Shown: positions 1-64,000 of the stretch, piece by piece | How positions within the stretch are numbered: position 1 is the first letter of the stretch | How the letters are laid out: each line of letters starts with the position of its first letter | IMG/VR virus record: IMGVR_UViG_3300027899_000001 | Location: 1 to 64,000 of that record | Strand: one strand, 5' to 3' | Source: a virus | Length of the DNA stretch: 64,000 bases | Position numbers and translations under genes: made by a program | Notes under the pieces: model-generated | Told to the model about the DNA's origin: nothing | Database searches by the model: none | The model's input: the letters and a program-made list of their open reading frames with translations, nothing else

Positions 1-2
1 GT

Positions 3-1934
3 GCTCAAGGAATCCAAGGCCAACAAGGCATTCAAGGCCAACAAGGCATTCAAGGTCAACAAGGAATCCAAGGAACTCAGGGAACACAAGGAACTCAGGG
101 AACACAAGGTGCTCAAGGCATTCAAGGAATTCAGGGAACACAAGGAACTCAAGGAACACAAGGTGCTCAAGGCATTCAAGGAACTCAGGGAACACAAGGT
201 GCTCAAGGCATTCAAGGAATTCAGGGAACACAAGGAACACAAGGAACACAAGGTGCTCAAGGTCAACAAGGCATTCAAGGTCAACAAGGAATTCAAGGTC
301 AACAAGGAATCCAAGGAACTCAGGGAACACAAGGAACTCAGGGAACACAAGGTGCTCAAGGCATTCAAGGAACTCAAGGAACACAAGGAACACAAGGTGC
401 TCAAGGAATTCAAGGTCAACAAGGAATCCAAGGTGTATCAGGTACTCAAGGAACACAAGGTGCTACTGGTTCTCAAGGAATACAAGGTCAACAAGGAACT
501 CAAGGTGCTCAAGGAATAACTGGTTCTCAAGGAACACAAGGAATAACTGGTTCTCAAGGAATTCAAGGTATTCAAGGTATTCAAGGTATAGGCTTACAAG
601 GAATTCAAGGTATTCAAGGAACTTCTTTTAATGATGCGTCTTTAGCTTTATATGTAAAAGAAGCTTCTTTAGGAACTTCATTTATTTGGGAATCTGGATA
701 TCTTGATGTAAGTGTTATAGGAGGTTCTGGTGTTTCTCAAGCATATGTAGATGGTTCTCTTATTTATATTAAATCAACTTATATTCCAGATATATCTCTT
801 AATCAATCTACGTTTAAATGGGTTGGAGGTTATCTTGAACCCAGTGTATCTGGAGCTGTAGCTGGTGTATATGTAAAAGAATCTTCTTTAGGTGCAGATT
901 TTTATTGGAATATAAATAATTTATTAGAAATTTCTACAGGAAATGCAATAGATTATTTTGTTACTAATTCTTCTCTTGGAAATGATTTTTACTGGGAGTT
1001 TGGATTTCTTGAAGTAAGTGGGGGTTTTGGTGTTCAAGGAATTCAAGGAATTCAAGGAATTCAGGGTTTAGGTTCTCAAGGAATTCAAGGTGCTCAAGGA
1101 ACTCAAGGTATTCAAGGAACTCAAGGAACACAAGGTACTCAAGGTATTCAAGGTATTCAAGGTGCTCAAGGAATTCAAGGACGTCAAGGAATTCAAGGAA
1201 TTCAAGGAACTCAGGGAACACAAGGAACACAAGGAACACAAGGAACTCAGGGAACACAGGGTGCTCAAGGAATTCAAGGTCAACAAGGAATTCAAGGTAC
1301 TCAAGGAACACAAGGAACACAAGGTGCTCAAGGAATTCAAGGTCAACAAGGAATCCAAGGAACTCAGGGAACTCAAGGAACACAAGGTGCTCAAGGAATT
1401 CAAGGTCAACAAGGAATCCAAGGTGTATCAGGTACTCAAGGAACACAAGGAACTCAAGGAACACAAGGTACTCAAGGTGCTCAAGGAATCCAAGGTATAT
1501 CAGGTACTCAAGGAACACAAGGAACTCAAGGAACACAAGGTACTCAAGGTGCTCAAGGAATCCAAGGTATATCAGGTACTCAAGGAACACAAGGAATAAT
1601 TGGACCACAAGGTGTTCAAGGTATTACTGCTGATTACAATAGAGTTGTATATTCTTTTATTGCTACAGATGCACAGACCGTATTTTCTCCAGTTCAATAT
1701 ACTATTACATTATTAGATGTATATTATAATGGTGTACGTTTACAATCTACAGAATATGTAGCAACAAATGGAACTTCTGTGACTCTAGTAGTTGGAGCAG
1801 AATTAGGAGCAGTAATAGATATAATAGCATTTACTCCAGGCGCAGCAGGAATTACTACAGGATTTACTGGAACATTTTTAGCTGATGGTTCTACTGTAAC
1901 AGTTACAAACGGATTAATTATATCAGTAGTTTAA
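3..1934 (+). CDS. Collagen-like phage fibre protein, 5' end outside window
   Basis: The frame starting at base 3 is open from the window edge to the TAA at 1932-1934 (643 residues visible). It reads as Gly-X-Gln triplets ([10 protein letters not shown]-type) in two blocks, about bases 3-640 and 1036-1625. Between them lies a non-collagen insert with several degenerate copies of a module of the form YVKExSLGxxFxWExGxLxVS. The C-terminus (about 1630-1934) is a small beta-rich domain containing LLDVYYNGVRLQSTEYVATN, a pattern common in phage fibre and virion proteins. Unlike the next three genes it has no S74 chaperone. It is probably a trimeric fibre; Gln in the Y position replaces the usual Pro/Hyp. 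The start codon lies upstream of the window. The fibre role is inferred from composition, the C-terminal motif and its neighbours. Confidence 0.82.
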   Translation, partial: AQGIQGQQGIQGQQGIQGQQGIQGTQGTQGTQGTQGAQGIQGIQGTQGTQGTQGAQGIQGTQGTQGAQGIQGIQGTQGTQGTQGAQGQQGIQGQQGIQGQQGIQGTQGTQGTQGTQGAQGIQGTQGTQGTQGAQGIQGQQGIQGVSGTQGTQGATGSQGIQGQQGTQGAQGITGSQGTQGITGSQGIQGIQGIQGIGLQGIQGIQGTSFNDASLALYVKEASLGTSFIWESGYLDVSVIGGSGVSQAYVDGSLIYIKSTYIPDISLNQSTFKWVGGYLEPSVSGAVAGVYVKESSLGADFYWNINNLLEISTGNAIDYFVTNSSLGNDFYWEFGFLEVSGGFGVQGIQGIQGIQGLGSQGIQGAQGTQGIQGTQGTQGTQGIQGIQGAQGIQGRQGIQGIQGTQGTQGTQGTQGTQGTQGAQGIQGQQGIQGTQGTQGTQGAQGIQGQQGIQGTQGTQGTQGAQGIQGQQGIQGVSGTQGTQGTQGTQGTQGAQGIQGISGTQGTQGTQGTQGTQGAQGIQGISGTQGTQGIIGPQGVQGITADYNRVVYSFIATDAQTVFSPVQYTITLLDVYYNGVRLQSTEYVATNGTSVTLVVGAELGAVIDIIAFTPGAAGITTGFTGTFLADGSTVTVTNGLIISVV

Positions 1935-1958
1935 TAATAATGTATAATATAAAATTTA

Positions 1959-3176
1959 ATGGGTAATACAAGAAAAATATCAACTATAGGTGATGTAGAA
2001 ATAGATGCAAGTGGATATCTATTTTTTGATGCAAATACATCTAAATGGTATATTAGATATGATTCTTCTATAAATGTAGATGGACCTACTGGAATTCAAG
2101 GAATTCAAGGAATTGATAATGATGCACAAGGAATAATAGGAAGTCAAGGTGCTCAAGGAAGTCAAGGAATTTTAGGAAGTCAAGGAACAGAAGGTGTTCA
2201 AGGAATTTCAGGAATTCAAGGTACTCAAGGTGCTCAAGGAATTCAAGGTACTCAGGGAACTCAAGGTACACAAGGAACACAAGGTGTTCAAGGAACTCAA
2301 GGTGCTCAAGGAATTCAAGGAACTCAAGGAGCTCAAGGAAATCAAGGAATACAAGGTGCTCAAGGTATTCAAGGAACACAGGGAACACAAGGTGCTCAAG
2401 GAGTTCAAGGTTCTCAAGGAAATCAAGGAATTCAAGGAACACAAGGAACACAAGGAATTCAAGGAACTCAAGGAACTCAAGGAACACAAGGTGTTCAGGG
2501 AATTCAAGGATATCAAGGAGTTCAAGGAGTTCAAGGAACTCAAGGATATCAAGGAGTTCAAGGAATACAAGGCGCTCAAGGAACACAGGGTATTCAAGGA
2601 ATAGCTGGAGTACAAGGACTTGAAAATAGTGACAAAGGATCTCAGGGAACACAAGGAACACAAGGAACACAGGGAGCTCAAGGAACTCAAGGTGCTCAAG
2701 GAACTCAAGGTACTCAAGGAATACAAGGACTTCAAGGAATACAGGGTCAAACAGGAATACAAGGTGCTCAAGGACGTCAAGGAACTCAAGGAACTTCTGG
2801 TTCTGATATACGTCTTAAAAAGAATATACGACCTTTTTTAGAGGGTATTCAAACTGTTATGAAAATAAATCCTGTTATTTATCAATGGAATGGTTTAGCA
2901 GGACATGAATATGAAAATGAAGATATTGTTGGTATTATAGGTAATGAAATTGAAACTATATTACCGTATTCTGTTAAAAGAGCAACAGGAAAATTAGAAA
3001 TTGATGGACCAGATTCTGAAGTTATTGAGTTTAATATTGATTCAGTAGTTTTTACACTTGTTAATTCTGTAAAAGAATTAAAACTTAAACTTGAAAAACT
3101 TAAAGAAAAAACTGATAGTTTGACATTGAAAAATATTCAAAGTATTCAAAGTATTCAAAATATAAACTATTTTTAA
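1959..3176 (+). CDS. Collagen-like tail fibre with C-terminal S74 chaperone domain (paralog 1)
   Basis: A 405-residue protein. An N-terminal head of about 45 residues ([14 protein letters not shown]...WY) is shared with the next two genes. A Gly-X-Gln collagen-like shaft follows to about residue 281, then an intramolecular chaperone starting [12 protein letters not shown]. In S74 peptidases the Ser (here S282) and the Lys five residues later (K287) form the self-cleavage dyad, and both are present; cleavage is expected just before S282. The C-terminus ([17 protein letters not shown]) is a coiled coil, as usual after S74 domains. The protein should trimerise, fold and release its chaperone. 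It lies in tandem with its paralogs, 24 bp after the previous gene. Sequence evidence is strong for the domains; the fibre role is inferred. Confidence 0.88.
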
Positions 3177-3178
3177 TT

Positions 3179-4363
3179 ATGGGAAATACAAGAAAATTAG
3201 GAGATGTTGGTGATGTAAAAATAGATATAAGTAGTTTTTTATATTTTGATGTAGATGTTTCTATTTGGTATAATTTATATGATGTTTCATTAGCAGCAAA
3301 GCTTCAAGGTATTCAAGGTATTCAAGGAATACAGGGAACACAAGGAACACAAGGTGCTCAAGGAAAAGAAGGAGAACAGGGAGAAGAAGGTATAGATGGA
3401 ATTCAAGGAGCTCAAGGTATACAAGGAACTCAAGGTGCACAAGGTACTCAAGGAATTTTAGGAGATGAAGGCATTCAAGGTACTCAAGGTACTCAAGGTA
3501 CTCAAGGTGCTCAGGGTGTTCAAGGTGTACAAGGTTCTCAAGGTTCTCAAGGAATTCAAGGTTCTCAAGGAATTTCAGGTATACAAGGAACTCAAGGAAC
3601 TCAGGGTTCACAAGGTATTCAAGGTCTTCAAGGAATTTTAGGAATTCAAGGTTCTCAAGGAATAATAGGTGTTCAAGGAATTCAAGGAATTTTAGGTGTT
3701 CAAGGTGTTCAAGGAACTCAAGGTGCTCAAGGAATTCAAGGTGTTCAAGGAATTCAAGGAACACAAGGATCTCAAGGTGCTCAAGGAATTTCAGGTATAC
3801 AAGGTGCTCAAGGAACTCAAGGTGCTCAAGGAACTCAAGGTGCTCAAGGAACTCAAGGTGCTCAAGGAACACAAGGAACACAAGGAACACAAGGTGCTCA
3901 AGGAACTCAGGGAACTCAAGGAACACAAGGAACACAAGGTGCTCAAGGAATACAGGGAAGACAAGGTACTCAAGGTGTACAAGGAATTCAAGGAATTCAA
4001 GGAATTCAAGGAAGAACAGGATCTTCTGATATACGTCTAAAGAAAAATATACGTCCTTTTTTAGAAGGAGTTCAAACTGTTACAAAAATAAATCCTGTAA
4101 TTTATCAATGGAATGGTTTAGGAGAATATCCACATGAAAATGAAGATATTATTGGTATAATTGGTAATGAACTTGAAAGATTTATGCCTTATGCTATTAA
4201 AAGAAGAACTGGAAAATTGGAAATAGACGGGCCAGATTCTGAAATTATGCAATTTGATATATCTCCCATAGTTTTTTCTCTTGTTAATGCAGTAAAAGAA
4301 TTAGAAGGAGAAATTATTTATATGGAACACTTGGTTCAAACATTAAATGGATCGATAAATTAA
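3179..4363 (+). CDS. Collagen-like tail fibre with C-terminal S74 chaperone domain (paralog 2)
   Basis: A 394-residue paralog starting 2 bp after the previous stop. It has the same head ([14 protein letters not shown]), a Gly-X-Gln shaft with a short Glu-rich break ([13 protein letters not shown], about residues 61-73), and an S74 domain whose Ser is residue 283 with Lys at 288. The chaperone domain is close to identical to that of the two neighbours ([21 protein letters not shown]), while the shaft repeats are arranged differently. This suggests recombination or slippage within the shaft and constraint on both ends. The three genes probably supply alternative or co-assembling fibres. The family assignment is secure; the receptor or sugar bound is unknown. 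Confidence 0.88.
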
Positions 4364-4375
4364 ATATATGATATA

Positions 4376-5590
4376 ATGTACAATACTACAAAAATAGGAT
4401 TAATTGGTGATACAAATGTAGATGTAAGTGGATGTTTATATTTTAATGCTGAAGCTTCTATTTGGTATATAGTATATGATGCTTCTTTACCACAAGGAAC
4501 ACAAGGTATTCAAGGAGCTCAAGGATTTTATGGAACACAAGGAACACAAGGAACACAAGGAACACAAGGAACACAAGGTACTCAAGGAACACAAGGTGCT
4601 CAAGGTGCTCAAGGTGCTCAAGGTATTCAAGGTGAACAAGGTATACAAGGTACTCAAGGAACACAAGGTGCTCAAGGTGCTCAAGGAACTCAAGGTACTC
4701 AAGGTGCTCAAGGTGCTCAAGGTATAATAGGTTATCAAGGAATTCAAGGTATTCAAGGAATTCAAGGTATTCAAGGAATTCAAGGTACACAAGGAACTCA
4801 AGGAAGACAAGGTACACAAGGAACTCAGGGAAATACTAATACAATTCAAGGTGCTCAAGGAATTCAAGGAACACAAGGTCGTCAAGGAATTCAAGGTACT
4901 CAAGGTACTCAAGGTACTCAAGGTGCTCAAAGTGCTCAAGGAACACAAGGTCGTCAAGGAATTCAAGGAACTCAAGGTACTCAAGGTGCTCAAGGTGCTC
5001 AAGGAACACAAGGAGCGCAAGGATATCAAGGAATTCAAGGAACACAAGGAACACAAGGAACACAAGGAACACAAGGAACACAAGGAACACAAGGTACTCA
5101 AGGAGATCAAGGAGAAGAAGGAACACAAGGAACACAAGGAACACAAGGAATTCAATCACCTCAAGGAGTTGTAGGAAGTCAAGGTCGTCAAGGAATTCAA
5201 GGAAGAAGAGGTGCATCAGCATCAGATATACGTTTAAAGAAAAATATACGTCCTTTTTTAGAAGGCGTTCAAACTGTTACAAAAATAAATCCTGTTATTT
5301 ATCAATGGGTAGGATTATGGAATTATCCACATGAAAATGAAGATATTGTTGGTATTATAGGTAATGAACTTGAAAAATTTATGCCTTATGCTATTAAAAG
5401 AAGACCTGTAAATTTACAAAATGATGTACCAGATTCACAGGTTATTGAATTTAATCTTGAACCTGTAATTTATACTCTTGTTAATGCAATAAAAGAATTA
5501 AACATAGAAAAAGATAATATCAAAAAACAAATTAAAATGTTGATAAATATACAAAGAAATAAAGAATTGCAAGGAATACAAGGAATTTAA
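4376..5590 (+). CDS. Collagen-like tail fibre with C-terminal S74 chaperone domain (paralog 3)
   Basis: A 404-residue third paralog. The head is GDTNVDVSGCLYFN, the shaft is Gly-X-Gln with some charged triplets (GDQGEEG), and the S74 domain starts at S283 with Lys at 288. After the chaperone and its coiled coil the protein ends with LQGIQGI, a stub of collagen repeat placed beyond the chaperone, which the other two copies lack. This stub may be a trace of unequal recombination with the shaft. The ATG at 4376 follows the previous stop by 12 bp. The pre-cleavage shaft length (282 residues) matches its two neighbours. Confidence 0.88.
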   Translation: MYNTTKIGLIGDTNVDVSGCLYFNAEASIWYIVYDASLPQGTQGIQGAQGFYGTQGTQGTQGTQGTQGTQGTQGAQGAQGAQGIQGEQGIQGTQGTQGAQGAQGTQGTQGAQGAQGIIGYQGIQGIQGIQGIQGIQGTQGTQGRQGTQGTQGNTNTIQGAQGIQGTQGRQGIQGTQGTQGTQGAQSAQGTQGRQGIQGTQGTQGAQGAQGTQGAQGYQGIQGTQGTQGTQGTQGTQGTQGTQGDQGEEGTQGTQGTQGIQSPQGVVGSQGRQGIQGRRGASASDIRLKKNIRPFLEGVQTVTKINPVIYQWVGLWNYPHENEDIVGIIGNELEKFMPYAIKRRPVNLQNDVPDSQVIEFNLEPVIYTLVNAIKELNIEKDNIKKQIKMLINIQRNKELQGIQGI

Positions 5591-5610
5591 CAATTAAAAA
5601 AATAAATATT

Positions 5611-5841
5611 ATGATTGATTTAAAACGTTATTATCGATTAAAACCACAAGGTTTATGTTGGGTAGAAAAATATAAAGAAGATTACGTTGTATTATTTAAA
5701 AGATTTGATAATGAAAACGGAAAAGAACTTACACATGAACCTAATTATGTTACTATAGAAAATCTTGAAAAAGATAAACAAGAACTTACAATACAATTAG
5801 AAGCATTAAATTCTATTTTAGAAGATATTAAGAAATTATAA
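5611..5841 (+). CDS. Small coiled-coil protein of unknown function
   Basis: A 76-residue protein, not recognised. The N-terminal half is basic and aromatic (MIDLKRYYRLKPQGLCWVEKY). The C-terminal third (LEKDKQELTIQLEALNSILEDIKKL) is a clear amphipathic coiled coil. Its stop codon overlaps the start of the next gene (TAATG), which indicates translational coupling. Its place after the fibre genes suggests a fibre-associated accessory protein, but this is only positional inference. Confidence 0.7.
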   Translation: MIDLKRYYRLKPQGLCWVEKYKEDYVVLFKRFDNENGKELTHEPNYVTIENLEKDKQELTIQLEALNSILEDIKKL

Positions 5842-6323
5842 TGGCAATACCAAGATTAAATATATCATGTGCTTCAACTAATCTAAATAGTATGCCGTAT
5901 ACTTTATGGGGAAATATATATTATCCTCAAAATGGTGTTAGTTTTCGTACGCTATTTAACACAAGAAATGTTAGTACAGGACGATGTGATGTAAGTACAA
6001 TGGGTGGATTAACTGTTAGTTTTTCTACGAATCCTACTGGAACAATGCATTGGAATCAAAATAATTTTAATCCTCAAACAGTTACTGTAACTGCAAATTG
6101 TGCATGGACACCAGTTTTAACAGCAGAAAATCCATCAGGATCTTTTACAATAAATAATGTAACAGGAACAGCACAATTAGGAGGTAATTACGTAGGAGGT
6201 AACGGAAGTTTTCAGCCTAGACATATGGCAAATGGAAACGGAAGCACAGGAACAATTACTATTTATTATTCTAATGGATCTGGCGGAATATCCACACAAA
6301 CTATATTATTAGCTGTACCGTAA
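5841..6323 (+). CDS. Beta-rich hypothetical protein, probable virion component
   Basis: A 160-residue protein rich in Asn, Thr, Ser and Gly with alternating hydrophobic residues, typical of an all-beta fold. It has no recognised motif and no signal peptide. Three Cys are present, including one near the N-terminus (NISCAS). It is translationally coupled to the small upstream gene through a TAATG overlap. Its position between the fibre genes and the modification enzymes suggests a fibre-tip or decoration protein; function unknown. Confidence 0.65.
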   Translation: MAIPRLNISCASTNLNSMPYTLWGNIYYPQNGVSFRTLFNTRNVSTGRCDVSTMGGLTVSFSTNPTGTMHWNQNNFNPQTVTVTANCAWTPVLTAENPSGSFTINNVTGTAQLGGNYVGGNGSFQPRHMANGNGSTGTITIYYSNGSGGISTQTILLAVP

Positions 6324-6387
6324 AATATAAAACTTTCTAAATAATTCTATATATAATAATTAAAGTTTATACTTAAAACTAATATAA

Positions 6388-9054
6388 ATGAATAGAAACC
6401 TATGTAAAAAAGTTCTATCAGAGGGTGGAAAACTTATACCATTAATCATACCTAGTTCATCTTCTAAAGGACTTGGATTAATGAATCCATCAATACTTTT
6501 AGATACAACAAAAATTTTACTTAATCTCAGAAATATAAATTATACTCTTTATCATTCTGAGAACAAACAAGTGTTTAACAACAGATTCGGACCATTAGTA
6601 TATCTAAATCCTGAAAATGATCTTCATTTAAGAACATTTAATTTTTATTGTGAACTTGATACAGAAAAATTAAATATAGTTAAACATTATCCTATTGATA
6701 CATCAACGTTTGATAAAGAACCTCTTTGGGAATTTGTAGGATTAGAAGATGCGCGTTATGTAAGATGGGATGGAAAACTTTTTGCTTGTGGTGTAAGAAG
6801 AGATACTACTACTAATGGACAAGGCCGTATGGAATTATCAGAATTAATTGAAAAAAACGAATCTGAATTAAAACCAGGAGAAAGTCCTATTAAAGAAATA
6901 AATAGATTTCGTATTGAGCCGCCAGGGCCTTCTACATATTGCGAAAAAAATTGGATGCCTATATTAGATATGCCTTATCATTTTGTTAAATGGTGTAATC
7001 CTACTCAAGTTGTTAAAGTTAATACAAAAACTCTTACATCTGAAACTGTATTTTTAAGTAATAGTCATATACCAAATATTCCTGATTTTAGAGGAAGTTC
7101 CCAAGTAATAAACTATAAAGATTATAGAATGTGTCTTATTCATGAAGTTAATCTTTTTAATAATAAGCTTCAGCAAAAAGATGCAACGTATATGCATCGA
7201 TTTGTAGTATGGGATAAAAATTGGAACATTGTTAAAATATCAGAACCATTTTCATTTATGGATGGTGAAATTGAATTTTGTTGCGGCATGGCTTTATATA
7301 AAAAAGATTTATTAATATCTTTTGGATTTCAAGATAATGCTGCATATATATTAAAAGTTCCAGAAAATATTATTGATGAAATTATTGGATTTAAACAATC
7401 AGATTTTGATTGGGGTTTAATAGAAAAAAATCCTTGGTTTAAATCTGTTCTTATAGATGAAATTTTTATAAATGATGATTATCAAAAGTTTTTTAAAGTT
7501 GAAAAAGATGACGTTGTTGTAGATGTAGGTGCAAGTGTTGGGCCATTTACATATAATATTTTAAATAAAAAACCTAAACGTGTATTTTGTTTAGAACCTT
7601 CGAGAGAATTATTTCCAACTTTATTAAAAAATGCTAAAGATCATTCAATCATATGTATAAATAAAGGAATATCAAATGAAGATGATATAGATACATTAGA
7701 TGGTGTGTATAATTCTGAATCAAATGAAATGTTTAATTCTTCATATTATGCAGATACTATTAAATTTAAAACCTTTATAAATAAATATAATATCTCAAAA
7801 ATAGATTTTCTTAAAACTGATTGTGAAGGAGGAGAATACGATATATTTAATGATGAAAATTTTGATTGGATTAAATCAAATGTTAAAAAAATAGCAGGTG
7901 AATTTCATTTATCAAATTTTAAATATAAAGAAAAATTTAAAAAATTCAGAGAGACATATTTAAAAACATTTACAAATGCTAAAATATATTCTATGGATGG
8001 AATAGATATTAAATGGGATTTATGGAGTGATCATTTTTTAGAATTTTATGGACAAATACTTGTGTATATTGATAATACAATTCCTTCAATTGAAATTAAA
8101 AAAGAAGAAATACCAGTTATTAAAAAAATTGAACCAGTTTCTCCAATTGTAAAAAAAGATAAAAAGAAAAAAAACTATTGGAAAACTGCAAAATGGGCTA
8201 CATTTGAAATAACTACAAATATCCTTTCAAAAGGATGTATAATGAATTGTGTATTTTGTCCTCAAAAAACATTATTAAGTAAATATAAAGGGGAAAGAAT
8301 GTTATCATATGATAATTTTGTAAAAATACTAGATAAAATTCCTAAAGATATTGCCATTATATTTTCAGGTTTTTCTGAACCTTGGTTAAATAAGAAATGC
8401 ACAGATATGCTTTTATATGCTCATAAAAAAGGCCATCAAATATCATTGTTTACAACAGGAATAGGTATGGAGATAGAAGATTTTGAGAAAATAAAACATA
8501 TACCATTTGCATCAGGCCCAAAAGAACCTCAAGTAGGATATCTGGGATTTCCTATTAATAATGGGGGATTTACTCTACATCTTCCTGATAATGAATTATA
8601 TGCTAAACATCCTATTACAGAAAAATATATTAAATTACTAAATCATATTAAAGAACACGAGAATGAAATAGCCAATTTTACTCTAACATGTATGGGTACT
8701 GTGCATGATAAAGTAAAAGATATATTTCCGACAGCATATAAAACAGATATATGGTCTCGTGGAGAAAATGTAGTAAAAGAAAAAACTTTTCGTCCTGAGA
8801 TAGTATCTGTAATAGATGGAAATTTTAAATCAGGATATCAATGGGAAGAACCTGCAACATGTAGATGTGATGAACATCTTTATCATAATGTGTTACTTCC
8901 TAATGGAGATGTTGTATTATGCTGTATGGATTATAGTTTAGAACATGTTCTCGGAAATTTATATACTCAAGAATATGATGAAATACTTCCTGCACCCAAT
9001 ACTACTTTTGATTTATGTAAATTGTGTGAAAATGGATTACCACTTAAAAAATAA
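6388..9054 (+). CDS. Three-domain protein: beta-propeller (GH130-like), FkbM-type methyltransferase, radical SAM
   Basis: An 888-residue fusion. Residues ~1-340 look like a five-bladed propeller of the GH130/GH43 type (GLEDARYVRWDGKLFACG near 119, RGSSQV near 236, then FCCGMAL...LLISFGFQDN). Residues ~345-560 carry SAM-methyltransferase motifs: VVVDVGASVG at about 376 and KTDCEGGEYD at about 477, the second typical of FkbM enzymes. A Lys/Pro-rich linker leads to a radical-SAM domain with CxxxCxxC at C617, C621 and C624, and a SPASM-like Cys-rich tail (CRC near 825, LCC, then CKLC near 877). The parts suggest sugar recognition or cleavage, O-methylation and a radical reaction on one chain. Substrate unknown; virion glycan or host surface polysaccharide modification is inference. 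Domain calls rest on motifs read by eye; the radical-SAM and FkbM parts are firm, the propeller less so. Confidence 0.8.
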   Translation: MNRNLCKKVLSEGGKLIPLIIPSSSSKGLGLMNPSILLDTTKILLNLRNINYTLYHSENKQVFNNRFGPLVYLNPENDLHLRTFNFYCELDTEKLNIVKHYPIDTSTFDKEPLWEFVGLEDARYVRWDGKLFACGVRRDTTTNGQGRMELSELIEKNESELKPGESPIKEINRFRIEPPGPSTYCEKNWMPILDMPYHFVKWCNPTQVVKVNTKTLTSETVFLSNSHIPNIPDFRGSSQVINYKDYRMCLIHEVNLFNNKLQQKDATYMHRFVVWDKNWNIVKISEPFSFMDGEIEFCCGMALYKKDLLISFGFQDNAAYILKVPENIIDEIIGFKQSDFDWGLIEKNPWFKSVLIDEIFINDDYQKFFKVEKDDVVVDVGASVGPFTYNILNKKPKRVFCLEPSRELFPTLLKNAKDHSIICINKGISNEDDIDTLDGVYNSESNEMFNSSYYADTIKFKTFINKYNISKIDFLKTDCEGGEYDIFNDENFDWIKSNVKKIAGEFHLSNFKYKEKFKKFRETYLKTFTNAKIYSMDGIDIKWDLWSDHFLEFYGQILVYIDNTIPSIEIKKEEIPVIKKIEPVSPIVKKDKKKKNYWKTAKWATFEITTNILSKGCIMNCVFCPQKTLLSKYKGERMLSYDNFVKILDKIPKDIAIIFSGFSEPWLNKKCTDMLLYAHKKGHQISLFTTGIGMEIEDFEKIKHIPFASGPKEPQVGYLGFPINNGGFTLHLPDNELYAKHPITEKYIKLLNHIKEHENEIANFTLTCMGTVHDKVKDIFPTAYKTDIWSRGENVVKEKTFRPEIVSVIDGNFKSGYQWEEPATCRCDEHLYHNVLLPNGDVVLCCMDYSLEHVLGNLYTQEYDEILPAPNTTFDLCKLCENGLPLKK

Positions 9055-9060
9055 AAATTT

Positions 9061-10296
9061 ATGCTACCAAACTTAGATTCAGCTTTATCAAATTATATAT
9101 CAGACCCAAAAAATCCTGATTATAATTTTATACTTGGACAAATTTATGAAAATATGGGACATACTGCTGCAGCAGCGTCTTTTTATATAAGAACTACAGA
9201 ATTTGGAATAGAAGATTTATTATCATATGAAGCTTTATTACGATTAGCTTTATGTTTTGATAGACAAGGATCAAGAGTATTTACAGTGAAGGGTATTCTT
9301 CTACGTGCAGTTGCTTTAATTCCTACTAGACCCGAAGCATATTTTTTATTAAGTAGAATATATGAAAATTCTAGAGATTGGCAAGAGTGTTATGCTATTG
9401 CCAGTATTGCAGAACAAATGATTAAAGACCCTGATGTATTATTACAGACTAATGTTGAGTATCCTGGAAGATATGGAGTAACTTTTGAAAAAGCAGTAGC
9501 TGCATGGTGGATAGGATTATATGATGAATCTATACATATATTTAAAGAATTAGAAAAAAGATCAGATATTCAAGAAATTCATAGAATAGTATCTCGTAAT
9601 AATATAATAAATCTTGCAGGTAATTTATGGAAAAATCCTATAACATATTTTAATTATCTTTATGAACATTTACGAGTTAAATTTCCAGGAGCAGAATATA
9701 TTTCACAAAATTATTCTCAATGTTATCAAGATATGTTTGTTTTAACGATGTTAAATGGAAAAAGAGAAGGAAAATTTTTAGAAGTTGGATGTGCTGGACC
9801 TTATTTTGGAAACAATACAGCATTATTAGAAAAATCTTTTGCGTGGACAGGAATTTCCATTGATATAGATCAAAATTCTATAAACGAATTTTCATCAGAA
9901 CGAATTAGTAAAGCTATTTGTGCTGATGCTACAAAAGTAGATTATTCAAATTTATTAGAAGGAGATTATGATTATTTACAATTAGATTGCGATCCTCCTT
10001 TAATAACATATCAAACTTTATTAAAAATACCATTTGAGCAACATAGATTTGCTGTTATAACATTTGAACATGATCATTATGCAGATGAAAATAGTAAAAT
10101 TCGTGATAAATCAAGAAAATATTTAGAATCTCATGGATATGAATTAGTTGTAGCAAACATAGCGCCTGATTTATATTCTCCATATGAAGATTGGTGGGTT
10201 CATCCTGATCTAGTTGATAGATATATAATAAATATAATGAAAGATGTTTCTGATGCTCCAAAACGATCAGATAATTATATGTTAAAAAGAAAATAG
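9061..10296 (+). CDS. TPR-like protein fused to SAM-dependent methyltransferase
   Basis: A 411-residue protein. The first ~150 residues are helical repeats of TPR type (NYNFILGQIYENMGHTAAAA, EAYFLLSRIYENSRDWQECY). The C-terminal part is a Rossmann methyltransferase: KFLEVGCAGP near residue 238 is motif I, GISIDID gives the acidic SAM-binding residue, and DYLQLDCDPP near 304 is motif IV. It starts 6 bp after the radical-SAM fusion and is almost certainly cotranscribed with it, so both may act on the same glycan or protein. TPR-methyltransferase fusions near structural genes are known in large phages. Substrate unknown. Confidence 0.8.
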   Translation: MLPNLDSALSNYISDPKNPDYNFILGQIYENMGHTAAAASFYIRTTEFGIEDLLSYEALLRLALCFDRQGSRVFTVKGILLRAVALIPTRPEAYFLLSRIYENSRDWQECYAIASIAEQMIKDPDVLLQTNVEYPGRYGVTFEKAVAAWWIGLYDESIHIFKELEKRSDIQEIHRIVSRNNIINLAGNLWKNPITYFNYLYEHLRVKFPGAEYISQNYSQCYQDMFVLTMLNGKREGKFLEVGCAGPYFGNNTALLEKSFAWTGISIDIDQNSINEFSSERISKAICADATKVDYSNLLEGDYDYLQLDCDPPLITYQTLLKIPFEQHRFAVITFEHDHYADENSKIRDKSRKYLESHGYELVVANIAPDLYSPYEDWWVHPDLVDRYIINIMKDVSDAPKRSDNYMLKRK

Positions 10297-10301
10297 GATG
10301 C

Positions 10302-10547
10302 ATGATAAAACAGATATTAAAGGGTTACATTTTATGGGTATGGTATTATTTATATAAACCTTACAGAGATAAACGAAAAGAAGATGCGGAAAAACGAATA
10401 AAAATTTGTGAAGCTTGCGAATTTTTTTGGAAGTCAGGACGAAATTGTATATTGTGTGGGTGTTATATGGATGTAAAAACTAAAATGCGATTTGATTTAG
10501 ATGAACACGGAAAAAGTATAGATGGCTGTAAAGAAAAAAAATGGTAA
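10302..10547 (+). CDS. Small zinc-ribbon-like protein
   Basis: An 81-residue protein with an N-terminal hydrophobic, basic segment (GYILWVWYYLYKPYRDKRK) followed by CEAC, then CILCGC and a final GC. This is a cysteine pattern expected to bind one zinc. Similar small proteins (CxxC...CxxCGC followed by a K/M/P-rich region) are common in phages of Bacteroidota; the function of the family is not known to me. It closes the operon: a strong terminator follows directly. Confidence 0.72.
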   Translation: MIKQILKGYILWVWYYLYKPYRDKRKEDAEKRIKICEACEFFWKSGRNCILCGCYMDVKTKMRFDLDEHGKSIDGCKEKKW

Positions 10548-10569
10548 GGAGCTTAACGCTCCTTTTTTT
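10548..10569 (+). terminator. Rho-independent terminator
   Basis: The stem GGAGC/GCTCC (10548-10552 with 10558-10562) with a 5-nt loop is followed by seven T. It overlaps the stop region of the Zn-ribbon gene and separates the modification operon from the giant gene. Confidence 0.88.
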
Positions 10570-10591
10570 ATGAATATATAACTTATAAAAG

Positions 10592-13500
10592 ATGAAATCT
10601 ATAAAAAGATTAATTTTAACAATAATTTTAACCTTTGTATTAGGAGTACAATTACTTATGGCAATATTAACAGTAACAGGACAAACAATTATTAATTCCG
10701 ATACAACATGGAACGGATATTATGTTGATCGTTATGAACCTATGACTTTCACGTTTAGTAATAATTCTATAACATCTCAAAATTATTCTAATTACATGCT
10801 TCAGGCGGGAGATGAAGATATTCAACCAACTAATAATAATCTTGCGGGAGAAGTAATAACTGGTAATAGGTTAACATGGAACGGAACCGATATGACAAGT
10901 ATTTGTCATGGAGTATTTACAGGATGTAATATCAACGTTGTAATTAAATATAATTATCTTGAAAAAGTTCCTATGGGTCTTATACGCAAATCAGCAAGTA
11001 ATATGGTTAATACTTCTGGCGGCGTTGCATATAATATACTTAATAAAACATTCATAGGAACAGTAGTTAAAGGCATATCTAATGTTAATATCTATAATAA
11101 TACTTATTATTCAGATCGTACTTTTGCTAATACTCAATACGGAAGAGCATTAATAGATGTTTATACAAATACAGATCTTGTTCCTAATTCTGTAGCACAT
11201 AATACTAAGATTAAGAATAATATATTTTATACTAAATATCAAATAAATAATATACGTGTACTTGATAATGAAAGTTTAATTGGATTTGAATCTGATTATA
11301 ATTTATTTTATTGTGAATCAGGAACTCCTATGTTTGAAATATCAGGAACACAAATAACTTTTGCACAGTGGCAGGCATTAGGATATGATACTCATTCTGT
11401 AGTAGTTAATCCCAATTTTATAGACTTTGTTAATTTTGTTCCAACTACTAGACTAAATTATGGAACTAATTTAGGTTCTACTTGGCAAACTGGCTTATCT
11501 ACTTCAGCTGTTTGGATAGTTGGTTCTACTCCTACTACAAGTGATCAAAATGGTACTTGGCAGGTTGGTGCAAGAGTTTATGCTTCTTCAGCAACTGCAC
11601 CTACAGTAACAACTACTGCTGTCACATCTATAACTAGTACTACTGCTATTAGTGGTGGAAATGTGACTAGTGATGGTGGATCTGCAGTGACTGCCCGTGG
11701 CGTTTGTTGGAACACAAGCACTAATCCCACTATTGCTAATTCAAAAACTAGTAACGGAACTGGAACAGGATCTTATAGCAGTTCATTGACAGGATTATCA
11801 AATGGCGTAACGTATTACGTAAGAGCTTATGCTACTAATTCAGTGGGAACTGCATATGGTAGTAATGTATCATTTGTAGCTGAAAATGCTGTGGCTGGAA
11901 CTTATTATGTATCAACTACTGGTAACGATGCAAATTCAGGCACAATAAGTCAACCCTTTTTTACATTAAATAAAGCATGGACAGTAATTGGCCCAGGCGA
12001 TATTGTTTATGTGAGAGGTGGAACTTACCAATATTTAACATCGCAAGAATGTGTTGGTAAAAATGGAACTGCAGGAAATCTTATAAAAATTTGGGCTTAT
12101 CCGGGAGAGACACCTGTAATAACAAAAGCAGTGGGGTGGACGTATACTCATAGAGCAGGCATTTATTTTGTAGGTAGTTATTTCCATTGGAAAGGAATTG
12201 AAGTTAGTGGATTTACACAGATAGACGATAATGAATACGCAGGTTTTAATGTAGATGATGGTACAAATCATAACATATTTGAACTTCTTAATATTCACCA
12301 TAATGGTGGAAGTAATAGATTGATAAATCAAGACTGTGATGATAATTTGGTGTTAAATTGTGACTTTCATCATAATTACGATCCTCTTACTACTGTTCCT
12401 AGCGCTTATGGAAATGCAGATGGTATGGCAGCAAATCCTAGAGCTGGAACTACTAACACTATAAGAGGTTGTAGATTTTGGTCTAATTGCGATGATGGAT
12501 TGGATTTATATGGAGCGAACGGATTAGTGATTGTTGACAAATGCTGGGCGTGGAGTAACGGTTACAGAGAAGACGGTGTTACAAAAGGAGGTGATGGTAA
12601 CGGTATTAAATTAGGAGGCACCACCGGAGATTATTCTACAACTCATTTACGAACCGTCACCAATTCTTTAGCTTTTCATAATAGAAATGCTGGATTTACA
12701 CAGAACGTAGCGCGATGCATATCTCACATTTATAACAATACAGCCTATCACAATGCTGATGGTGCTGATGTATATAATTTAGGATTTGAATTTGAAGAAA
12801 CTTCTATCGTACATATTTTAAGAAATAATGTAGCTCATGCGAACCAACATCCTACAAATTTACAAGCAAATTACGGTAACTGTATTACATCAAATAATAC
12901 ATGGAATGGTCTTGTTACAGTCACTGATGCTGATTTTACAACTATTAGCTCTACAGGAGTTGATGGAAGCAGACAGTCAGATGGAAATTTACCAGCACTG
13001 TCATTCTTGCATTTGATAACAGGATCTGATTTAATTGCAGCAGGTACAAATGTAGGATTAATAACAGATGGAGATGGTGTTGCTTGGAATAATCCACCAT
13101 CAATGGGTGCATATGAGTATGTAAGTGGAAGTGTAGTAATACCTACAGTAACAACTACTGCTGTCACATCTATAACTAGTACTACTGCTATTAGTGGTGG
13201 AAATGTGACTAGTGATGGTGGATCTGCAGTGACTGCCCGTGGCGTTTGTTGGAACACAAGCACTAATCCCACTATTGCTAATTCAAAAACTAGTAACGGA
13301 ACTGGAACAGGTTCATATGTTAGTTCATTGACAGGGTTGTCTAATGGTGTGACGTACTATGTCAGAGCTTATGCTACTAATTCAGTGGGAACTACATATG
13401 GTAGTAATGTATCATTTGTAGCTGCAAATTCTGCTCCAGGAACTTATTATGTTAAAAACGGTGGTAATAATAATTTAGATGGATTATCAGATGCTACAGC

Positions 13501-16500
13501 ATGGGAAACAATAGATAAAGTTAATTCAACTATTACAGGAGGAAATACTGTTTTATTTAAGCGTGGTAGCACATGGCGTAATCAACAAATAAGACCTGTT
13601 GCTGGTTCAGCAGGAGCTTACACGACTTATGGAGCATATGGAACTGGAGCAAAACCAAAAATTTTAGGTTCTTTAACTGCAAATTCAGGATGGACTAATG
13701 TTAGTGGTAATATATGGCAAACTACCGGATGGACAAAAGATGTGGGAAATATCATTTTTAACAATGAACAAAGCTGTGGTCGTAAATTCATGACTGCTAC
13801 ACCTACACTTACTACTCAGGGGGATTTTTGGTACGATTACGTGAATGACAGAGTACGAATGTATTCTGTAGGAAATCCTGCATCTTATTATACTAATATT
13901 GAATTTGCTTTAAGTCAAGATGCTGTTGTTACAAGTTATAATGCTCCATATATAATCATTGAAGATTTAGACTTCCGTTACTGGGGAAATTGTGTTATAC
14001 AGAATGCTCGTAATTATAGTATTTATCGTAGATTAGATATAAGTTACATAGGTGGTGGAGATGCAGGAGAAACGCAAGGCGCTGCCTGGTATGATACACG
14101 ATGGGGTAATGGAATTCAGATGTGGGAAGGCGACGGATCTTATATTACAGTAGAAAGTTGTAAAATTGATCAAGTTTATGATGCTGGTATTTCACCTCAA
14201 GGCCAAGCGGGTTCTTGGACTATGCATGATATTTTTATAAGAAATAACATTGTAACTAATTGCGAGTATAATTTTGAATTTTGGTTAAGGGCTGGAGCCA
14301 CAGCTTACAATATCTATGTTGAACATAATGTATTTGCTTATGCTGGATATGGGTTTGCACATAATCAACGTCCAGATGCAATTCAAGGGCATAATTTGCA
14401 GATGGGAGGCATGCAAGCTACCAGAAATAATATTTATTTACGTAATAATATTTTTTATATGTCTTTGAATTATAATTATAGTGCATGGTGGTATAATCCT
14501 GGGCCAGGAACAACTCCTCCGGGTCCAAGTACTTATGATGATCTATATAATATCACATTTGATTATAATTTATATTACACTCCGGGCGTATATATAGGTT
14601 TTTTTGATGCACTTCCTACTATATTTAATACATTTGCACAATGGCAAGCAGCTTTTCAAGTAGATGAATCACACGGAAAGGGTGTTGATCCATTATTCGT
14701 TGATCCAGCAAATGGAGATTTTCATTTACAACCGGGTTCTCCTGCCATTGCAGCCGGATTAGCAGTAGCAGGAGTAACAACAGATTTTGATGGAGTTTCT
14801 TATGCAAGTACTCCATCAATGGGAGCGTTGGAATATGTTAGTCCTACTAATAATACTTATTATGTAAAAAATGGAGGAAATGATAATTTAAATGGATTAT
14901 CTGATTCTACAGCATGGGAAACTATATCTAAAGTAAATTCATTTATTAAAGGTGGTGATAAGGTTTTATTCAAACGCGATAGTGTTTGGCGTAATGAAGC
15001 TATATCTGTTGTTAATGGTTCAGCTGGAGCTTATACCACTTATGGAGCATATGGAACTGGGGCAAAACCTCGTATATTAGGCTCTGTTCAATTAAACTCT
15101 GGATGGACAAATGTAAGTGGTAATATATGGCAAAATAGTAATGCTGCTGTGTTAGCTAAACAAGTAGGAAATCTTATTTTTAATAATGAACAAAGTGTAG
15201 GTGTAAAAGTTGCCTCTGAAGCATTATTAAACGCACAGGGCAGATTTTATTGGAATTTTAGTACAGGTGTATTAAGAATGTACTCTGTAGGCAATCCTGC
15301 TCTTTATTACTCTAACATTGAAGCAGCTTTACAACAACAGACGGCTGATGTGTACGGACATTCATATATTAAGTTTGAAAATCTTGATTTTAGATATAGC
15401 GGTGAAGGGACTATTTTTGGGGATAGTAATTATATACAAGTGTATGATTGCAATATAAGCTATAACGGAGGAGCTTATACAGATGTAGGAGGGGGCACAA
15501 GAATAGGAGGAGGAATTGGTACATGGGATAATGCATCATATTGGGAAATATTAAGATGTAGGATTAGTAACGAATATGATGCAGGAATAACCATGCAAGG
15601 GACTGGTGTTACATTAATTCATGATATGATAATAAGAAATAATATTATTGAAAAATGTGAATATAATTTTGAATTTTGGGAAAGACCCAATACTGGACAA
15701 ATGTATAATATATGGTTTGAACACAATACGTTAGCATATGCAGGATATGGTTGGTCTCACACTCAACGTCCAGATTCTCAACAAGGGCATAGCATATATA
15801 TGGGAGGAATGTCAGTTCAAAGACATGACATATACATAAGAAATAATATTTTTTATTCAAGTATCAATGATAATATAGCGTTCTCTTATTACAATGATGG
15901 TTCTTATGATGATTTAATAAATATCACCTTTGATTATAATTTATATTACAATCCTGGAGTTAATACTGCTTTTGCAGATGCTCATGATATCATTTTTCTT
16001 ACATTTGCAAATTGGCAAGCAGCTGTAAGTGTAGATGAATCGCATGGAATAGGAACTAATCCTTTATTTGTTAATGCTGCTGGAGGTGATTATCATCTAA
16101 GTATAGGTTCGCCCGCTATTGCAGCTGGATTAGCAGTAACAGGAGTAACTACTGATTTTGATGGAGTTTCTTACAACTCTTCACCTGCAATGGGCGCATA
16201 TGAATATGTTCCAGGATCTTCTAACATATATTACATAGATCCAACTGGCGCAGATTCTGCAGGAAGAAATGGATCAAATGTAGCAGGACAACAATGGCTT
16301 ACACTTGCATATGCTATAAGTCGTGTTACTACAGGCGATACTATTCATGTTAATCCGGGAACATATAATATAAGTTCGCAAATTACTGTTCCTATTGGAA
16401 TAAGTATAGAAGGAGATGGAATTACTTCAATTTTACGTTCTACATATACAAGTGGTCCTACATTAAATTTAGCTAATTCAGTATTGGGAAGTGGAAATCA

Positions 16501-19500
16501 ATATATAGCTAATATTAAAATGGATGGTGTTTCTACTACCGCGCATACTGCTGTAAATGTATATAGAAGATCAAATGTATCAATATATAATTGTACATTT
16601 GTAGATTTTTTACAATGGGGTGTAAGATATAGAGGGCAAGATGCTGGTGAAGTAGAACCTACTTTGTGGGCAACTGGTAATTCATTTCATGATAATTCTG
16701 TTAATAATTGCTCTATGTATTATTATCCAGGTGGAGATGCTGATGTTGATAAACGAAACGGAAATGGACAAGGTCTTTTAGAAATAAGTGAACAACAAGG
16801 AATGAGAGTATATAATAATACTCTTATACAAACAGGTAGAACTACTTGGCATAATGGATACTGTATAAAAGGCATAATGGGTTATAATAAAGATATTAAG
16901 ATTTATAATAATATCATGACTAAAGCTGCATATACAGAAGCATATGGAATAACATGGGATTTTGTTTTAGAATTTTGGGAAAGTCGAGGAGGAATAGAAG
17001 TTTATGGAAATACTATTACTGGTGGATCTCTTGATTTTTCAGGAAGTGGAACTGAAAATGATACTACAACTCAAAAAGGAATATATGATTATGCTGTATG
17101 GATTCATGATAATTCTATAATGAATACTACTTTAAGCGCATACTCTAATACTCATGGAATATTAATAGAACAAAGCGCAACAGATGTAATTATTGAAAGA
17201 AACTGGATAGAAAATGTATGGGCTGGAATTTATTTTCCACTTACACCAAAAAGTAATCCTATGTATGGAACTATATTTAATAACATAACTGTAAGATATA
17301 ATGTAATAAAAAATGTAGGAACATCTGGAAATAATTTACAAGGGTTTGGAATTCATGGGCCTTATGCTGTTACAAATATGACAGGCAATAACATTCAATA
17401 TTATAATAATACTATAATTGGAAGAAGTGGTTCTAATTCATGGGGTATTCAAATTCCTGTATTAGGAACTTTAACAAATGTGTATGTAAGAAATAATATT
17501 GTACAAGGATTCTCAGGTGCTGGAAGTGCTGGTATATATTGCTATAACTATGGTACAGTTAACTATGCTTGGGTGCAATATAATAATTTGTATCAATGCG
17601 CAAATAGTAATGCACCATTATATGGTTTAAGTATATCTAATCTTACATCAGAAAGTGCGTATGCTGGTACAGTTCCTCCATTCGTATCTACTACAGATTA
17701 TCATTTAACTACAAGTAAAGATGGAATATATATAACTTCAGGCTTGACAGATAAAGATGGCGTTACGCCATCAAATCCTCCAGACATAGGAGCATATGAA
17801 TATGCACTAGTAAATGGTGTTTATTATATAGATCCAACTGGCGCAGATTCTGCAGGAAGAAATGGATCAAATGTAGCAGGACAACAATGGCTTACACTTG
17901 CATATGCTATAAGTCGTGTTACTACAGGCGATACTATTCATGTTAATCCGGGAACATATACAGTAACTACTCAAACAAGTGTACCAATAGGCATAAATAT
18001 TGAAGGAAATGGCATAGGTAGTTCTATTATTAGATCGCATTATATAGCAGGTGATGGAAATCTAAATAACGCATGTTTAGTGTTATCTGGAGGAACAAAT
18101 ACTGATCAACATATTAGTGGACTTACATTAGATGGAGATTCTTTATGGGGAGATAACGCTATAGTTGTATATAATAGAAGTAATGTAAGCATTTATAATT
18201 GTCAAGTAGTTAATTTTTTAACTCAAGGAATTAGATTTGATGGAAGTTCTCCAAGTTTAAGTGTAAATAACAGTCTTTATGGTTGCACAATAACTAATTC
18301 TGGCGGTATAGATACATCTGATAGACGAGCTAATATATTTATAAGAAATAATACAAGCCTACGTATTTATAATAATACTCTTAATCAAACTCTTAGAGTT
18401 TCAAATACAGGGTTAGGAATTAGATTAGAAGATGGAGTTTATGGTTGTAAGATATACAATAATTATTTATATGGAATACAACCTGGCGCTGATTGGTCAT
18501 TTACAATGGAATGTTGGTGTGCTGATACTGTTAATGGTGTAGGTTGGGGATTAGAAATATATGGAAATACTATAACAGGATTAATTGACTTTGGTTCTGG
18601 AGTAAGTAAAGGAACAGGTTCTTATACTTATGCTGTAAGTTTTCATGATAATGTAATGGGAACAGATGTTGCTCATGCTGTTACAGATTATCAACACGGT
18701 TTATTATTTGAATTAAATGGAAGCGATATTATTATTTATAATAACGAATTTAAATTTCTTGATCGTCCTATTTATTTTACATCAGGACAATTTAGTAATA
18801 TAGATATACATTCTAATATAATTAGAAATGTTCCAGCCAGTTATTCTGATGGAGCAGGTATTTTATTTATCGGAAGTGGGTCGCCTACATCAGAACAGAA
18901 TGTATATATACGAAATAATACTATTATTGCTCATACTGGTGGAGTAGGACCGGCACAATATGGCATTTTATTTGATGCAAGAGGTACAGTAAATAATTTT
19001 TACATACAAAATAATATTATTCAAGGATTTTCTTCTGCTCCGTATGAAAGTTATGGAACCACAGGATCTATAGGAACTTTGGTTGTTCAAAAAAATGTTC
19101 TTTATCTTAATGGAAATAGTAATAATATTAAATTAACATTAACACCTACATCTCTTACAAATGATTTAGGGCTTAAATATGATCCAGTGTTTGTAAATGC
19201 AGCTGCATATAATTTTCATATACAATCAACATCGCCTGCATTAAGAGCAGGTTTATATGTAGGATTAGTTTTTGATTATGATGATCAGTTTTGGAATAAT
19301 CCACCTTCTATAGGAGCATATGAATATATGGGTGCTCTTCCTTCATCTATTCCATCAGTTACAACTTCTTCTATTACTAATATTCTTGCAACTACTGCTT
19401 CTGGCGGTGGTACTGTAACACATGACGGAAGTTTAGCATTATCTTCTAGAGGTATATGTTGGAATACTTCAACAAATCCAACTGTGTTAAATTCTTCAAC

Positions 19501-22500
19501 AAATAATGGAGTATCAGAAGGGGTATTTACGAGTTCACTTGTAGGATTAAATCCAAGTACTCATTATTATGTTAGAGCATATGCTGCAAATTCATTAGGA
19601 GTAGGATATGGAGCAAATGTTGAATTTGATACTCTAAAAAATACATCAATTCCAATTGTTACTACTACAGCAATTACTGATATAAGTACTTTTACTGCAA
19701 CTGGAGGCGGAAATGTAACTCATGATGGAAGTTTAGCAGTAACTTCAAAGGGTGTTTGTTGGTCTGTTTTACCAAGTCCTACTATTGATAATACATTTAA
19801 TACTAGTGGTACAGGAGAAGGGTCGTATGTTAGTTATTTAACTGGATTAAATGCATCAACACATTATTATGTAAGAGCATACGCTATTAACGCAGAAGGA
19901 GTTGGATATGGATATGATGTTTCATTTAATACATTAGGTTCAGGAATTTCTTTAGTTAATGGACTTATGGGATATTGGAAATTAAATGAAACAACAGGAA
20001 GCGCGTTAGATTCTGTAGGAAGCATAAATGGTGCCGTTTTTGGTGCTACACAAGGAGTTCCTGGTAAAATAAGTACTGCATATCGTTTTAATGCAGCAAC
20101 AAATAGTTATATTGATTTAGGAATTTCTTGTAAACCTACAACTGCAATATCTTTTGCCGTATGGCTTAATCCAAGCACATTTAACGATATTTATTCAGGA
20201 GTAATAAATAATACTACTTGGGTTAATCCGACAGAACAATATGGCTATAATGTATTTCTTGATAGTAGTAAAATGTTATTTGAATTATTTAATGGCGATG
20301 TTCAAAATTCATTATGGAGCAATGCTACAATAACACCAAATACTTGGCATTTTATTGTTGGAACATGGGATGGCGCAAAAATGAAACTTTATATTAATAA
20401 TGTACTTGATGCAAGCCAAGCTAGAACAACTACTATAGGATACGATCTAGCATCTGTTTTAAGATTTGGTTCTCATTCTGCACCATATGATTATACAGGT
20501 GTTATTGATGAAATAGGAATTTGGAATAGAGCTTTGACTATTTCTGAAGTATCTACATTATATAATAGTAGTAACGGATTAACTTATCCATTCGATGCTT
20601 CAACCAATATTAGTATTCCTACTGTTACAACTTCTTCAGTTACAAATATATTTACAACTAGTGCATCTTGTGGTGGTAATGTAACTCATGATGGAAGCAC
20701 TGCAGTAACAGCTAAAGGTGTATGTTGGAATACATCAATAAATCCAACTGTATTAAATTCTTCAACAAATAATGGAACAGGAACAGGAGTATTTACAAGC
20801 GCAATAACAGGATTAAATCCGAGCACACATTATTATGTTAGAGCTTATGCAACTAACGCAGTTGGAACTGCTTATGGTTCTAATGTTCAATTTGATACAT
20901 CTACATCTCCTATAGTAACCTCAATTCCTACCGTTACAACTTCTTCAGTTACAAATATATTTACAACTAGTGCATCTTGTGGTGGTAATGTAACTCATGA
21001 TGGAAGCACAGCAGTAATAGCTAAAGGTGTATGTTGGAGTATTTTATCAAATCCAACTATTAGTAGTGCATTAACTAATGATGGCACCGGTGAGGGATCA
21101 TTTACAAGCGCAATAACAGGATTAAATCCGAGCACACATTATTATGTTAGAGCTTATGCAACTAATGCAGTAGGAACGGGATATGGAAATCAAATTACAT
21201 TTGATAGTAGTATTCCAGTTTCAGTTATTTCAACTTATTACATAAATGCTATAAATGGAAATGATGCTAGTGCAGGAACTACACAAAATACAGCCTGGAA
21301 AACAGTTGCAAAAGTTAATGCATATACATTTATTCCAGGAGATACTGTTTTATTTAGAAGAGGTGATACATGGAATGAAAGATTGGTTGTAGCACAAAGT
21401 GGTATAAGTGGATATCCTATAACATATTCTAATTATGGTGTTGGCGCTAATCCTATATTTAATGCACAAAATATTCGTCCTAATGGAATTAGAATTGAGG
21501 GCGTATCTTATATAATCATTGATGGTATTGATACCATAAATAGTACTGAAGAAGGAATTGTAGTATTTGACTGGAATGAAATAGGATCATCTAATGTAAC
21601 AATTAAAAACCTTACATCTTTTAATAATGTAAAGGCTGGAATTTATATGTCTATACCTTATGGAACAATAATGGATTGTTCTACAATAAATAATGGTCTT
21701 ACTACACAACATCATGGTATATATATGGGAAGATCTTCTATCTTAAATAATATATATGCTGATAATTGGTTAATAGAAAGATGCCATTCATATGGCAATA
21801 CCGGTGCAGGATATCAAATTTATAATAGTGGATCCGGCACACTAAGATATTCTGTAACAAATAATAATGGGGGCACATCTGGTGGATGGGGTGCAGTAAT
21901 TGATACATTAGCTCCTAATAAAAATGTAAATGTTTATTATAATGTTTTATATAACAATGATTATTGGGGATTAGAAGTAGCTAATCTTAATAGTGGTGAT
22001 GCTGTAAACATTTATAATAATGTTATGTATAATAATGGACAAGCAGATTATGGCGCAGGTTTACATGTAGCTAACAATGATAATGTAACTGATGGCTCAA
22101 TTAAAATAAAAAATAATTTAATTTTTTCAAATGTATATTATGATTTTCAACAATCACAAAGTATATCAAAATATACAGTATCTAATAATGATTATTGGAA
22201 ATCCTTTGGAAATATAATTGTATGGAATTCAATTACATATCCACAAACTCAATTTGCATCATATCAAGTTGCATCTGGCGATATATTATCAATATCAAAA
22301 GATCCTTCAGTTGTAAATGCTGCAGCTTATAATTTTAATTTAACTTCTTCATCTTCATGTAAAAATGCAGGAGTAAATGTAGGATTAACTACAGATTTTA
22401 TTGGAACTGGAATAATAAATTTCCCAGATATTGGTGCTTATGAATTTATAGAACTTAATATTTCAACCCCTACTGTTACTACATCTTTAATAACAAATAT

Positions 22501-25500
22501 TGCAATTACTAGTGCATCTTGTGGTGGTAATGTATCTCATGATGGAAGTACAGCAGTTACAGCTAAAGGTATTTGTTGGAATACTTTTTCAAATCCTACA
22601 ATATACGATTCTTCTACAACAAATGATGGAATAGGAGAAGGAATATTTTATAGCGCGCTAACTAACTTAAATCCAAGTACTCATTATTATGTTAGAGCTT
22701 ATGCAACAAATGAAATGGGAACAGCATATGGAAACGAAGTAACTCTTGATACAAGTAAAAATTCATATTATGTAAATATTGTTAATGGAAATGACTTAAA
22801 TAGTGGAACTACAGAAAATACTGCGTGGAAAACTATAACAAGAGTTAACACAGCATTAACAACTCTTCCTGCTGGTTATGCTATACGTTTTAGAAAAGGA
22901 GATACATGGTATGGAACAATAAATATTGGAAAATCCGGAGCTGCTAATTTTCCAATTACTATAGGTTCTTATGGAACTGGCGCTAATCCAGTAATAACTG
23001 GATTTACTACAGCATCCTCATGGACAAATGCAGGAAATGGTATATATTATACGTCTTTAACTGCGGAATCTTCAACGTTAATGGTATCATTAGATGGTTA
23101 TCAAGCACAAATGGGTAAATGGCCTGCAATAGGTTGGAATCATATAGAAAGTACAAATGGAACAAGTACAATAACTGACACAGCTATAACAAGTACTTAT
23201 AACTGGATAGGTGCACAAGTAGTTATAAGAAAAAATCGTTGGGTTATTGATAAATGTATAATAACTAATCAAAGTGGAAATACAATAACATACAATGATC
23301 CAGATGCGGGATCTTATCAAGCAGTAGCAGGATGGGGATATTTTATACAAGCAGATTTAAGTACATTAGTATCTTATGGAAATTGGTATCATGATCATAG
23401 TGCAAATAGATTTTATATGTATTTTGGCGCTGAACTTCCCGCAAATCATGTTGTAAAAATAAGTTCTTTAGATAGATGTATTTATAATAGTAATTATGAT
23501 CATATAACAATTGATGGTCTTACGCTTGAAGGTGCTAACATAGATGGCTACTATGGATATAATAGTGCATCAAATCATATTATTCAAAATTGTAATATTG
23601 GTTTTTCTGGTCGTCATGGAATATATTTACAATATCCATCAAATTGTATTGTACAAAATTGTAGTATTTATAGTTCAAATGATCATGCCGTTTATTCAAC
23701 TTCTCAAGTTGGTGTAAGTGGACCGTTTACTATTAGTAGAAATACTATCACAAATACTTTTATATTTCCTGGAACTACAGATAGCGGTGATAATCATGGA
23801 AATGCATTATATTCTTGTGCAGATAATACATTAATTCAAAATAATAGAATTCTTAATACAGGACATCTTCCAATTAATTGGGGAGGAACTAATTCAATAA
23901 TAAGAAATAATATTATAGATACATTTTGTTTTACAACTGATAATGGTGCGGGTATTTATACTTATGGTGATAGAAATACTGGAAAACAAGTTATTGGTAA
24001 TATAGTATTAAATGCTATTAGTGCTACAGACGGTACCGATATAAATGATCCTTTATATCCTAATACTCATTTTTCTCATGGCTTATATACTGATGGATTT
24101 AGTGCACATGTTTCATTTATAGGAAATACTGTTGGCAATGTAAATGCATTTGGTATTCGTATGAGTGCTAGTACTAATATTGTACTTAAAGATAATACAT
24201 TTTATCAATCTTATGGATTTGTTTCAGTTTTAAGATCTGATACTCTTATAAGAGATATAAGTGTGTATAATAATGTATTTATATCTAATAATTTAGATGA
24301 ACATTCTCCAGAAGGTATTAAATATGAATCTTATTTTACTCCTATTTCTAGTTCAACTGCAACATCTGAAATTCAAGGATGGGGCTATTGGAATAATAAT
24401 TATTATTATACAAATACTGAAACTGCAATGGTAGTATATGGTACAGATACTGGTCAATGTGCTCCAAAAAGTTTAGAAAAATGGAAAACAAAATATAATC
24501 ATGACACAACTTCTGTATTTTATCCTAAGTTTTCAAGCTATACAATAAATTCATCAGGAACGAACATGTTATCTAATTCTAGATTTGATTCAGATATTAA
24601 TAACTGGACAGGAACATCATTAGCTTCAATATCTTGGGTATCTAATTCTAGTCTTGATGGTGGTGCATTGAAACTTAGAACAAATAAAAAAGATTATAAT
24701 TGGAATTGGTGGGATTCTGATGATTATTTCTATTCATCAATTGGCGCAGTGGAAAGTAATAAAACATATATAATTAAGCTTTTAGGAAAATCTGAATTAG
24801 CAAATAAAACTATTTCTGTTCGTATGTATCAAACAAGTACGGGAAATTCTATTCAACAATTTTTTACTTTACCAAGCACAAGTGTCAATAAAGAGATATT
24901 ATTCAAATATCCTCAAACAGATCCTGCTGCTTCATTACGTTTTGCTGGTGGAGACGGTGATGCATCAGTATATTTTGATAATATTTATTGCTATGAAGCA
25001 AGTGTAAATCTTATAGACGTTGCTGCTACTAATTTTCATTTTATTTATAATACATCAGAAAATATAAATAAGACATATAGTTTAAGCGCTCCAATGAATG
25101 ACATAAAAGGTAATTATTATGCTGCTGGAATGTTAGATTTATCTACATGGAATTCATTAGTTCTTTTTGGAACAGGTACTGTTACTGAAGGAAGCACTGC
25201 AATTACATATGTTCCTACTGTTACTACATCTCCAGTTACAAATATATTTTTAACTAGTGCTTCTACTGGAGGTAATGTAACTAATGGTGGCGGATTAACT
25301 GTTACATCAAGAGGCGTATGTTGGAATACATCTATAAATCCAACTATATTAAATTCTTCAACAAATAATGGAACAGGAACCGGAGTATTTACAAGTGCAT
25401 TAAGTAACTTAAATCCAAGTACTCATTATTATGTTAGAGCTTATGCTGAAAATTCACAAGGTATAGGATATGGTTCTAATGTTCAATTTGATACGTCACC

Positions 25501-27163
25501 AAATATTTCACTTGCAACTGTTACAACTGGAACAATATCTAATATATTTACAACTAGCGCTTCTTCAGGAGGTACAGTTGTACATGATGGAAGTACATTA
25601 GTTACAGCTAGAGGAGTATGTTGGAATAATTTAATTAATCCTACAATATTAAATAGTAAATCTATAGATGGTACCGGAGAAGGTGTATTTACAAGTGCTT
25701 TAATTAATTTGAATGCAAGTACACATTATTATGTTAGGGCATATGCAACTAATGCGGTTGGAACTGCTTATGGTTCTAATGTTCAATTTGATACAAGTAC
25801 ATTAGATGTCTCCATTAGTATTTCGCTTCCTGTTGTTAGTACAATTGCAGTAACAAACATATTATTAACTAGTGCTTCTTGTAGATGTGATATAACATCA
25901 GATGGCAGTGCTAGTGTTACAGCTAGAGGTGCATGTTGGAATACATCAATAAACCCAACAGTTTCTAATTCTCACACAGTAGATGGATCTGGAACAGGAA
26001 TATACACAAGTTCTTTATTAGCATTAAATCCAAGCACACACTATTATGTTAGAGCTTATGCTACAAACGTAGCAGGAACAGCATATGGACTCAATGTTCA
26101 ATTTGATACTAATGCTATTTCCGTTCCTACTATATTTACAAATATTATAACAGATATTAGTTTATTTACAGCAACTGGAGGAGGAAATGTAACTCATGAT
26201 GGAAGTTCTGCTGTAATAACAAAAGGAATATGTTGGTCAATTTCTTCAAATCCTACAATCTTAAATCCGTCAACAAATGATGGAAGTGGTACAGGTTCTT
26301 ACATTAGTTATTTAACAGGATTAAATTCAAGCACTTATTATTATGTTAGAGGTTATGCTACAAATTCTGCAGGTGTTGGCTATGGACAAGTTGTAACATT
26401 TAGTACTTTATCAGCACCAGGAAATTCTTTATTTAGTGGGCTTATGGGATATTGGGCATTAGATGAAATTTCTGGACCTGTGTTAGATTCTTATGGAAGT
26501 ATAAATGGAACAAATTATGGAGCAACGCCAAATGTTCCTGGAAAACTTAATACTGGATATTATTTCGATGCATTAGAACATGATTATATTTCATTTGGAA
26601 ATGTATGTAAACCAACAGCAGGTTTAAGTTTTTCTATGTGGATAAAGGCTCCCGCTCAAAATGATATATTTGCCGGTGTAATAAATAATAATTATTGGTA
26701 TAGCGCCGGAAATCAGGCAGGCTATAATATTTTTATAGATAGTAGCAAATTATTGTTTGAATTATCTAATGGCGCATCAACTTCTTTATATAGTAATAAA
26801 CTAGTTGATGATAATGAATGGCATTTTGTAGCTGGAACTTGGGATGGTTCAATAATGAAAATTTATATTGATAGTTCTGTTGCTGATGCTAGTTTAAGTA
26901 GAACAACTCCATTGGCATATGATGTAACATCAACATTGCGTTTTGGATCTCATTCTGCACCATACGATTATACAGGTATTCTTGATGAAGTTGGAATATG
27001 GAATAGAGCATTAACTCCAACAGAAATAGGTACTTTATATAATGATGGAAATGGTTTAGGATATCCATTTGCAACTCAGGAAGTTAGTACATCATTACGT
27101 TTCTTAACAAATGATGGAAAATACTTAACCTCGAATGATAAAATGATATTCGCAAATACATAA
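10592..27163 (+). CDS. Giant modular surface or fibre protein: beta-helices, FN3 and LamG domains
   Basis: 5523 residues in one uninterrupted frame, a quarter of the window. Residues 1-27 look like a signal peptide or membrane anchor (MKSIKRLILTIILTFVLG). Then come, roughly: beta-helix (30-333), FN3 (337), beta-helix (435), FN3 (851), beta-helices at 950, 1420, 1879 and 2409, FN3 at 2920 and 3019, LamG-like domain (3124-3338), FN3 at 3341 and 3445, beta-helix (3546), FN3 (3958), a long beta-helix (4060) with a carbohydrate-binding jelly-roll-like insert (4659-4803), four FN3 (about 4872-5270), a second LamG (5283-5494), and a tail (FLTNDGKYLTSNDKMIF). All 11 FN3 modules keep a GxCW motif. Beta-helices are rich in NIYNNT/RNNI ladders as in pectate-lyase-like folds. 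Likely role: binding or degrading host polysaccharide, as a tailspike or long fibre. No catalytic residues can be assigned by eye. The module style is that of Bacteroidota surface proteins. Confidence 0.85.
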   Translation: MKSIKRLILTIILTFVLGVQLLMAILTVTGQTIINSDTTWNGYYVDRYEPMTFTFSNNSITSQNYSNYMLQAGDEDIQPTNNNLAGEVITGNRLTWNGTDMTSICHGVFTGCNINVVIKYNYLEKVPMGLIRKSASNMVNTSGGVAYNILNKTFIGTVVKGISNVNIYNNTYYSDRTFANTQYGRALIDVYTNTDLVPNSVAHNTKIKNNIFYTKYQINNIRVLDNESLIGFESDYNLFYCESGTPMFEISGTQITFAQWQALGYDTHSVVVNPNFIDFVNFVPTTRLNYGTNLGSTWQTGLSTSAVWIVGSTPTTSDQNGTWQVGARVYASSATAPTVTTTAVTSITSTTAISGGNVTSDGGSAVTARGVCWNTSTNPTIANSKTSNGTGTGSYSSSLTGLSNGVTYYVRAYATNSVGTAYGSNVSFVAENAVAGTYYVSTTGNDANSGTISQPFFTLNKAWTVIGPGDIVYVRGGTYQYLTSQECVGKNGTAGNLIKIWAYPGETPVITKAVGWTYTHRAGIYFVGSYFHWKGIEVSGFTQIDDNEYAGFNVDDGTNHNIFELLNIHHNGGSNRLINQDCDDNLVLNCDFHHNYDPLTTVPSAYGNADGMAANPRAGTTNTIRGCRFWSNCDDGLDLYGANGLVIVDKCWAWSNGYREDGVTKGGDGNGIKLGGTTGDYSTTHLRTVTNSLAFHNRNAGFTQNVARCISHIYNNTAYHNADGADVYNLGFEFEETSIVHILRNNVAHANQHPTNLQANYGNCITSNNTWNGLVTVTDADFTTISSTGVDGSRQSDGNLPALSFLHLITGSDLIAAGTNVGLITDGDGVAWNNPPSMGAYEYVSGSVVIPTVTTTAVTSITSTTAISGGNVTSDGGSAVTARGVCWNTSTNPTIANSKTSNGTGTGSYVSSLTGLSNGVTYYVRAYATNSVGTTYGSNVSFVAANSAPGTYYVKNGGNNNLDGLSDATAWETIDKVNSTITGGNTVLFKRGSTWRNQQIRPVAGSAGAYTTYGAYGTGAKPKILGSLTANSGWTNVSGNIWQTTGWTKDVGNIIFNNEQSCGRKFMTATPTLTTQGDFWYDYVNDRVRMYSVGNPASYYTNIEFALSQDAVVTSYNAPYIIIEDLDFRYWGNCVIQNARNYSIYRRLDISYIGGGDAGETQGAAWYDTRWGNGIQMWEGDGSYITVESCKIDQVYDAGISPQGQAGSWTMHDIFIRNNIVTNCEYNFEFWLRAGATAYNIYVEHNVFAYAGYGFAHNQRPDAIQGHNLQMGGMQATRNNIYLRNNIFYMSLNYNYSAWWYNPGPGTTPPGPSTYDDLYNITFDYNLYYTPGVYIGFFDALPTIFNTFAQWQAAFQVDESHGKGVDPLFVDPANGDFHLQPGSPAIAAGLAVAGVTTDFDGVSYASTPSMGALEYVSPTNNTYYVKNGGNDNLNGLSDSTAWETISKVNSFIKGGDKVLFKRDSVWRNEAISVVNGSAGAYTTYGAYGTGAKPRILGSVQLNSGWTNVSGNIWQNSNAAVLAKQVGNLIFNNEQSVGVKVASEALLNAQGRFYWNFSTGVLRMYSVGNPALYYSNIEAALQQQTADVYGHSYIKFENLDFRYSGEGTIFGDSNYIQVYDCNISYNGGAYTDVGGGTRIGGGIGTWDNASYWEILRCRISNEYDAGITMQGTGVTLIHDMIIRNNIIEKCEYNFEFWERPNTGQMYNIWFEHNTLAYAGYGWSHTQRPDSQQGHSIYMGGMSVQRHDIYIRNNIFYSSINDNIAFSYYNDGSYDDLINITFDYNLYYNPGVNTAFADAHDIIFLTFANWQAAVSVDESHGIGTNPLFVNAAGGDYHLSIGSPAIAAGLAVTGVTTDFDGVSYNSSPAMGAYEYVPGSSNIYYIDPTGADSAGRNGSNVAGQQWLTLAYAISRVTTGDTIHVNPGTYNISSQITVPIGISIEGDGITSILRSTYTSGPTLNLANSVLGSGNQYIANIKMDGVSTTAHTAVNVYRRSNVSIYNCTFVDFLQWGVRYRGQDAGEVEPTLWATGNSFHDNSVNNCSMYYYPGGDADVDKRNGNGQGLLEISEQQGMRVYNNTLIQTGRTTWHNGYCIKGIMGYNKDIKIYNNIMTKAAYTEAYGITWDFVLEFWESRGGIEVYGNTITGGSLDFSGSGTENDTTTQKGIYDYAVWIHDNSIMNTTLSAYSNTHGILIEQSATDVIIERNWIENVWAGIYFPLTPKSNPMYGTIFNNITVRYNVIKNVGTSGNNLQGFGIHGPYAVTNMTGNNIQYYNNTIIGRSGSNSWGIQIPVLGTLTNVYVRNNIVQGFSGAGSAGIYCYNYGTVNYAWVQYNNLYQCANSNAPLYGLSISNLTSESAYAGTVPPFVSTTDYHLTTSKDGIYITSGLTDKDGVTPSNPPDIGAYEYALVNGVYYIDPTGADSAGRNGSNVAGQQWLTLAYAISRVTTGDTIHVNPGTYTVTTQTSVPIGINIEGNGIGSSIIRSHYIAGDGNLNNACLVLSGGTNTDQHISGLTLDGDSLWGDNAIVVYNRSNVSIYNCQVVNFLTQGIRFDGSSPSLSVNNSLYGCTITNSGGIDTSDRRANIFIRNNTSLRIYNNTLNQTLRVSNTGLGIRLEDGVYGCKIYNNYLYGIQPGADWSFTMECWCADTVNGVGWGLEIYGNTITGLIDFGSGVSKGTGSYTYAVSFHDNVMGTDVAHAVTDYQHGLLFELNGSDIIIYNNEFKFLDRPIYFTSGQFSNIDIHSNIIRNVPASYSDGAGILFIGSGSPTSEQNVYIRNNTIIAHTGGVGPAQYGILFDARGTVNNFYIQNNIIQGFSSAPYESYGTTGSIGTLVVQKNVLYLNGNSNNIKLTLTPTSLTNDLGLKYDPVFVNAAAYNFHIQSTSPALRAGLYVGLVFDYDDQFWNNPPSIGAYEYMGALPSSIPSVTTSSITNILATTASGGGTVTHDGSLALSSRGICWNTSTNPTVLNSSTNNGVSEGVFTSSLVGLNPSTHYYVRAYAANSLGVGYGANVEFDTLKNTSIPIVTTTAITDISTFTATGGGNVTHDGSLAVTSKGVCWSVLPSPTIDNTFNTSGTGEGSYVSYLTGLNASTHYYVRAYAINAEGVGYGYDVSFNTLGSGISLVNGLMGYWKLNETTGSALDSVGSINGAVFGATQGVPGKISTAYRFNAATNSYIDLGISCKPTTAISFAVWLNPSTFNDIYSGVINNTTWVNPTEQYGYNVFLDSSKMLFELFNGDVQNSLWSNATITPNTWHFIVGTWDGAKMKLYINNVLDASQARTTTIGYDLASVLRFGSHSAPYDYTGVIDEIGIWNRALTISEVSTLYNSSNGLTYPFDASTNISIPTVTTSSVTNIFTTSASCGGNVTHDGSTAVTAKGVCWNTSINPTVLNSSTNNGTGTGVFTSAITGLNPSTHYYVRAYATNAVGTAYGSNVQFDTSTSPIVTSIPTVTTSSVTNIFTTSASCGGNVTHDGSTAVIAKGVCWSILSNPTISSALTNDGTGEGSFTSAITGLNPSTHYYVRAYATNAVGTGYGNQITFDSSIPVSVISTYYINAINGNDASAGTTQNTAWKTVAKVNAYTFIPGDTVLFRRGDTWNERLVVAQSGISGYPITYSNYGVGANPIFNAQNIRPNGIRIEGVSYIIIDGIDTINSTEEGIVVFDWNEIGSSNVTIKNLTSFNNVKAGIYMSIPYGTIMDCSTINNGLTTQHHGIYMGRSSILNNIYADNWLIERCHSYGNTGAGYQIYNSGSGTLRYSVTNNNGGTSGGWGAVIDTLAPNKNVNVYYNVLYNNDYWGLEVANLNSGDAVNIYNNVMYNNGQADYGAGLHVANNDNVTDGSIKIKNNLIFSNVYYDFQQSQSISKYTVSNNDYWKSFGNIIVWNSITYPQTQFASYQVASGDILSISKDPSVVNAAAYNFNLTSSSSCKNAGVNVGLTTDFIGTGIINFPDIGAYEFIELNISTPTVTTSLITNIAITSASCGGNVSHDGSTAVTAKGICWNTFSNPTIYDSSTTNDGIGEGIFYSALTNLNPSTHYYVRAYATNEMGTAYGNEVTLDTSKNSYYVNIVNGNDLNSGTTENTAWKTITRVNTALTTLPAGYAIRFRKGDTWYGTINIGKSGAANFPITIGSYGTGANPVITGFTTASSWTNAGNGIYYTSLTAESSTLMVSLDGYQAQMGKWPAIGWNHIESTNGTSTITDTAITSTYNWIGAQVVIRKNRWVIDKCIITNQSGNTITYNDPDAGSYQAVAGWGYFIQADLSTLVSYGNWYHDHSANRFYMYFGAELPANHVVKISSLDRCIYNSNYDHITIDGLTLEGANIDGYYGYNSASNHIIQNCNIGFSGRHGIYLQYPSNCIVQNCSIYSSNDHAVYSTSQVGVSGPFTISRNTITNTFIFPGTTDSGDNHGNALYSCADNTLIQNNRILNTGHLPINWGGTNSIIRNNIIDTFCFTTDNGAGIYTYGDRNTGKQVIGNIVLNAISATDGTDINDPLYPNTHFSHGLYTDGFSAHVSFIGNTVGNVNAFGIRMSASTNIVLKDNTFYQSYGFVSVLRSDTLIRDISVYNNVFISNNLDEHSPEGIKYESYFTPISSSTATSEIQGWGYWNNNYYYTNTETAMVVYGTDTGQCAPKSLEKWKTKYNHDTTSVFYPKFSSYTINSSGTNMLSNSRFDSDINNWTGTSLASISWVSNSSLDGGALKLRTNKKDYNWNWWDSDDYFYSSIGAVESNKTYIIKLLGKSELANKTISVRMYQTSTGNSIQQFFTLPSTSVNKEILFKYPQTDPAASLRFAGGDGDASVYFDNIYCYEASVNLIDVAATNFHFIYNTSENINKTYSLSAPMNDIKGNYYAAGMLDLSTWNSLVLFGTGTVTEGSTAITYVPTVTTSPVTNIFLTSASTGGNVTNGGGLTVTSRGVCWNTSINPTILNSSTNNGTGTGVFTSALSNLNPSTHYYVRAYAENSQGIGYGSNVQFDTSPNISLATVTTGTISNIFTTSASSGGTVVHDGSTLVTARGVCWNNLINPTILNSKSIDGTGEGVFTSALINLNASTHYYVRAYATNAVGTAYGSNVQFDTSTLDVSISISLPVVSTIAVTNILLTSASCRCDITSDGSASVTARGACWNTSINPTVSNSHTVDGSGTGIYTSSLLALNPSTHYYVRAYATNVAGTAYGLNVQFDTNAISVPTIFTNIITDISLFTATGGGNVTHDGSSAVITKGICWSISSNPTILNPSTNDGSGTGSYISYLTGLNSSTYYYVRGYATNSAGVGYGQVVTFSTLSAPGNSLFSGLMGYWALDEISGPVLDSYGSINGTNYGATPNVPGKLNTGYYFDALEHDYISFGNVCKPTAGLSFSMWIKAPAQNDIFAGVINNNYWYSAGNQAGYNIFIDSSKLLFELSNGASTSLYSNKLVDDNEWHFVAGTWDGSIMKIYIDSSVADASLSRTTPLAYDVTSTLRFGSHSAPYDYTGILDEVGIWNRALTPTEIGTLYNDGNGLGYPFATQEVSTSLRFLTNDGKYLTSNDKMIFANT
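11600..11769 (+). repeat. 170-bp direct repeat, copy 1 (FN3 module)
   Basis: Bases 11600-11769 are identical to 13142-13311, 1542 bp downstream. Both encode the first part of an FN3 module (PTVTTTAVTSI...). Perfect identity, including all silent sites, shows a recent duplication or gene conversion rather than old divergence. Confidence 0.9.
13142..13311 (+). repeat. 170-bp direct repeat, copy 2 (FN3 module)
   Basis: Second copy of the identical FN3-coding segment at 11600-11769. Beyond it the two modules differ at silent and coding sites, so the exchanged tract has sharp limits. Confidence 0.9.
16235..16367 (+). repeat. 133-bp direct repeat, copy 1 (beta-helix start)
   Basis: Bases 16235-16367 are identical to 17828-17960, 1593 bp downstream. 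Both encode the opening of a beta-helix domain (DPTGADSAGRNGSNVAGQQW). The rest of the two domains has diverged. Confidence 0.9.
17828..17960 (+). repeat. 133-bp direct repeat, copy 2 (beta-helix start)
   Basis: Second identical copy of 16235-16367; it marks the start of the next beta-helix in the giant protein. Confidence 0.9.
20624..20700 (+). repeat. 77-bp direct repeat, copy 1 (FN3 module)
   Basis: Identical to 20933-21009, 309 bp downstream, in adjacent FN3 modules of the giant gene. A further stretch of near identity (ACAGGATTAAATCCGAGCAC) follows in both modules at the same 309-bp offset. Confidence 0.85.
20933..21009 (+). repeat. 77-bp direct repeat, copy 2 (FN3 module)
   Basis: Second copy of 20624-20700. 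The 309-bp offset equals one FN3 module (103 residues including linker), consistent with tandem module duplication. Confidence 0.85.
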
Positions 27164-27165
27164 TC

Positions 27166-27180
27166 GAATATATAAATAAA
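27166..27180 (+). promoter_or_regulatory. Putative phage late promoter, GAATATATAAATAAA
   Basis: This motif lies 10 bp before the neck-protein ATG at 27191. Near-identical motifs sit before many other genes on both strands (see the other promoter entries). It contains a T4-late-like TATAAATA core and no obvious -35 element. Promoter function is inferred from recurrence and position. Confidence 0.6.
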
Positions 27181-27190
27181 ATCATTATAT

Positions 27191-28921
27191 ATGGCTGAAT
27201 CATGTCCAGATAACAATAAACCTTTAAGTGTTGCATATCCTGACACAACAAAAAGTTCAATAGTAGCAGATCCAAAAACTATATCTGCTGCTACTCCGTT
27301 ATATGATGTTGTGAATAAAATGTCCTCAGCAGCAAGAGATTATTCAGCAATAAATGGAGTAGTAAATCAATTACTTGGATATGATGTAAGATGGTTTAGA
27401 GCAATTCCACAACAACGTTCAAAAGATGTTATATTTCAAGAATATACATTGTCAAATGTTGAAGAACAACCATTATGTGTAAAAACAATTCTTCCCACAG
27501 GAATGCCGCCTGATAGCAAATATAATTTTGATTTAATGGGTCTTGAGTATGAAGTTCCTTTAGAAATACAAATTGATAAAAAATACTGGGAATCTATTGC
27601 AGGATTTGGATCAGCACCACAGAAAAAAGATATTGTATATTTTGTTATATCTAATAAATTATATGAAGTAGAATCTTCATATTTGTTCAGAGGATTTATG
27701 GAACAAGAAACAACATGGAAATGTAATCTTATTAAATATCAGCCAAAAGCTTCCAGAAAAGAATCTGCAGCACTTCAAGAAACTATTGATCAATACACTG
27801 TTAGCGTTGAAGAATTATTTGGTCAAGCAATTGATAATGATGTTGCAAAATTAGTAGATGATCAACAAATGAATGCACTCAATTCAACTTCTAAAGATAA
27901 ATATAAATCATTTGATGTATCATTGAATACTATTAACAAAACAATGAGTATATACGGAACTGTGGTTGCACAATCATTTTATGATATGCAATCTCCTATT
28001 TGGTATAATGCTGTAACATATAATACTGAAGATCTTCTCGGTACTACTTCAAATAGAGCAGTAATGGCTTGGATTCAACCTCGTACTATACCTGCAATTC
28101 ATAAAGAATACAATGTCAGTTCAATAACTCCAATTGTAGGAACATTAGATATTTCAACTATGTATCAATATGATGCATCTTTATATAGTGCTGCTAACTA
28201 TACTATAACACTTAACACTCCTATATCATTATCTAACATTCAAATAGGAAATACTGTAGTTGTATCTCGTCAAGGAGCTCTTAATTTTTATGCAAAAGTT
28301 GTAGCTATAAGTATAAATCCATTAAAACTTTATTGTGCAATAAACGCATTTGTTTTAGAAGATTTAAATACTATTAAATCAGATTGGAATATTCAAACCG
28401 GATATAAATTAATGCTCAAAGAACCTATTTCTGTTATAGATGGCGTTAATGATTTTGGCGAACATGTGTTATCTGTGAATATTTGTGCTAATCAATATAT
28501 TGCTATTAGTTATGGACATACTTGGAATGATAGTAATGATTCATATAACGCATATGTTGTAAGAATGGATGATAAATTAAATGATAGCGAATGGTATGGA
28601 ATTGTAGTAAATATTGGTAATAGCTGGAAACAATATAGTGCGTATGTTTGGAAAAGACACGATTCAGATAAAAATGCTAAGTTACAAAATATATTTTATG
28701 AAACTCTTAGGCTTTATCCAGAAGATATTGCAGTAAATCAATATTCGATAAACAAATCTCCTTCTTATTTAACTAATTTAAGATTATTTAATACAACAAT
28801 TGAGCAAGAAAAACAAAGTTTAGAGCTTCTTTCTTATTTTACTCGCGATGCCGATCAAGCTATAATTTTAGATAATGCAGATCCACTAATGCACATACCT
28901 TATATTTCACGTCAAAGATAA
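27191..28921 (+). CDS. Putative neck/head-closure protein (T4 gp14-like region)
   Basis: A 576-residue protein. Residues ~65-195 resemble the T4-like gp14 neck family: YDVRWFRAIPQQRSKDVIFQ, then FDLMGLEYEVPLEIQI and KKDIVYFVISNKLYEVE, the family's pattern of a beta barrel with a Glu-rich hairpin. The long C-terminal region (about 200-576) has no match that I recognise and may add a species-specific collar or fibre-attachment domain. T4 gp14 has 256 residues, so this protein is more than twice as long. Gene order supports the call: it precedes the terminase, sheath and tube genes as in T4 (13-14-15-16-17-18-19). Confidence is moderate because the similarity was judged by eye. Confidence 0.6.
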   Translation: MAESCPDNNKPLSVAYPDTTKSSIVADPKTISAATPLYDVVNKMSSAARDYSAINGVVNQLLGYDVRWFRAIPQQRSKDVIFQEYTLSNVEEQPLCVKTILPTGMPPDSKYNFDLMGLEYEVPLEIQIDKKYWESIAGFGSAPQKKDIVYFVISNKLYEVESSYLFRGFMEQETTWKCNLIKYQPKASRKESAALQETIDQYTVSVEELFGQAIDNDVAKLVDDQQMNALNSTSKDKYKSFDVSLNTINKTMSIYGTVVAQSFYDMQSPIWYNAVTYNTEDLLGTTSNRAVMAWIQPRTIPAIHKEYNVSSITPIVGTLDISTMYQYDASLYSAANYTITLNTPISLSNIQIGNTVVVSRQGALNFYAKVVAISINPLKLYCAINAFVLEDLNTIKSDWNIQTGYKLMLKEPISVIDGVNDFGEHVLSVNICANQYIAISYGHTWNDSNDSYNAYVVRMDDKLNDSEWYGIVVNIGNSWKQYSAYVWKRHDSDKNAKLQNIFYETLRLYPEDIAVNQYSINKSPSYLTNLRLFNTTIEQEKQSLELLSYFTRDADQAIILDNADPLMHIPYISRQR

Positions 28922-28922
28922 T

Positions 28923-28936
28923 GAATATATAAAATA
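28923..28936 (+). promoter_or_regulatory. Putative late promoter before HNH cassette A
   Basis: GAATATATAAAATA lies directly upstream of a structured leader (28935-29002) and the HNH gene at 29035. The same arrangement, with the same motif, occurs at 55127. Confidence 0.6.
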
Positions 28937-29002
28937 TAGTAGTTAGATTAATGCTAGAACATTAATCAACACTTGGATAGATTGAAATGCTGTCCTACTA
29001 TA
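28935..29002 (+). ncRNA. Structured 5' leader of HNH gene, copy A
   Basis: An outer stem TATAGTAG (28935-28942) pairs with CTACTATA (28995-29002). Inside it is a perfect 8-bp hairpin, GATTAATG/CATTAATC (28946-28953 with 28960-28967), then a weaker second hairpin and an unpaired GCTGTC just before the closing strand. The element at 55140-55200 has the same plan with different stem sequences but the same GCTGTCCTnCT strand, and the outer stem shows a compensatory T-A to C-G change. It begins right after a putative promoter, so it would form the 5' end of the HNH mRNA. Class unknown. Confidence 0.6.
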
Positions 29003-29034
29003 ATCTATATATTTTAAAATAACGGATAGAAATC

Positions 29035-29772
29035 ATGAATCATCAAAAAGTCTATGATGCTATAATTCAGAAAGCAAAATCTGAAAATAGAATTAAATTA
29101 CAAAAAAATCAAGAAGGTTATGTTTATTATGAAAATCATCATATATTACCAAAATGTTTAGGCGGAAGTAATGATGAAGAAAATTTAGTTTTATTAATCG
29201 CAAAAGAACATTTTGTTTGCCACAAATTACTTACATATATCTACAAAGAAAATATATCATTAATATATGCGTTTTTTATGTTATCTCATTTTGAAAAATA
29301 TAAAATATACATTTCATCAAGAGATTATGAAAATATAAGAAATTTAATTGCAATTACCCCTATAACTGATGAAAAAAGAATAAATTTAAAATTAGGTGTT
29401 AAAAAAAGAAAACCTATTTCAGAAAATACTCGTAAAAAGATGAGTGATTTAAAAAAAGGAAAAATACCTTGGAATAAAGGAAAAAAACATTCTGAAGAAT
29501 CAAAGAAAAAAATGAGTGAATCACAATTGAAACGTGAAAGTTTTTCGCAAAAAACACGGGAAAAAATGAGCGAATCACACAAAGGAAAACCCATAGGTAA
29601 AGGACGACAATTATCAAAAAAACATAAAGAAAATATAAGTAAATATAGAAAAGGAAAGATTGCAAATAATAAAGGAAAAATTGCTATATATAAAGATAAT
29701 AAAAAATATTTTATAAATGAAAATAGATTAGAAGAATATATACAAAAAGGCTATATTACAAAACAACGTTAA
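29035..29772 (+). CDS. Free-standing HNH homing endonuclease with NUMOD3 repeats (1)
   Basis: A 245-residue protein. The HNH domain is in the first ~70 residues (YYENHHILPKCLGGSNDEEN, then KEHFVCHKLL). It is followed by several NUMOD3-type DNA-binding repeats (SENTRKKMSDLKKGK, TREKMSESHKGK) and a C-terminal DNA-contact segment (YKDNKKYFINENRLEEYIQKGY). It lies between the neck gene and the terminase region, typical of homing endonucleases that target conserved genes. The start MNHQKVYDAII is shared with paralogs. No intron is seen: neighbouring reading frames are complete. Confidence 0.9.
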   Translation: MNHQKVYDAIIQKAKSENRIKLQKNQEGYVYYENHHILPKCLGGSNDEENLVLLIAKEHFVCHKLLTYIYKENISLIYAFFMLSHFEKYKIYISSRDYENIRNLIAITPITDEKRINLKLGVKKRKPISENTRKKMSDLKKGKIPWNKGKKHSEESKKKMSESQLKRESFSQKTREKMSESHKGKPIGKGRQLSKKHKENISKYRKGKIANNKGKIAIYKDNKKYFINENRLEEYIQKGYITKQR

Positions 29773-29774
29773 TA

Positions 29775-30173
29775 ATGAGAGCAAAATTCATATATGAAAA
29801 ATTTTCAGAAGATTCAGATCCTGTTCATGATTTAGGAATTGGTATAATGCATGCTATTAAACATTTTCTTACAAAAGAATCTCGATATAAAACAGAACCA
29901 ATCATATATCCTAAAGATTATTTATGGATGTGTGCAGCTGAAGAAAAAATAGACTATATTAAAGCTTTACTTAATATGGGTTATGATGTAAATGACGATG
30001 GATCTAGAGCTCTTCGTTGTGCTATAGTTACTCAAAATGCACCATTAGTAAAATTTTTATTACAAAAAGGCGCTGGATTTGAACCCAATGATAAATGGCA
30101 TCGTGATTGGTCTTATGAAACAGCTGAACGTAATGAAGAAATTACAAGATTATTGAAAGAATATAATATATAG
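29775..30173 (+). CDS. Ankyrin-repeat protein with shared N-terminal leader
   Basis: A 132-residue protein. Residues 1-23 are the leader shared with five other proteins in this window (YEKFSEDSDPVHDLGIG), which resembles a capsid-targeting propeptide. Residues ~50-130 form two to three ankyrin-type repeats (YLWMCAAEEKIDYIKALLNM, then SRALRCAIVTQNAPLVKFLL). It begins 2 bp after the HNH gene. Ankyrin repeats mediate protein binding; if packaged it could be an injected effector, but that is inference. Confidence 0.78.
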   Translation: MRAKFIYEKFSEDSDPVHDLGIGIMHAIKHFLTKESRYKTEPIIYPKDYLWMCAAEEKIDYIKALLNMGYDVNDDGSRALRCAIVTQNAPLVKFLLQKGAGFEPNDKWHRDWSYETAERNEEITRLLKEYNI

Positions 30174-30195
30174 TATACAATTAAAATAAAATATT

Positions 30196-30852
30196 ATGAA
30201 AATTCGAGAAGAACGAGAAGATTTAAGAAAAATGTTAGATAATTCTCCTGAAAAAATTAACAAAAATGTTGCAGTTACAGGAGAAGATATACCTGAATTA
30301 CAGCCAGAACCGTTAATGAATGTCAATCTTGGCGATGTTAAAAAACAATGTGAAAAAGAAGCACGAACAATGATAAAAAATGCCATCTCTTTTATGGTAC
30401 CTATGGATATGATTAAATCTAACAAATATCTAAAAGATAAATTTAAAGTAGATGTTATGTCATTAGCAGGTATGATTTATCAACTTAGAAGTAATGAAAT
30501 TATGCAAAAGGCTCTTATGGAACAAATTAACCTTGGCCTTACACATCCAAGATATTGGGAAGTATATTCTGGGATGTCAAAAACTATTGGAGATTTGAAT
30601 AAACAATTATTACAAACAGTAGAAGCTATACGAGAAACATATAGAAATTTTAAAAATGATGTTAAAGAACAAAGAACTGAAGCACTGGGTCCCCAAATGA
30701 ATAATTCTTCAGGTATGTTAACTGCTGGAGATGGAAGTGTAGTTACAAGAGGAACTAAGGAATTAATAAATCGCGTTAAACAATTTAAAAATGATAAAAA
30801 TAACGCTCAGTATATTGATTCGGAAAAATTAATTCCAAATATCCCCATATAA
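30196..30852 (+). CDS. Probable terminase small subunit
   Basis: A 218-residue, largely helical protein with a charged N-terminus and a central coiled-coil-like region (GMSKTIGDLNKQLLQTVEAI). No motif identifies it on its own. It is placed here because it lies just before the large terminase, separated only by an inserted HNH gene, in the position of T4 gene 16, and is of suitable size (T4 gp16 is 164 residues). In T4-like phages this protein forms a ring that recognises DNA and stimulates the large subunit. The start ATG at 30196 follows an A-rich leader. Confidence 0.6.
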   Translation: MKIREEREDLRKMLDNSPEKINKNVAVTGEDIPELQPEPLMNVNLGDVKKQCEKEARTMIKNAISFMVPMDMIKSNKYLKDKFKVDVMSLAGMIYQLRSNEIMQKALMEQINLGLTHPRYWEVYSGMSKTIGDLNKQLLQTVEAIRETYRNFKNDVKEQRTEALGPQMNNSSGMLTAGDGSVVTRGTKELINRVKQFKNDKNNAQYIDSEKLIPNIPI

Positions 30853-30854
30853 AA

Positions 30855-31403
30855 ATGAATCATTTAAAAATTTATAATTCAATAATTGATAATGCTAAAT
30901 TAAAAAATAGAGTTAAATTTAACAAATCTAATGCAAATTATGTTTATTATGAAAATCATCACATTATTCCGAAGTGTTTAGGCGGAAATGGTAATAAAGA
31001 AAATTTAATTTTATTAACAGCAAAAGAACATTATGTATGTCATAAATTATTAACCTATATCTATAAAGAAAATAGAAAAATTGTTAATGCATTTCATAGA
31101 ATGACTTTTGATAAAAAAGGAAAACATAATATTTCATCAAGAGATTATGCTTATGCACGAGAATTAAAATCAAATACTCCCGTTTCTGAAGAATCAAAAG
31201 AAAAAAATCGTCAAACACATTTAAAAAACCCTCTTTACGAAGAAAAGAAACAAAAACAAAAAGAAAACAATTTTAGAGAAAATAATCCAATGTATGGAAG
31301 AAAACAGTCGAAAGAAACGATAGAAAAAAGAAAAAAAACTTGCGAAGAAAGATATGGAATAAATTGTTCTTTAAATTTTAGAAAAATAAATAAAATAAAA
31401 TAA
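30855..31403 (+). CDS. Free-standing HNH homing endonuclease (2), between terminase genes
   Basis: A 182-residue paralog of the HNH gene at 29035: MNHLKIYNSIIDNAK, then ENHHIIPKCLGGNGNKEN and KEHYVCHKLL. The C-terminal half is short and Lys-rich with a NUMOD3-like stretch (NNPMYGRKQSKETIEKRKKT) and the ending CEERYGINCSLNFRK. It starts 2 bp after the putative small terminase and ends 3 bp before the large terminase, so it has been inserted cleanly between two essential genes. Unlike copies 1 and 4 it has no structured leader and must be translated by readthrough of the operon mRNA. Confidence 0.9.
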   Translation: MNHLKIYNSIIDNAKLKNRVKFNKSNANYVYYENHHIIPKCLGGNGNKENLILLTAKEHYVCHKLLTYIYKENRKIVNAFHRMTFDKKGKHNISSRDYAYARELKSNTPVSEESKEKNRQTHLKNPLYEEKKQKQKENNFRENNPMYGRKQSKETIEKRKKTCEERYGINCSLNFRKINKIK

Positions 31404-31406
31404 TTT

Positions 31407-33371
31407 ATGGAATCATCATCGCCTGTATGGAACAGCATGCTTATACAGCAATGTCTAGAAAAACTTAGAATGGGAATGCCTGTTAATATGGGAGCATTTC
31501 ATATGAATGATATTGAGTTAAAAGCAGATAATATATTATATCAATTAACAGCAGACGAAGTAGAAGAATTTCATAAATGTTCTGAAGATATTGTATATTT
31601 TGTTGAAACATATTGCAGATTTATGACAGATAAAGGACGTAAAACTGTTCCATTAAGAGAATATCAGAAAAAAATTCTTAGAGCATTAGCAGAAGAAGGC
31701 TATATTAAAATTCTTGATGAACTTGGACCTAAAAATAGAAATTTAATAATTATGGCTTCACGTCAAACAGGAAAAACAACTACAATATCTGCATTTTTTT
31801 CTTGGTATATGTGTTTTCATAATGATAGAAATTTAGCTATTCTTGCTAACAAACAAGAAACTGCATTTGAAATTGTAAAAAAAGTTACTGATGTATTTAA
31901 AGGATTGCCATTCTTTTTAAAACCCGGAATAACACATATTACAGGAGGAGGCATGAGACTTGATAATGGATGTCAGTTAATGTCTCAAGCAACAACAAAA
32001 ACTGCACAAATCGGTTATACGATTCACGTTCTTTATGCTGATGAATTTGCTCATATTCAACCAGGAATTGTAAATGATTTTTGGAGATCAGTTTATCCTA
32101 CTCTTGCTTCTTCTGAAATATCACAGTGTATAATAACATCGACCCCTTTTAGTGAATATGATTTATTTTATGAAATTTGGAGCAAAGCATTATTATCACA
32201 AAATTCCTTTAAAGCTTTTAGAGTTGATTATAATGAAGTGCCAGAGCATGATGATGCATGGGCAGAAAGAACTCGACGAGATTTTGGTCCAGAAAGATTT
32301 GCACAAGAATTTGAACTTTTATTTAATAGAGGCGATTCTTTATTATTGAGTGCAAGTGATTTTAATTTACTTACAAAAATAGAAACAGAATATATTTTTC
32401 ATGATTTAAATAAAACTGATTTAGATGAAAGTTTATATCGTAATCTTAAATGGCATCCATCTTTTGATCCTAATGCAGAATTTGACAAAAAAACTACAAG
32501 ATTTGTTTTAAGTATAGATACAGGAGAAGGAAAAGAAGAAGATGAAAAAAAAGATAATGATTACAATGTTTGTAATATATTTAAAGTAGAAGTAAGAAGT
32601 TTATCGCAATTAAAAAGACTTAGAAAGGATGAGTATAAGCTCAAGAATATGTTCAGACTGTCGCAAGTAGGTCTGTATAGGGATAATATAAAAGATGAAG
32701 AAAATTGCGCCAAGGTCGCTAGATCACTTATTTTTGATCAATTAGGAGAAGACTTTTGTAAAGTTTTAGTTGAAATGAATTTTAATGGAAAACATTTTCT
32801 TGATAAATTTTCAGATCATGATAAATTTGATGATAATGTTTTATTAAAAACTTATCATACAAAACCTATTGTTGGAGAAAAGCCTCCTCATAAAAAAGCA
32901 GGATTTAGAGTTGGACAAGATAAAGAATTTTTCTGCAAATTAGGAAAACAGTTAATGACAAAAAAACTTTTACTTGTTAATGAAACAGAAACAGCAAAGG
33001 AATTTAGAGGATTTGGAAAAGATAAAAGAGGAAAATACAGGGGAATAGGAACTCATGATGATATCGTAATGAGCACATTAAATATAGCCCGTTTATATGA
33101 AGAAACGCAATATGAAGAATGGTTAAATGATTTTTTTGAAGACATGCCTATTAGTAAAACTAAACAATTAATAAGTACTTTAATAGAAGAATATGTTGAA
33201 ACAAATGAAATTGAAGATAATTTATTTAAAATGATGCATGAAGAAGCTGAAAAAGAAATGACTGAAGCAAGTATTTTAAAAATGATAAATAATAACGAAG
33301 GGAATATACGATATACTCCTAGTTCTACTTTGAATAGAAGCGGATACAATTTTCCATGGAGAAAAAGTTAA
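31407..33371 (+). CDS. Terminase large subunit (T4 gp17-like)
   Basis: A 654-residue DNA-packaging motor. The ATPase half has Walker A SRQTGKTTT at about residue 117 and Walker B HVLYADEFAH at about 208. The RNase-H-like nuclease half has its first Asp in LSIDTGEGK near residue 369 and a late Asp pair in GTHDDIVMS near 549. An acidic stretch (EGKEEDEKKDNDYN) follows the first nuclease Asp. Size is close to T4 gp17 (610). The enzyme cuts concatemeric DNA and pumps it through the portal, encoded at the right end of the window. It is followed by the sheath and tube genes, as in T4. Confidence 0.96.
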   Translation: MESSSPVWNSMLIQQCLEKLRMGMPVNMGAFHMNDIELKADNILYQLTADEVEEFHKCSEDIVYFVETYCRFMTDKGRKTVPLREYQKKILRALAEEGYIKILDELGPKNRNLIIMASRQTGKTTTISAFFSWYMCFHNDRNLAILANKQETAFEIVKKVTDVFKGLPFFLKPGITHITGGGMRLDNGCQLMSQATTKTAQIGYTIHVLYADEFAHIQPGIVNDFWRSVYPTLASSEISQCIITSTPFSEYDLFYEIWSKALLSQNSFKAFRVDYNEVPEHDDAWAERTRRDFGPERFAQEFELLFNRGDSLLLSASDFNLLTKIETEYIFHDLNKTDLDESLYRNLKWHPSFDPNAEFDKKTTRFVLSIDTGEGKEEDEKKDNDYNVCNIFKVEVRSLSQLKRLRKDEYKLKNMFRLSQVGLYRDNIKDEENCAKVARSLIFDQLGEDFCKVLVEMNFNGKHFLDKFSDHDKFDDNVLLKTYHTKPIVGEKPPHKKAGFRVGQDKEFFCKLGKQLMTKKLLLVNETETAKEFRGFGKDKRGKYRGIGTHDDIVMSTLNIARLYEETQYEEWLNDFFEDMPISKTKQLISTLIEEYVETNEIEDNLFKMMHEEAEKEMTEASILKMINNNEGNIRYTPSSTLNRSGYNFPWRKS

Positions 33372-33452
33372 TTTTATCTTATGAAAATTATGATATATAA
33401 TAAAAAAGAGCATTCTTTTCAAGAATAAATAGAATAAAAATAATAGAATAAT

Positions 33453-35912
33453 ATGGCAAAAATAGCATTAGACTTATCACAATTTAAATCCGCTGGAGTT
33501 TATACGGTTGAAATTGACAATTCAGAACGTATAACTGTTTCCACTCAATCTTTGAGATTGGTGCCGGGTTTTGCAATGCAAGGACCATTTAACACACCTG
33601 TTTTTATAAGATCAACAAGAGACATTGAAAAATTTTATGGACCAAATGATATTAAATTAGAAAGAAAAGGCTCCTTTTTTCAAAGATCACTTACGACATG
33701 TTTGTTAACTGCTCCAGTATTTGCTATTAACTTATTAAAAGTAGATGAAGATCCTGCAACAAGCACAGATAAAGTAGATTTAATAGGATTTGGATTAGAT
33801 TCAAGTGCAGTAGCACCAACAATTTATGATGATCTATTTGTTAATTTCTTTAATCGTCAAAGATTTTGGACACCTGATACTGAATATCTTCAAGGAGTAG
33901 TTGTTAATAAATATGGATCAAGTGATATCTATAACGCACCTTTATTACAATTAGTTAATGTTGGAACTAAAACTCTATCATTTATAATTAGAAAAGCGCA
34001 AAATTTAACACAATATAGTGTTTATGCAACACAATGGTATGGCGGAGTAGCAAATATTCCTTATGAATGGATTCGTGAATATGATTATATTAAAGATTAT
34101 TTTATTCAAGTTATTGCAATAGAAGGCGATTGGACTAATTATGATAGTTTATCGACAGATCCATATTATTCACAGTTCTTTAGTATAGATGGTGTTATAC
34201 CAACACAACTTAATAACTTTATGAATTCTGCAAATGTTAATTTAGTAGGTTCATGGACTGGATGTATTATACCTGATTTTAAAGATCAAACTGGTTCAGA
34301 ACAATATATTGAAACTGTTATTAACGCAGCTACTGCTTTAACAGGTATTTTATGTAATGTTAATCAACAAGCTCTTGATCAATTAAATTGGAATGAAGAT
34401 GTTAACCTATGGACTCTTGGAGAAGGAACAACAGCAGCTCCATATAAAGTAGATTTAGTTGGACATGATTTAATAACACAAACAAGCGGTATACACAGTT
34501 CATTTTTAAGCTATGATATTAGCATACTTGATGCTGATATTCATGATTATATACAACTTTCTGTTTATCCAAGCGATACTACATATAGAAAATTTGTTGT
34601 TAGTCCAGATAATTCTACACTTGCAGCATTTGTAACTGTGGGTTCTCTTATTCAAAAATCATCAACAGAAATTCAAGGAGTAACTCGTGTAACAGAAAAA
34701 TATTTTGTTAATAATACAGATGTTTCTAGTTCTTATGTTATTGAAACTGCTGAAGCATTAGATCCTGCTTTATTAACAAGCATAGCTATTCAAAAACCAA
34801 TAGATGATCCATCAGTATGTATAGCATATAAATTCAAAAAACTTGATGGATTAACACTTGGTTACAAACATCTTCCAGGATTCGATGAACATGGCGCACC
34901 AAATGCAGAAGAAGGCGTTAGAAAAGTATATGGAATGTTAGAAGATCCTGGTGTTAATAGAGGATTACTTAATCCTGATATGATAAATTATCGTTATATT
35001 GTTGATACAATGGCGTATGGACTTCAATATGAAATGGGAGGCAAATCTTATCTTTCTAAATTAGCAAAAGAAAGAGGCAAGACAACTGCTATTCTTAATG
35101 CTCCTGCAATTTCACAATTTGTATCTTCTACAAATCCTTATTTTTGCGATACATTTGTAAACGGTGTAGATCCTACTCCAATATTCAATACAGAATATAT
35201 TCCAATGGGTGGAAACCCTGATATGCCAAGATCATTTAGATTTAGTTTTCCAACAGAAGAAAACGGTTCTAAATATTGTGGAGTATTTGGTCCATTCCTT
35301 AAGTATAATGAAGGCGGAAAGCTTATTAATATTCCTCCTGCTGCAGATGTTGCTAATGCTTATGTAAGAAAATTCTTAGGTGGCAATCCATTTGCAATTA
35401 TAGCTAATAGAAATGGTATTCTTTCGAATCCAAATCTTGCTGGTGTAGAATATATGATTGATAAAGTTGACAGAGATTCACTTGAACCTTTTGGATACAA
35501 TTCAATTATTGAAAGACCTGCTACAGGACAAATAATGATTTACTCTAACGCAACAGCATTCCAAGTTGTTAAAAGCGATTTTAATAATTTACATGTTAGA
35601 GAATTACTTAACACTATAGAATTACAAGTTGAAGAAGTACTTAAACAATATGTATTTGATTTCAACAATCCAATAACTAGATTAAACATTATCAATTCAG
35701 TAACTCCAATTCTTGAAACAACAAGAGATGCTGGCGCACTTACAAAATATGAAGTTGTTATGGATGAAACCAATAACACACCAGAATTAATTGCTGATGG
35801 ATTTGGAATAATTGATATTAATCTTTGGGTAACTGGAGCTCTTACTAAGATTATTAATAGAATTACTGTTAATAAAAATACAGGAGTTAGTTCAGGAGGA
35901 TTTGTATTTTAA
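33453..35912 (+). CDS. Tail sheath protein (T4 gp18-like)
   Basis: An 819-residue contractile sheath protomer. The N-terminus (SAGVYTVEIDNSERITVSTQ...GFAMQGPFNTPVFI) and the C-terminus (DINLWVTGALTKIINRITVN) match the conserved ends of gp18-type sheaths, which interlock neighbouring subunits. T4 gp18 has 659 residues; the extra ~160 residues lie in the middle (about 100-450) and probably form a surface-exposed insertion. The DNA uses a somewhat different codon choice from hypothetical neighbours, as expected for a highly expressed gene. The tube gene follows after 26 bp. Confidence 0.93.
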   Translation: MAKIALDLSQFKSAGVYTVEIDNSERITVSTQSLRLVPGFAMQGPFNTPVFIRSTRDIEKFYGPNDIKLERKGSFFQRSLTTCLLTAPVFAINLLKVDEDPATSTDKVDLIGFGLDSSAVAPTIYDDLFVNFFNRQRFWTPDTEYLQGVVVNKYGSSDIYNAPLLQLVNVGTKTLSFIIRKAQNLTQYSVYATQWYGGVANIPYEWIREYDYIKDYFIQVIAIEGDWTNYDSLSTDPYYSQFFSIDGVIPTQLNNFMNSANVNLVGSWTGCIIPDFKDQTGSEQYIETVINAATALTGILCNVNQQALDQLNWNEDVNLWTLGEGTTAAPYKVDLVGHDLITQTSGIHSSFLSYDISILDADIHDYIQLSVYPSDTTYRKFVVSPDNSTLAAFVTVGSLIQKSSTEIQGVTRVTEKYFVNNTDVSSSYVIETAEALDPALLTSIAIQKPIDDPSVCIAYKFKKLDGLTLGYKHLPGFDEHGAPNAEEGVRKVYGMLEDPGVNRGLLNPDMINYRYIVDTMAYGLQYEMGGKSYLSKLAKERGKTTAILNAPAISQFVSSTNPYFCDTFVNGVDPTPIFNTEYIPMGGNPDMPRSFRFSFPTEENGSKYCGVFGPFLKYNEGGKLINIPPAADVANAYVRKFLGGNPFAIIANRNGILSNPNLAGVEYMIDKVDRDSLEPFGYNSIIERPATGQIMIYSNATAFQVVKSDFNNLHVRELLNTIELQVEEVLKQYVFDFNNPITRLNIINSVTPILETTRDAGALTKYEVVMDETNNTPELIADGFGIIDINLWVTGALTKIINRITVNKNTGVSSGGFVF

Positions 35913-35938
35913 TTAATAAATAAAATAAAGAAACACAC

Positions 35939-36535
35939 ATGGCAGATTTTACTTCCCAAGGCTCATTCGGCTTATCACATTTTAGAAATTCTCGTGCATC
36001 ACAGGAATTATTCGAACCCGTATATTTGAACTTGTTCACAGTACAGCTTCAATTACCAGATGGTGTTGGATCTACTCCTGAGAATACTAATCTATTATTA
36101 GAGAATGTTCAGAAAATTAGTGGATTAGTTTCACATAAGTTTCCTTCTTCACCCCTTTCACAGTATTACAAGTGGGCAGCTAGAAGATTTGCTGGTGCTA
36201 AGCCTGATACAACAACTATGGACTTAACTTTAGATTTTGAAGTTAACATAGATAAAACTCAAAGTGCTTATGTACTTAAAACACTTCGTAAATGGTGTGA
36301 TTTAGTATATGATCCACTTACTGGACGTACTGGTATTAAAGCTGATTATGTTGCACCTTGGATGTTAATTACAATGTATGACAGAGCAGCTAGGCCATTC
36401 TGGCAATGGAAATGTTACAACGTATTTCCAATGACTGCATTACCTGCACCTGAATTAGATTATCAAGCAACTGAATTATATAAGATAGCAGGATTTGGAA
36501 TTGCAGTAGATTACTGGGATGAAACTATTGTATAA
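35939..36535 (+). CDS. Tail tube protein (T4 gp19-like)
   Basis: A 198-residue protein matching the T4-like tube family: FEPVYLNLFTVQLQLP near the N-terminus, MDLTLDFEVNIDKTQSAYVL, LRKWCDLVYDPLTGR, and the C-terminal YKIAGFGIAVDYWDE. T4 gp19 has 163 residues. Tube rings stack inside the sheath on the baseplate. A strong terminator follows, which with the promoter-like element before the next gene makes this the end of a transcription unit. Confidence 0.93.
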   Translation: MADFTSQGSFGLSHFRNSRASQELFEPVYLNLFTVQLQLPDGVGSTPENTNLLLENVQKISGLVSHKFPSSPLSQYYKWAARRFAGAKPDTTTMDLTLDFEVNIDKTQSAYVLKTLRKWCDLVYDPLTGRTGIKADYVAPWMLITMYDRAARPFWQWKCYNVFPMTALPAPELDYQATELYKIAGFGIAVDYWDETIV

Positions 36536-36568
36536 TTTAGAAAAACATCAAACAAAATTATATATTTT

Positions 36569-36594
36569 AGGGATAAAGAAATTTATCCCTTTTT
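36569..36594 (+). terminator. Rho-independent terminator after tail tube
   Basis: A perfect 9-bp stem, AGGGATAAA/TTTATCCCT (36569-36577 with 36582-36590), with a GAAA loop and a T run. It isolates the sheath/tube unit from the HNH gene downstream. Confidence 0.9.
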
Positions 36595-36626
36595 GTGTCT
36601 ATTTGCTAAAACTTTATGTGGGATGA

Positions 36627-36642
36627 GATATATAAAATAAAA
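36627..36642 (+). promoter_or_regulatory. Putative late promoter adjoining HNH gene 3
   Basis: GATATATAAAATAAAA ends at the base before the ATG at 36643. If it is a promoter the mRNA would be almost leaderless; otherwise it may serve mainly as an A-rich start region. The same motif occurs at 39041 and on the minus strand near 60475. Confidence 0.45.
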
Positions 36643-37356
36643 ATGAATCATCTAAAAATCTACTACTCTATAATTAAAAAAGCAAAATCTGAAAATAGAA
36701 GTAAAAGTTGTGATATTTATTACGAAAATCATCATATAATTCCAAAATGTTTAAGCGGTAATAATGATAAAGAAAATTTAGTTTTATTAACTTCACGAGA
36801 GCATTATATATGTCATAAATTACTAACATATATTTATCCTAAAAATAGAAAAATTGCATGTGCATATCATAAAATGACATATGGAAATAGCAACAAATAT
36901 ATTAAATCTTCAAGAGATTACGCATATGCAATAGAATTAATTAAAACTACTATAATTTCTGAAGAGACACGAATTAAAAAAAGTACTTCTCTTGGTAATA
37001 TTTTAGCTAAACAAGGTGATATTAACCCAGCTAAACGTTTAGATGTTAAACAAACTATATCAAAAAAGCTCAAAGGAAAATTTCTTGGTGAAAAAAACCC
37101 AATGGCTAAAACTTCAAGAAAACGAAATAATCTAAAAAATTTAGAAAATAATGGCATAATATTAAAGGGTGATATACATGAATATCTTCGTAAAAAAATT
37201 AAATGTGTCAATATAGAAACAAATGAAATTATTATTTTTGATGGAGTGCAAGAATTATTAAAAATACTAAAAATAAATAAACGAAAATATTATTCTCATC
37301 TAAAAAATAAAAAACCAATTCTTAACAAATTTACGTGTGAAGTATTGAATATATAA
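36643..37356 (+). CDS. Free-standing HNH homing endonuclease with NUMOD1-like C-terminus (3)
   Basis: A 237-residue protein. I chose the ATG at 36643 (MNHLKIYYSIIKKAK), which matches the paralogs; an in-frame ATG at 36616 would add nine residues encoded by the promoter-like motif. HNH motif: YYENHHIIPKCLSGNNDKEN, then REHYICHKLL. The middle has a NUMOD3-like segment (EETRIKKSTSLGN). The C-terminus (VNIETNEIIIFDGVQELLKI) resembles NUMOD1, a helix-turn-helix-type DNA-binding module. It lies just downstream of the conserved tail tube gene. Confidence 0.88.
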   Translation: MNHLKIYYSIIKKAKSENRSKSCDIYYENHHIIPKCLSGNNDKENLVLLTSREHYICHKLLTYIYPKNRKIACAYHKMTYGNSNKYIKSSRDYAYAIELIKTTIISEETRIKKSTSLGNILAKQGDINPAKRLDVKQTISKKLKGKFLGEKNPMAKTSRKRNNLKNLENNGIILKGDIHEYLRKKIKCVNIETNEIIIFDGVQELLKILKINKRKYYSHLKNKKPILNKFTCEVLNI

Positions 37357-37363
37357 AATAAAA
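37347..37363 (+). promoter_or_regulatory. Putative late promoter, GAATATATAAAATAAAA
   Basis: The motif overlaps the last codons of the HNH gene and ends 10 bp before the ATG at 37374. It is an exact example of the recurrent motif. Confidence 0.6.
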
Positions 37364-37373
37364 TATATTTAGT

Positions 37374-37730
37374 ATGAAATATGTTAAAGAATATTTAAAC
37401 GAAGAATGGATTTCCACAGATACGGGAATAGATCGTTATGCAGATTCTTTTTCACAACACGGCGAAATGGAAGAGCCTTCAGATTTCAAAGAAATGGTTC
37501 CTCCATCTACTATGAAATTTACAGCTGAAGATTTTGAAGAATACATACAGGGTTTAATAGAAGAAGTAATACCGCAGTCTCCTGTATTAGCTCTTAACAT
37601 TTTTAAAGAAGTAATAAAAGAACATCCTTATTTGAAAAAAAGACCCATAGGATTTAACGCAGTTAATCCTTATGAACCAACAATTCATAAATTTTTACAA
37701 ACATTCGAAAAAGTAATAAAAGGAGTTTAA
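37374..37730 (+). CDS. Hypothetical protein, helical
   Basis: A 118-residue protein, not recognised. The N-terminus MKYVKEYLNEEW has the look of the short MK..xEYLxE leaders of phage head-targeted proteins, but lacks the DMGIG motif of the others here. The rest is acidic and mostly helical (FEEYIQGLIEEVIPQSPVLAL), ending in a predicted helix. It is a single-gene unit between a putative promoter and a terminator that begins within its last codons. Confidence 0.62.
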   Translation: MKYVKEYLNEEWISTDTGIDRYADSFSQHGEMEEPSDFKEMVPPSTMKFTAEDFEEYIQGLIEEVIPQSPVLALNIFKEVIKEHPYLKKRPIGFNAVNPYEPTIHKFLQTFEKVIKGV

Positions 37731-37742
37731 ACTCCTTTTTTT
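37720..37742 (+). terminator. Rho-independent terminator
   Basis: The perfect palindrome AAGGAGTTTAAACTCCTT (37720-37737) is followed by a T run and overlaps the end of the 118-residue gene. Confidence 0.88.
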
Positions 37743-37808
37743 ATGAAACTTTGACGGTTTTTCACTATACTATAATATATAAACTATACTAATATAAAAA
37801 ATATAAAT

Positions 37809-38759
37809 ATGAGTACAGAAAAATCAGATCAAGAAAAAATATTAAAAGATTTTGTCGAAAAACAAGAAGGAACTGGAGTACCACAAGTAGGACCTAAAAT
37901 AACAGAAATTCCGGGCGCACAATTGCCTTGGCAAAAAGAACAACGCCCTATAGCAAATCAAATTGGATGGATTCCTTTACCTATTGGTGATCTTCCAACG
38001 AGAGGATTATTTTATCCAACTGATACAGTTATAGCTATTCGTTCTGCTACAGGAGGAGAAATTAGACACTGGTCTACATTACAAGAAGAAGATCTTTCAG
38101 CATTAGATGATATGCTTAATTATGTTATTGAACGTTGTGTTACAATAAAATCGGGAAATGATCAAGGATTACGTTTATCATGGAAAGATATTAAAGAAGT
38201 GGATAGATTTTATCTTCTTTTAGCAGTTCACGAATTAACATTTCCAAGCGGAGAAAATAAACTTGAAATTAAACTTTCAGAAACAAAAAAAATAGATGTT
38301 AAAAAGGATATGGTGAATTATATTTCACTTGATCCTAAATTAATGCAATATTATGATGAAGCTGAAAGATGTTTTATTCTTAAATTTAAAGATGGCAGAG
38401 AACTTAAATTAGATATTCCAAGTGTAGGAGTAACGCAATGGTTGAAACAATATATAATTAAGAAACAAAGAGCTCAAGAAACTTTTGATGAAGATTATTT
38501 ATCATTTGCGCCATTTGTTATTAGAAACTGGAGAGGTCTCTCTGATGATTCATATCATAAATTTGTTGAAGATTCTCACGGATGGGATATAACTGTTATA
38601 TCTTTATTAGTTCATGTTAGAAAACTTTTTAGTGACACTATAAACCCAGTTGTTAAATATATTGATGAAGGGGGTACGGAGCAATCAGCTCCCTTGAACT
38701 TTCAGGGCGGGATTAAATCTATTTTCCTTATTTCAGATCCATTTGGACAATTGGAATAG
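37809..38759 (+). CDS. Tail assembly chaperone / T4 gp26-like baseplate protein
   Basis: A 316-residue protein. The region PLPIGDLPTRGLFYPTDT, RHWSTLQEEDLSALDDMLNY, and then SWKDIKEVDRFYLLLAVHEL resembles the T4 base-plate (gp26/gp51-type) and tail-chaperone proteins of T4-like phages. It ends GIKSIFLISDPFGQLE and overlaps by 17 bp an ORF in another frame (to 39009), directly before the tape-measure gene. This is the layout of gpG/gpGT-type chaperones, which make a frameshifted long form. The exact family is inferred from pattern and place. Confidence 0.62.
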   Translation: MSTEKSDQEKILKDFVEKQEGTGVPQVGPKITEIPGAQLPWQKEQRPIANQIGWIPLPIGDLPTRGLFYPTDTVIAIRSATGGEIRHWSTLQEEDLSALDDMLNYVIERCVTIKSGNDQGLRLSWKDIKEVDRFYLLLAVHELTFPSGENKLEIKLSETKKIDVKKDMVNYISLDPKLMQYYDEAERCFILKFKDGRELKLDIPSVGVTQWLKQYIIKKQRAQETFDEDYLSFAPFVIRNWRGLSDDSYHKFVEDSHGWDITVISLLVHVRKLFSDTINPVVKYIDEGGTEQSAPLNFQGGIKSIFLISDPFGQLE

Positions 38760-39009
38760 TATTGAATTTATTTTTACTTTCAAACTTCATATATCTCCAA
38801 AAGAATTAGAGAGATTAGAATTTTATAGAATAGAATATATTCTTAAAAAATATGAAGAACATGTAGAAAAAGAAAATAAAGAATACGAAAAACAACAAAA
38901 AGAAGCAGATAAACAATCTAAATCTTCAGGTTCTTCTGCTCCTAATTATGGACAATCGTATAAGCTTCCAAAATATGAAATGCCTAAATTTACACTACCT
39001 AAATTTTAA
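38743..39009 (+). CDS. Overlapping ORF, probable frameshift extension of the tail chaperone
   Basis: 88 residues if started at TTG 38743. The frame is open from 38698 and contains no ATG or GTG before 38743, so independent initiation is doubtful. The product (HISPKELERLEFYRIEYILK, then a charged coiled region and a Ser/Pro-rich tail ending KYEMPKFTLPKF) is clearly coding-like. Entry from the upstream gene would need a +1 or -2 shift between about 38698 and 38759. By analogy with lambda gpG-T this would make a minor, longer chaperone that recruits the tape measure. No classic -1 slippery heptamer is evident. Confidence 0.6.
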   Translation: MDNWNSIEFIFTFKLHISPKELERLEFYRIEYILKKYEEHVEKENKEYEKQQKEADKQSKSSGSSAPNYGQSYKLPKYEMPKFTLPKF

Positions 39010-39030
39010 AGACGCTACGGCGTCTTTTTT
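39010..39030 (+). terminator. Rho-independent terminator
   Basis: The stem AGACGC/GCGTCT (39010-39015 with 39020-39025) with a TACG loop leads into a T run. It separates the chaperone unit from the tape-measure gene. Confidence 0.88.
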
Positions 39031-39040
39031 ATTTTGTATA

Positions 39041-39055
39041 GATATATAAAATAAA
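39041..39055 (+). promoter_or_regulatory. Putative late promoter before tape measure gene
   Basis: GATATATAAAATAAA lies 10 bp before the ATG at 39066, just after a terminator, as expected for a new transcription unit. Confidence 0.6.
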
Positions 39056-39065
39056 TTAAATAGTA

Positions 39066-41978
39066 TTGATGAAAACATCTCCTGAATTATTAAGTGATAT
39101 ATTAAATGTACTTGGGAAAATAAATTCTAATATAGAATCTATAAAAGGTACAGGAGGAAAATCTTCAACAGGAAAAGAAACAAAGGGTTCAAAAGAATCA
39201 AAAGCTGCAGCAGGAATGAGTATGAATTTGGGAGATCTTGCAAGTGGTAAAAAAACACACGAAGGAGTAAAAGATACTGCATCAGCTATAAAAGATTTAT
39301 CAACTTCATTGGGCCCATTATCATCAGGCCTTATAAAATTTGGTTTAGTTCCCAATAGATATAAATTAGGCCTTACTGATTTTATTAATACATTATTACA
39401 GCAATCCACTATTAATAATATCAACGCTAAAGTACGTGCTAAAGAAATTGCTGAGGCAATAGGCATTATATCTGATTCTTTACCAAAATTAGTTAAAGGA
39501 CTTTTTATGTTTGGGCTGCTTCCTGGAAGTTTTAAACGATCATTATTTGTTTTTATGAAAGATATATTGCAGTTAGGAACTTCATCAACTGTAAAAAAGG
39601 CAAAAACTTCAGCAGAAGCAATGAATATTTTAGGAGAAGCATTACCTAAATTAGCTAAAGGCGTATTTGTATTTGGAATAGCACAAAAAATAGGATTGGT
39701 AAGTGCTACTAGTAAAGGATTAAAATCTTTATATGATGTATTTCTTTTTATAGGTAATCCGGCAACTCAAGAAATTGTAGTTGTAGCTGCTTTATCAATA
39801 GCAGCAGTGGGTGTTGCATTAATAGGACTTTCAAAAGTATTGAGTAGTATAGCAAAAGTTATTCTTGCATTTTCTGCTGCTATAGTGATTATAGTAGGAG
39901 CAATATGGTTAGCAACAAAATTATTTACTACAGCAGAAGGAAAAAAAATAGGTCCATTAGCAGCCATGGGAATAATAATAGGTTCCATTGGCATACTTGC
40001 TGCTGGCTTTGCTATTATAGGTGCATTGGGCGGCCTTATTGCATTAGGAGGAATAGCAATAGCATCAATGGGAAAAGGCTTAATGTGGGCAGCAGGAGGT
40101 TTATTATCAATAGTAGGCGCGTTTTGGTTAATGAATAAAATGACAAAAGATGACACTGGTGAAAAAGCAAAAGAGTTTTTATGGATAGGTGCTGGTGCGA
40201 TAGGATTATTTGGTTTAATGTTTGTAGGATTAGGTTTATTTCACGGAAAAATAAAAGATGGTGGTAAAGCAACACAAGAAATGGGCAAAGGCATGGTTTG
40301 GATTGCTGGAGGATTATTAGCTTTAGGCGGCGTATATGCATTATTGACTAAAGTATTTAAATTAGATTTTGGAGAAACCATATCAAATTTAGCAGTAGGA
40401 ATAGCAATATTAGGTCTAACATTCGCAGGATTGGGGCTATTTAGTCTTTTAATAATTCCTGGAACTGTAGCATTAATTGCTATGGGAATTTCTATTGGTA
40501 TATTTGCGTTAATAGCATGGGGTGTAGGTGCAGTTATTAAAGAAATAGGTGGAACAAAAGGATTAGAAGATATGTCTACTAATATTGAATTATTAATTGG
40601 AGGTGTTTTAACAGGAGTAATAAAAGGAGTTAAAAAAGGATTATTAGGAGATACAAGTTCAACAGGTATATTCAAAATTTTTGATGTAGCAAAAAATGTT
40701 GCAGTTCTTATTGGCGCAGTTTTTATGTTAATGGCAGTTTCATATGCTCTTATGATGTTTGCATTTACTATAAAAGCATTTACAACAGCAGGAGTAATAA
40801 AAACTGTTACAGGATATGATGCTAATGGTAATCCAATATATGGTGATTCTGTTAATGTAGTTTCTGCTGGAGAAAATATTGCAAAATCTATAGGAGCGTT
40901 CTTTTCAACATTAACAAAAACATTTAAAGATCCTACTATTATTCCTAAAAAGGAAGATATGATAAAAATAAGTGATATTTTAATAGGAGAACAAGGCGCT
41001 CGTTATTTATTTAGTCAAAAACGAGTTCAAAAAACTCCAAGTTTAATTGATGTTTTAGCTAAATTTGCAAATGTAATTTCAATATTTGCAAAAGTTAAAC
41101 AGATGCCGGTATATGATATAGATGCAAAAGGAAATACGAAATTAGTTGGATATGTTAAGCCTGAAACTATAGCTACAAATATGGTTGATACTATTAAAGC
41201 ATTTTTTAAAGCATTTGATGGTAAAAAAACAGAATTATCAAATTTATCTACTGAAACATCATATAATATTGCTGAAGTTCTTTTAGGAAAATCTGCGTTT
41301 AAACTTTTTGGTTTAAAATTTGGAAGAGCTGAAGGCAAACCTGGAATTATAGATGCTCTTCAGAAATTTTCAGAAGTTATTATGACATATTCAAGATTTG
41401 GAACTGAAAATAAAATATATACAGAATTTAATGATGATGGAACGCCTAAGCCGGGAAGTGGCGTAGCAGTTACTGATGTTGCAAATAATATGGTCAAAGG
41501 AATTTCTTCTTTTTTAAGCGCATTCCTTAATGCATTTAGCATAAATAGAATGGGTCAAAATAGTAGTATAGAAACTGTATCTCAAACTATAATTTCAAAG
41601 ATGACAAAATTTTCAGATATGATTAGTAAACTTAATGATGTTGGAAAAAATGTAGATGGTATTGATAAACTTGCAGCATCATTAGGAGCATTAGGAACTA
41701 ATATAGGTGTATTGCAAACAAATATGGGAGCATTGAATACAGATAATCTTGAAAAATTGTCTAAAGTTACTGCAGAATATGCTATAAAAACTAAAGGAAT
41801 TACTCCCGTTACTATTGAGCAATCACAAACTGCTATTCAAGCATCTCAACCTGATTGGGATGCAATTGCTGAAAAAATTGGACAAAAAGTTGCTGAAAAA
41901 ATGGTTGGACTTAATACTGGAGAATTCAAATTTCAGTTCATGGATACTAATGTAGGTAATTTATCAATTAAACGATAA
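39066..41978 (+). CDS. Tape measure protein
   Basis: A 970-residue protein with the composition of a tail-length ruler. It has a charged, helical N-terminus; several long hydrophobic, Gly/Ala/Ile-rich membrane-type segments at roughly residues 237-285, 300-355, 370-395, 405-430, 445-492 and 543-577; and a helical C-terminal half ending NVGNLSIKR. It follows the chaperone pair directly, the standard position. The protein should fill the tail tube and set its length, and hydrophobic segments of this kind are thought to help DNA pass the inner membrane. T4 gp29 has 590 residues, so the tail may be longer than that of T4. The family call is from architecture and synteny. Confidence 0.75.
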   Translation: MMKTSPELLSDILNVLGKINSNIESIKGTGGKSSTGKETKGSKESKAAAGMSMNLGDLASGKKTHEGVKDTASAIKDLSTSLGPLSSGLIKFGLVPNRYKLGLTDFINTLLQQSTINNINAKVRAKEIAEAIGIISDSLPKLVKGLFMFGLLPGSFKRSLFVFMKDILQLGTSSTVKKAKTSAEAMNILGEALPKLAKGVFVFGIAQKIGLVSATSKGLKSLYDVFLFIGNPATQEIVVVAALSIAAVGVALIGLSKVLSSIAKVILAFSAAIVIIVGAIWLATKLFTTAEGKKIGPLAAMGIIIGSIGILAAGFAIIGALGGLIALGGIAIASMGKGLMWAAGGLLSIVGAFWLMNKMTKDDTGEKAKEFLWIGAGAIGLFGLMFVGLGLFHGKIKDGGKATQEMGKGMVWIAGGLLALGGVYALLTKVFKLDFGETISNLAVGIAILGLTFAGLGLFSLLIIPGTVALIAMGISIGIFALIAWGVGAVIKEIGGTKGLEDMSTNIELLIGGVLTGVIKGVKKGLLGDTSSTGIFKIFDVAKNVAVLIGAVFMLMAVSYALMMFAFTIKAFTTAGVIKTVTGYDANGNPIYGDSVNVVSAGENIAKSIGAFFSTLTKTFKDPTIIPKKEDMIKISDILIGEQGARYLFSQKRVQKTPSLIDVLAKFANVISIFAKVKQMPVYDIDAKGNTKLVGYVKPETIATNMVDTIKAFFKAFDGKKTELSNLSTETSYNIAEVLLGKSAFKLFGLKFGRAEGKPGIIDALQKFSEVIMTYSRFGTENKIYTEFNDDGTPKPGSGVAVTDVANNMVKGISSFLSAFLNAFSINRMGQNSSIETVSQTIISKMTKFSDMISKLNDVGKNVDGIDKLAASLGALGTNIGVLQTNMGALNTDNLEKLSKVTAEYAIKTKGITPVTIEQSQTAIQASQPDWDAIAEKIGQKVAEKMVGLNTGEFKFQFMDTNVGNLSIKR

Positions 41979-42039
41979 TCTTTTAACAATTTCTTAAAAC
42001 TCTTTTTCATGTCTTTATATAATATTTAAATGATATTAT

Positions 42040-43113
42040 ATGAAACAATATTTAGATTTGTTACAAAATATACTTGATAATGGAGTAGAAAAAGAGTCAG
42101 GACGTACTAATATGCCAAATACTATAGGTATTTCTTATGGAAATATTCGTATGGATATGGCTGATGGATTTCCATTATTGACTACAAAGAAAATGTATCT
42201 TAAGGGTATTATTCATGAACTTCTTTGGTTCTTAAGAGGAGATACAAACATCAAATATCTTATAGATAATAACGTAAACATCTGGAACGGAGATGCATAC
42301 AGATGGTTTTTAAAACATTATGAAGAAGAATATGGAGATAAAGAATATAGAGAAGAACCTATTTCTCAAGAAGAATTTGTTAAAGTAATTAAAGAATGTG
42401 ATTATCCATTTGAATCTAATTCTAAAACTGGATATATGTTGGGTGATCTTGGAAAAGTTTATGGCTACCAATGGAGAAACCAAAATGGTGTCGATCAAAT
42501 TAAAGATGTTGTTGAAGGATTAAAAACAAATCCTTATTCTCGTTATCACATCATTGATGGTTGGAATAAAGCAGATTTTCCAGAAATGGCGCTTCCTCCA
42601 TGTCACTTACTGTATCAATTTATTGTAAGACCGTTAAGTCTTAAAGAGAGGAGTGATCTTGTAAAATCTAATATACTTGAAGTAAGTGAAAATATAAAAT
42701 GGCAACTAAGAGTTAGCCATGATGATCCATTTCATAAAATTTTAGATGAACAAAATATTCCTAAGTTTTATCTTGATCTTAATATGTATCAAAGATCTTG
42801 TGATACTTTCCTTGGAGTTCCTTTTAATATTGCATCGATGTCTACGCTTCTTATGATTATGGCAAAAGTATCTAATATGATACCAGGTATTGCAAATTGG
42901 ATAGGCGGAGATACTCATCTTTATGTTGATCACATTCCACAAGTAAAAGAACAATTAACAAGAGAACCTATTGATTTACCAACATTAATAATTGCTAAAA
43001 ATTTAAAAAATTTGGAAGATATACTTTCTTTAACAGTTGATGATTTTAAATTATTAGCATATGTAAGCCATGATACAATTAAAGCTGAATTATTTACAGG
43101 ATTAAAAAAATAA
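42040..43113 (+). CDS. thyA: Thymidylate synthase (ThyA type)
   Basis: A 357-residue enzyme making dTMP from dUMP with methylene-tetrahydrofolate. Visible motifs: FPLLTTKK and the conserved HELLWFLRGDTNIKYL, then LGKVYGYQWR, catalytic Cys188 in LPPCHLLYQF, QRSCDTFLGVPFNIAS for phosphate and dUMP binding, and GDTHLYVDH. It is longer than E. coli ThyA (264 residues) because of insertions around residues 88-130 (KHYEEEYGDKEYREE) and 205-240 before the QRSCD motif. With the phage thymidylate kinase at 58823 it supports dTTP supply for an AT-rich genome. Confidence 0.95.
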   Translation: MKQYLDLLQNILDNGVEKESGRTNMPNTIGISYGNIRMDMADGFPLLTTKKMYLKGIIHELLWFLRGDTNIKYLIDNNVNIWNGDAYRWFLKHYEEEYGDKEYREEPISQEEFVKVIKECDYPFESNSKTGYMLGDLGKVYGYQWRNQNGVDQIKDVVEGLKTNPYSRYHIIDGWNKADFPEMALPPCHLLYQFIVRPLSLKERSDLVKSNILEVSENIKWQLRVSHDDPFHKILDEQNIPKFYLDLNMYQRSCDTFLGVPFNIASMSTLLMIMAKVSNMIPGIANWIGGDTHLYVDHIPQVKEQLTREPIDLPTLIIAKNLKNLEDILSLTVDDFKLLAYVSHDTIKAELFTGLKK

Positions 43114-43118
43114 AAAAT

Positions 43119-43295
43119 ATGGCGGCAGAAGAAATGGACAAATGCGTTATATGCAAACAGGATACTATTTATCCAAAAAATATGCATATTGATTTTCGTG
43201 AATATTATATTGAAGGGGCTGGACAACTTTGTAAGAATTGTCACGATAAGATATATAACATAAACGATGTTAGAAAGGATATTTCAAGCGATTAA
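43119..43295 (+). CDS. Small CxxC...CxxC protein
   Basis: A 58-residue protein too short for usual cut-offs. It starts MAAEEMDKCVICKQD and contains a second pair in QLCKNCHDK, a four-cysteine zinc-binding pattern with an adjacent His. It begins 5 bp after thyA and its end overlaps the start of the next gene by 29 bp, which suggests translational coupling. Function unknown; such tiny zinc ribbons in phages often bind RNA polymerase or nucleic acid. Confidence 0.68.
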   Translation: MAAEEMDKCVICKQDTIYPKNMHIDFREYYIEGAGQLCKNCHDKIYNINDVRKDISSD

Positions 43296-43503
43296 AGAAT
43301 TCTATATTAGCCACGCACAACATTCATGGTTAGAAAGACATTTGTTATATTTTTTTATATTAGGCGCAATCGCAGCAATTATTTTAATTGCAATTATAAT
43401 TTTAAAAACAAATAGAGAAATTAAAAAAATGAATAAAGAAAAAAGAAGAAGAGATAAAAATCTTTTAAAATTTTTAAGTGATAAAAAAAATAAAACATGG
43501 TAA
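43267..43503 (+). CDS. Small single-span membrane protein
   Basis: A 78-residue protein. The N-terminal part is amphipathic (MLERIFQAIKEFYISHAQHS), then one membrane span (LLYFFILGAIAAIILIAIII), then a strongly basic tail (KMNKEKRRRDKNLLKF). The predicted topology has a cytoplasmic basic tail. Not recognised as a known family. A small membrane protein near ThyA could be a holin or an accessory inner-membrane factor, but there is no specific support. Confidence 0.65.
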   Translation: MLERIFQAIKEFYISHAQHSWLERHLLYFFILGAIAAIILIAIIILKTNREIKKMNKEKRRRDKNLLKFLSDKKNKTW

Positions 43504-43528
43504 AAAATAAAACACTAATAATTAAAAT

Positions 43529-44359
43529 ATGGCAAAAATAAAAAAACTTGCAATGACCATAAATGCGTTTGACGCGTCAGAGCTTCTTGAATCATTAATA
43601 TCAGAAATACGCGATCAACTTGATTATGTTGCAGCATTTTATCAAAAAAGATCATATTGTGGAAATCCAATGGACCCTAAAGATTTTGAAGAATTGAAAC
43701 GTTTAAATTCTTTAGGATTAATTGATGAACTAATAGAATTTCCAACAAATTTTAATAAGCCTCATAGAGAACAAGAGACGGATAAAAGAAATATGGGTAT
43801 TAATATGATGAAAGAAAAAGGATTTTCTCACATATTAAATATCGATGCAGATGAATTTTATGATAAAGATCAATTTAGAGAAGCTAAAAAACAAATAGAT
43901 GAAAATGGATGGCCAATTACTTATTGGAGTTATGTAAATTATTATCGAGATTTTGAACATTATCTAGTTTATCCATTTAGACCTTTCGTTCCAGGTATAC
44001 ATTCAACGTACTTTACATATACCTTCAACGGGCCAGCTCCAGGACCCACAGACCCCACTCGGCGCATCTTAAACCCTATGAATATAGGTACATACCTCTT
44101 CCCAGACGAAGTGATTAGAATGGGGCACGGTGCATGGGTGCGTAAAGATATTAGAAAGAAATTAGAGAACTGGAGTGCTAAAGATCATTTTCCAAAATCG
44201 CTTATCGATACTGCGGTACACAGATGGGAGAATTGGAAAGAAGGTGATAATGCTATCATGTTATTCAATGTCCCTGATAACAATGTATATGTACGAAAAT
44301 TAGATGTTAAAATACATAAATTTGAAGTACCATGGTTAAAACAAACAAAAGAGGCTTAA
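43529..44359 (+). CDS. Glycosyltransferase-like protein (GT-A type)
   Basis: A 276-residue protein with the opening of a family-2-like glycosyltransferase (KLAMTINAFDASELLESLIS). A clear DxD metal/sugar-nucleotide motif occurs in HILNIDADEFYD at about residues 102-113. Later conserved-looking aromatic stretches (PITYWSYVNYYRDFEHYL) and a HGAWVRKD segment are present. It is probably a cytoplasmic enzyme transferring a sugar to phage DNA, a virion protein or a host glycan; the acceptor cannot be read from the sequence. A stretch around 44030-44120 uses unusually GC-rich codons for this genome. It is the last plus-strand gene before the convergent terminator. Confidence 0.75.
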   Translation: MAKIKKLAMTINAFDASELLESLISEIRDQLDYVAAFYQKRSYCGNPMDPKDFEELKRLNSLGLIDELIEFPTNFNKPHREQETDKRNMGINMMKEKGFSHILNIDADEFYDKDQFREAKKQIDENGWPITYWSYVNYYRDFEHYLVYPFRPFVPGIHSTYFTYTFNGPAPGPTDPTRRILNPMNIGTYLFPDEVIRMGHGAWVRKDIRKKLENWSAKDHFPKSLIDTAVHRWENWKEGDNAIMLFNVPDNNVYVRKLDVKIHKFEVPWLKQTKEA

Positions 44360-44370
44360 TCCTCTTTTTT
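44347..44370. terminator. Bidirectional terminator between converging units
   Basis: AAAAGAGG/CCTCTTTT (44347-44354 with 44361-44368), a 6-nt loop, and T or A runs on both sides, placed exactly where the plus-strand glycosyltransferase and the minus-strand 158-residue gene end. Confidence 0.88.
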
Positions 44371-44832
44371 CTTTAATGGAAGTTCTATTCCAAGTTCCTT
44401 ACATTTTTTATTAAATTTCCAGTCTAAACTGTGTATTGTTCTTGCACCTATATTTCCTTCCCATCTACCAGTATTTTCTATAATTTGAATATAAATCATT
44501 TTTCCTGGACCAGAAGTTTGAAAATTAAATGTATGCCCTTTTAATTCAACTGATGCAAATGTGCTTCCCATTTCAGCATTAGGATTATTTTTAAGATAAA
44601 AGGCGTATTTTCTATTAAAATAAAATGCAACACTATATCTAACTATTTTTTTAAGATTATCTAAGGTTTCTATGACTTCTGAAAAATCTAAATCATCTAC
44701 TTGCAATCCTATATATTGTTCTAGTTTTTTATGATTATCTTGCATTTCTGCATATTCAGGGTGTCCAATACCCATATCATGAATAGCATCAGATTCTTCT
44801 GTAAATTTTTCGTTTATATAACGTGCTTTCAT
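44356..44832 (-). CDS. Hypothetical protein with shared N-terminal leader
   Basis: A 158-residue protein that begins with the leader seen in five other proteins of the window (NEKFTEESDAIHDMGIG). The body (DNLKKIVRYSVAFYFNRKYA, then HTFNFQTSGPGKMIYIQIIE) is an alpha/beta domain that I do not recognise. Its ATG overlaps the stop of the upstream gene by one base. If the leader is a capsid-targeting propeptide, this would be an internal head protein. Confidence 0.72.
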   Translation of the reverse strand: MKARYINEKFTEESDAIHDMGIGHPEYAEMQDNHKKLEQYIGLQVDDLDFSEVIETLDNLKKIVRYSVAFYFNRKYAFYLKNNPNAEMGSTFASVELKGHTFNFQTSGPGKMIYIQIIENTGRWEGNIGARTIHSLDWKFNKKCKELGIELPLKKKED

Positions 44833-45371
44833 TAAATTTTTTTGATTTTCATTGATTCGTCCAACGATTCAGGAACTAATTTATTTTCTTTAACTGGGCC
44901 TTTTTTTCTTTCCAGTCTTCTACTTGGAGTAACATCAGTTGCATCTGCATAATATTGTATTGGTTCTGGTATAATAAGTTTAACTGTTAAAGGATCTATT
45001 TTTATATTTCTTTGCGTTGCTTCATCTTGAATAACATAATATTTAATAGCACCATTATCAGTAATAATTATTTTATTAACAATACCTTTCACTTCTTTCT
45101 TTGATGGATTTGCGTTAGATCTTATAGGCTGTCCTGTAATAACTGAACCTATTTGTATTTGTGAAACTTGATCATTTGTAACTGTAGGCAATTGTTCTAA
45201 TGTATGATTAAGAGGTTTAATTTCATAAGTATACATTAAATTTGGCCCACCCATATTAGAGGCTCCACCGAATCCTCCACGAGAAGTTGCACCCATTCCA
45301 CCAATTCTTCCTGATGTAAATGAGAATCCAGCGCCGTAACCTTCTTTAAGTTTCTTTTTCTTCTTAATCAT
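44832..45371 (-). CDS. Hypothetical protein, Gly-rich N-terminus, LVPES C-terminus
   Basis: I chose the ATG at 45371 (MIKKKKKLKEGYGAGFSF, 179 residues). The longer frame from 45416 would run through the promoter-like GAATATATATAAA. The N-terminus is basic then Gly-rich (GGMGATSRGGFGGASNMGG). The middle is a small beta domain (GSVITGQPIRSNANPSKKEV, IVNKIIITDNGAIKYYVIQD) resembling an SH3-like barrel. The C-terminus NKLVPESLDESMKIKK mirrors the N-terminus of the adjacent AAA+ protein. Function unknown. Confidence 0.65.
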   Translation of the reverse strand: MIKKKKKLKEGYGAGFSFTSGRIGGMGATSRGGFGGASNMGGPNLMYTYEIKPLNHTLEQLPTVTNDQVSQIQIGSVITGQPIRSNANPSKKEVKGIVNKIIITDNGAIKYYVIQDEATQRNIKIDPLTVKLIIPEPIQYYADATDVTPSRRLERKKGPVKENKLVPESLDESMKIKKI

Positions 45372-45386
45372 TGATAAAAAGTATTT

Positions 45387-45400
45387 TTTATATATATTCT
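45387..45400 (-). promoter_or_regulatory. Putative late promoter (minus strand)
   Basis: On the minus strand this reads AGAATATATATAAA, upstream of the ATG at 45371 and downstream of a hairpin terminator, so it marks a new unit. Confidence 0.5.
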
Positions 45401-45415
45401 TTTCTTTATGATTCA

Positions 45416-45442
45416 AATAACAAAAGGATCCGAAGATCCTTT
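45416..45442 (-). terminator. Terminator hairpin with TTCG loop
   Basis: AAAGGATC/GATCCTTT (45423-45430 with 45435-45442) closes a TTCG tetraloop on the minus strand and is followed by a short T-rich stretch. It ends the AAA+ ATPase transcript. Confidence 0.75.
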
Positions 45443-45464
45443 GTTAATATTTTAAGAATAAATG

Positions 45465-47117
45465 TTATTGCATTACATCTTCTCTTTTTCCCATTTTAAA
45501 TCCCGGAAATGCTTGTCTAAACATATCCATAGCTTTTTTGTACTTATCATGTTTACCATCTTTAATATCACCGGTTTGTTCGTGTATATAATCATGTGTT
45601 TCAACAATAAGGAATAAAGCTTTAGCTGCTAATGATGCATCTCCAAGATCAATGAAATATTGAACATAATTCTCAAGTTGTTGAGCAGTTAATGTCATAT
45701 CTCTTGAATTAGAACAAGCTGCTCCAATTAAAGCGTTTGCTTGTGCAATATCAAATCCTGTTCCTTTTTTCTTTGGTTTGGGTGCTTTCGCAGGATTGGT
45801 AAAGATTAATTTAATTTCTTCGGGTCTAAATGATTCAAGAAGAGTTAAAAATGCCATAAATGATTCAACTGTTTTTGAATGAATTGTTCCACCAATTAAA
45901 TCTTCCATATCAGCTCTGTTAAATACAATATCACCATATTCTTGACAAGCACCTAACATATCTGAAAGTGCTTCCCATGTACGAGGAGTTGTATTAACTT
46001 TAGTTTGGTTATCAAATAGATAGAAATGATCACGGTTAAAATCGATAAAGTCTGTGATTCTTGAATCAATTTTCTTTCCTTTTGCCCATGTAATCCATTC
46101 GTCTACGGTAGGAACAAAGTTAAAGTGTTGGAAACGGTTTGCAAGTGCAGAACCAATTTCTGTTTGGCCGCCTTCCGGGTCATCTAATGGACGGTTTGTT
46201 GCAGCAACTATAGCCCATTTGCTTCCTAATACTCTATCACCAATAACTCTTTCATTAACAAGTTTTAAGCAAGTATTTTGTACTTCTTCTTTAGCTCTTG
46301 AAAGTTCATCTAAGAATATAATTCCGCCATTACCCATATTAGCTACATCATTTCTTCTTGCATTTTCTTCAGGATCATCACTTGGTTCATAAACTGGAAG
46401 CCAGTTTTTAGGAATATCAATAGCCATTTTTGTTCCTGTATCTGTAACACTTACAATTGCGGGAAGTGCCCAGTCATCTGGCATCATCTTTGCAGTTTGA
46501 ACGTCTATAAGTCTATAGCCAGGTCCTAATGATTTAATAACTCCACCAGTGATAGCTGTTTTTCCAATTCCAGGAGCGCCCCAAAGAAGTGGAGGCATAA
46601 GTTTTGGATTTCTAACTTGCATGATAATTCTTTTAACAAGAAAATCCGAATGCACGTTTCTCATTTTATCTTCACCTGAATATTTTGTTCCAACAACTGC
46701 TTCAAAAAGTTTTGCTTCTCTTCTATAAGATGTACTTTCTCTTAGTTTAAGTCTTCCTCTTGTTTTATTTTTTGCAGCTTGTTCTAGATATTCTTTATGA
46801 ACTCTATCCATAATAGCCTGTCCACTTTTATATTTAGCTAAAGCGGGTTCTAATTTAATATCTTCATCATTTGGTATGTAATCAACAAAGCCATCTATTT
46901 TTCCTTGTGAATATAATATACCTATATTTACTGGAGCCATAGCGGGAATAGCTTTATCACCAAAAAATCCGATAAAGAATTTTCCGATTTTCTTAAAAAG
47001 CCCTCCAATAAGACCTTTAGCTTTACCAACCACATCTCCAAATTTACCTTCATTAAGGGATTGTCCTCCTTTTATTTGTAAGGTTTCTTCAATTGATTCA
47101 GGAACAAGTTTTTTCAT
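45465..47117 (-). CDS. MoxR-type AAA+ ATPase
   Basis: A 550-residue protein. Walker A GAPGIGKT at residues 180-187, Walker B GGIIFLDE at 264-271 and sensor 1 AATNRP at 305-310 define an AAA+ module of MoxR/dynein-related type. The N-terminus MKKLVPESIEETLQIK, followed by a basic amphipathic region (LIGGLFKKIGKFFIGFFG), is not part of the ATPase and may be a targeting leader. The upstream neighbour (47164-49200) is a metallopeptidase/VWA protein; MoxR ATPases generally work with VWA partners to remodel or load complexes. A putative promoter lies at 47135-47151. Its substrate in the phage is unknown. Confidence 0.88.
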   Translation of the reverse strand: MKKLVPESIEETLQIKGGQSLNEGKFGDVVGKAKGLIGGLFKKIGKFFIGFFGDKAIPAMAPVNIGILYSQGKIDGFVDYIPNDEDIKLEPALAKYKSGQAIMDRVHKEYLEQAAKNKTRGRLKLRESTSYRREAKLFEAVVGTKYSGEDKMRNVHSDFLVKRIIMQVRNPKLMPPLLWGAPGIGKTAITGGVIKSLGPGYRLIDVQTAKMMPDDWALPAIVSVTDTGTKMAIDIPKNWLPVYEPSDDPEENARRNDVANMGNGGIIFLDELSRAKEEVQNTCLKLVNERVIGDRVLGSKWAIVAATNRPLDDPEGGQTEIGSALANRFQHFNFVPTVDEWITWAKGKKIDSRITDFIDFNRDHFYLFDNQTKVNTTPRTWEALSDMLGACQEYGDIVFNRADMEDLIGGTIHSKTVESFMAFLTLLESFRPEEIKLIFTNPAKAPKPKKKGTGFDIAQANALIGAACSNSRDMTLTAQQLENYVQYFIDLGDASLAAKALFLIVETHDYIHEQTGDIKDGKHDKYKKAMDMFRQAFPGFKMGKREDVMQ

Positions 47118-47134
47118 AATGTTATTTTTATTAT

Positions 47135-47151
47135 TTTTATTTTATATATTC
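47135..47151 (-). promoter_or_regulatory. Putative late promoter for AAA+ ATPase gene
   Basis: GAATATATAAAATAAAA on the minus strand, 17 bp before the ATG at 47117. It is an exact match to the motif at 37347. Confidence 0.6.
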
Positions 47152-47163
47152 TTTATTTATTTA

Positions 47164-49200
47164 TTAAATATCACTAACAGATGTATGTATTACCTTTCCG
47201 AATGGTGCTTCCCACTGGAAGTTATCGTATATAACCCAAATGAATTTTCTAAAATATTTAGGAACTCTTGGATTTGATGCATAACCATCAGTTAAGAAAA
47301 TACAAAGATTAATAGCATCATTGAAATTATCTCTAATCCAATCAAGTGGTTTCTGGAAGTCTGTGCCTCCACCACCTTTGATATTCTTTGGTCTCCACAC
47401 TTTAGCACCATGAGGTTTAACTGTTTGAACAGAACCTGGATCTACTCCATCATCAAAGAATATAACTGTAACTTCTTTAATTTTCTTTGCAAATATGATA
47501 TCATTCACTTCACCAATAAGTTTATCAAATGTATTTCCATGAAACATTGATCCTGAAACGTCTACAGCTACAACAACTTTCTTTATTGCATCTACTTTAG
47601 GTTTCATACCACGTTTTAGATATTCATCGCTTTTATATAAGTGTTTTTTAGCACCAATTCTAAATTGTTTTTCTGGTGATAATGCACTTCCTACGAATAG
47701 TTTTAATTGTGCTCTCCAGTCTACAGTTCCTTTAAGGAGTTTTCCTAATTTATTAATAAGAGCATCGCCTCTACCACTTCCAGCTTGTTTTAGTTTTTCA
47801 GCAGTTTTTTGAATTTCTCTTGCATTTGATTCCCATTTAGCTCTTCCAGATTCGCCAGCTTTCATTTCTTCATCATCATATCCAGAAGCTCTTGCTATTT
47901 GTTCTCCTAATTTAGGATCAATAAATCCCCCCGCTCTACCGCGATCTGCATTTTGCATTCTTCTTGAAAGACCAGCTTGTTCTTCAGTTAATCCAGATTT
48001 TTTATCTGCTATTTGCATTTCGCCCGTTTGACTAGCAATTGCTTTAGCAGTTTCTTTAGATCCACCGGGTTTACTTTCTTTTCCTTCACCTTTGTCTCCG
48101 CCTTCGCCTTCTCCTGAACCGCTACCTTTACCTGGTTTTGATTCACCCGGTTTTGGTTCTCCTTTTTTACCCTTACCTTGGCCTTCACCTTCACCGCCTT
48201 CTTCACCTTCTTCTCCTGGCTCTTGTTCATATTCACCTTGAATATCTATGCCGCCACCACCGCCACCGCCACCTTGTGATTTAGGTGGAGGAGGAAGAAT
48301 AGGTATAAGATCTTCTGCTTTATAGCTTTCATTAATAAATGGGTGCATTATATAAGCTTCATTAATAGGATCAACTTCAAATGTTCCATCAGGATTAATA
48401 CTTTTAATAATACCCTTTCCACCTGTAGCTTTAATTCTAACTTTAGTTCCTGGAGTTAATTCAATTTCACCTTTTTGTGGTGGTTGAGGAGGTCCTGGAG
48501 GTCCTGGAGGTGGAGCGGTTTTAGGTAATTTAGTAGGATCAATCTTAATTGGAGGAGGCGGTGGAGGCAATGGAGGCATATTTTTAATTATGTCATGATA
48601 AATTTGCTCCACAGGAAGATTAAGATATTTTTTATCATATAATCCTTTAATTTCATCTTTAACAAATTTTTCGTCAAAGTCATCAGTTGTATCAACAATG
48701 ATTGTATTAATTTCAAAATCTCCTGCAATATTAAATACTTCTTGATTAAATCCCGCTCCTCTTTCCATATGCATTAAAATACAATGGTAAATTTCATGAA
48801 TAAGAACAAATATCTTAGCCATCCAAGAAAGACTATCTGCGAATTCTGGATTAACAAATAATCTAACTCCATCAGTTGCCATTGTCTGAACTGCCCAAGT
48901 ATAGATAATTGGATCAAATTCATGAATAAAGGGACGATAAAGAGGAGATTGAGTTACGATTTTATATTTAGCAGCTTCCATATCCTTTTTAACTTTCTTT
49001 ACATTTATAGTTTTTCCAGTATAAGGTGAAACACATTCTTCCATATCCTCAATTCTTGGAATTTTAGCAGCTTGATCTGCTAACATCGCTCCAGTCATTT
49101 TTGGTTGTGTTGCTTCATTAATCTTTCCAGAAGGATTTAACTTTTTTAGAAAGTCCTCTAACAATGGATAAAAATTGTAATTTATTTCTTCTTTTTTCAT
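47164..49200 (-). CDS. Metallopeptidase-like / VWA-domain protein, partner of the AAA+ ATPase
   Basis: A 678-residue protein. HEIYH at residues 135-139 is an HExxH zinc-protease motif, followed by AGDFEINTII. A Pro-rich linker, an SH3-like segment (TKVRIKATGGKGIIKSINPD) and a long Gly/Glu/Lys low-complexity region follow. The C-terminal VWA domain has a full MIDAS: DVSGSM at 547-552, GGGGTDF at 609-615 and LTDGY at 636-640. This order matches DUF2201-type metallopeptidase-VWA proteins, which are usually encoded with MoxR ATPases, as here. Probable role: protein remodelling or processing during virion assembly or host take-over. The protease activity is inferred from HExxH only. Confidence 0.85.
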   Translation of the reverse strand: MKKEEINYNFYPLLEDFLKKLNPSGKINEATQPKMTGAMLADQAAKIPRIEDMEECVSPYTGKTINVKKVKKDMEAAKYKIVTQSPLYRPFIHEFDPIIYTWAVQTMATDGVRLFVNPEFADSLSWMAKIFVLIHEIYHCILMHMERGAGFNQEVFNIAGDFEINTIIVDTTDDFDEKFVKDEIKGLYDKKYLNLPVEQIYHDIIKNMPPLPPPPPPIKIDPTKLPKTAPPPGPPGPPQPPQKGEIELTPGTKVRIKATGGKGIIKSINPDGTFEVDPINEAYIMHPFINESYKAEDLIPILPPPPKSQGGGGGGGGIDIQGEYEQEPGEEGEEGGEGEGQGKGKKGEPKPGESKPGKGSGSGEGEGGDKGEGKESKPGGSKETAKAIASQTGEMQIADKKSGLTEEQAGLSRRMQNADRGRAGGFIDPKLGEQIARASGYDDEEMKAGESGRAKWESNAREIQKTAEKLKQAGSGRGDALINKLGKLLKGTVDWRAQLKLFVGSALSPEKQFRIGAKKHLYKSDEYLKRGMKPKVDAIKKVVVAVDVSGSMFHGNTFDKLIGEVNDIIFAKKIKEVTVIFFDDGVDPGSVQTVKPHGAKVWRPKNIKGGGGTDFQKPLDWIRDNFNDAINLCIFLTDGYASNPRVPKYFRKFIWVIYDNFQWEAPFGKVIHTSVSDI

Positions 49201-49209
49201 TTTTATTTT

Positions 49210-49860
49210 TTATTTTTCAATTGATATTAGCATTCCTCCGATTTTACAACCACGAGTTATTATTTCTTTTGTTAAATATTCTGATTCTGTAAAAAGTATA
49301 TTTCCTGTAACTTCTCCAGGAAAATGTTTTAGTGATTGTATAGGATTATTAAATATATGTAAATCTCCTGTCACACGTCTAGGAATATATTTAAGATCTG
49401 TTAAATTATTATCATTTATATAAATTGATCCAGTTATTATTTCTGCTATTCCTTGAAGAGTTTCTAATTGATTATGACTTGCGCCATAAGATTCTTTAAC
49501 TATTCTAGGACTAAATTTTAATGTAGTTAATTTATTATTGCTACACATAAAAGATCCTGAAACACTATAAGGAACTCCTTGTAAAGATATTAAATTATTA
49601 TTACTTATATGAAATCCCCCCATAATATGATTAAATATTATATAATCTGGAAGATTATTTAAATTTTTATGATCTAATAAAACAGATTTATATACATTTA
49701 TTAAAAATTTTTTGGTTAATTTATATTCGTCTATGTTCATAGAATCTAACCAATTCTCAATACTTTTTTTAGCGCCTATTCCCATATCGTTAACAGGATC
49801 GCCAGTTTCTGTAAAGCTCATATAATTATTTTCATATAATATTTCTTTTACCAATTTCAT
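49210..49860 (-). CDS. Leucine-rich-repeat-like protein with shared leader
   Basis: A 216-residue protein. The leader variant is MKLVKEILYENNYMS, then TGDPVNDMGIG. Residues ~60-200 form six or so irregular LRR-like repeats of the type common in phages (VSGSFMCSNNKLTTLKFSPR, ITGSIYINDNNLTDLKYIPR, VTGDLHIFNNPIQSLKHFP). LRRs bind proteins; a packaged LRR protein could be delivered with the DNA, but this is inference. It overlaps the upstream gene by one base, so the two are coupled. Confidence 0.78.
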   Translation of the reverse strand: MKLVKEILYENNYMSFTETGDPVNDMGIGAKKSIENWLDSMNIDEYKLTKKFLINVYKSVLLDHKNLNNLPDYIIFNHIMGGFHISNNNLISLQGVPYSVSGSFMCSNNKLTTLKFSPRIVKESYGASHNQLETLQGIAEIITGSIYINDNNLTDLKYIPRRVTGDLHIFNNPIQSLKHFPGEVTGNILFTESEYLTKEIITRGCKIGGMLISIEK

Positions 49861-50867
49861 TATAATATAGTCATGTATTCAATTTGAACTGCAAATGTTT
49901 GTGGATTAAATAAATAAAAGCCTTTAATTAAGTTTTTAGTATTTGAATTCTCCGGATCTTGAGCAGCTAACCATGCTCTCAATATTCCTACTTTTTCCCA
50001 TTTTTGATTTGTTTGTACATAATCAAGATAATCTGCTGCAGACATTACTTCATCTGTGCTTTGTGCATTCATTCCAACATCTACTTGTTTTTCATATCTT
50101 ACATAAGAATCAGTAAGTCCTGTACTTGGTTCATAATAAACTAACGTATCAGGAGTATGATTAATATCAATATATAATGTTGCTTCATCAGTTATTGAAG
50201 TAGGATAAGTCACTTTAAGTAAATAACCTAACATTGCACCATTTGAATATTTAAAAGCAGGAATAGCAGATGATGCATCTTCATTTAATAATTGGCTTGC
50301 AATCGATGTATCTGGTAAGAATAAACTTACATCTACTCCTGTTATATTATAATTGTAACCTAATTGTGTACCTGTAAAAGATAAAGAACTTGCATCATAA
50401 GTTGCTGTTACACTTATTCCTCTTGTTCCAAATTCAATATTAAGAGCATCTTCTATATCTATACCATTTACATAATCTCCAGTAGCATGTATTAATGTTT
50501 GATAATATCTAAAATTAGTATAGTAGTTAATAGAAAGATCTACACTCATATAAAAAGCATCATCGGAACCTACATAAGCAACTGATCCATCTAATAAAAA
50601 TTTTTGATATTTATAAGAAATTCCTTTTGTTAGTCCTTGAATATAAATAACTTCTCCTGGTTGTAAAACTTGAGTTTGTTTAACCCAAGATGTTACAATT
50701 TGAGATATGTCTGATAAATCTATCGCGCCTAAAATAGAACTTCCCGATACTATTCCAGCTTGACGATTAGGTAAAAATTCAAAATTCATAGAATCTGAAT
50801 CGCCTGGGCATGATGGTAAATCAGGATTAATATAATCATTAGAAGTGTTATTGAATAAATCTGCCAT
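49860..50867 (-). CDS. Hypothetical beta-rich protein, probable virion component
   Basis: A 335-residue protein, not recognised. It is rich in Ser, Thr, Tyr and Asp with beta-strand periodicity, has no signal peptide, and ends IKGFYLFNPQTFAVQIEYMT. A segment (VLQPGEVIYIQGLTKGISYK) resembles a small beta barrel. Composition and the coupled downstream leader-bearing gene suggest a structural role. Confidence 0.62.
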   Translation of the reverse strand: MADLFNNTSNDYINPDLPSCPGDSDSMNFEFLPNRQAGIVSGSSILGAIDLSDISQIVTSWVKQTQVLQPGEVIYIQGLTKGISYKYQKFLLDGSVAYVGSDDAFYMSVDLSINYYTNFRYYQTLIHATGDYVNGIDIEDALNIEFGTRGISVTATYDASSLSFTGTQLGYNYNITGVDVSLFLPDTSIASQLLNEDASSAIPAFKYSNGAMLGYLLKVTYPTSITDEATLYIDINHTPDTLVYYEPSTGLTDSYVRYEKQVDVGMNAQSTDEVMSAADYLDYVQTNQKWEKVGILRAWLAAQDPENSNTKNLIKGFYLFNPQTFAVQIEYMTIL

Positions 50868-50905
50868 AATGGTTTAATTATTTTATTTATTTATTCAAAT
50901 TCTAA

Positions 50906-51262
50906 TTACATATCTGAATCATTTTTTAGAGTAATATATTTCATTGAAGAAAACCATTTTCTAGTTTTTAAATAATTATAATTATTTTCATTTTTATATG
51001 CTTCTCTTTCAAAAGAAATATTCCTATATCCTTTTTTTCCATATATTATTGTTTTATAAACCCATTCTATTAAATACCATATATAAAAAGGAATTATTAA
51101 CATTTCTATTTGTTGTTTCCAGTGTATAGATTCATGAATAATCATATTTTGATGATTTAAATATTTGGATCTAAGAAAAATTCCAAAGGGTGCTAATGTT
51201 ATTCCTATAACATTTTCTTTAAGAAGAAACAAAAGAAAATTTCCCATTTTTTTAATTTTCAT
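50906..51262 (-). CDS. Small HExxH membrane protein
   Basis: A 118-residue protein. HESIHWKQQIE contains HExxH, followed by a membrane segment (IIPFYIWYLIEWVYKTII) and the conserved-looking YRNISFEREAYKNENN, in which the second Glu could be the third zinc ligand. Small proteins with this HExxH-WKQQ-E and SFEREAY pattern are common in Bacteroidota genomes as predicted minimal metallopeptidases. It overlaps the upstream lysozyme gene by 4 bp, so the two are probably translated together and it may act in lysis. Activity unproven. Confidence 0.7.
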   Translation of the reverse strand: MKIKKMGNFLLFLLKENVIGITLAPFGIFLRSKYLNHQNMIIHESIHWKQQIEMLIIPFYIWYLIEWVYKTIIYGKKGYRNISFEREAYKNENNYNYLKTRKWFSSMKYITLKNDSDM

Positions 51263-52227
51263 AATAACGATTTTATATATTTTACAAATAAACCGTGTTC
51301 TTTTTCTCTTCTACTTTTTAATCCAGGAAATTTCTTTGATACGCTAGTAGTTTTTATACTATCAGCTGCTCCTTTATAATCTTTTTTTCTTAATTGTTGA
51401 GCAAATTGTGTTTGTCTAAATTTTGATACTCCCATATTAAATGCCATTGATACCATTGCATCAAACATACCTTGAGTTATTTTTGGCTTTATTCCTTTTT
51501 CTTGCCAATCTAATAACATCCTTTTTACTCCCTTTTCAGCTAATGATAAATCGCCTTTAAATAATTCTTCAGCTTGTTCTTTAGTAATTTTATCACCTTC
51601 TTTATAATTAGCGCTTGTTGCTGGCTCTGCGTGACCCCATCCAATAGTTATCATTCCATCTGATTTTTCTTTTATCTCGCCCGTTTTCTTATCTTTTACT
51701 TTATATCTATTTACATATGCAGTTAAATGAAGTTCTTCATGATATTTTATTAAATCTATTCCTTCTTGAGAAGTTTTTGCAGAATTAATATTTATGACCT
51801 TAATAGCTATATCTTTTTTAGTTTCACCCTTTATATCTCGTATTGCTTTTGGATTTATTAATGAAGAAGCAACATTTTTTACTTCTTTTATATTAATTTG
51901 ATTTGATTTTGAAAGTTTTTCAGCAGCTTGTTCTATTTTAATTTTTTGTGCGGGTCCAGTATTTGAAAGAACACTATTCTTGTTTATCATGTTCATTGAA
52001 AACAAGAATATTAAAATAGTAATTATATATTTTTTTGTTGTAAAATTATGTTCTTTATTGAACTGATTAATAAGTTTTTGTGCTGCAGCTTTTTTATCAG
52101 ATATCTTATTTAATAAATTAGTTATTTTAGTAAAATCCAAACTTTCGTTTAAAGATTCTTGTAATAATAAATTTAAATAATATTCATCATTTTGAATTGT
52201 ATATTCTTTATAAGAAATAAACTTCAT
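51259..52227 (-). CDS. T4-type lysozyme (GH24) with N-terminal membrane segment
   Basis: A 322-residue protein. The C-terminal ~180 residues are a phage lysozyme: KYHEELHLTAY holds the catalytic Glu, and MITIGWGHAEP is the TIGxGH motif, followed by ITKEQAEELFKGDL. A 20-residue Lys-rich insertion lies between the Glu and TIGWGH, so the usual Asp is displaced (SDGMITIG supplies a candidate). Residues ~66-85 form a membrane span or signal-anchor (YIITILIFLFSMNMI). It cleaves peptidoglycan, either for lysis from the periplasm (signal-arrest type) or, if virion-bound, at entry. The N-terminal ~60 residues are unrecognised. Confidence 0.85.
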   Translation of the reverse strand: MKFISYKEYTIQNDEYYLNLLLQESLNESLDFTKITNLLNKISDKKAAAQKLINQFNKEHNFTTKKYIITILIFLFSMNMINKNSVLSNTGPAQKIKIEQAAEKLSKSNQINIKEVKNVASSLINPKAIRDIKGETKKDIAIKVININSAKTSQEGIDLIKYHEELHLTAYVNRYKVKDKKTGEIKEKSDGMITIGWGHAEPATSANYKEGDKITKEQAEELFKGDLSLAEKGVKRMLLDWQEKGIKPKITQGMFDAMVSMAFNMGVSKFRQTQFAQQLRKKDYKGAADSIKTTSVSKKFPGLKSRREKEHGLFVKYIKSLL

Positions 52228-52249
52228 CGTTTTATTTTATTTATCTCAT

Positions 52250-52273
52250 AAAAAAAAGAGGCATTACGCCTCT
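52250..52273 (-). terminator. Rho-independent terminator
   Basis: AGAGGC/GCCTCT (52257-52262 with 52268-52273) with a 5-nt loop and a T run on the minus strand. It starts immediately after the end of the alternative (-1) frame of the membrane protein gene. Confidence 0.88.
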
Positions 52274-52341
52274 TTATATTCTATCAAAATTTTTACGTTC
52301 TCCTGGTCTTATTGGAATACCAAATTTATCTACTTCAGATT

Positions 52342-53538
52342 TTAATTTTTTTTTACTTCAGGCTTTGGAACTGCCTTAGCATCTATAACTTCTACTCCTC
52401 CTTGAACATATGGAGTACGGAGTTCAGGCGGTATCAGTATTGATTCCTGTGATATCTGTTCATCTTTTGTAGATTCAATAATAGATTCCATTTCTTTTTC
52501 TTTTTCTATGTTCTCGAGTAATTTAATGACTTCTTCTCCTTTAGAAGGTTTCATTATATCATCGATTTTAATAGTCTGTGTTTTAGTTTTCTTATTTAGA
52601 GGGTTTACGAATCTTCTTCTTTTTTCCGGAACCTTTACTTCCTCGACTGGTAGAGGCTCCTGCTCTTTTTTTGGTTCGACCACCGGTTCTTTTTCTTTAG
52701 GTGGTCGCCCTCGTTTTTTAATTTCAGCTTGTAATTTTTCTGCTTCTTGATGAGCTATTTGTTGTTCAAGAACTTTTTCTAATTTTGGATTAATTAAAGG
52801 CGATTGGTAATTCATAGGATACGAAAAATTTTCAACATCTCTATCTAAATTATCGCTTGCTTCTTCATCATATATTTCTTTCATAGTTTTAGTAAAATCT
52901 GGTCCAAATTTATCTTCATATTTTGATGGAACATGAAATTCTTCAACCGTCTTTTCTTTTAAAACTTCTTCTACTTTTTTATCAACTTCATTATTAATAA
53001 TCTCTTCTACTTGTTCATCTGGAATACTACCAACCTTTTCTGGTTCTTTTTCATATTCTTCTGTAGCCATTTTAATATTTTGTGCTACTAAAGCTGTCAT
53101 TCCTAAAGCAATAATTGGAAGTAAAGCACCTGATATCCAAGATATAATTACTTGATACATTTCAGGAGAAGTTGCTTGAACTCCAAACAATATTGATTTT
53201 TGCCAATATTGCCAATCTGTGCTTCCACTTGTCATCATATGTTTAAACGATGCATATACGTTCGCGGTTATTTGTAAACCTGTCAAAAGAAACATTAATG
53301 CCCAAGGTAAAAATCTTTCTTTATTTTTTGTCATTAAAATGCTAAATAATACAGATGCTTGACCAACTTCATATGCTACACCTAACAATATTGCTAAACT
53401 TATTGGATTTGCTAACTTAAAGAAATCTATTGCATGCAATGTTGATACAAAAGCAACAAAGACATAAAGTAATAAAAATGTTATTATTAAACCCCAATAA
53501 AGTCCTTTATTTGTTATTTTTAATTTTTGTAAATTCAT
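52342..53538 (-). CDS. Multi-span membrane protein with charged tail and AT-hook-like motif
   Basis: A 398-residue protein. About four membrane spans lie in residues 1-170 (LYWGLIITFLLLYVFVAFV, then a second around 45-67, a third at FLPWALMFLLTGLQITANVY and a fourth at WISGALLPIIALGMTALVA). A long hydrophilic, Glu/Lys-rich cytoplasmic tail follows, with KKRGRPPKEKEP, an AT-hook-like core. The frame ends in an A9 run (EVKKN stop). A -1 shift there would add about 22 codons (KLKSEVDKFGIPIRPGERKN...) ending right at the terminator. Function unknown; membrane plus DNA-binding features could tether DNA. Confidence 0.72.
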   Translation of the reverse strand: MNLQKLKITNKGLYWGLIITFLLLYVFVAFVSTLHAIDFFKLANPISLAILLGVAYEVGQASVLFSILMTKNKERFLPWALMFLLTGLQITANVYASFKHMMTSGSTDWQYWQKSILFGVQATSPEMYQVIISWISGALLPIIALGMTALVAQNIKMATEEYEKEPEKVGSIPDEQVEEIINNEVDKKVEEVLKEKTVEEFHVPSKYEDKFGPDFTKTMKEIYDEEASDNLDRDVENFSYPMNYQSPLINPKLEKVLEQQIAHQEAEKLQAEIKKRGRPPKEKEPVVEPKKEQEPLPVEEVKVPEKRRRFVNPLNKKTKTQTIKIDDIMKPSKGEEVIKLLENIEKEKEMESIIESTKDEQISQESILIPPELRTPYVQGGVEVIDAKAVPKPEVKKN

Positions 53539-53543
53539 AAATT

Positions 53544-53831
53544 TTATTTATTTTTCTGTTGTATTTCTACTAATTTATTTATTTCGTCTAAAGGATTTTC
53601 TGTGATATCTTTATCGCTAAATGCAACTAAATCATGTAGAATTATATCTTTTAAACTATCTATCCACACGTCATTTTCTTTAATATCATTTTTATTTGCG
53701 CCAAATATAATATCATCTTTAGCTTCTATAACAAGTGCATTATCAGCATTAGATAAAAATCCCTCGCTCCAATAATAATAGTCTCCTAATAATAATCTCC
53801 CCTTTATGACTATAATTGGATATTTTTTCAT
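53544..53831 (-). CDS. Hypothetical protein
   Basis: A 95-residue protein, not recognised. The N-terminal half is beta-like (YPIIVIKGRLLLGDYYYWSE), the C-terminal half acidic and helical (DITENPLDEINKLVEIQQKN). It lies 5 bp upstream of the membrane-protein gene in the same unit. Confidence 0.6.
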   Translation of the reverse strand: MKKYPIIVIKGRLLLGDYYYWSEGFLSNADNALVIEAKDDIIFGANKNDIKENDVWIDSLKDIILHDLVAFSDKDITENPLDEINKLVEIQQKNK

Positions 53832-53869
53832 ATCAATTGATATTTGTAATTTATTTACAGTATTATTTA

Positions 53870-54016
53870 TTAAAAAACATATATAATTGATACGTCATAA
53901 GTTTCTTTAATTACATTTTTCTTATCCTTACAACTACAGGATAAATCTAAATCATGATCTATACCCATTTCTTTTGCATCACGAGTAATTTTTTCACAAA
54001 AAATACATTTATTCAT
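53870..54016 (-). CDS. Tiny cysteine-pair protein
   Basis: A 48-residue protein found by reading the gap between neighbours: MNKCIFCEKITRDAKEMGID, then SCSC and a C-terminal hydrophobic end (VSIIYVF). CxxC plus CxC is a zinc-binding pattern. Its start is 2 bp downstream of the stop of the spanin-like gene, which supports expression from the same mRNA. Function unknown. Confidence 0.6.
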   Translation of the reverse strand: MNKCIFCEKITRDAKEMGIDHDLDLSCSCKDKKNVIKETYDVSIIYVF

Positions 54017-54017
54017 A

Positions 54018-54374
54018 TTATTTTTTTATTTTAATTGTATCTAATTGTGCTCCACGAATATTAACAGTAGTATTAGATTTAAGTTTTTCAGCAACTGATT
54101 GAACTGCTGTTGCTTTTTCATTAGTTAATTTAGCAAATTGATTAGAAAGTTCTAACTCTTTTTGTAATTCACTGATTGTTTTAGACGTCTCTTTTTCCAA
54201 TATACTGTATTTATTTGTCAAAGAATCTATTGTATACGTATATTGTTTTCTTTCTAATGATAAAGTTACATTACGATTACAACTTTGCATTTTTGTAAGC
54301 GCTAATAAAATTAAGAGTGCAAGAGCAATCCATTTCATATTTTTTTCAAAAAATTGTTGAGGAGTCTGTGCCAT
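54018..54374 (-). CDS. Single-span coiled-coil protein, possible i-spanin
   Basis: A 118-residue protein. One N-terminal membrane span (WIALALLILLALTKMQS) is followed by a long coiled coil (YTIDSLTNKYSILEKETSKT, ISELQKELELSNQFAKLTNE) and a short basic end. This topology and length fit Rz-type inner-membrane spanins that span the periplasm at lysis, but the lysozyme lies about 2 kb away and no outer-membrane partner is seen. A putative promoter (54391-54402) lies upstream. Confidence 0.62.
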   Translation of the reverse strand: MAQTPQQFFEKNMKWIALALLILLALTKMQSCNRNVTLSLERKQYTYTIDSLTNKYSILEKETSKTISELQKELELSNQFAKLTNEKATAVQSVAEKLKSNTTVNIRGAQLDTIKIKK

Positions 54375-54390
54375 AATAAATGTTTTTTGT

Positions 54391-54402
54391 TATTATATAT
54401 TC
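54391..54402 (-). promoter_or_regulatory. Putative late promoter (minus strand)
   Basis: GAATATATAATA on the minus strand, 16 bp before the ATG at 54374 and just after a terminator. Confidence 0.55.
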
Positions 54403-54420
54403 TTCCTGAATATTATATAA

Positions 54421-54447
54421 AAACAAAAGGCCTAAGTTTTAGACCTT
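54421..54447 (-). terminator. Terminator hairpin
   Basis: AAGGTCTAA/TTAGGCCTT on the minus strand (one G-T pair, 3-nt loop) followed by a T-rich run; it ends the 201-residue gene. Confidence 0.8.
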
Positions 54448-54468
54448 TTTATTTTTACATGAAAATAT

Positions 54469-55074
54469 TTATTCTTTTTTTGTTACATCTATTTCAACAG
54501 TATTTCCTTCTACTTGTGGAACTTCTTCTTTAGTGGGCTCAAGATCTGAAAGATAAAATCCCTGTTCAGCTGCTGCCCATCGTTCTTGAAGATATTGAAG
54601 ATTTTTTAATTCTACCCTAGCTTCTTCTACTTTAGTTCCAACCACTATTCCAATTTTAGAAAATTTATCAGCTTGTGCTTCAAATTCTTTTGCTTGTTTA
54701 AGTCCATATCCTCCGGGATTTGATAACATATATGCACAATATTCAAGCGCCTGATAGCCTAATCTAAATCCAGTAGTGTCATCAGCAAGTGCAATTGCTT
54801 TATCTATTTCTATTTCTAATTTAAGCATACCCATCCATTCCATTTTTGACCAGAATGCATATTTATTCATAAAATCTTTAAGATATAATCCTACATCATT
54901 GGCACCAAATTTTCCTATTTCACTAAGCTCCCATTTTTTTTCATCAAATTCTTTTAATGCAGCAGTAAATTCTTCTTTGTATTGCTGAACTTCTTCGGGA
55001 GTCGGTTTATTTAATTCTTGTTTAGGTTCTTCTTCTTTAACTACTGTTAACGGTGTATTTTTTTCTCTTGCCAT
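54469..55074 (-). CDS. Hypothetical helical protein
   Basis: A 201-residue protein, not recognised. It has charged ends (KEEEPKQELNKPTPEEVQQY; EEVPQVEGNTVEIDVTKKE) and a helical core with aromatic residues (KYAFWSKMEWMGMLKLEIE, RLGYQALEYCAYMLSNPGG). No signal peptide or Cys motif. It is a single-gene unit ending at a terminator and facing the divergently transcribed HNH gene. Confidence 0.65.
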   Translation of the reverse strand: MAREKNTPLTVVKEEEPKQELNKPTPEEVQQYKEEFTAALKEFDEKKWELSEIGKFGANDVGLYLKDFMNKYAFWSKMEWMGMLKLEIEIDKAIALADDTTGFRLGYQALEYCAYMLSNPGGYGLKQAKEFEAQADKFSKIGIVVGTKVEEARVELKNLQYLQERWAAAEQGFYLSDLEPTKEEVPQVEGNTVEIDVTKKE

Positions 55075-55126
55075 TTTTTATAAATTTATTTTTATTTTAT
55101 ATAATGTTTTGTTAAAAAGTTTTAAT

Positions 55127-55140
55127 GAATATATAATAAA
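55127..55140 (+). promoter_or_regulatory. Putative late promoter before HNH cassette B
   Basis: GAATATATAATAAA, followed at once by the structured leader and the HNH gene at 55234. This arrangement matches cassette A at 28923. Confidence 0.6.
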
Positions 55141-55200
55141 AGCAGTAATCTTTACCTGACAAATAAAGAAACCGAAGAGGGATCAACGGCTGTCCTGCTT
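55140..55200 (+). ncRNA. Structured 5' leader of HNH gene, copy B
   Basis: The outer stem AAGCAG (55140-55145) pairs with CTGCTT (55195-55200). Inside are hairpin TCTTTA/TAAAGA (55149-55154 with 55164-55169) and hairpin CCG/CGG (55172-55174 with 55187-55189) with a GAGGGATC-containing loop, then GCTGTC before the closing strand. The plan matches copy A (28935-29002). The stem sequences differ but pairing is kept. Confidence 0.6.
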
Positions 55201-55233
55201 AAATTATATATTCTTAAAATAATAGAGGGAATC

Positions 55234-55998
55234 ATGAATCATCAAAAAACTTATGACTATATAATTCAAAAAGCAAAATCTGAAAATAGAATTAAATTAA
55301 GAAAAAATCAAGAAGGTTATGTTTATTATGAAAATCATCATATTTTGCCTAAATGCTTAGGCGGAAATAATAATGAAGAAAATTTAGTTTTATTAACTGC
55401 AAAAGAACATTTTGTTTGTCATAAAGTATTAACATACATTTATAAAGAAAATAGAAAAATAGCCTGTGCTTTTCATAAAATGTCATTTGGAATACATAAT
55501 ATAGCATATAAAATATCTTCAAGAGATTATGCATATGCAAGAGAATTAATATCTATAACTCCAATTTCTAATGAAACTAGAGAAAAATTAAGTAAAGCTA
55601 CAAAAGGAAAACCTAGTAAAAAACGAGGCACTCATCTTTCAGATGAAACTAAAAGAAAATTAAGTGAAAAGGGAAAGGGAAGAAAGGTATCTCTTCAAAC
55701 TAGACAAAATATCAGTAACGGACAAAAAGGAAAAAAATTATCACAAGAACATAAAGAAAAATTACGTAAAACTAAATTAAGTAAACCTGGACATAAACAT
55801 ACTGAAAAATTTAAAAACAAAATATCAGAAAATAACAAAAAATATAAAACAGGAATTAAAGTTTCTACCCAAACTAGAATTAAAATGTCAATTACACGAA
55901 AGGGAGTTAAAAAAACAGAAGAGCACAAACGAAAAATACTTGAAGGACGTAAAAAATATTTTGAAAAAAGAAGACAAGAAAAATTATTACACGATTAA
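55234..55998 (+). CDS. Free-standing HNH homing endonuclease with NUMOD3 repeats (4)
   Basis: A 254-residue paralog of the copy at 29035, sharing nearly the whole first 70 residues (YYENHHILPKCLGGNNNEEN, KEHFVCHKVL). At least four NUMOD3-type repeats follow (NETREKLSKATKGKPSKKRG, DETKRKLSEKGKG, LQTRQNISNGQKGKKLS, TQTRIKMSITRKGVKK). It is the only plus-strand gene in the minus-strand half, and carries its own promoter-like motif and structured leader. Its end overlaps the converging nuclease gene by 12 bp. This is consistent with insertion of a self-contained cassette. Confidence 0.9.
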   Translation: MNHQKTYDYIIQKAKSENRIKLRKNQEGYVYYENHHILPKCLGGNNNEENLVLLTAKEHFVCHKVLTYIYKENRKIACAFHKMSFGIHNIAYKISSRDYAYARELISITPISNETREKLSKATKGKPSKKRGTHLSDETKRKLSEKGKGRKVSLQTRQNISNGQKGKKLSQEHKEKLRKTKLSKPGHKHTEKFKNKISENNKKYKTGIKVSTQTRIKMSITRKGVKKTEEHKRKILEGRKKYFEKRRQEKLLHD

Positions 55999-56760
55999 AT
56001 ATTCTTGTGAATGTTTAATATGATATTCTTTGACTAATTCAATAAATTTTTGTTCATATGTTTCAAGTTCTACACCAGATAATATTATTTCTTGTAAAAT
56101 ATCAGATTGCTTATCAACACAAAGTATAGATGCTTTGTTTATTATTAAACCTTTTTCTTTATACATTTCTCGTAAACAATTTGCATATCCTCCTAACTGA
56201 TAGAAATATTTAATTTCTTTTGTGCTTCCTTTTTTAATTTTTCCATTAGAAGATTTAAAATCAGTAAGAGCTAAACCAAATATTTTATCTTTATAAAGAA
56301 TATCTAATTTTCCTCGATAAAATAAAGAAGGTGAATAAATTCCTAATTCTATTGCTAACATATCATTATACTGATTGGAGTAATCTGAATAATAGAATTT
56401 ATAGAATAAATTTCTCCCTTCTTCTATTTTATCGTTTGGAATATTATCTTCTTTTAATATTTTAGGACTTTCTTCTTGAGTATATTTTAATGCTTCGGAA
56501 ACATCTTTTGATAAAGAATATTTGGATATAAAGTTTTCTACAAATGTGTGCATAGATGAGCCTCTGTTACCTGCCGCGGTCATTATTTTATCTACTGCAG
56601 CTTGACCCATAGTTTCTACCCATTTATCATATTCTGGATCAGGAATCATCTCACCAAGAATTGTTGATACCGATGGAATTTTAATTTTATAGACTGCCTC
56701 CGGCAATCCATAAGATCCCTTTATCCATTTTACATTGTTTAAGTCAAATTCGAAACCCAC
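55987..56760 (-). CDS. PD-(D/E)XK-type nuclease (RecB/exonuclease-like)
   Basis: A 257-residue protein. Motifs of this fold are present in order: RGSSMHTFVE (helix with His), YRGKLDILYK (first metal Asp), LTDFKSSNGK (D-x-K core), and YFYQLGGYANCL (Gln-x3-Tyr motif). There is no Cys cluster, so it is not Cas4-like. Phage enzymes of this kind act in recombination, DNA repair or degradation of host DNA. It overlaps the upstream gene by 22 bp. Confidence 0.8.
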   Translation of the reverse strand: MGFEFDLNNVKWIKGSYGLPEAVYKIKIPSVSTILGEMIPDPEYDKWVETMGQAAVDKIMTAAGNRGSSMHTFVENFISKYSLSKDVSEALKYTQEESPKILKEDNIPNDKIEEGRNLFYKFYYSDYSNQYNDMLAIELGIYSPSLFYRGKLDILYKDKIFGLALTDFKSSNGKIKKGSTKEIKYFYQLGGYANCLREMYKEKGLIINKASILCVDKQSDILQEIILSGVELETYEQKFIELVKEYHIKHSQEYLIV

Positions 56761-57224
56761 GTTATTAAAAGGGGTATTAGTTTAAATTTAAGAACTACAA
56801 ATACTATTAATCCGTTAATAATAATAAATTTTAATAACCAAGATAAAGAAAGTTTATTAAAAATAAATCGATATACTATAAAATATGATAACGTTGGATT
56901 TCCTTTATCATCTTCAAATTGATTAAATTCACAACTTAAACATTCAGCAAATCCAAGTTCTTCATCTAAATAACGATTAAGGAGGTTTAAAGATTCTAAC
57001 ACCTTTGTACGTTTAATTACATCTGGCAAAACAGAATCAGAATCATCTAAAGTAATCGTAACAAAAATATCATATAATTTTGTACGTTCTAATTTCCATT
57101 TATTATATTTAGAATTAGGATTTGATTCTTCTTTTCGAATTATTCTTTTCCAGTCAGAAAAATTTTCAAAATCTCTATAGACTTTAACAATTCCCCAATT
57201 TCTTGGTTTTAAAAAATCTAACAT
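56739..57224 (-). CDS. Hypothetical protein with C-terminal membrane segment
   Basis: A 161-residue protein. An N-terminal alpha/beta domain (LKPRNWGIVKVYRDFENFSD, then YDIFVTITLDDSDSVLPDVI and YLDEELGFAECLSCEFNQFE) is followed by one or two membrane segments (LLKFIIINGLIVFVVLKFKL). The N-terminal domain looks like a conserved phage family of unknown function. It sits between the nuclease and the sigma-factor gene. Confidence 0.65.
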   Translation of the reverse strand: MLDFLKPRNWGIVKVYRDFENFSDWKRIIRKEESNPNSKYNKWKLERTKLYDIFVTITLDDSDSVLPDVIKRTKVLESLNLLNRYLDEELGFAECLSCEFNQFEDDKGNPTLSYFIVYRFIFNKLSLSWLLKFIIINGLIVFVVLKFKLIPLLITWVSNLT

Positions 57225-57225
57225 G

Positions 57226-57426
57226 TTATTTTTTAATTTTTAATTTTCTTTTAATAAAAAAATCTACTCTTGCTTCAATTTCTTTTCTGAGAGCTGGTTT
57301 TTTAAATTTAAGTCCATATGTTTCTACATGGCCTTTTATATCACATCCATCATAACCTTCTTCCATCATTAATTGAGTTGCAAGAATTTTAAATTCTTTA
57401 GATTTAAGAACGTCTTCTTTTTTCAT
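57226..57426 (-). CDS. Small basic hypothetical protein
   Basis: 66 residues from the ATG at 57426 (MKKEDVLKSKEFKILATQLM), which lies 2 bp beyond the sigma-factor stop. An upstream in-frame ATG at 57450 would overlap that gene by 23 bp. It is basic and helical, ending VDFFIKRKLKIKK; a helix-turn-helix-like segment (GYDGCDIKGHVETYGLKFKK) is possible. It is probably translated together with the sigma factor; function unknown. Confidence 0.58.
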   Translation of the reverse strand: MKKEDVLKSKEFKILATQLMMEEGYDGCDIKGHVETYGLKFKKPALRKEIEARVDFFIKRKLKIKK

Positions 57427-57427
57427 G

Positions 57428-58060
57428 TTATTCTTCATTTTCATTTCCAAAATACGAATCCACTAAATCTGGATATTTTTTATAAAGACCATCAGCCACA
57501 TCTTTACGAGCTTTACGAAGTCTTGTTTTAACAGTTGAAAGATTCCAACCTAAATCATCTGCTATATCATTCAATTGTTTTTGATTAATTTCTCTTTCAA
57601 TCATTACAGTTTTATATGGTTCTTCTAATTGATTTATTGCAGAAATTGATGCATCAAATAATTGTTGTGTTAATTCTTCTCCGCTTGGACCCATACATTC
57701 AGTATTCATATTAAATACTGGATTATAATTTTGAAGTAATTTAGAATGATTACTCATATATCTATCATAAGATAGATTTCTACTGCCATTTCTTATAATA
57801 CCGAGCGCTTCATTTTTTGCAATTGCATATACCCATGTAGAGAAATTATATTGAATTTTATATTGTTCAATTTTTTCCCAAATAGCTATAAAAGTTTGTG
57901 CTACTACTTCTTTAGCTAAATCTCTATCTCTAACGTATTTGTATGCGAATGATGAAAGGCCTGGTTTTAAACGATTAATTAAGATTTCAAAATTTTTGTT
58001 ATTTTTTTCTTCTATAAAATTTAATGCAATAGTTTGGATACTAGGATTTTTCTTACTCAT
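57428..58060 (-). CDS. ECF-type sigma-70 family factor, candidate late sigma
   Basis: A 210-residue protein. Region 2: LSSFAYKYVRDRDLAKEVVA, then FIAIWEKIEQY and FSTWVYAIAKNEALGIIR (core RNA polymerase and -10 binding). Region 4: INQLEEPYKTVMIEREINQK, LNDIADDLGWNLSTVKTRLR (helix-turn-helix). No anti-sigma gene is adjacent. T4-like phages use a small sigma (gp55) for late promoters with a TATAAATA box and no -35; an ECF-like protein could fill that role here and read the recurrent GAATATATAAA motif. That link is inference. Confidence 0.85.
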   Translation of the reverse strand: MSKKNPSIQTIALNFIEEKNNKNFEILINRLKPGLSSFAYKYVRDRDLAKEVVAQTFIAIWEKIEQYKIQYNFSTWVYAIAKNEALGIIRNGSRNLSYDRYMSNHSKLLQNYNPVFNMNTECMGPSGEELTQQLFDASISAINQLEEPYKTVMIEREINQKQLNDIADDLGWNLSTVKTRLRKARKDVADGLYKKYPDLVDSYFGNENEE

Positions 58061-58112
58061 ACAATAATTTTAATTTAGTTTATGTGTTTATGTATTATGT
58101 TATCATAGAAAA

Positions 58113-58415
58113 TTAATCTTCTATAATTTGTTCTACGAAATTATTGATATTTTTCATCATAGCTTCTACTCTTACAAATGGAAATTGTCCAATAGCATTA
58201 ACAATTTGAGTTAAAGTTTGATGATCCATTTTTTCAACATCAATTGCTTGAATAAGTCCAGCGATTTCATTAAAAGGACGATCTCCTACTGCTTGTAAAA
58301 GAGCCTTTTTAAAATCGGGTTTAATTCTATATGTTGGAACATAAGCATTTGTTTCAACTTTTTGAGTTGCATCTACAGTAGGAGTAGCTGATACGGTTGG
58401 TTTTTCATTTGCCAT
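58113..58415 (-). CDS. Hypothetical protein
   Basis: A 100-residue protein. The disordered Thr/Val-rich N-terminus (TVSATPTVDATQKVETNAYV) is followed by a helical domain (FKKALLQAVGDRPFNEIAGL, VEAMMKNINNFVEQII). Not recognised. It is upstream of the sigma factor on the same strand. Confidence 0.6.
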   Translation of the reverse strand: MANEKPTVSATPTVDATQKVETNAYVPTYRIKPDFKKALLQAVGDRPFNEIAGLIQAIDVEKMDHQTLTQIVNAIGQFPFVRVEAMMKNINNFVEQIIED

Positions 58416-58542
58416 AATAATCTTTATTTTAGTTTTAAGTTTATATTTATTTTATTTTTATATATAAAAAATGTTAAAAAGTTTTGATTTGATATAATAC
58501 AATATAATACAAATGTGTGTTAATGATTTTTAATTTTGTTAA

Positions 58543-58821
58543 TTATTTGTTATTTTTAACTATATAGCCACTATTTTTTATATGTGATAGCCAATCTTCA
58601 ACATCTTTTTTAATTATCATACTAGAATCAGTAACTTCTCCAGATTTTGTTTTATAATACTTCACATGAACAAACCATTCATCATATTTATCTTCTATAA
58701 ATAATACTGATAAAGAAGAGTGCGGTTTACTTAACAGATATAACTGTTTATTATTTGAAAAATCTTTTATGTTTTCTGTAAGTTTTGTTTTTACTTTTGG
58801 TATAAGTTTTTTATAAGCCAT
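58543..58821 (-). CDS. Hypothetical protein
   Basis: A 92-residue basic protein with a beta-rich middle (SSLSVLFIEDKYDEWFVHVK) and no recognised motif. It begins 1 bp after the thymidylate-kinase stop and is probably coexpressed. The 127 bp beyond its stop contain only AT-rich sequence without a visible gene. Confidence 0.6.
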   Translation of the reverse strand: MAYKKLIPKVKTKLTENIKDFSNNKQLYLLSKPHSSLSVLFIEDKYDEWFVHVKYYKTKSGEVTDSSMIIKKDVEDWLSHIKNSGYIVKNNK

Positions 58822-58822
58822 A

Positions 58823-59530
58823 TTATCGTATTAATAAAGTTTTATCTAATAAATATTTATATTCATCAAAAAGTTCAGTTGGTGTATACGTTTTTAAGTT
58901 TTCAATATTAGATTCTTCAGCTGATATACGTCGAGCACAATCAACAACTTCAAAATTATCATATGTTTTCAATGCAAGATAATTATCTCTAACTCTACTT
59001 TGAAATTCTATATCTGCTTCATGAATATCTTTTAAATGAGATTCATTTTCACTTCTATGCTGTAATCTTTCTTTGATAATATCAATAGGAACATCAAAAA
59101 AGATATTTAAATCTGGATATGGTAATTCTAAAAATCCAAATTCAAATTCATCAATCCATTCTCTTATTATACTAGATTGTATACTAGTATTATATTTAGC
59201 TCCTTGAAAAGCCATATTACAAAATACATATCTATCTAATAAAAGAACATCATTTTCTGCTAATTGTTTATTAAGAGTGGGAAGATATAAAAATCTATCC
59301 ATTGCATACATGTTTGCTATAAATACAGGATCTACTTTCTTTACATCACCATATTCTCCTCTTAAATAAGATGATATAACAATACTCGCTTCATTATCTC
59401 CATATTTTGGAAAATGAACATATTCAAATTTAAGATTTTTATCTGTGAGATATTGTTTTATTAATTCTACTTGTGTACTCTTGCCTGAAGCATCAAGACC
59501 TGATACGGCGATAAGTGTTGCGTTATACAT
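58823..59530 (-). CDS. tmk: Thymidylate kinase
   Basis: A 235-residue kinase converting dTMP to dTDP. P-loop GLDASGKSTQ near the N-terminus, YVHFPKYGD, the DRY-type motif LLLDRYVFCNMAFQGAK, and the lid region IKERLQHRSENESHLKDIHE. Slightly longer than E. coli Tmk (213). It works with the phage thymidylate synthase. Confidence 0.92.
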   Translation of the reverse strand: MYNATLIAVSGLDASGKSTQVELIKQYLTDKNLKFEYVHFPKYGDNEASIVISSYLRGEYGDVKKVDPVFIANMYAMDRFLYLPTLNKQLAENDVLLLDRYVFCNMAFQGAKYNTSIQSSIIREWIDEFEFGFLELPYPDLNIFFDVPIDIIKERLQHRSENESHLKDIHEADIEFQSRVRDNYLALKTYDNFEVVDCARRISAEESNIENLKTYTPTELFDEYKYLLDKTLLIR

Positions 59531-59547
59531 AAAAAAAGTATTAAAGA

Positions 59548-59832
59548 TTATGGTTTATAAAAAATGTTTTCTATATATTGAAAAATAAAAACAACGGAAA
59601 GGCCTATGCACAATAGGCCCCAAATGTTCCAATCCGTTTTAAATATAAGTTTTAATGTGTATCCAAAAATAAAAGATTTAAATGGTATAATAAATAATAG
59701 GATAAATGAAGTAAAAAGATCTGCTAATGTATTAGTAAACTGTGTTTTAGTAGACTCAGTTTCTATAGATTTTTCACCTTTATTTTTAAATTCATTTAAT
59801 TTATTACTTAATGAATTATTACTCAGCGTCAT
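59548..59832 (-). CDS. Small two-span membrane protein
   Basis: A 94-residue protein. The hydrophilic N-terminus (NKLNEFKNKGEKSIETESTK) is followed by two membrane segments (LFTSFILLFIIPFKSFIF; WGLLCIGLSVVFIFQYI). The ATG overlaps the stop of the upstream gene. The topology is compatible with a holin or accessory membrane protein; no family recognised. Confidence 0.62.
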   Translation of the reverse strand: MTLSNNSLSNKLNEFKNKGEKSIETESTKTQFTNTLADLFTSFILLFIIPFKSFIFGYTLKLIFKTDWNIWGLLCIGLSVVFIFQYIENIFYKP

Positions 59833-60464
59833 TATTTTTTTGTTTTAAGATCTAATTTTTTTACTTTTGTATCGCCAGGAGCAGCTTTCTTTTCTTCTTT
59901 TTCTTCTTTTTCTTCAGATTCACCTGCTTCGTGTTCTTCTTTAGCTTCTTTTTCTTTAGATTCACCAGCTTCATGTTTTTCATGAGCTTTATCTTCTGGA
60001 GCTTTTCCTTTATCTTTTATATCACCGGGTTTGCCATCAGTTTTCGCTGCAGGACCTTTTTCACCTTCTCCTTTTGAAAAATTGGGAGATTCTTTCTTAG
60101 GATCGAGATTTCCTTTTTTCTCTGGTTCTTTTTCACCAGGAGCTCCATCTTCTTTTTCTCCAGGTTTTCCGCCAGCAGTTTTAACTTCACCAAACATTCC
60201 GGGTTTAAAGTCTTTAACTGAGTCAAGATCTGTTTGAAGATCGTATCCAGGTTCAAATTTAGAACCGCCCATATTCATTTCTACTTTAACTTCGACTTTT
60301 CCCTTTTGAAATTCTTTTTTAAGCCAATCATAAGATTTCTTATTTGTATCTGGAATAACTATTCCATCAGCATCAGTTAAGCCTTCGCCACCACTCATCA
60401 TTTGAGTAGATTCTTCGTAAAGTTTTTCTAAATAGTCGTTGATGTTAAAATTACCTGCTTTCAT
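59832..60464 (-). CDS. Low-complexity charged protein, possible internal head protein
   Basis: A 210-residue protein. The N-terminus MKAGNFNINDYLEKLYEEST is followed by a short folded region (YDWLKKEFQKGKVEVKVEMN) and then ~130 residues of Lys/Glu/Gly/Pro low complexity with tandem copies of HEAGESxEKEx. Very charged, flexible proteins with MK-leaders in T4-like phages are often packaged in the head or serve as scaffold, but this is inference. A GATATATAAAATAAAA motif lies upstream (about 60475-60490). Confidence 0.65.
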   Translation of the reverse strand: MKAGNFNINDYLEKLYEESTQMMSGGEGLTDADGIVIPDTNKKSYDWLKKEFQKGKVEVKVEMNMGGSKFEPGYDLQTDLDSVKDFKPGMFGEVKTAGGKPGEKEDGAPGEKEPEKKGNLDPKKESPNFSKGEGEKGPAAKTDGKPGDIKDKGKAPEDKAHEKHEAGESKEKEAKEEHEAGESEEKEEKEEKKAAPGDTKVKKLDLKTKK

Positions 60465-60474
60465 ATAATTAGTT

Positions 60475-60490
60475 TTATTTTATATATCTT
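60475..60490 (-). promoter_or_regulatory. Putative late promoter (minus strand)
   Basis: GATATATAAAATAAAA on the minus strand, about 10 bp before the ATG at 60464; identical to the motif at 36627. Confidence 0.55.
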
Positions 60491-60496
60491 ATATAT

Positions 60497-60913
60497 TTAT
60501 CGTCCAAAAAGATTTTCTCCTGGTTTTGGCATTCTTTTTAATACCCACTTCTTTGTAATTGGATTTTTTACACAATATTTTGGTAATAAACCTGCTTGTC
60601 TATATGTTCCATAGAGTTGATCAGTCCAATAGCCTCTTTGTTGTCTTTGTTCTCCAATTTGACGTTGATATCCGTTGCTCCAATCGTATTTTGGTTCTTT
60701 TTTATAAAAGTCAGCTTTTGAATGTCCATTTAAAGTTACAAAAATATATTTCTGTATATCTGTAAAGCTTGCGCCTTCTTCTCTGTATTTTGCAATAAAC
60801 TGTAATAGTTTAAACGCTTTTGTTTTAACCATTTTTTCTCCATATCCTATATTCATATCTCTTATAGGATCTGATTCTTCTGAGAACTTTTCAAATACTC
60901 TTCTAGCCTTCAT
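60497..60913 (-). CDS. Leader-bearing protein with winged-helix-like domain
   Basis: A 138-residue protein. The leader FEKFSEESDPIRDMNIG is at residues 7-23. The body (FKLLQFIAKYREEGASFTDI, QKYIFVTLNG, then RGYWTDQLYGTYRQAGLLPKYC and ITKKWVL) resembles a winged-helix fold and is homologous in pattern to the C-terminal domain of the protein at 61404-62234. It is likely DNA- or protein-binding; it may be packaged if the leader is a head-targeting signal. Confidence 0.72.
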   Translation of the reverse strand: MKARRVFEKFSEESDPIRDMNIGYGEKMVKTKAFKLLQFIAKYREEGASFTDIQKYIFVTLNGHSKADFYKKEPKYDWSNGYQRQIGEQRQQRGYWTDQLYGTYRQAGLLPKYCVKNPITKKWVLKRMPKPGENLFGR

Positions 60914-60991
60914 TTAATAAATCCTGCATTTTTTTAGTTGTATATAAATAACTTTCGTATTTTTTTATAGATCTATCAAAACTCGATGCTG

Positions 60992-61396
60992 TTATTTTTT
61001 TATTTTAAAAATTTCTTTTATAACGCCTTTCATATCATATATATTTTTAATATAATAATATTTTCCTTCTGTGTTATAAATCCACCCCCATCTAGCGCCT
61101 TTTAATATAGCATTTCCCGCTTTATTATTCATAGCAAAATCTAATTGATTTGTTTCACTGTAAAGTAATTTAGCAGCTGGATGACTTCCATTTTCACAAA
61201 CAATAGTCATAACATCGTCTGTATTTATATCATAATAATGACCTACTTCATCATAATAAATATCCTTAAATTTAAAATATTCAGAAAAATCTTCAATAAA
61301 TTTTTCTAATATCTGTATGGGCTTTATTCCTATACCCATATCTCTTATAGGATCTGATTCTTCTGAAAACACTTCGTATATGTATTTAGATTTCAT
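60992..61396 (-). CDS. Leader-bearing hypothetical protein
   Basis: A 134-residue protein. The leader YEVFSEESDPIRDMGIG is at residues 7-23; the remainder (FKFKDIYYDEVGHYYDINTD, then NKAGNAILKGARWGWIYNTE) is a small alpha/beta domain that I do not recognise. It lies directly downstream of the LRR/winged-helix protein, which carries the same leader. Confidence 0.7.
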   Translation of the reverse strand: MKSKYIYEVFSEESDPIRDMGIGIKPIQILEKFIEDFSEYFKFKDIYYDEVGHYYDINTDDVMTIVCENGSHPAAKLLYSETNQLDFAMNNKAGNAILKGARWGWIYNTEGKYYYIKNIYDMKGVIKEIFKIKK

Positions 61397-61403
61397 TCAT
61401 TCT

Positions 61404-62234
61404 TTAATATTTTATTCCATCATCAAAATAAGGTCTATATTGATCTAAATAATTTTGTCCACTAGTATCAAGAATATAATTACCCGCTGAGTTTTTTCTT
61501 GTTTTGCCATTAATTAATCCATATGCAAATGCGCCAGAATAATATCCTCTATTAAGATTTTTATCAAATTTTCCCCTTCCGCTAGACATTTCATATGCAA
61601 ATTTTATTATATCTGTGTATCTTCTGCCTTCAAGCCCAGCTTCTTCAATAAATTCTAATATTTTCCAGATTTTATATCCTCTTGAAAAGGTTTTATCTCC
61701 CCATGATTTTTTTCCTGTAAGATGTGTTTTTCTTTGTTCTATAGGGCCCAACTCTTTATATCTTTTTCTACTTTCTTTTTTCTGTTCATAATCCCAATCA
61801 TGTATAGTTACTTTACCACCAACTTTGCAAATATTTCTTAATTTTTCTTCTGATGGTCTTATACCATTTTTAATAAAAACTAAATCACCCGTTACTTCTT
61901 TAGGAAAACCATGTAGAGATTTGAAGTTTTTTGAATTTGTAATAGAAAAATCTCCATTTATTTTATTAAATTCAATGAATTCAGGAAAATTATCAAATAG
62001 AAAAAATTGTATAGAACAATTATCAACATTTAATGTTCCATCTAAATTTATTGTTACATAATTCATTACGTCGAAATCATCAAAACCACTACGATCATTG
62101 GGTTTAAAATATTTATGTAAACCTGAGTTAATTTGATTTAGCCATTTTTTAATTTTTTGAGCTAAACCAATTCCCATATCCCATACAGGATCTGAATTTT
62201 CTACAAATTTTTCAAATACATATTGAGCTTTCAT
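61404..62234 (-). CDS. Leader-bearing LRR-like protein with C-terminal winged-helix-like domain
   Basis: A 276-residue protein. Leader FEKFVENSDPVWDMGIG; LRR-like repeats at about residues 60-150 (FIEFNKINGDFSITNSKNFK, LHGFPKEVTGDLVFI); C-terminal domain from about 190 (WKILEFIEEAGLEGRRYTDI, IKFAYEMSSG, NRGYYSGAFAYGLI, AGNYILDTSG). The last domain is shared with the 138-residue protein at 60497. The modular reuse of one leader with LRR, ankyrin and winged-helix bodies points to a targeting role for the leader. A strong copy of the putative late promoter (62247-62262) precedes it. Confidence 0.76.
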   Translation of the reverse strand: MKAQYVFEKFVENSDPVWDMGIGLAQKIKKWLNQINSGLHKYFKPNDRSGFDDFDVMNYVTINLDGTLNVDNCSIQFFLFDNFPEFIEFNKINGDFSITNSKNFKSLHGFPKEVTGDLVFIKNGIRPSEEKLRNICKVGGKVTIHDWDYEQKKESRKRYKELGPIEQRKTHLTGKKSWGDKTFSRGYKIWKILEFIEEAGLEGRRYTDIIKFAYEMSSGRGKFDKNLNRGYYSGAFAYGLINGKTRKNSAGNYILDTSGQNYLDQYRPYFDDGIKY

Positions 62235-62246
62235 AGAATGAATTAC

Positions 62247-62262
62247 TTTTATTTATATATTC
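62247..62262 (-). promoter_or_regulatory. Putative late promoter (minus strand)
   Basis: GAATATATAAATAAAA on the minus strand, 12 bp before the ATG at 62234 and downstream of the tmRNA terminator. Confidence 0.6.
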
Positions 62263-62283
62263 TTTATGTCTAAATTGAATTGA

Positions 62284-62309
62284 CAAAAAACCCCCACTGA
62301 GGCTGGGGG
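62284..62309 (-). terminator. Terminator of the tmRNA gene
   Basis: CCCCCA/TGGGGG on the minus strand (62304-62309 with 62291-62296) with a 7-nt loop and a T6 run; among the strongest hairpins in the window. Confidence 0.92.
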
Positions 62310-62540
62310 TAAATCTCCTACCAACGAGTGCTTCTTAAGCAGCCATTTGTAATGCGTAACTATTTTCGCCGTTTACTTGCGTGTTGAGACATTCATTATT
62401 TCCCTTAGTATACAATCTAAACCAAATCATCCCCATTAAAAGCAATATCTCTTTTATAAAGATTTGTGGAGATGGTGGGATCCGACCCCACGTCTTGCAT
62501 ACCTACTCTATAACTAGCTCTTGCGAGCATTCTCAATATC
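62310..62540 (-). ncRNA. ssrA: Circularly permuted (two-piece) tmRNA
   Basis: On the minus strand the acceptor half comes first: hairpin GCTC-GCAA-GAGC (62528-62517), then AGGTATGCAAGAC, T-arm GTGGG/CCCAC (62491-62487 with 62479-62475) and CATCTCC (62474-62468). After a ~33-nt spacer the coding half begins GGGGATGATTTGGTTTAGAT (from 62434), like E. coli tmRNA GGGGCUGAUUCUGGAUUCGA. GGGGATG and CATCTCC form a full 7-bp acceptor stem (one G-U). TTGTATACT and AGGTATGCAA form P2 across the permutation. The tag frame (62370-62335) reads GENSYALQMAA then TAA, like the GE...YALAA tags of Bacteroidota. There is no anticodon arm and CCA is not encoded. The RNA should rescue stalled ribosomes and tag their products for proteolysis. 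The two pieces would be produced by excision of the spacer. Confidence 0.9.
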
Positions 62541-62548
62541 TTAAAGAA

Positions 62549-62556
62549 CAAATATA
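62549..62556 (-). promoter_or_regulatory. Bacteroidota-type -7 box (TATATTTG) of the tmRNA gene
   Basis: TATATTTG on the minus strand fits the TAnnTTTG -7 consensus of the Bacteroidota housekeeping sigma factor and would place the transcript start near 62541, just before the acceptor half. A good -33 TTG at the usual spacing is not evident. This gene may be read by host polymerase, unlike the late genes. Confidence 0.45.
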
Positions 62557-62600
62557 ATACAAAATCTTACAATTTGTATCATATCTTTGTTAATTATTTG

Positions 62601-62951
62601 TTAAACTTTAGCTTTTGTTGCTCTTTTTCTTGGAGCTGTAACAGGTTTAACAGTTTCAACTGGTTGTGTTGGAGGTGCTGGAGGTGCTGGAGGATTAACT
62701 ACTTGAGGATCTTCAGTAGGCGTATTAAATAATTTATTAAGACCAAAAAATCTCCAAAGTACATAATAAATAACAAATATTGCTAACCAAATTCCTAATA
62801 CTCCATGAAGTAATCCTTTAGTAGCTACAAATGCAAAAAATAATATTAATATATTAACATATTGTACCCAATATTTTTTAAATTCCGGCAATGCTGTATT
62901 TATTGCCCATCCTTTTAATACTTCCCATAATTTTGTTAAAAAGTTTTTCAT
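62601..62951 (-). CDS. Membrane protein with Pro-rich tail
   Basis: A 116-residue protein. Two membrane segments (YVNILILFFAFVATKGLLHG; GIWLAIFVIYYVLWRFFGL) are followed by a Pro/Ala-rich, finally basic tail (APPAPPTQPVETVKPVTAPR). Not recognised. The size and two-span topology would suit a holin-like or secretion-accessory protein, without stronger support. Confidence 0.65.
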   Translation of the reverse strand: MKNFLTKLWEVLKGWAINTALPEFKKYWVQYVNILILFFAFVATKGLLHGVLGIWLAIFVIYYVLWRFFGLNKLFNTPTEDPQVVNPPAPPAPPTQPVETVKPVTAPRKRATKAKV

Positions 62952-62973
62952 AGTTTTAAGTTTATTTTAAAGA

Positions 62974-63069
62974 TTATTTTTCTGATACTTTATCCCATAT
63001 AATAACTGCTAATAGGATAACTATTATACCCCCTAAGATAATAATAGTTTTTAAAAATGTTGTGTCCAT
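62974..63069 (-). CDS. Tiny single-span membrane protein
   Basis: A 31-residue ORF: MDTTFLKTIIILGGIIVILL, continuing hydrophobic and ending WDKVSEK. It fills the gap between the portal gene and the membrane protein above, on the same strand, with an ATG 18 bp after the portal stop. Very short, so confidence is limited, but composition is that of a real small membrane protein. Confidence 0.5.
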   Translation of the reverse strand: MDTTFLKTIIILGGIIVILLAVIIWDKVSEK

Positions 63070-63086
63070 GCTATTAAATTTTAATT

Positions 63087-64000
63087 TTAAATTCCTAATG
63101 TTGTTCCACCGGCTTCAGGTGCTGTTTCTGTTCCTCCTGTTTCAGTGCCAGGTTCAGTAGGAGCGCCAAGGCCAAGATCTTCTCCCCCGCCACCCATACC
63201 TAAACCGCCGCCAAGATCCATTCCTCCGCCCATTCCACCAGTTGAAGTTCCAGGAACTCCTCCTTCTTCGCCTTGAGCTGCATTAATACGTTTAACATTT
63301 TGAGCAATACGAGTAAGTTGTTCTCTTCTTTCTTTCTTATATCTTTCATTTAATTTCATATCTTCTTCAGTAAAATCCATATATTTTTCAACTAAAAATT
63401 TTGGATCAAAATACATTCCATCTACTGTTATATTTCCTTCAGCATCAACTTCTTGTTGTTTAATATTCATTAATTCACCAACTATACCAGATCCTTGTCT
63501 AGCTATGTCTCTTTTCTTAGCCTCAGTAAATAAGTTTTCTTCAATGAATTCAAGACCAATAGCACCTTTTAATGCTTTATCTTTTGCAAACTCTGGATGT
63601 TTTAAACAAAATTGAATCCAAGTAGGTTTTAATAATATATCTTGAAGTATAGAACGAATACGATTAATAAAATAATTAAATCTTATTTCTTCTCTTGCAA
63701 TGCTTTCTCCGCCAGTTGTCCAATTAGAACCGCCAGATGCACCTTCTTCTCCACTACTTGAAAATCTATCTTTTGGAATTTTTGTTTCAATAATAAATCT
63801 TTTCCAAAAATAATCAAGAGCCATTGTTCCTGTTAAATCAAATCCCTGAGGAGCAAAAGAATCCACTTCAACTTGTCCACCACCTTCTTTTGATGGAAAG
63901 ATATATTGTTTTGCAAATGAAAAATTTGGAGTTCCATTAATTGTTACTTCACCACTGTGATAATCTATTGTAACATCTTCTTTATACATTGCACGTAATT
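63087..64000 (-). CDS. Portal protein C-terminal part (T4 gp20-like), truncated by window edge
   Basis: The frame is open to base 64000, so the N-terminal part lies outside; the Met at 63989 is internal. DYFWKRFIIETKIPKDRFSS, then REEIRFNYFINRIRSILQDI and PTWIQFCLKHPEF, match the conserved stem and wing of T4 gp20-type portals. MDFTEEDMKLNERYKKERRE resembles the crown helix. The C-terminus is a Gly/Glu/Thr-rich flexible tail (GGMGGGMDLGGGLGMGGGGE). The portal dodecamer is the DNA channel at the head vertex and docks the large terminase encoded at 31407. Confidence 0.88.
   Translation of the reverse strand, partial: LRAMYKEDVTIDYHSGEVTINGTPNFSFAKQYIFPSKEGGGQVEVDSFAPQGFDLTGTMALDYFWKRFIIETKIPKDRFSSSGEEGASGGSNWTTGGESIAREEIRFNYFINRIRSILQDILLKPTWIQFCLKHPEFAKDKALKGAIGLEFIEENLFTEAKKRDIARQGSGIVGELMNIKQQEVDAEGNITVDGMYFDPKFLVEKYMDFTEEDMKLNERYKKERREQLTRIAQNVKRINAAQGEEGGVPGTSTGGMGGGMDLGGGLGMGGGGEDLGLGAPTEPGTETGGTETAPEAGGTTLGI

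What the first reader, a model, noticed from the sequence alone, without database searches (positions are those of the whole stretch)
6388..9054. One polypeptide joining a GH130-like propeller, an FkbM methyltransferase and a radical-SAM enzyme
Motifs for all three parts are visible in order: GLEDAR/RGSS/FCCGMAL, VVVDVGASVG with KTDCEGGEYD, and CxxxCxxC at 617-624 with a SPASM-like Cys tail. I do not know this combination as a described enzyme. Its place beside fibre genes and a TPR-methyltransferase suggests a dedicated glycan or fibre modification pathway.
Basis: partly seen in the sequence, partly recalled or inferred. Interest (0 to 1): 0.76.

Follow-up and report, generated by a model that had tools for sequence, protein, structure and literature searches.

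The report
Modular fibre-glycan enzyme of jumbo phage
A very large bacterial virus carries one enzyme that joins a sugar-transferring-type propeller, a methyl-transferring part and a radical-chemistry part; relatives shuffle these parts in many aquatic phages, often next to collagen-like fibre genes, so it probably decorates the virus's own fibres with unusual sugars.

Summary
Window 6388-9054 (+) is one intact 888-aa ORF. Residues 1-340 model as a GH130/GT108-like propeller (pLDDT 87.8; top PDB matches are mannoside phosphorylases and Leishmania mannosyltransferases). Residues 346-575 are an FkbM methyltransferase and 601-888 a radical-SAM domain with one twitch-like auxiliary-cluster set of Cys rather than a full SPASM. 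The same fusion recurs in other phages (16 ORFs non-redundant at 90%, in at least two well-supported, separate clades). It is one arrangement of a widespread, apparently phage-specific kit: propeller, FkbM, rSAM, GT25, DUF6445/2OG-type oxygenase and TPR-methyltransferase occur fused and split in many orders; a TPR gene follows the propeller gene in about 85% of loci. Collagen-like (Gly-X-Y) fibre genes are strongly enriched nearby: 44/80 loci against 2/140 controls. The link is not exclusive: a marine clade sits beside other tail fibres, and in an unbiased sample only 12/86 collagen loci show the propeller. The same phage encodes a deoxysugar/glycosyltransferase cluster. Best explanation: assembly and tailoring of glycans on the phage's own fibres, probably O-linked to Thr/Ser of Pro/Lys-poor GTQ-type repeats. 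No biochemistry exists; modification of host surface glycans remains a rival.

The parts
6388..9054 (+). PROP-FkbM-rSAM fusion protein, 888 aa
   Evidence: Single ORF; same order in 16 non-redundant phage ORFs
6388..7407 (+). Domain 1, residues 1-340: GH130/GT108-like beta-propeller (called PROP)
   Evidence: AF2 model pLDDT 87.8; Foldseek PDB top hits GH130 phosphorylases E 2e-9 and Leishmania MPT-2 E 7e-8; weak PF04041 hits in 10 of 33 relatives
6739..6756 (+). GLEDAR motif (residues 118-123), candidate GH130-type EDxR catalytic motif
   Evidence: G[LM]EDxR in 292 of 295 family members; catalytic assignment is inference
7423..8112 (+). Domain 2, residues 346-575: FkbM family methyltransferase
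   Evidence: PF05050 39.4 bits; TIGR01444 61.6 bits, cut-off 37.7
8188..9051 (+). Domain 3, residues 601-888: radical-SAM domain with C-terminal auxiliary-cluster Cys
   Evidence: PF04055 and PF13186 above cut-off; invariant Cys
8236..8259 (+). CxxxCxxC radical-SAM cluster motif, residues 617-624
   Evidence: Present in 80 of 81 family rSAM domains
8860..9027 (+). Twitch-like auxiliary [4Fe-4S] Cys set, residues 825/827, 845, 877, 880
   Evidence: Conserved in alignments A2 and A3; protein ends 8 aa after C880
9061..10296 (+). Partner: TPR repeats plus a second, FkbM-like methyltransferase (TPR-MT2), 411 aa
   Evidence: Pfam TPR; TPR gene directly downstream of PROP in about 85% of 154 non-redundant loci; the methyltransferase reading of MT2 is by motif, not by an HMM hit
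10302..10547 (+). Small Cys-rich 81-aa protein after TPR-MT2, conserved in the near relative L035
   Evidence: BLAST match in L035; no confident family
1959..3176 (+). Collagen-like fibre 1, 74 counted G-X-Y triplets, S74 chaperone C-terminus
   Evidence: PF01391 E 7e-37, PF13884; triplets mostly GTQ/GIQ/GAQ
3179..4363 (+). Collagen-like fibre 2, 80 counted triplets, S74
4376..5590 (+). Collagen-like fibre 3, 77 counted triplets, S74
5841..6323 (+). 160-aa protein between fibres and enzyme, unknown
   Evidence: No Pfam or PHROG match

Best explanation
The ORF is a three-step glycan assembly and tailoring enzyme that acts, with its TPR-methyltransferase partner, on the phage's own tail fibres during virion assembly. 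Proposed steps: (1) the GH130/GT108-like propeller adds or builds a mannose-type sugar, from GDP-mannose as in GT108 or mannose-1-phosphate as in GH130 synthases; (2) the FkbM domain O-methylates the sugar; (3) the twitch-type radical-SAM domain oxidises, epimerises or deoxygenates a sugar carbon; (4) the TPR part of the partner docks the fibre or holds the enzymes together. The likely attachment sites are Thr/Ser in GTQ/GTT/GSQ collagen-like repeats, which have almost no Pro or Lys and so cannot use classical hydroxyproline/hydroxylysine chemistry; glycans would stabilise and hydrate the triple helix or alter adhesion. Shown: sequence, predicted fold, motifs, fusions, gene order, collagen enrichment, deoxysugar cluster in the same genome. 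Inferred: every enzymatic step, the substrate and the order.
For: Propeller fold like GH130/GT108. The propeller is fused in relatives to GT25 (above Pfam cut-off in L162), to FkbM, to rSAM and to the DUF6445 oxygenase-like domain. TPR gene immediately downstream in about 85% of loci. Collagen: 44/80 PROP loci against 2/140 control loci (p 1e-21, loci partly redundant); at contig level 17/23 against 1/20 (p 5e-6); reverse test from a scan for GTQ repeats that did not select on PROP, 12/86 non-redundant loci carry PROP against 0/140 controls (p 6e-6). The only ThyA-control contig with PROP is also one of two with collagen. Genes upstream of PROP in non-collagen loci include S74 fibres, YadA, laminin-G and CBM adhesins and 2OG oxygenases. 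The window phage encodes GDP-mannose 4,6-dehydratase, NDP-hexose 2,3-dehydratase, C-methyltransferase, DegT aminotransferase, FucT and three GT25 genes. At least 24 architecture changes on a 105-row tree indicate repeated module exchange around a common task.
Against: No experiment. A marine clade has PROP-TPR with collagen in only 7/77 loci, so collagen is not an obligatory partner, and most collagen loci of the unselected sample show no PROP in the fragment. Host O-antigen modification would use the same enzyme types. PROP has no sequence-level match to PDB GH130 entries and the window member has no Pfam hit there, so activity by homology is weak. The chemistry of the rSAM domain cannot be assigned.
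Confidence: 0.55

Rival explanations
1. The enzyme modifies host surface glycans (O-antigen, capsule or S-layer) during infection, blocking superinfection by other phages; its place beside fibre genes reflects the hypervariable host-recognition island.
For: Pelagimyophage host-recognition clusters hold glycosyltransferases and radical-SAM cassettes; the authors read the glycosyltransferases as O-chain modification (PMC7029224). FkbM, GT25 and deoxysugar genes are typical of LPS loci.
Against: Specific enrichment next to collagen-like fibres in both directions; tight PROP-TPR operon beside fibre genes; jumbo relatives without PROP also lack collagen.
Confidence: 0.22
2. The propeller is a non-catalytic carbohydrate- or fibre-binding module; the real work is methylation and radical chemistry on the fibre polypeptide itself.
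For: Very low sequence identity to GH130 (10-15%); TPR and propeller can both serve as docking parts; many radical-SAM enzymes with auxiliary clusters modify peptides (general knowledge).
Against: Polar and charged motifs (GLEDxR, GVRRD, CEKNW, EFxxG) are almost invariant in 295 members, as expected of an active site; fusions to GT25 point to sugars; BtrN, which acts on a cyclitol, is the only PDB profile hit of the rSAM part, weakly.
Confidence: 0.13
3. The pathway makes a diffusible small molecule or modifies another virion part (capsid, sheath); the fibre neighbourhood is coincidental gene order.
For: Some related loci carry tryptophan halogenase and sulfotransferase genes among the upstream ORFs.
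Against: Consistent fibre/adhesin context across several clades and controls without it.
Confidence: 0.1

Closest known systems
GH130 mannoside phosphorylases / GT108 Leishmania mannosyltransferases (MPT)
   Same: Predicted propeller fold, best structural matches; EDxR-like motif conserved
   Different: Found only in phage-like contigs here, 10-15% identity, fused to methyltransferase, rSAM, GT25 or TPR parts; activity unknown
FkbM family O-methyltransferases (PF05050, TIGR01444)
   Same: Domain 2 is a clear member by HMM score
   Different: Fused between propeller and rSAM domains
Radical-SAM twitch enzymes such as BtrN
   Same: CxxxCxxC plus one auxiliary Cys set; BtrN is the only PDB profile hit (weak)
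   Different: Substrate unknown; part of a large fusion
Mimivirus collagen hydroxylation/glucosylation (PMC9546862) and COLGALT/GT25
   Same: Virus-encoded enzymes for its own collagen-like proteins; GT25 fused to the propeller in some phages
   Different: Phage repeats lack Lys/Pro; propeller, methyl and radical steps have no counterpart there
BclA-type glycosylated bacterial collagens (PMC8968730, PMC7157674)
   Same: Thr-rich collagen repeats, glycosylated; B. anthracis BclA glycan contains a methylated deoxysugar (PMC6222408)
   Different: Spore proteins with other glycosyltransferases; no fusion of this kind
Pelagimyophage host-recognition cluster (PMC7029224)
   Same: Fibres, collagen repeats, glycosyltransferases and rSAM cassettes in related regions
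   Different: This fusion and its link to collagen were not described in the passages read

Membership tests
GH130/GT108 propeller enzymes | Beta-propeller fold of GH130/GT108 type | tested here: met
   Model pLDDT 87.8; Foldseek prob 1.00, TM about 0.5-0.6 to GH130/MPT structures
GH130/GT108 propeller enzymes | Pfam PF04041 recognition by sequence | tested here: inconclusive
   None for the window protein; weak hits in 10 of 33 relatives, best E 1.4e-4
GH130/GT108 propeller enzymes | Catalytic Asp in EDPR-type motif | tested here: inconclusive
   GLEDxR in 292/295, but not superposed on a known active site; the family motif is recalled from memory
GH130/GT108 propeller enzymes | Mannoside phosphorolysis or GDP-Man transfer | not testable with these tools
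   Needs enzyme assay
FkbM methyltransferase | PF05050/TIGR01444 above curated cut-off | tested here: met
   39.4 vs 22.7 bits; 61.6 vs 37.7 bits
Radical SAM | CxxxCxxC and PF04055 above cut-off | tested here: met
   Residues 617-624; 33.2 vs 29.5 bits
SPASM radical SAM | Two auxiliary clusters (seven-Cys motif) | tested here: not met
   PF13186 hit 29.7 bits, but only one auxiliary set C825/C827-C845-C877xxC880 and then the protein ends
Twitch radical SAM | Single auxiliary cluster with C..GxxxxC...CxxC | tested here: met
   Cys pattern in alignment A3 and 81 family domains; cluster itself not measured
Classical collagen hydroxylation/glycosylation | Pro or Lys in Gly-X-Y triplets as acceptor | tested here: not met
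   Y position 58% Gln, 31% Thr; Pro 1.4% in X, Lys not among the ten commonest

The most novel reading that the evidence does not exclude
Tailed phages have their own collagen-maturation system that needs no hydroxyproline: a modular kit in which the radical-SAM domain works directly on the Gly-Thr-Gln repeats (or on sugars already attached), giving a radical-modified, methylated, glycosylated virion collagen.
Probability: 0.15. Interest if true: 0.9.

Novelty: new variant of a known kind. Interest (0 to 1): 0.7.

Why it matters
Prokaryotic collagens form triple helices without hydroxyproline, and few are known to be modified; phage fibres decide host range. A phage kit that repeatedly fuses propeller, glycosyltransferase, methyltransferase, oxygenase-like and radical-SAM modules beside collagen-like fibres would mean that many aquatic phages carry heavily decorated fibres. 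That can be tested by glycoproteomics on cultured phages such as Synechococcus phage DSL-LC02, which carries the modules.

Tried and rejected
Sequence searches of PDB with the propeller alignment gave only antibody chance hits, and single divergent members gave nothing useful. A first 888-aa fold on 13 sequences was mediocre (pLDDT 69) but already matched GH130. Bacterial origin: six genome-contig hits (L089-L094); those with enough sequence look like phage contigs binned into MAGs, so no cellular family was found at that sensitivity. A striking 51/78 PROP rate near collagen genes came from a query in a PROP-bearing phage and its PROP ORFs collapsed to 18 lineages; it was discounted in favour of the 12/86 of the unselected pattern scan. 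Proline/lysine hydroxylation of the repeats was rejected for lack of Pro/Lys. DUF6445 in the window's own genome: no hit, but the control rang nowhere, so absence is not shown.

Full report
Observation. Window 6388-9054 (+) is one uninterrupted ORF of 888 aa. Pfam places FkbM at 379-521, Radical_SAM at 612-704 and SPASM at 827-869, all above the curated cut-offs; NCBIfam confirms FkbM. The first 340 residues have no Pfam match alone, but 10 of 33 relatives touch PF04041 (GH130) weakly. An AlphaFold model of this part on 37 sequences has pLDDT 87.8 and its best PDB matches are GH130 mannoside phosphorylases/synthases and the Leishmania MPT mannosyltransferases (E 2e-9 to 7e-8, TM about 0.5-0.6). 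GLEDxR, GVRRD, CEKNW and EFxxG are each present in at least 290 of 295 relatives.

The radical-SAM part. CxxxCxxC at 617-624 is present in 80 of 81 family members. The auxiliary Cys follow a C-x12-G-x4-C ... C-x2-C pattern and the protein then ends. That is the layout of a single-cluster twitch domain (as I recall it from BtrN), and BtrN is also the only PDB profile hit (E 0.002).

Not unique: a shuffling kit. Among 156 PROP ORFs non-redundant at 90%, 112 are single-domain, 16 are PROP-FKBM-RSAM, 10 PROP-TPR-MT2, 5 PROP-RSAM, 5 PROP-FKBM, and there are PROP-GT25, PROP-GT25-RSAM, PROP-OG and PROP-FKBM-FKBM-RSAM forms. Elsewhere the same parts occur as TPR-MT2-FKBM-RSAM, TPR-MT2-OG and GT25-TPR-MT2. 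Pfam confirms GT25 (L162, 27.6 bits, cut-off 24) and DUF6445 (L163, 29.7, cut-off 24). I read DUF6445 as 2OG-Fe(II) oxygenase-like from a conserved HxD and a downstream His; this is inference. A TPR gene lies directly downstream of PROP in about 85% of 154 loci. On a tree of 105 PROP domains the architecture needs at least 24 changes, the exact three-part fusion at least 8, and fusions sit in at least two well-supported separate clades (quick tree, gains and losses not separable). The nearest relatives of the window protein include the same fusion (L308), PROP-FKBM (L310) and a lone PROP (L035).

Neighbourhood. Upstream in the window lie three collagen-like fibre genes with S74 chaperone ends; downstream a TPR-methyltransferase and a 5,523-aa beta-helix/laminin-G ORF. 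Of 80 PROP loci 44 hold a collagen-like ORF, against 1 of 60 loci around thymidylate synthase in relatives of this phage and 1 of 80 loci around NrdB of T4-like phages. By contig, Pfam collagen is in 16 of 22 PROP contigs and 2 of 21 thymidylate-synthase contigs, one of which is the only one with PROP. Four relatives of 299-365 kb show neither. Starting from the other side with an exact (GTQ)4 DNA pattern, 12 of 86 non-redundant collagen loci carry PROP and 7 carry GT25, against none of 140 controls. So the link is real but far from one-to-one; a marine clade has collagen in only 7 of 77 loci. Genes upstream of non-collagen PROP genes include S74 fibres, YadA, CBM, laminin-G and RCC1 adhesins, 2OG oxygenases, two tryptophan halogenases and two sulfotransferases.

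Substrate chemistry. In 2,934 triplets the X position is 41% Thr, 18% Ala, 13% Ser and the Y position 58% Gln, 31% Thr; Pro and Lys are nearly absent. Hydroxyproline or hydroxylysine chemistry is thus unlikely for the repeats, and Thr/Ser O-glycosylation is the natural alternative, as in BclA-type bacterial collagens (PMC8968730). The same 405-kb genome carries GDP-mannose 4,6-dehydratase, NDP-hexose 2,3-dehydratase, a C-methyltransferase, DegT aminotransferase, RmlD-like reductase, FucT, FkbM, a second lone rSAM and three GT25 genes around 276-298 kb, so it can probably make its own unusual deoxysugars.

Verdict. The fusion is real, recurrent and part of a widespread phage modular system. The most likely role is assembly and tailoring of glycans on tail fibres, collagen-like ones in particular (0.55); modification of host surface glycans is the main rival (0.22), supported by how similar islands were read in pelagimyophages (PMC7029224). 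Literature searches found no description of this fusion or of a phage collagen-glycosylation kit, within an open-access library only.

Noticed in passing
G000:C1:281000-300000 (L088), outside the window: Phage-encoded deoxysugar and glycosyltransferase cluster: GDP-mannose 4,6-dehydratase (E 4e-128), NDP-hexose 2,3-dehydratase (E 2e-131), C-methyltransferase, DegT, FucT, GT25, FkbM and a lone radical-SAM protein.
   Followed up: partly
window 10592-27163 (+): 5,523-aa ORF with Pel9A-like beta-helix and laminin-G domains, probably a giant adhesin or fibre.
   Followed up: no
G000 at about 102278, 213985-217866, 389471, 401342-404941: Further collagen-like genes (Pfam PF01391), including 1,728- and 1,758-aa frames; 86 collagen matches in the genome.
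   Followed up: no
L089-L094 (genome contigs): PROP-TPR genes in MAGs named as Chitinophagaceae, Verrucomicrobia, cyanobacterium, Rhodobacteraceae, Pirellulales and Woesearchaeota; those with enough sequence (L091-L093) look like phage contigs mis-binned into the MAGs.
   Followed up: partly
upstream ORFs of non-collagen PROP loci: Two tryptophan halogenases and two sulfotransferases near PROP, hinting at further fibre or glycan tailoring.
   Followed up: no
window 29035-29772 and 36616-37356: HNH/NUMOD endonucleases near terminase and tail-sheath genes, probable homing endonucleases.
   Followed up: no
window 47164-49200 (-): DUF2201/VWA protein (putative metallopeptidase domain plus VWA), function in phage unknown.
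   Followed up: no
PQ898602.1 (L002) and OR032571.1 (L001): PROP annotated in GenBank as 'MGP protein' and 'beta-mannosyltransferase', and the rSAM-bearing neighbour in OR032571.1 simply as 'FkbM family methyltransferase'; the rSAM part is unannotated.
   Followed up: yes

Follow-up and report, generated by a model that had tools for sequence, protein, structure and literature searches.

The minus strand of the window, i.e., the whole stretch of 64,000 nucleotides analyzed here, taken from the start of a virus record of 405,016 bases, carries a circularly permuted (two-piece) tmRNA (ssrA) gene with its halves in swapped order at approximately 62285-62532. Two-piece tmRNAs are usually described from three bacterial lineages and from mitochondria. 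The gene described here seems to belong to a new lineage of two-piece tmRNAs outside the alpha, beta and cyano models, present in huge phages of Bacteroidota type.

In a scan of the whole window at Rfam gathering thresholds, the family RF04321 (tmRNA_permuted) was the sole match, located at 62335-62516 on the minus strand (64.5 bits versus a cut-off of 47, E 3.7e-10). Independently, ARAGORN called a permuted tmRNA at 62244-62556 with the tag GENSYALQMAA. An earlier note on this DNA had proposed a permuted tmRNA on this strand and had held that the proposal would fail if no covariance model recognized the region or if an intact single-piece reading existed. The RF04321 match and the ARAGORN call bear the proposal out, and no one-piece reading was found. 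The next tmRNA model under permissive settings was beta_tmRNA (RF01850), with 44.1 bits far below its cut-off of 84, and the window did not exceed the cut-offs of alpha_tmRNA (RF01849) and cyano_tmRNA (RF01851).

On the minus strand, the acceptor half comes first and comprises a leader hairpin, the P2 3' strand, the T arm and the acceptor 3' strand. It is followed by a 31-nt spacer and then by the acceptor 5' strand, a D-like loop, the P2 5' strand, the tag frame, the stop-codon hairpin and a terminator (Table 1). The order of a one-piece tmRNA (RF00023), in which the GGGG end comes first and the acceptor 3' end last, is reversed here. In the centroid fold of the stretch, the acceptor and P2 helices, the T arm and the leader hairpin are all present, and both pairings across the permutation given in the earlier note are correct (GGGGATG, 62434-62428, with CATCTCC, 62474-62468; TTGTATACT, 62415-62407, with GGTATGCAA, 62503-62495). 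The spacer it had placed near 62435-62466 is also present, its extent being corrected to 62465-62435. Folding energy by itself was not significant (z -0.82 and -0.80); support for the gene comes from the covariance model and from covarying positions among its relatives.

Table 1. Features of the permuted tmRNA locus in the window (positions are those of the window).
Feature	Position	Strand	Basis or remark
Permuted tmRNA (ssrA) gene, leader hairpin to terminator	62285..62532	-	RF04321 and ARAGORN tmRNA*; outer ends approximate
Leader hairpin GCTC-GCAA-GAGC, 5' side of acceptor half	62517..62528	-	Fold
P2 3' strand GGTATGCAA	62495..62503	-	9 bp with 62407-62415
T arm GTGGG-GTCGGAT-CCCAC	62475..62491	-	T stem 5/5 bp in 20/20 loci, many pair types
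Acceptor 3' strand CATCTCC, then A, C	62466..62474	-	CCA incompletely encoded (ACA)
31-nt spacer, predicted to leave the precursor	62435..62465	-	15-166 nt across 20 loci
Acceptor 5' strand GGGGATG with G3.U70 pair; predicted 5' end of coding piece	62428..62434	-	Pairs with 62468-62474 across the spacer
P2 5' strand TTGTATACT	62407..62415	-	Pairs with GGTATGCAA, 62503-62495
Tag reading frame GENSYALQMAA and stop	62335..62370	-	ARAGORN
H5-like hairpin TGCTT-AAG-AAGCA containing the stop codon	62329..62341	-	All 5 bp in 17/20 loci, covarying
Intrinsic terminator ACCCCCA-GCCTCAG-TGGGGGT-TTTTT	62285..62310	-	
Small protein encoded between portal gene and tmRNA; probable membrane protein (by eye)	62601..62951	-	
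T4-like portal gene, C-terminal part; syntenic marker upstream of tmRNA	63087..63989	-	PF07230, E 2.7e-24

The full frame of the portal gene extends over 63087-64916 of the record. A portal protein search found 20 virus loci and a portal alignment search 42, and the permuted tmRNA was located behind the portal gene in 15 distinct relatives. Further members, in which the portal gene lies outside the stretch, were recovered with a pattern for the coding end. The resulting comparison set comprises 20 distinct loci, window included (as L122, the same contig as L051), after removal of L125, L130, L152 and L176/L177 as copies; the clade includes contigs of 405 and 323 kb. No close relatives of the tmRNA were found at the DNA level among named phages. 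Furthermore, the contigs of three relatives (L134, L138 and L174), all of them fragments, yielded no tmRNA, so the gene may be dispensable; L134 has a similar small frame after its portal gene (by eye).

The anchor pattern was widened beforehand for variants, and all 20 candidate regions held anchors. Since the strand-placing anchors fix acceptor pairs 1-3, 6 and 7 (G3.U70 included) together with the final AA of the tag, only pairs 4 and 5 test the acceptor stem, with limited choices. Both are standard pairs in all 20 loci, pair 4 being G-C in 17, C-G in two and G-U in one, and pair 5 being A-U in 12, G-C in four, C-G in three and U-G in one; 70 of 254 swapped acceptor strands likewise pair fully. 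The T stem, which lies outside the anchors, pairs completely throughout the set compared with 14 of 364 cases with swapped partners, the T loop having been chosen for best pairing (length 7 in 17 loci, 6 in three). An acceptor stem with the alanine-identity pair G3.U70 and a T arm are present in the window; in the other loci, G3.U70 is part of the anchor. Similarly, complete stop-codon hairpins, including that of the window, contrast with 31 of 328 swapped combinations, and one position shows U-A, C-G, A-U and G-C types across loci. A P2 helix of at least 7 bp at the usual distance was clear in 16 of the 20 loci in a best-helix search, and the leader hairpin also occurs in relatives with changed stems (by eye, alignment). 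A PK1 pseudoknot before the tag was not found; RNAalifold yielded no structure on 16 rows, with approximately 30-36 nt between P2 and the tag.

Moreover, 16 of the 18 members scored passed the RF04321 cut-off (missed by L131 and L358, with L150 and L151 outside the count), and no clade member in the scan against all Rfam families reached the cut-offs of RF01849, RF01850 and RF01851 (L007, L147, L150 and L151 left out). Judged by sequence comparison, the tRNA-like domain of the clade covaries, and the tag frame and the stop hairpin are retained across it.

Among the tags of the 20 loci are GENSYALQMAA, GENVYDYQMAA, GENSYEYRMAA and GEQFKEYRMAA as well as GETVYEMAMAA, GEKVTELAMAA, GVNKNEMAMAA and DANIYEMQMAA. 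Methionine occupies the third place from the end, an unselected position, in 19 of the 20 tags, the exception being L124, which ends in IAA. The 'QM insertion' that the earlier note regarded as unusual is therefore the usual x-M-A-A ending of the family and not an idiosyncratic insertion. Its remark that the tag starts as in Bacteroidota holds (GEN, cf. GENNYALAA), and many clade tags start with GE-; the Bacteroidota genes compared had been retrieved by a pattern designed for GENNYALAA. AMAA endings are also present in Bacteroidota-phylum genomes (L334-L336), so the MAA ending is not a phage invention.

The portal protein (PF07230) supports the assignment to a T4-like phage. In the phage collection, it matched 31 records, namely 15 Prevotella Lak phages, six uncultured phages, five Tenacibaculum phages, two records of Sphingomonas phage PAU, two Chryseobacterium phages and one Flavobacterium phage. 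The top matches were the 15 Lak megaphages with approximately 41% identity, followed by uncultured huge phages, phage PAU and the Tenacibaculum, Chryseobacterium and Flavobacterium phages; the terminase matched 2493 records, again with Lak phages first. A strict Shine-Dalgarno motif preceded none of 46 open frames of at least 100 residues and a loose motif two, these frames being unchecked as genes and one of them starting at the window edge without upstream sequence. Shine-Dalgarno motifs are rare in Bacteroidota, and their absence fits a Bacteroidota host. The Bacteroidota promoter motif was not enriched in the window, where TATATTTG at 62549-62556 corresponds to chance level, and was therefore not used as a host clue; portal relatives in bacterial genome contigs were not found either. 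Based on portal relatives, missing Shine-Dalgarno motifs and the GEN tag start, the phage probably infects Bacteroidota, as the earlier note had assumed.

Several further features of the window were recorded. Open frames with low coordinates 29775, 44356, 49210, 60497, 60992 and 61404 encode otherwise different proteins with a common N-terminal stretch like MKAxYVFEKFxEESDPIxDMGIG (by eye), of which a strict motif search recovered two of six. We take this start to resemble a capsid-targeting leader removed by a head protease. Copies of an HNH-like homing-nuclease gene (MNHxKxY...ENHHIIPKCLGG, by eye) are located at 29035, 30855, 36616 and 55234 of the window and at 66262-67014 of G000; both genes tested contained NUMOD3 motifs. 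One open frame of 5523 residues (10592-27163) lies near frames rich in collagen-like GIQG repeats.

The phages closest to the clade carry a tmRNA of the other form. In Lak-B4 (L142, 10483-10892), a one-piece tmRNA (RF00023, 47.3 bits, cut-off 47) with the tag DEIEFRMAA (by eye) stops approximately 140 bases ahead of the portal start (start by eye), and Lak-C1 (L371) has a one-piece tmRNA of 49.4 bits with the tag DEIDFRMAA (by eye). Two Lak-like virus contigs gave one-piece scores of 47.3 and 46.2 bits, and the uncultured huge phages LR756500 (tag GNNAEMRMAA) and LR756504 gave 95.5 and 65.2 bits, respectively. The permuted match was absent in all four named one-piece records. PTm1, PAU, MA9V-2, MaF61, pT24, LR756501 and LR756502 had neither form over the cut-off, and a permuted tmRNA was found in none of the six isolated phages PTm1, PAU, MA9V-2, MaF61, pT24 and immuto. 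In the portal tree (38 rows, rooted at the midpoint only), the 16 rows labelled as permuted, among them L131 and L135 despite scores below the RF04321 cut-off, are all on one side of one branch (98/93), which was recovered in 100% of 200 bootstrap trees. Ten rows are unlabelled, being fragments on which no tmRNA was found or Lak-like rows without a positive score, and five of these lie inside the permuted side. The permuted rows adjoin the Lak clade, the two groups uniting at 100/99; the position of LR756500 is unsure due to long branches.

The search for the same layout suggested in the earlier note succeeded among phages with the 20 loci described above. Of 395 genomes from the phylum of Maribacter flavus (Bacteroidota), 32 showed a permuted-model match at E 0.001 and only one exceeded the cut-off, in a scan using filters that lose some weak matches. 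Five of the 31 genomes below the cut-off were inspected (L333-L337), and ARAGORN assigned the one-piece form to all of them. The single match over the cut-off (G250; L332 1410-1807, L360) is a permuted tmRNA with the tag GKVIQMNNAPVRLAA on a bacterial contig, next to tRNAs and phage-type DnaB, helicase and PolA genes; the contig perhaps contains a prophage carrying an unrelated permuted tmRNA. Taken together, a phage branch seems to have changed its RNA design, while its likely hosts and its Lak relatives keep the one-piece form.

Regarding the origin of the permuted form, it is plausible that the permutation occurred independently inside the phages. The full scenario is a permutation in the phage lineage independent of the bacterial and mitochondrial events. 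The ancestor common to the clade and the Lak phages would have had a one-piece, -MAA-tagged tmRNA beside the portal gene, which the sister clade of Lak would have turned into a two-piece gene, with the resulting spacer being open to insertion of small structured RNA cassettes moving between phages. It is offered tentatively, as one that may well be incorrect. Acquisition of an already permuted gene from an alphaproteobacterium, a betaproteobacterium, a cyanobacterium or their phages is rather unlikely, though AN-tagged permuted tmRNAs are common in virus contigs. The scanned members stay below the three corresponding model cut-offs and the GE- tag starts are those of Bacteroidota, both of which argue against acquisition. 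Furthermore, the core tree joins the clade with the Lak tmRNAs (96/88, Lak inside the clade) and separates it from the AN-tagged permuted genes (98.5/95; LR756504 also fell into this group). Each class was represented in this tree by no more than 18 rows (AN-tagged permuted genes, 18 of 37; one-piece genes, 18 of 111; GEQVEMAMAA-like genes, 12 of 12), and the AN-tagged class, set by tag only, may mix alpha and beta types.

A single clade comprising all permuted genes was initially tested with 5000 replicates, which are too few, and received AU p 0.040 and SH p 0.12. In a better search on the same 42 of 72 rows, a single permuted clade gave AU p 0.086 for the full data, 0.20 for the tRNA-like part and 0.42 for the tag part. 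The corresponding values were 0.053, 0.17 and 0.47 for the clade joined with AN-tagged genes and 0.72, 0.27 and 0.32 for the clade joined with Lak, so that none of these arrangements is rejected at 5%. Separate permutation in the phages is therefore favored by the phage tree and the tags and not shown by the RNA sequences, the sequence tests giving no proof. The tmRNA has also switched sides of the portal gene, for which permutation alone fails to account.

Permuted tmRNAs were also observed in other virus contigs. A second phage family with GEQVEMAMAA-like tags comprises L003, L010, L012, L028, L060, L062, L070, L077, L080, L100, L113 and L115; in L070, a neighboring protein is closest to one of Flavobacterium phage immuto (44%), itself without a permuted tmRNA. 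The huge phage contigs L064 (379 kb), L076 (307 kb) and L101 (296 kb) carry permuted tmRNAs of alphaproteobacterial type that reach the alpha model.

The spacers of the clade contain structured elements common to phages whose tmRNA cores have diverged. Between L131 and L357, the phages of which belong to different subclades of the portal tree, the spacers share 94% identity over 66 nt, and another common element connects L318 and L322 (91% over 100 nt). Both elements occur in tandem in the L318 spacer, its copy of the first being 80% like that of L131 over 44 nt, and a diverged version of that element, 81% identical over 36 nt and with altered stems (by eye), is present in L123. Further common elements were found in L132/L151 and L127/L007. 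The first element occurred in seven virus contigs, six with the element in the tmRNA spacer (three having the same spacer) and one a match in high-GC DNA that is due to chance; the other element occurred in four, all from the clade. A pattern match of element A in L387 was rejected, as it is not a tmRNA spacer. Apart from tmRNA, no Rfam family matched up to E 0.5 in six loci, three of them bearing spacer elements. It looks as if the spacer is a site at which phages exchange small structured cassettes. Homing-type nucleases perhaps aid this exchange; L127 has a frame resembling a homing nuclease (by eye), without a Pfam match, on each side of its tmRNA.

Concerning function, the gene probably encodes a working two-piece tmRNA of the phage. 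Host tRNA enzymes would cut one transcript, with RNase P generating the 5' GGGG end, a 3' nuclease trimming the acceptor end and the CCA-adding enzyme completing it, the window encoding ACA and not ACCA. The acceptor stem and P2 would keep the two RNA pieces together, and the RNA would be charged with alanine. It would work with host SmpB, since no SmpB gene was found in the 405,016 bases of the record, which may be incomplete. Ribosomes stalled on mRNA broken or cut during infection would then be freed by the phage tmRNA, and a phage-specific tag ending in M-A-A would be added, an end that host ClpXP-type proteases can probably read. In evolutionary terms, the clade would have replaced or rearranged the one-piece tmRNA still held by its Lak sister group.

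Two other roles were weighed against a working tmRNA. The tRNA-like domain could act as a decoy that sequesters host SmpB and blocks host trans-translation, the tag being incidental. Mycobacteriophage DS6A reportedly has an RNA consisting only of a tRNA-like domain that inhibits tmRNA (PMC4131195, PMC11915505), and the very compact coding half, in which PK1 was not found, would agree with such a role. However, the open tag frame is kept in the clade, including methionine as third residue from the end, and the stop-codon hairpins are complete and covarying in 17 of 20 loci, the final AA being an anchor and uncounted. As both would be needless for a decoy, their retention counts against this role, which we consider improbable. 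Absence of a detectable tmRNA on the L134, L138 and L174 contigs would be compatible with a functionless relic carried along, but the T stem and the stop-codon hairpin covary over strongly diverged sequences, pointing to continuing selection and making a relic highly improbable. A working two-piece tmRNA is accordingly the preferred reading.

Phage-borne tmRNAs have been reported before. The earlier note knew of no permuted tmRNA in a T4-like Bacteroidota phage; phage two-piece tmRNAs as such are already published, and what seems new is the lineage outside the alpha, beta and cyano models, together with the switch of tmRNA form that separates sister phage groups and the structured spacer cassettes common to diverged genes. 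In the part of PMC9004378 consulted, a two-piece tmRNA is reported for the marine phage Melnitz, its gene being related to alphaproteobacterial ones, and ARAGORN assigned 53 of 133 phage tmRNA structures to the two-piece form, of which 50 came from marine or aquatic phages. RF04321 and three bacterial clades with permuted genes are described in PMC11915505, tmRNAs of huge phages in general are mentioned in PMC7162821, and one tmRNA of a marine megaphage, its form not being stated in the passages seen, in PMC9723777. The phages listed with ssrA in the consulted part of PMC4131195 are all of Bacillus or Mycobacterium. The portions seen of PMC4383926, PMC7198788 and PMC10747093 contained nothing bearing on permuted tmRNA in such phages, and in those of the Lak papers PMC6784885, PMC8346664, PMC8755567 and PMC11165621 the terms tmRNA and ssrA were absent. 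Among the matches listed from the open-licence literature, no title or opening lines reported a permuted tmRNA in a Bacteroidota phage.

The permuted clade and its Lak sister group represent a natural pair for studying how and why tmRNA genes become permuted. The clade also raises the questions of how having ribosome rescue and a degron of its own benefits a phage, and of whether the spacer is used as a site by mobile RNA cassettes. Moreover, a tmRNA that ARAGORN as run here did not report is added to the features described for Lak phages.

Compared with known systems, the gene shares with that of Melnitz its phage-borne, two-piece nature, whereas the scanned members described here miss the alpha, beta and cyano models and their likely hosts use one-piece tmRNA. 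With alphaproteobacterial tmRNA (RF01849), it has the layout in common, down to an acceptor-half hairpin that immediately precedes P2 (by eye), but the window scores below the model cut-off, and clade tags mostly start with GE- in contrast to AN- in alphaproteobacteria. The one-piece tmRNA of Bacteroidota (GENNYALAA) is similar in tag start and codons (GGCGAAAAT) and differs in the order of the halves and in its tag ending, LAA. Finally, the one-piece tmRNA of the Lak phages, a sister clade by portal, likewise adjoins the portal gene, and the tags DEIEFRMAA and DEIDFRMAA have the -RMAA end in common with GENSYEYRMAA and GEQFKEYRMAA of the clade; the Lak gene, however, is unpermuted, approximately 400 nt long and located ahead of the portal gene, whereas that of the clade lies behind it.
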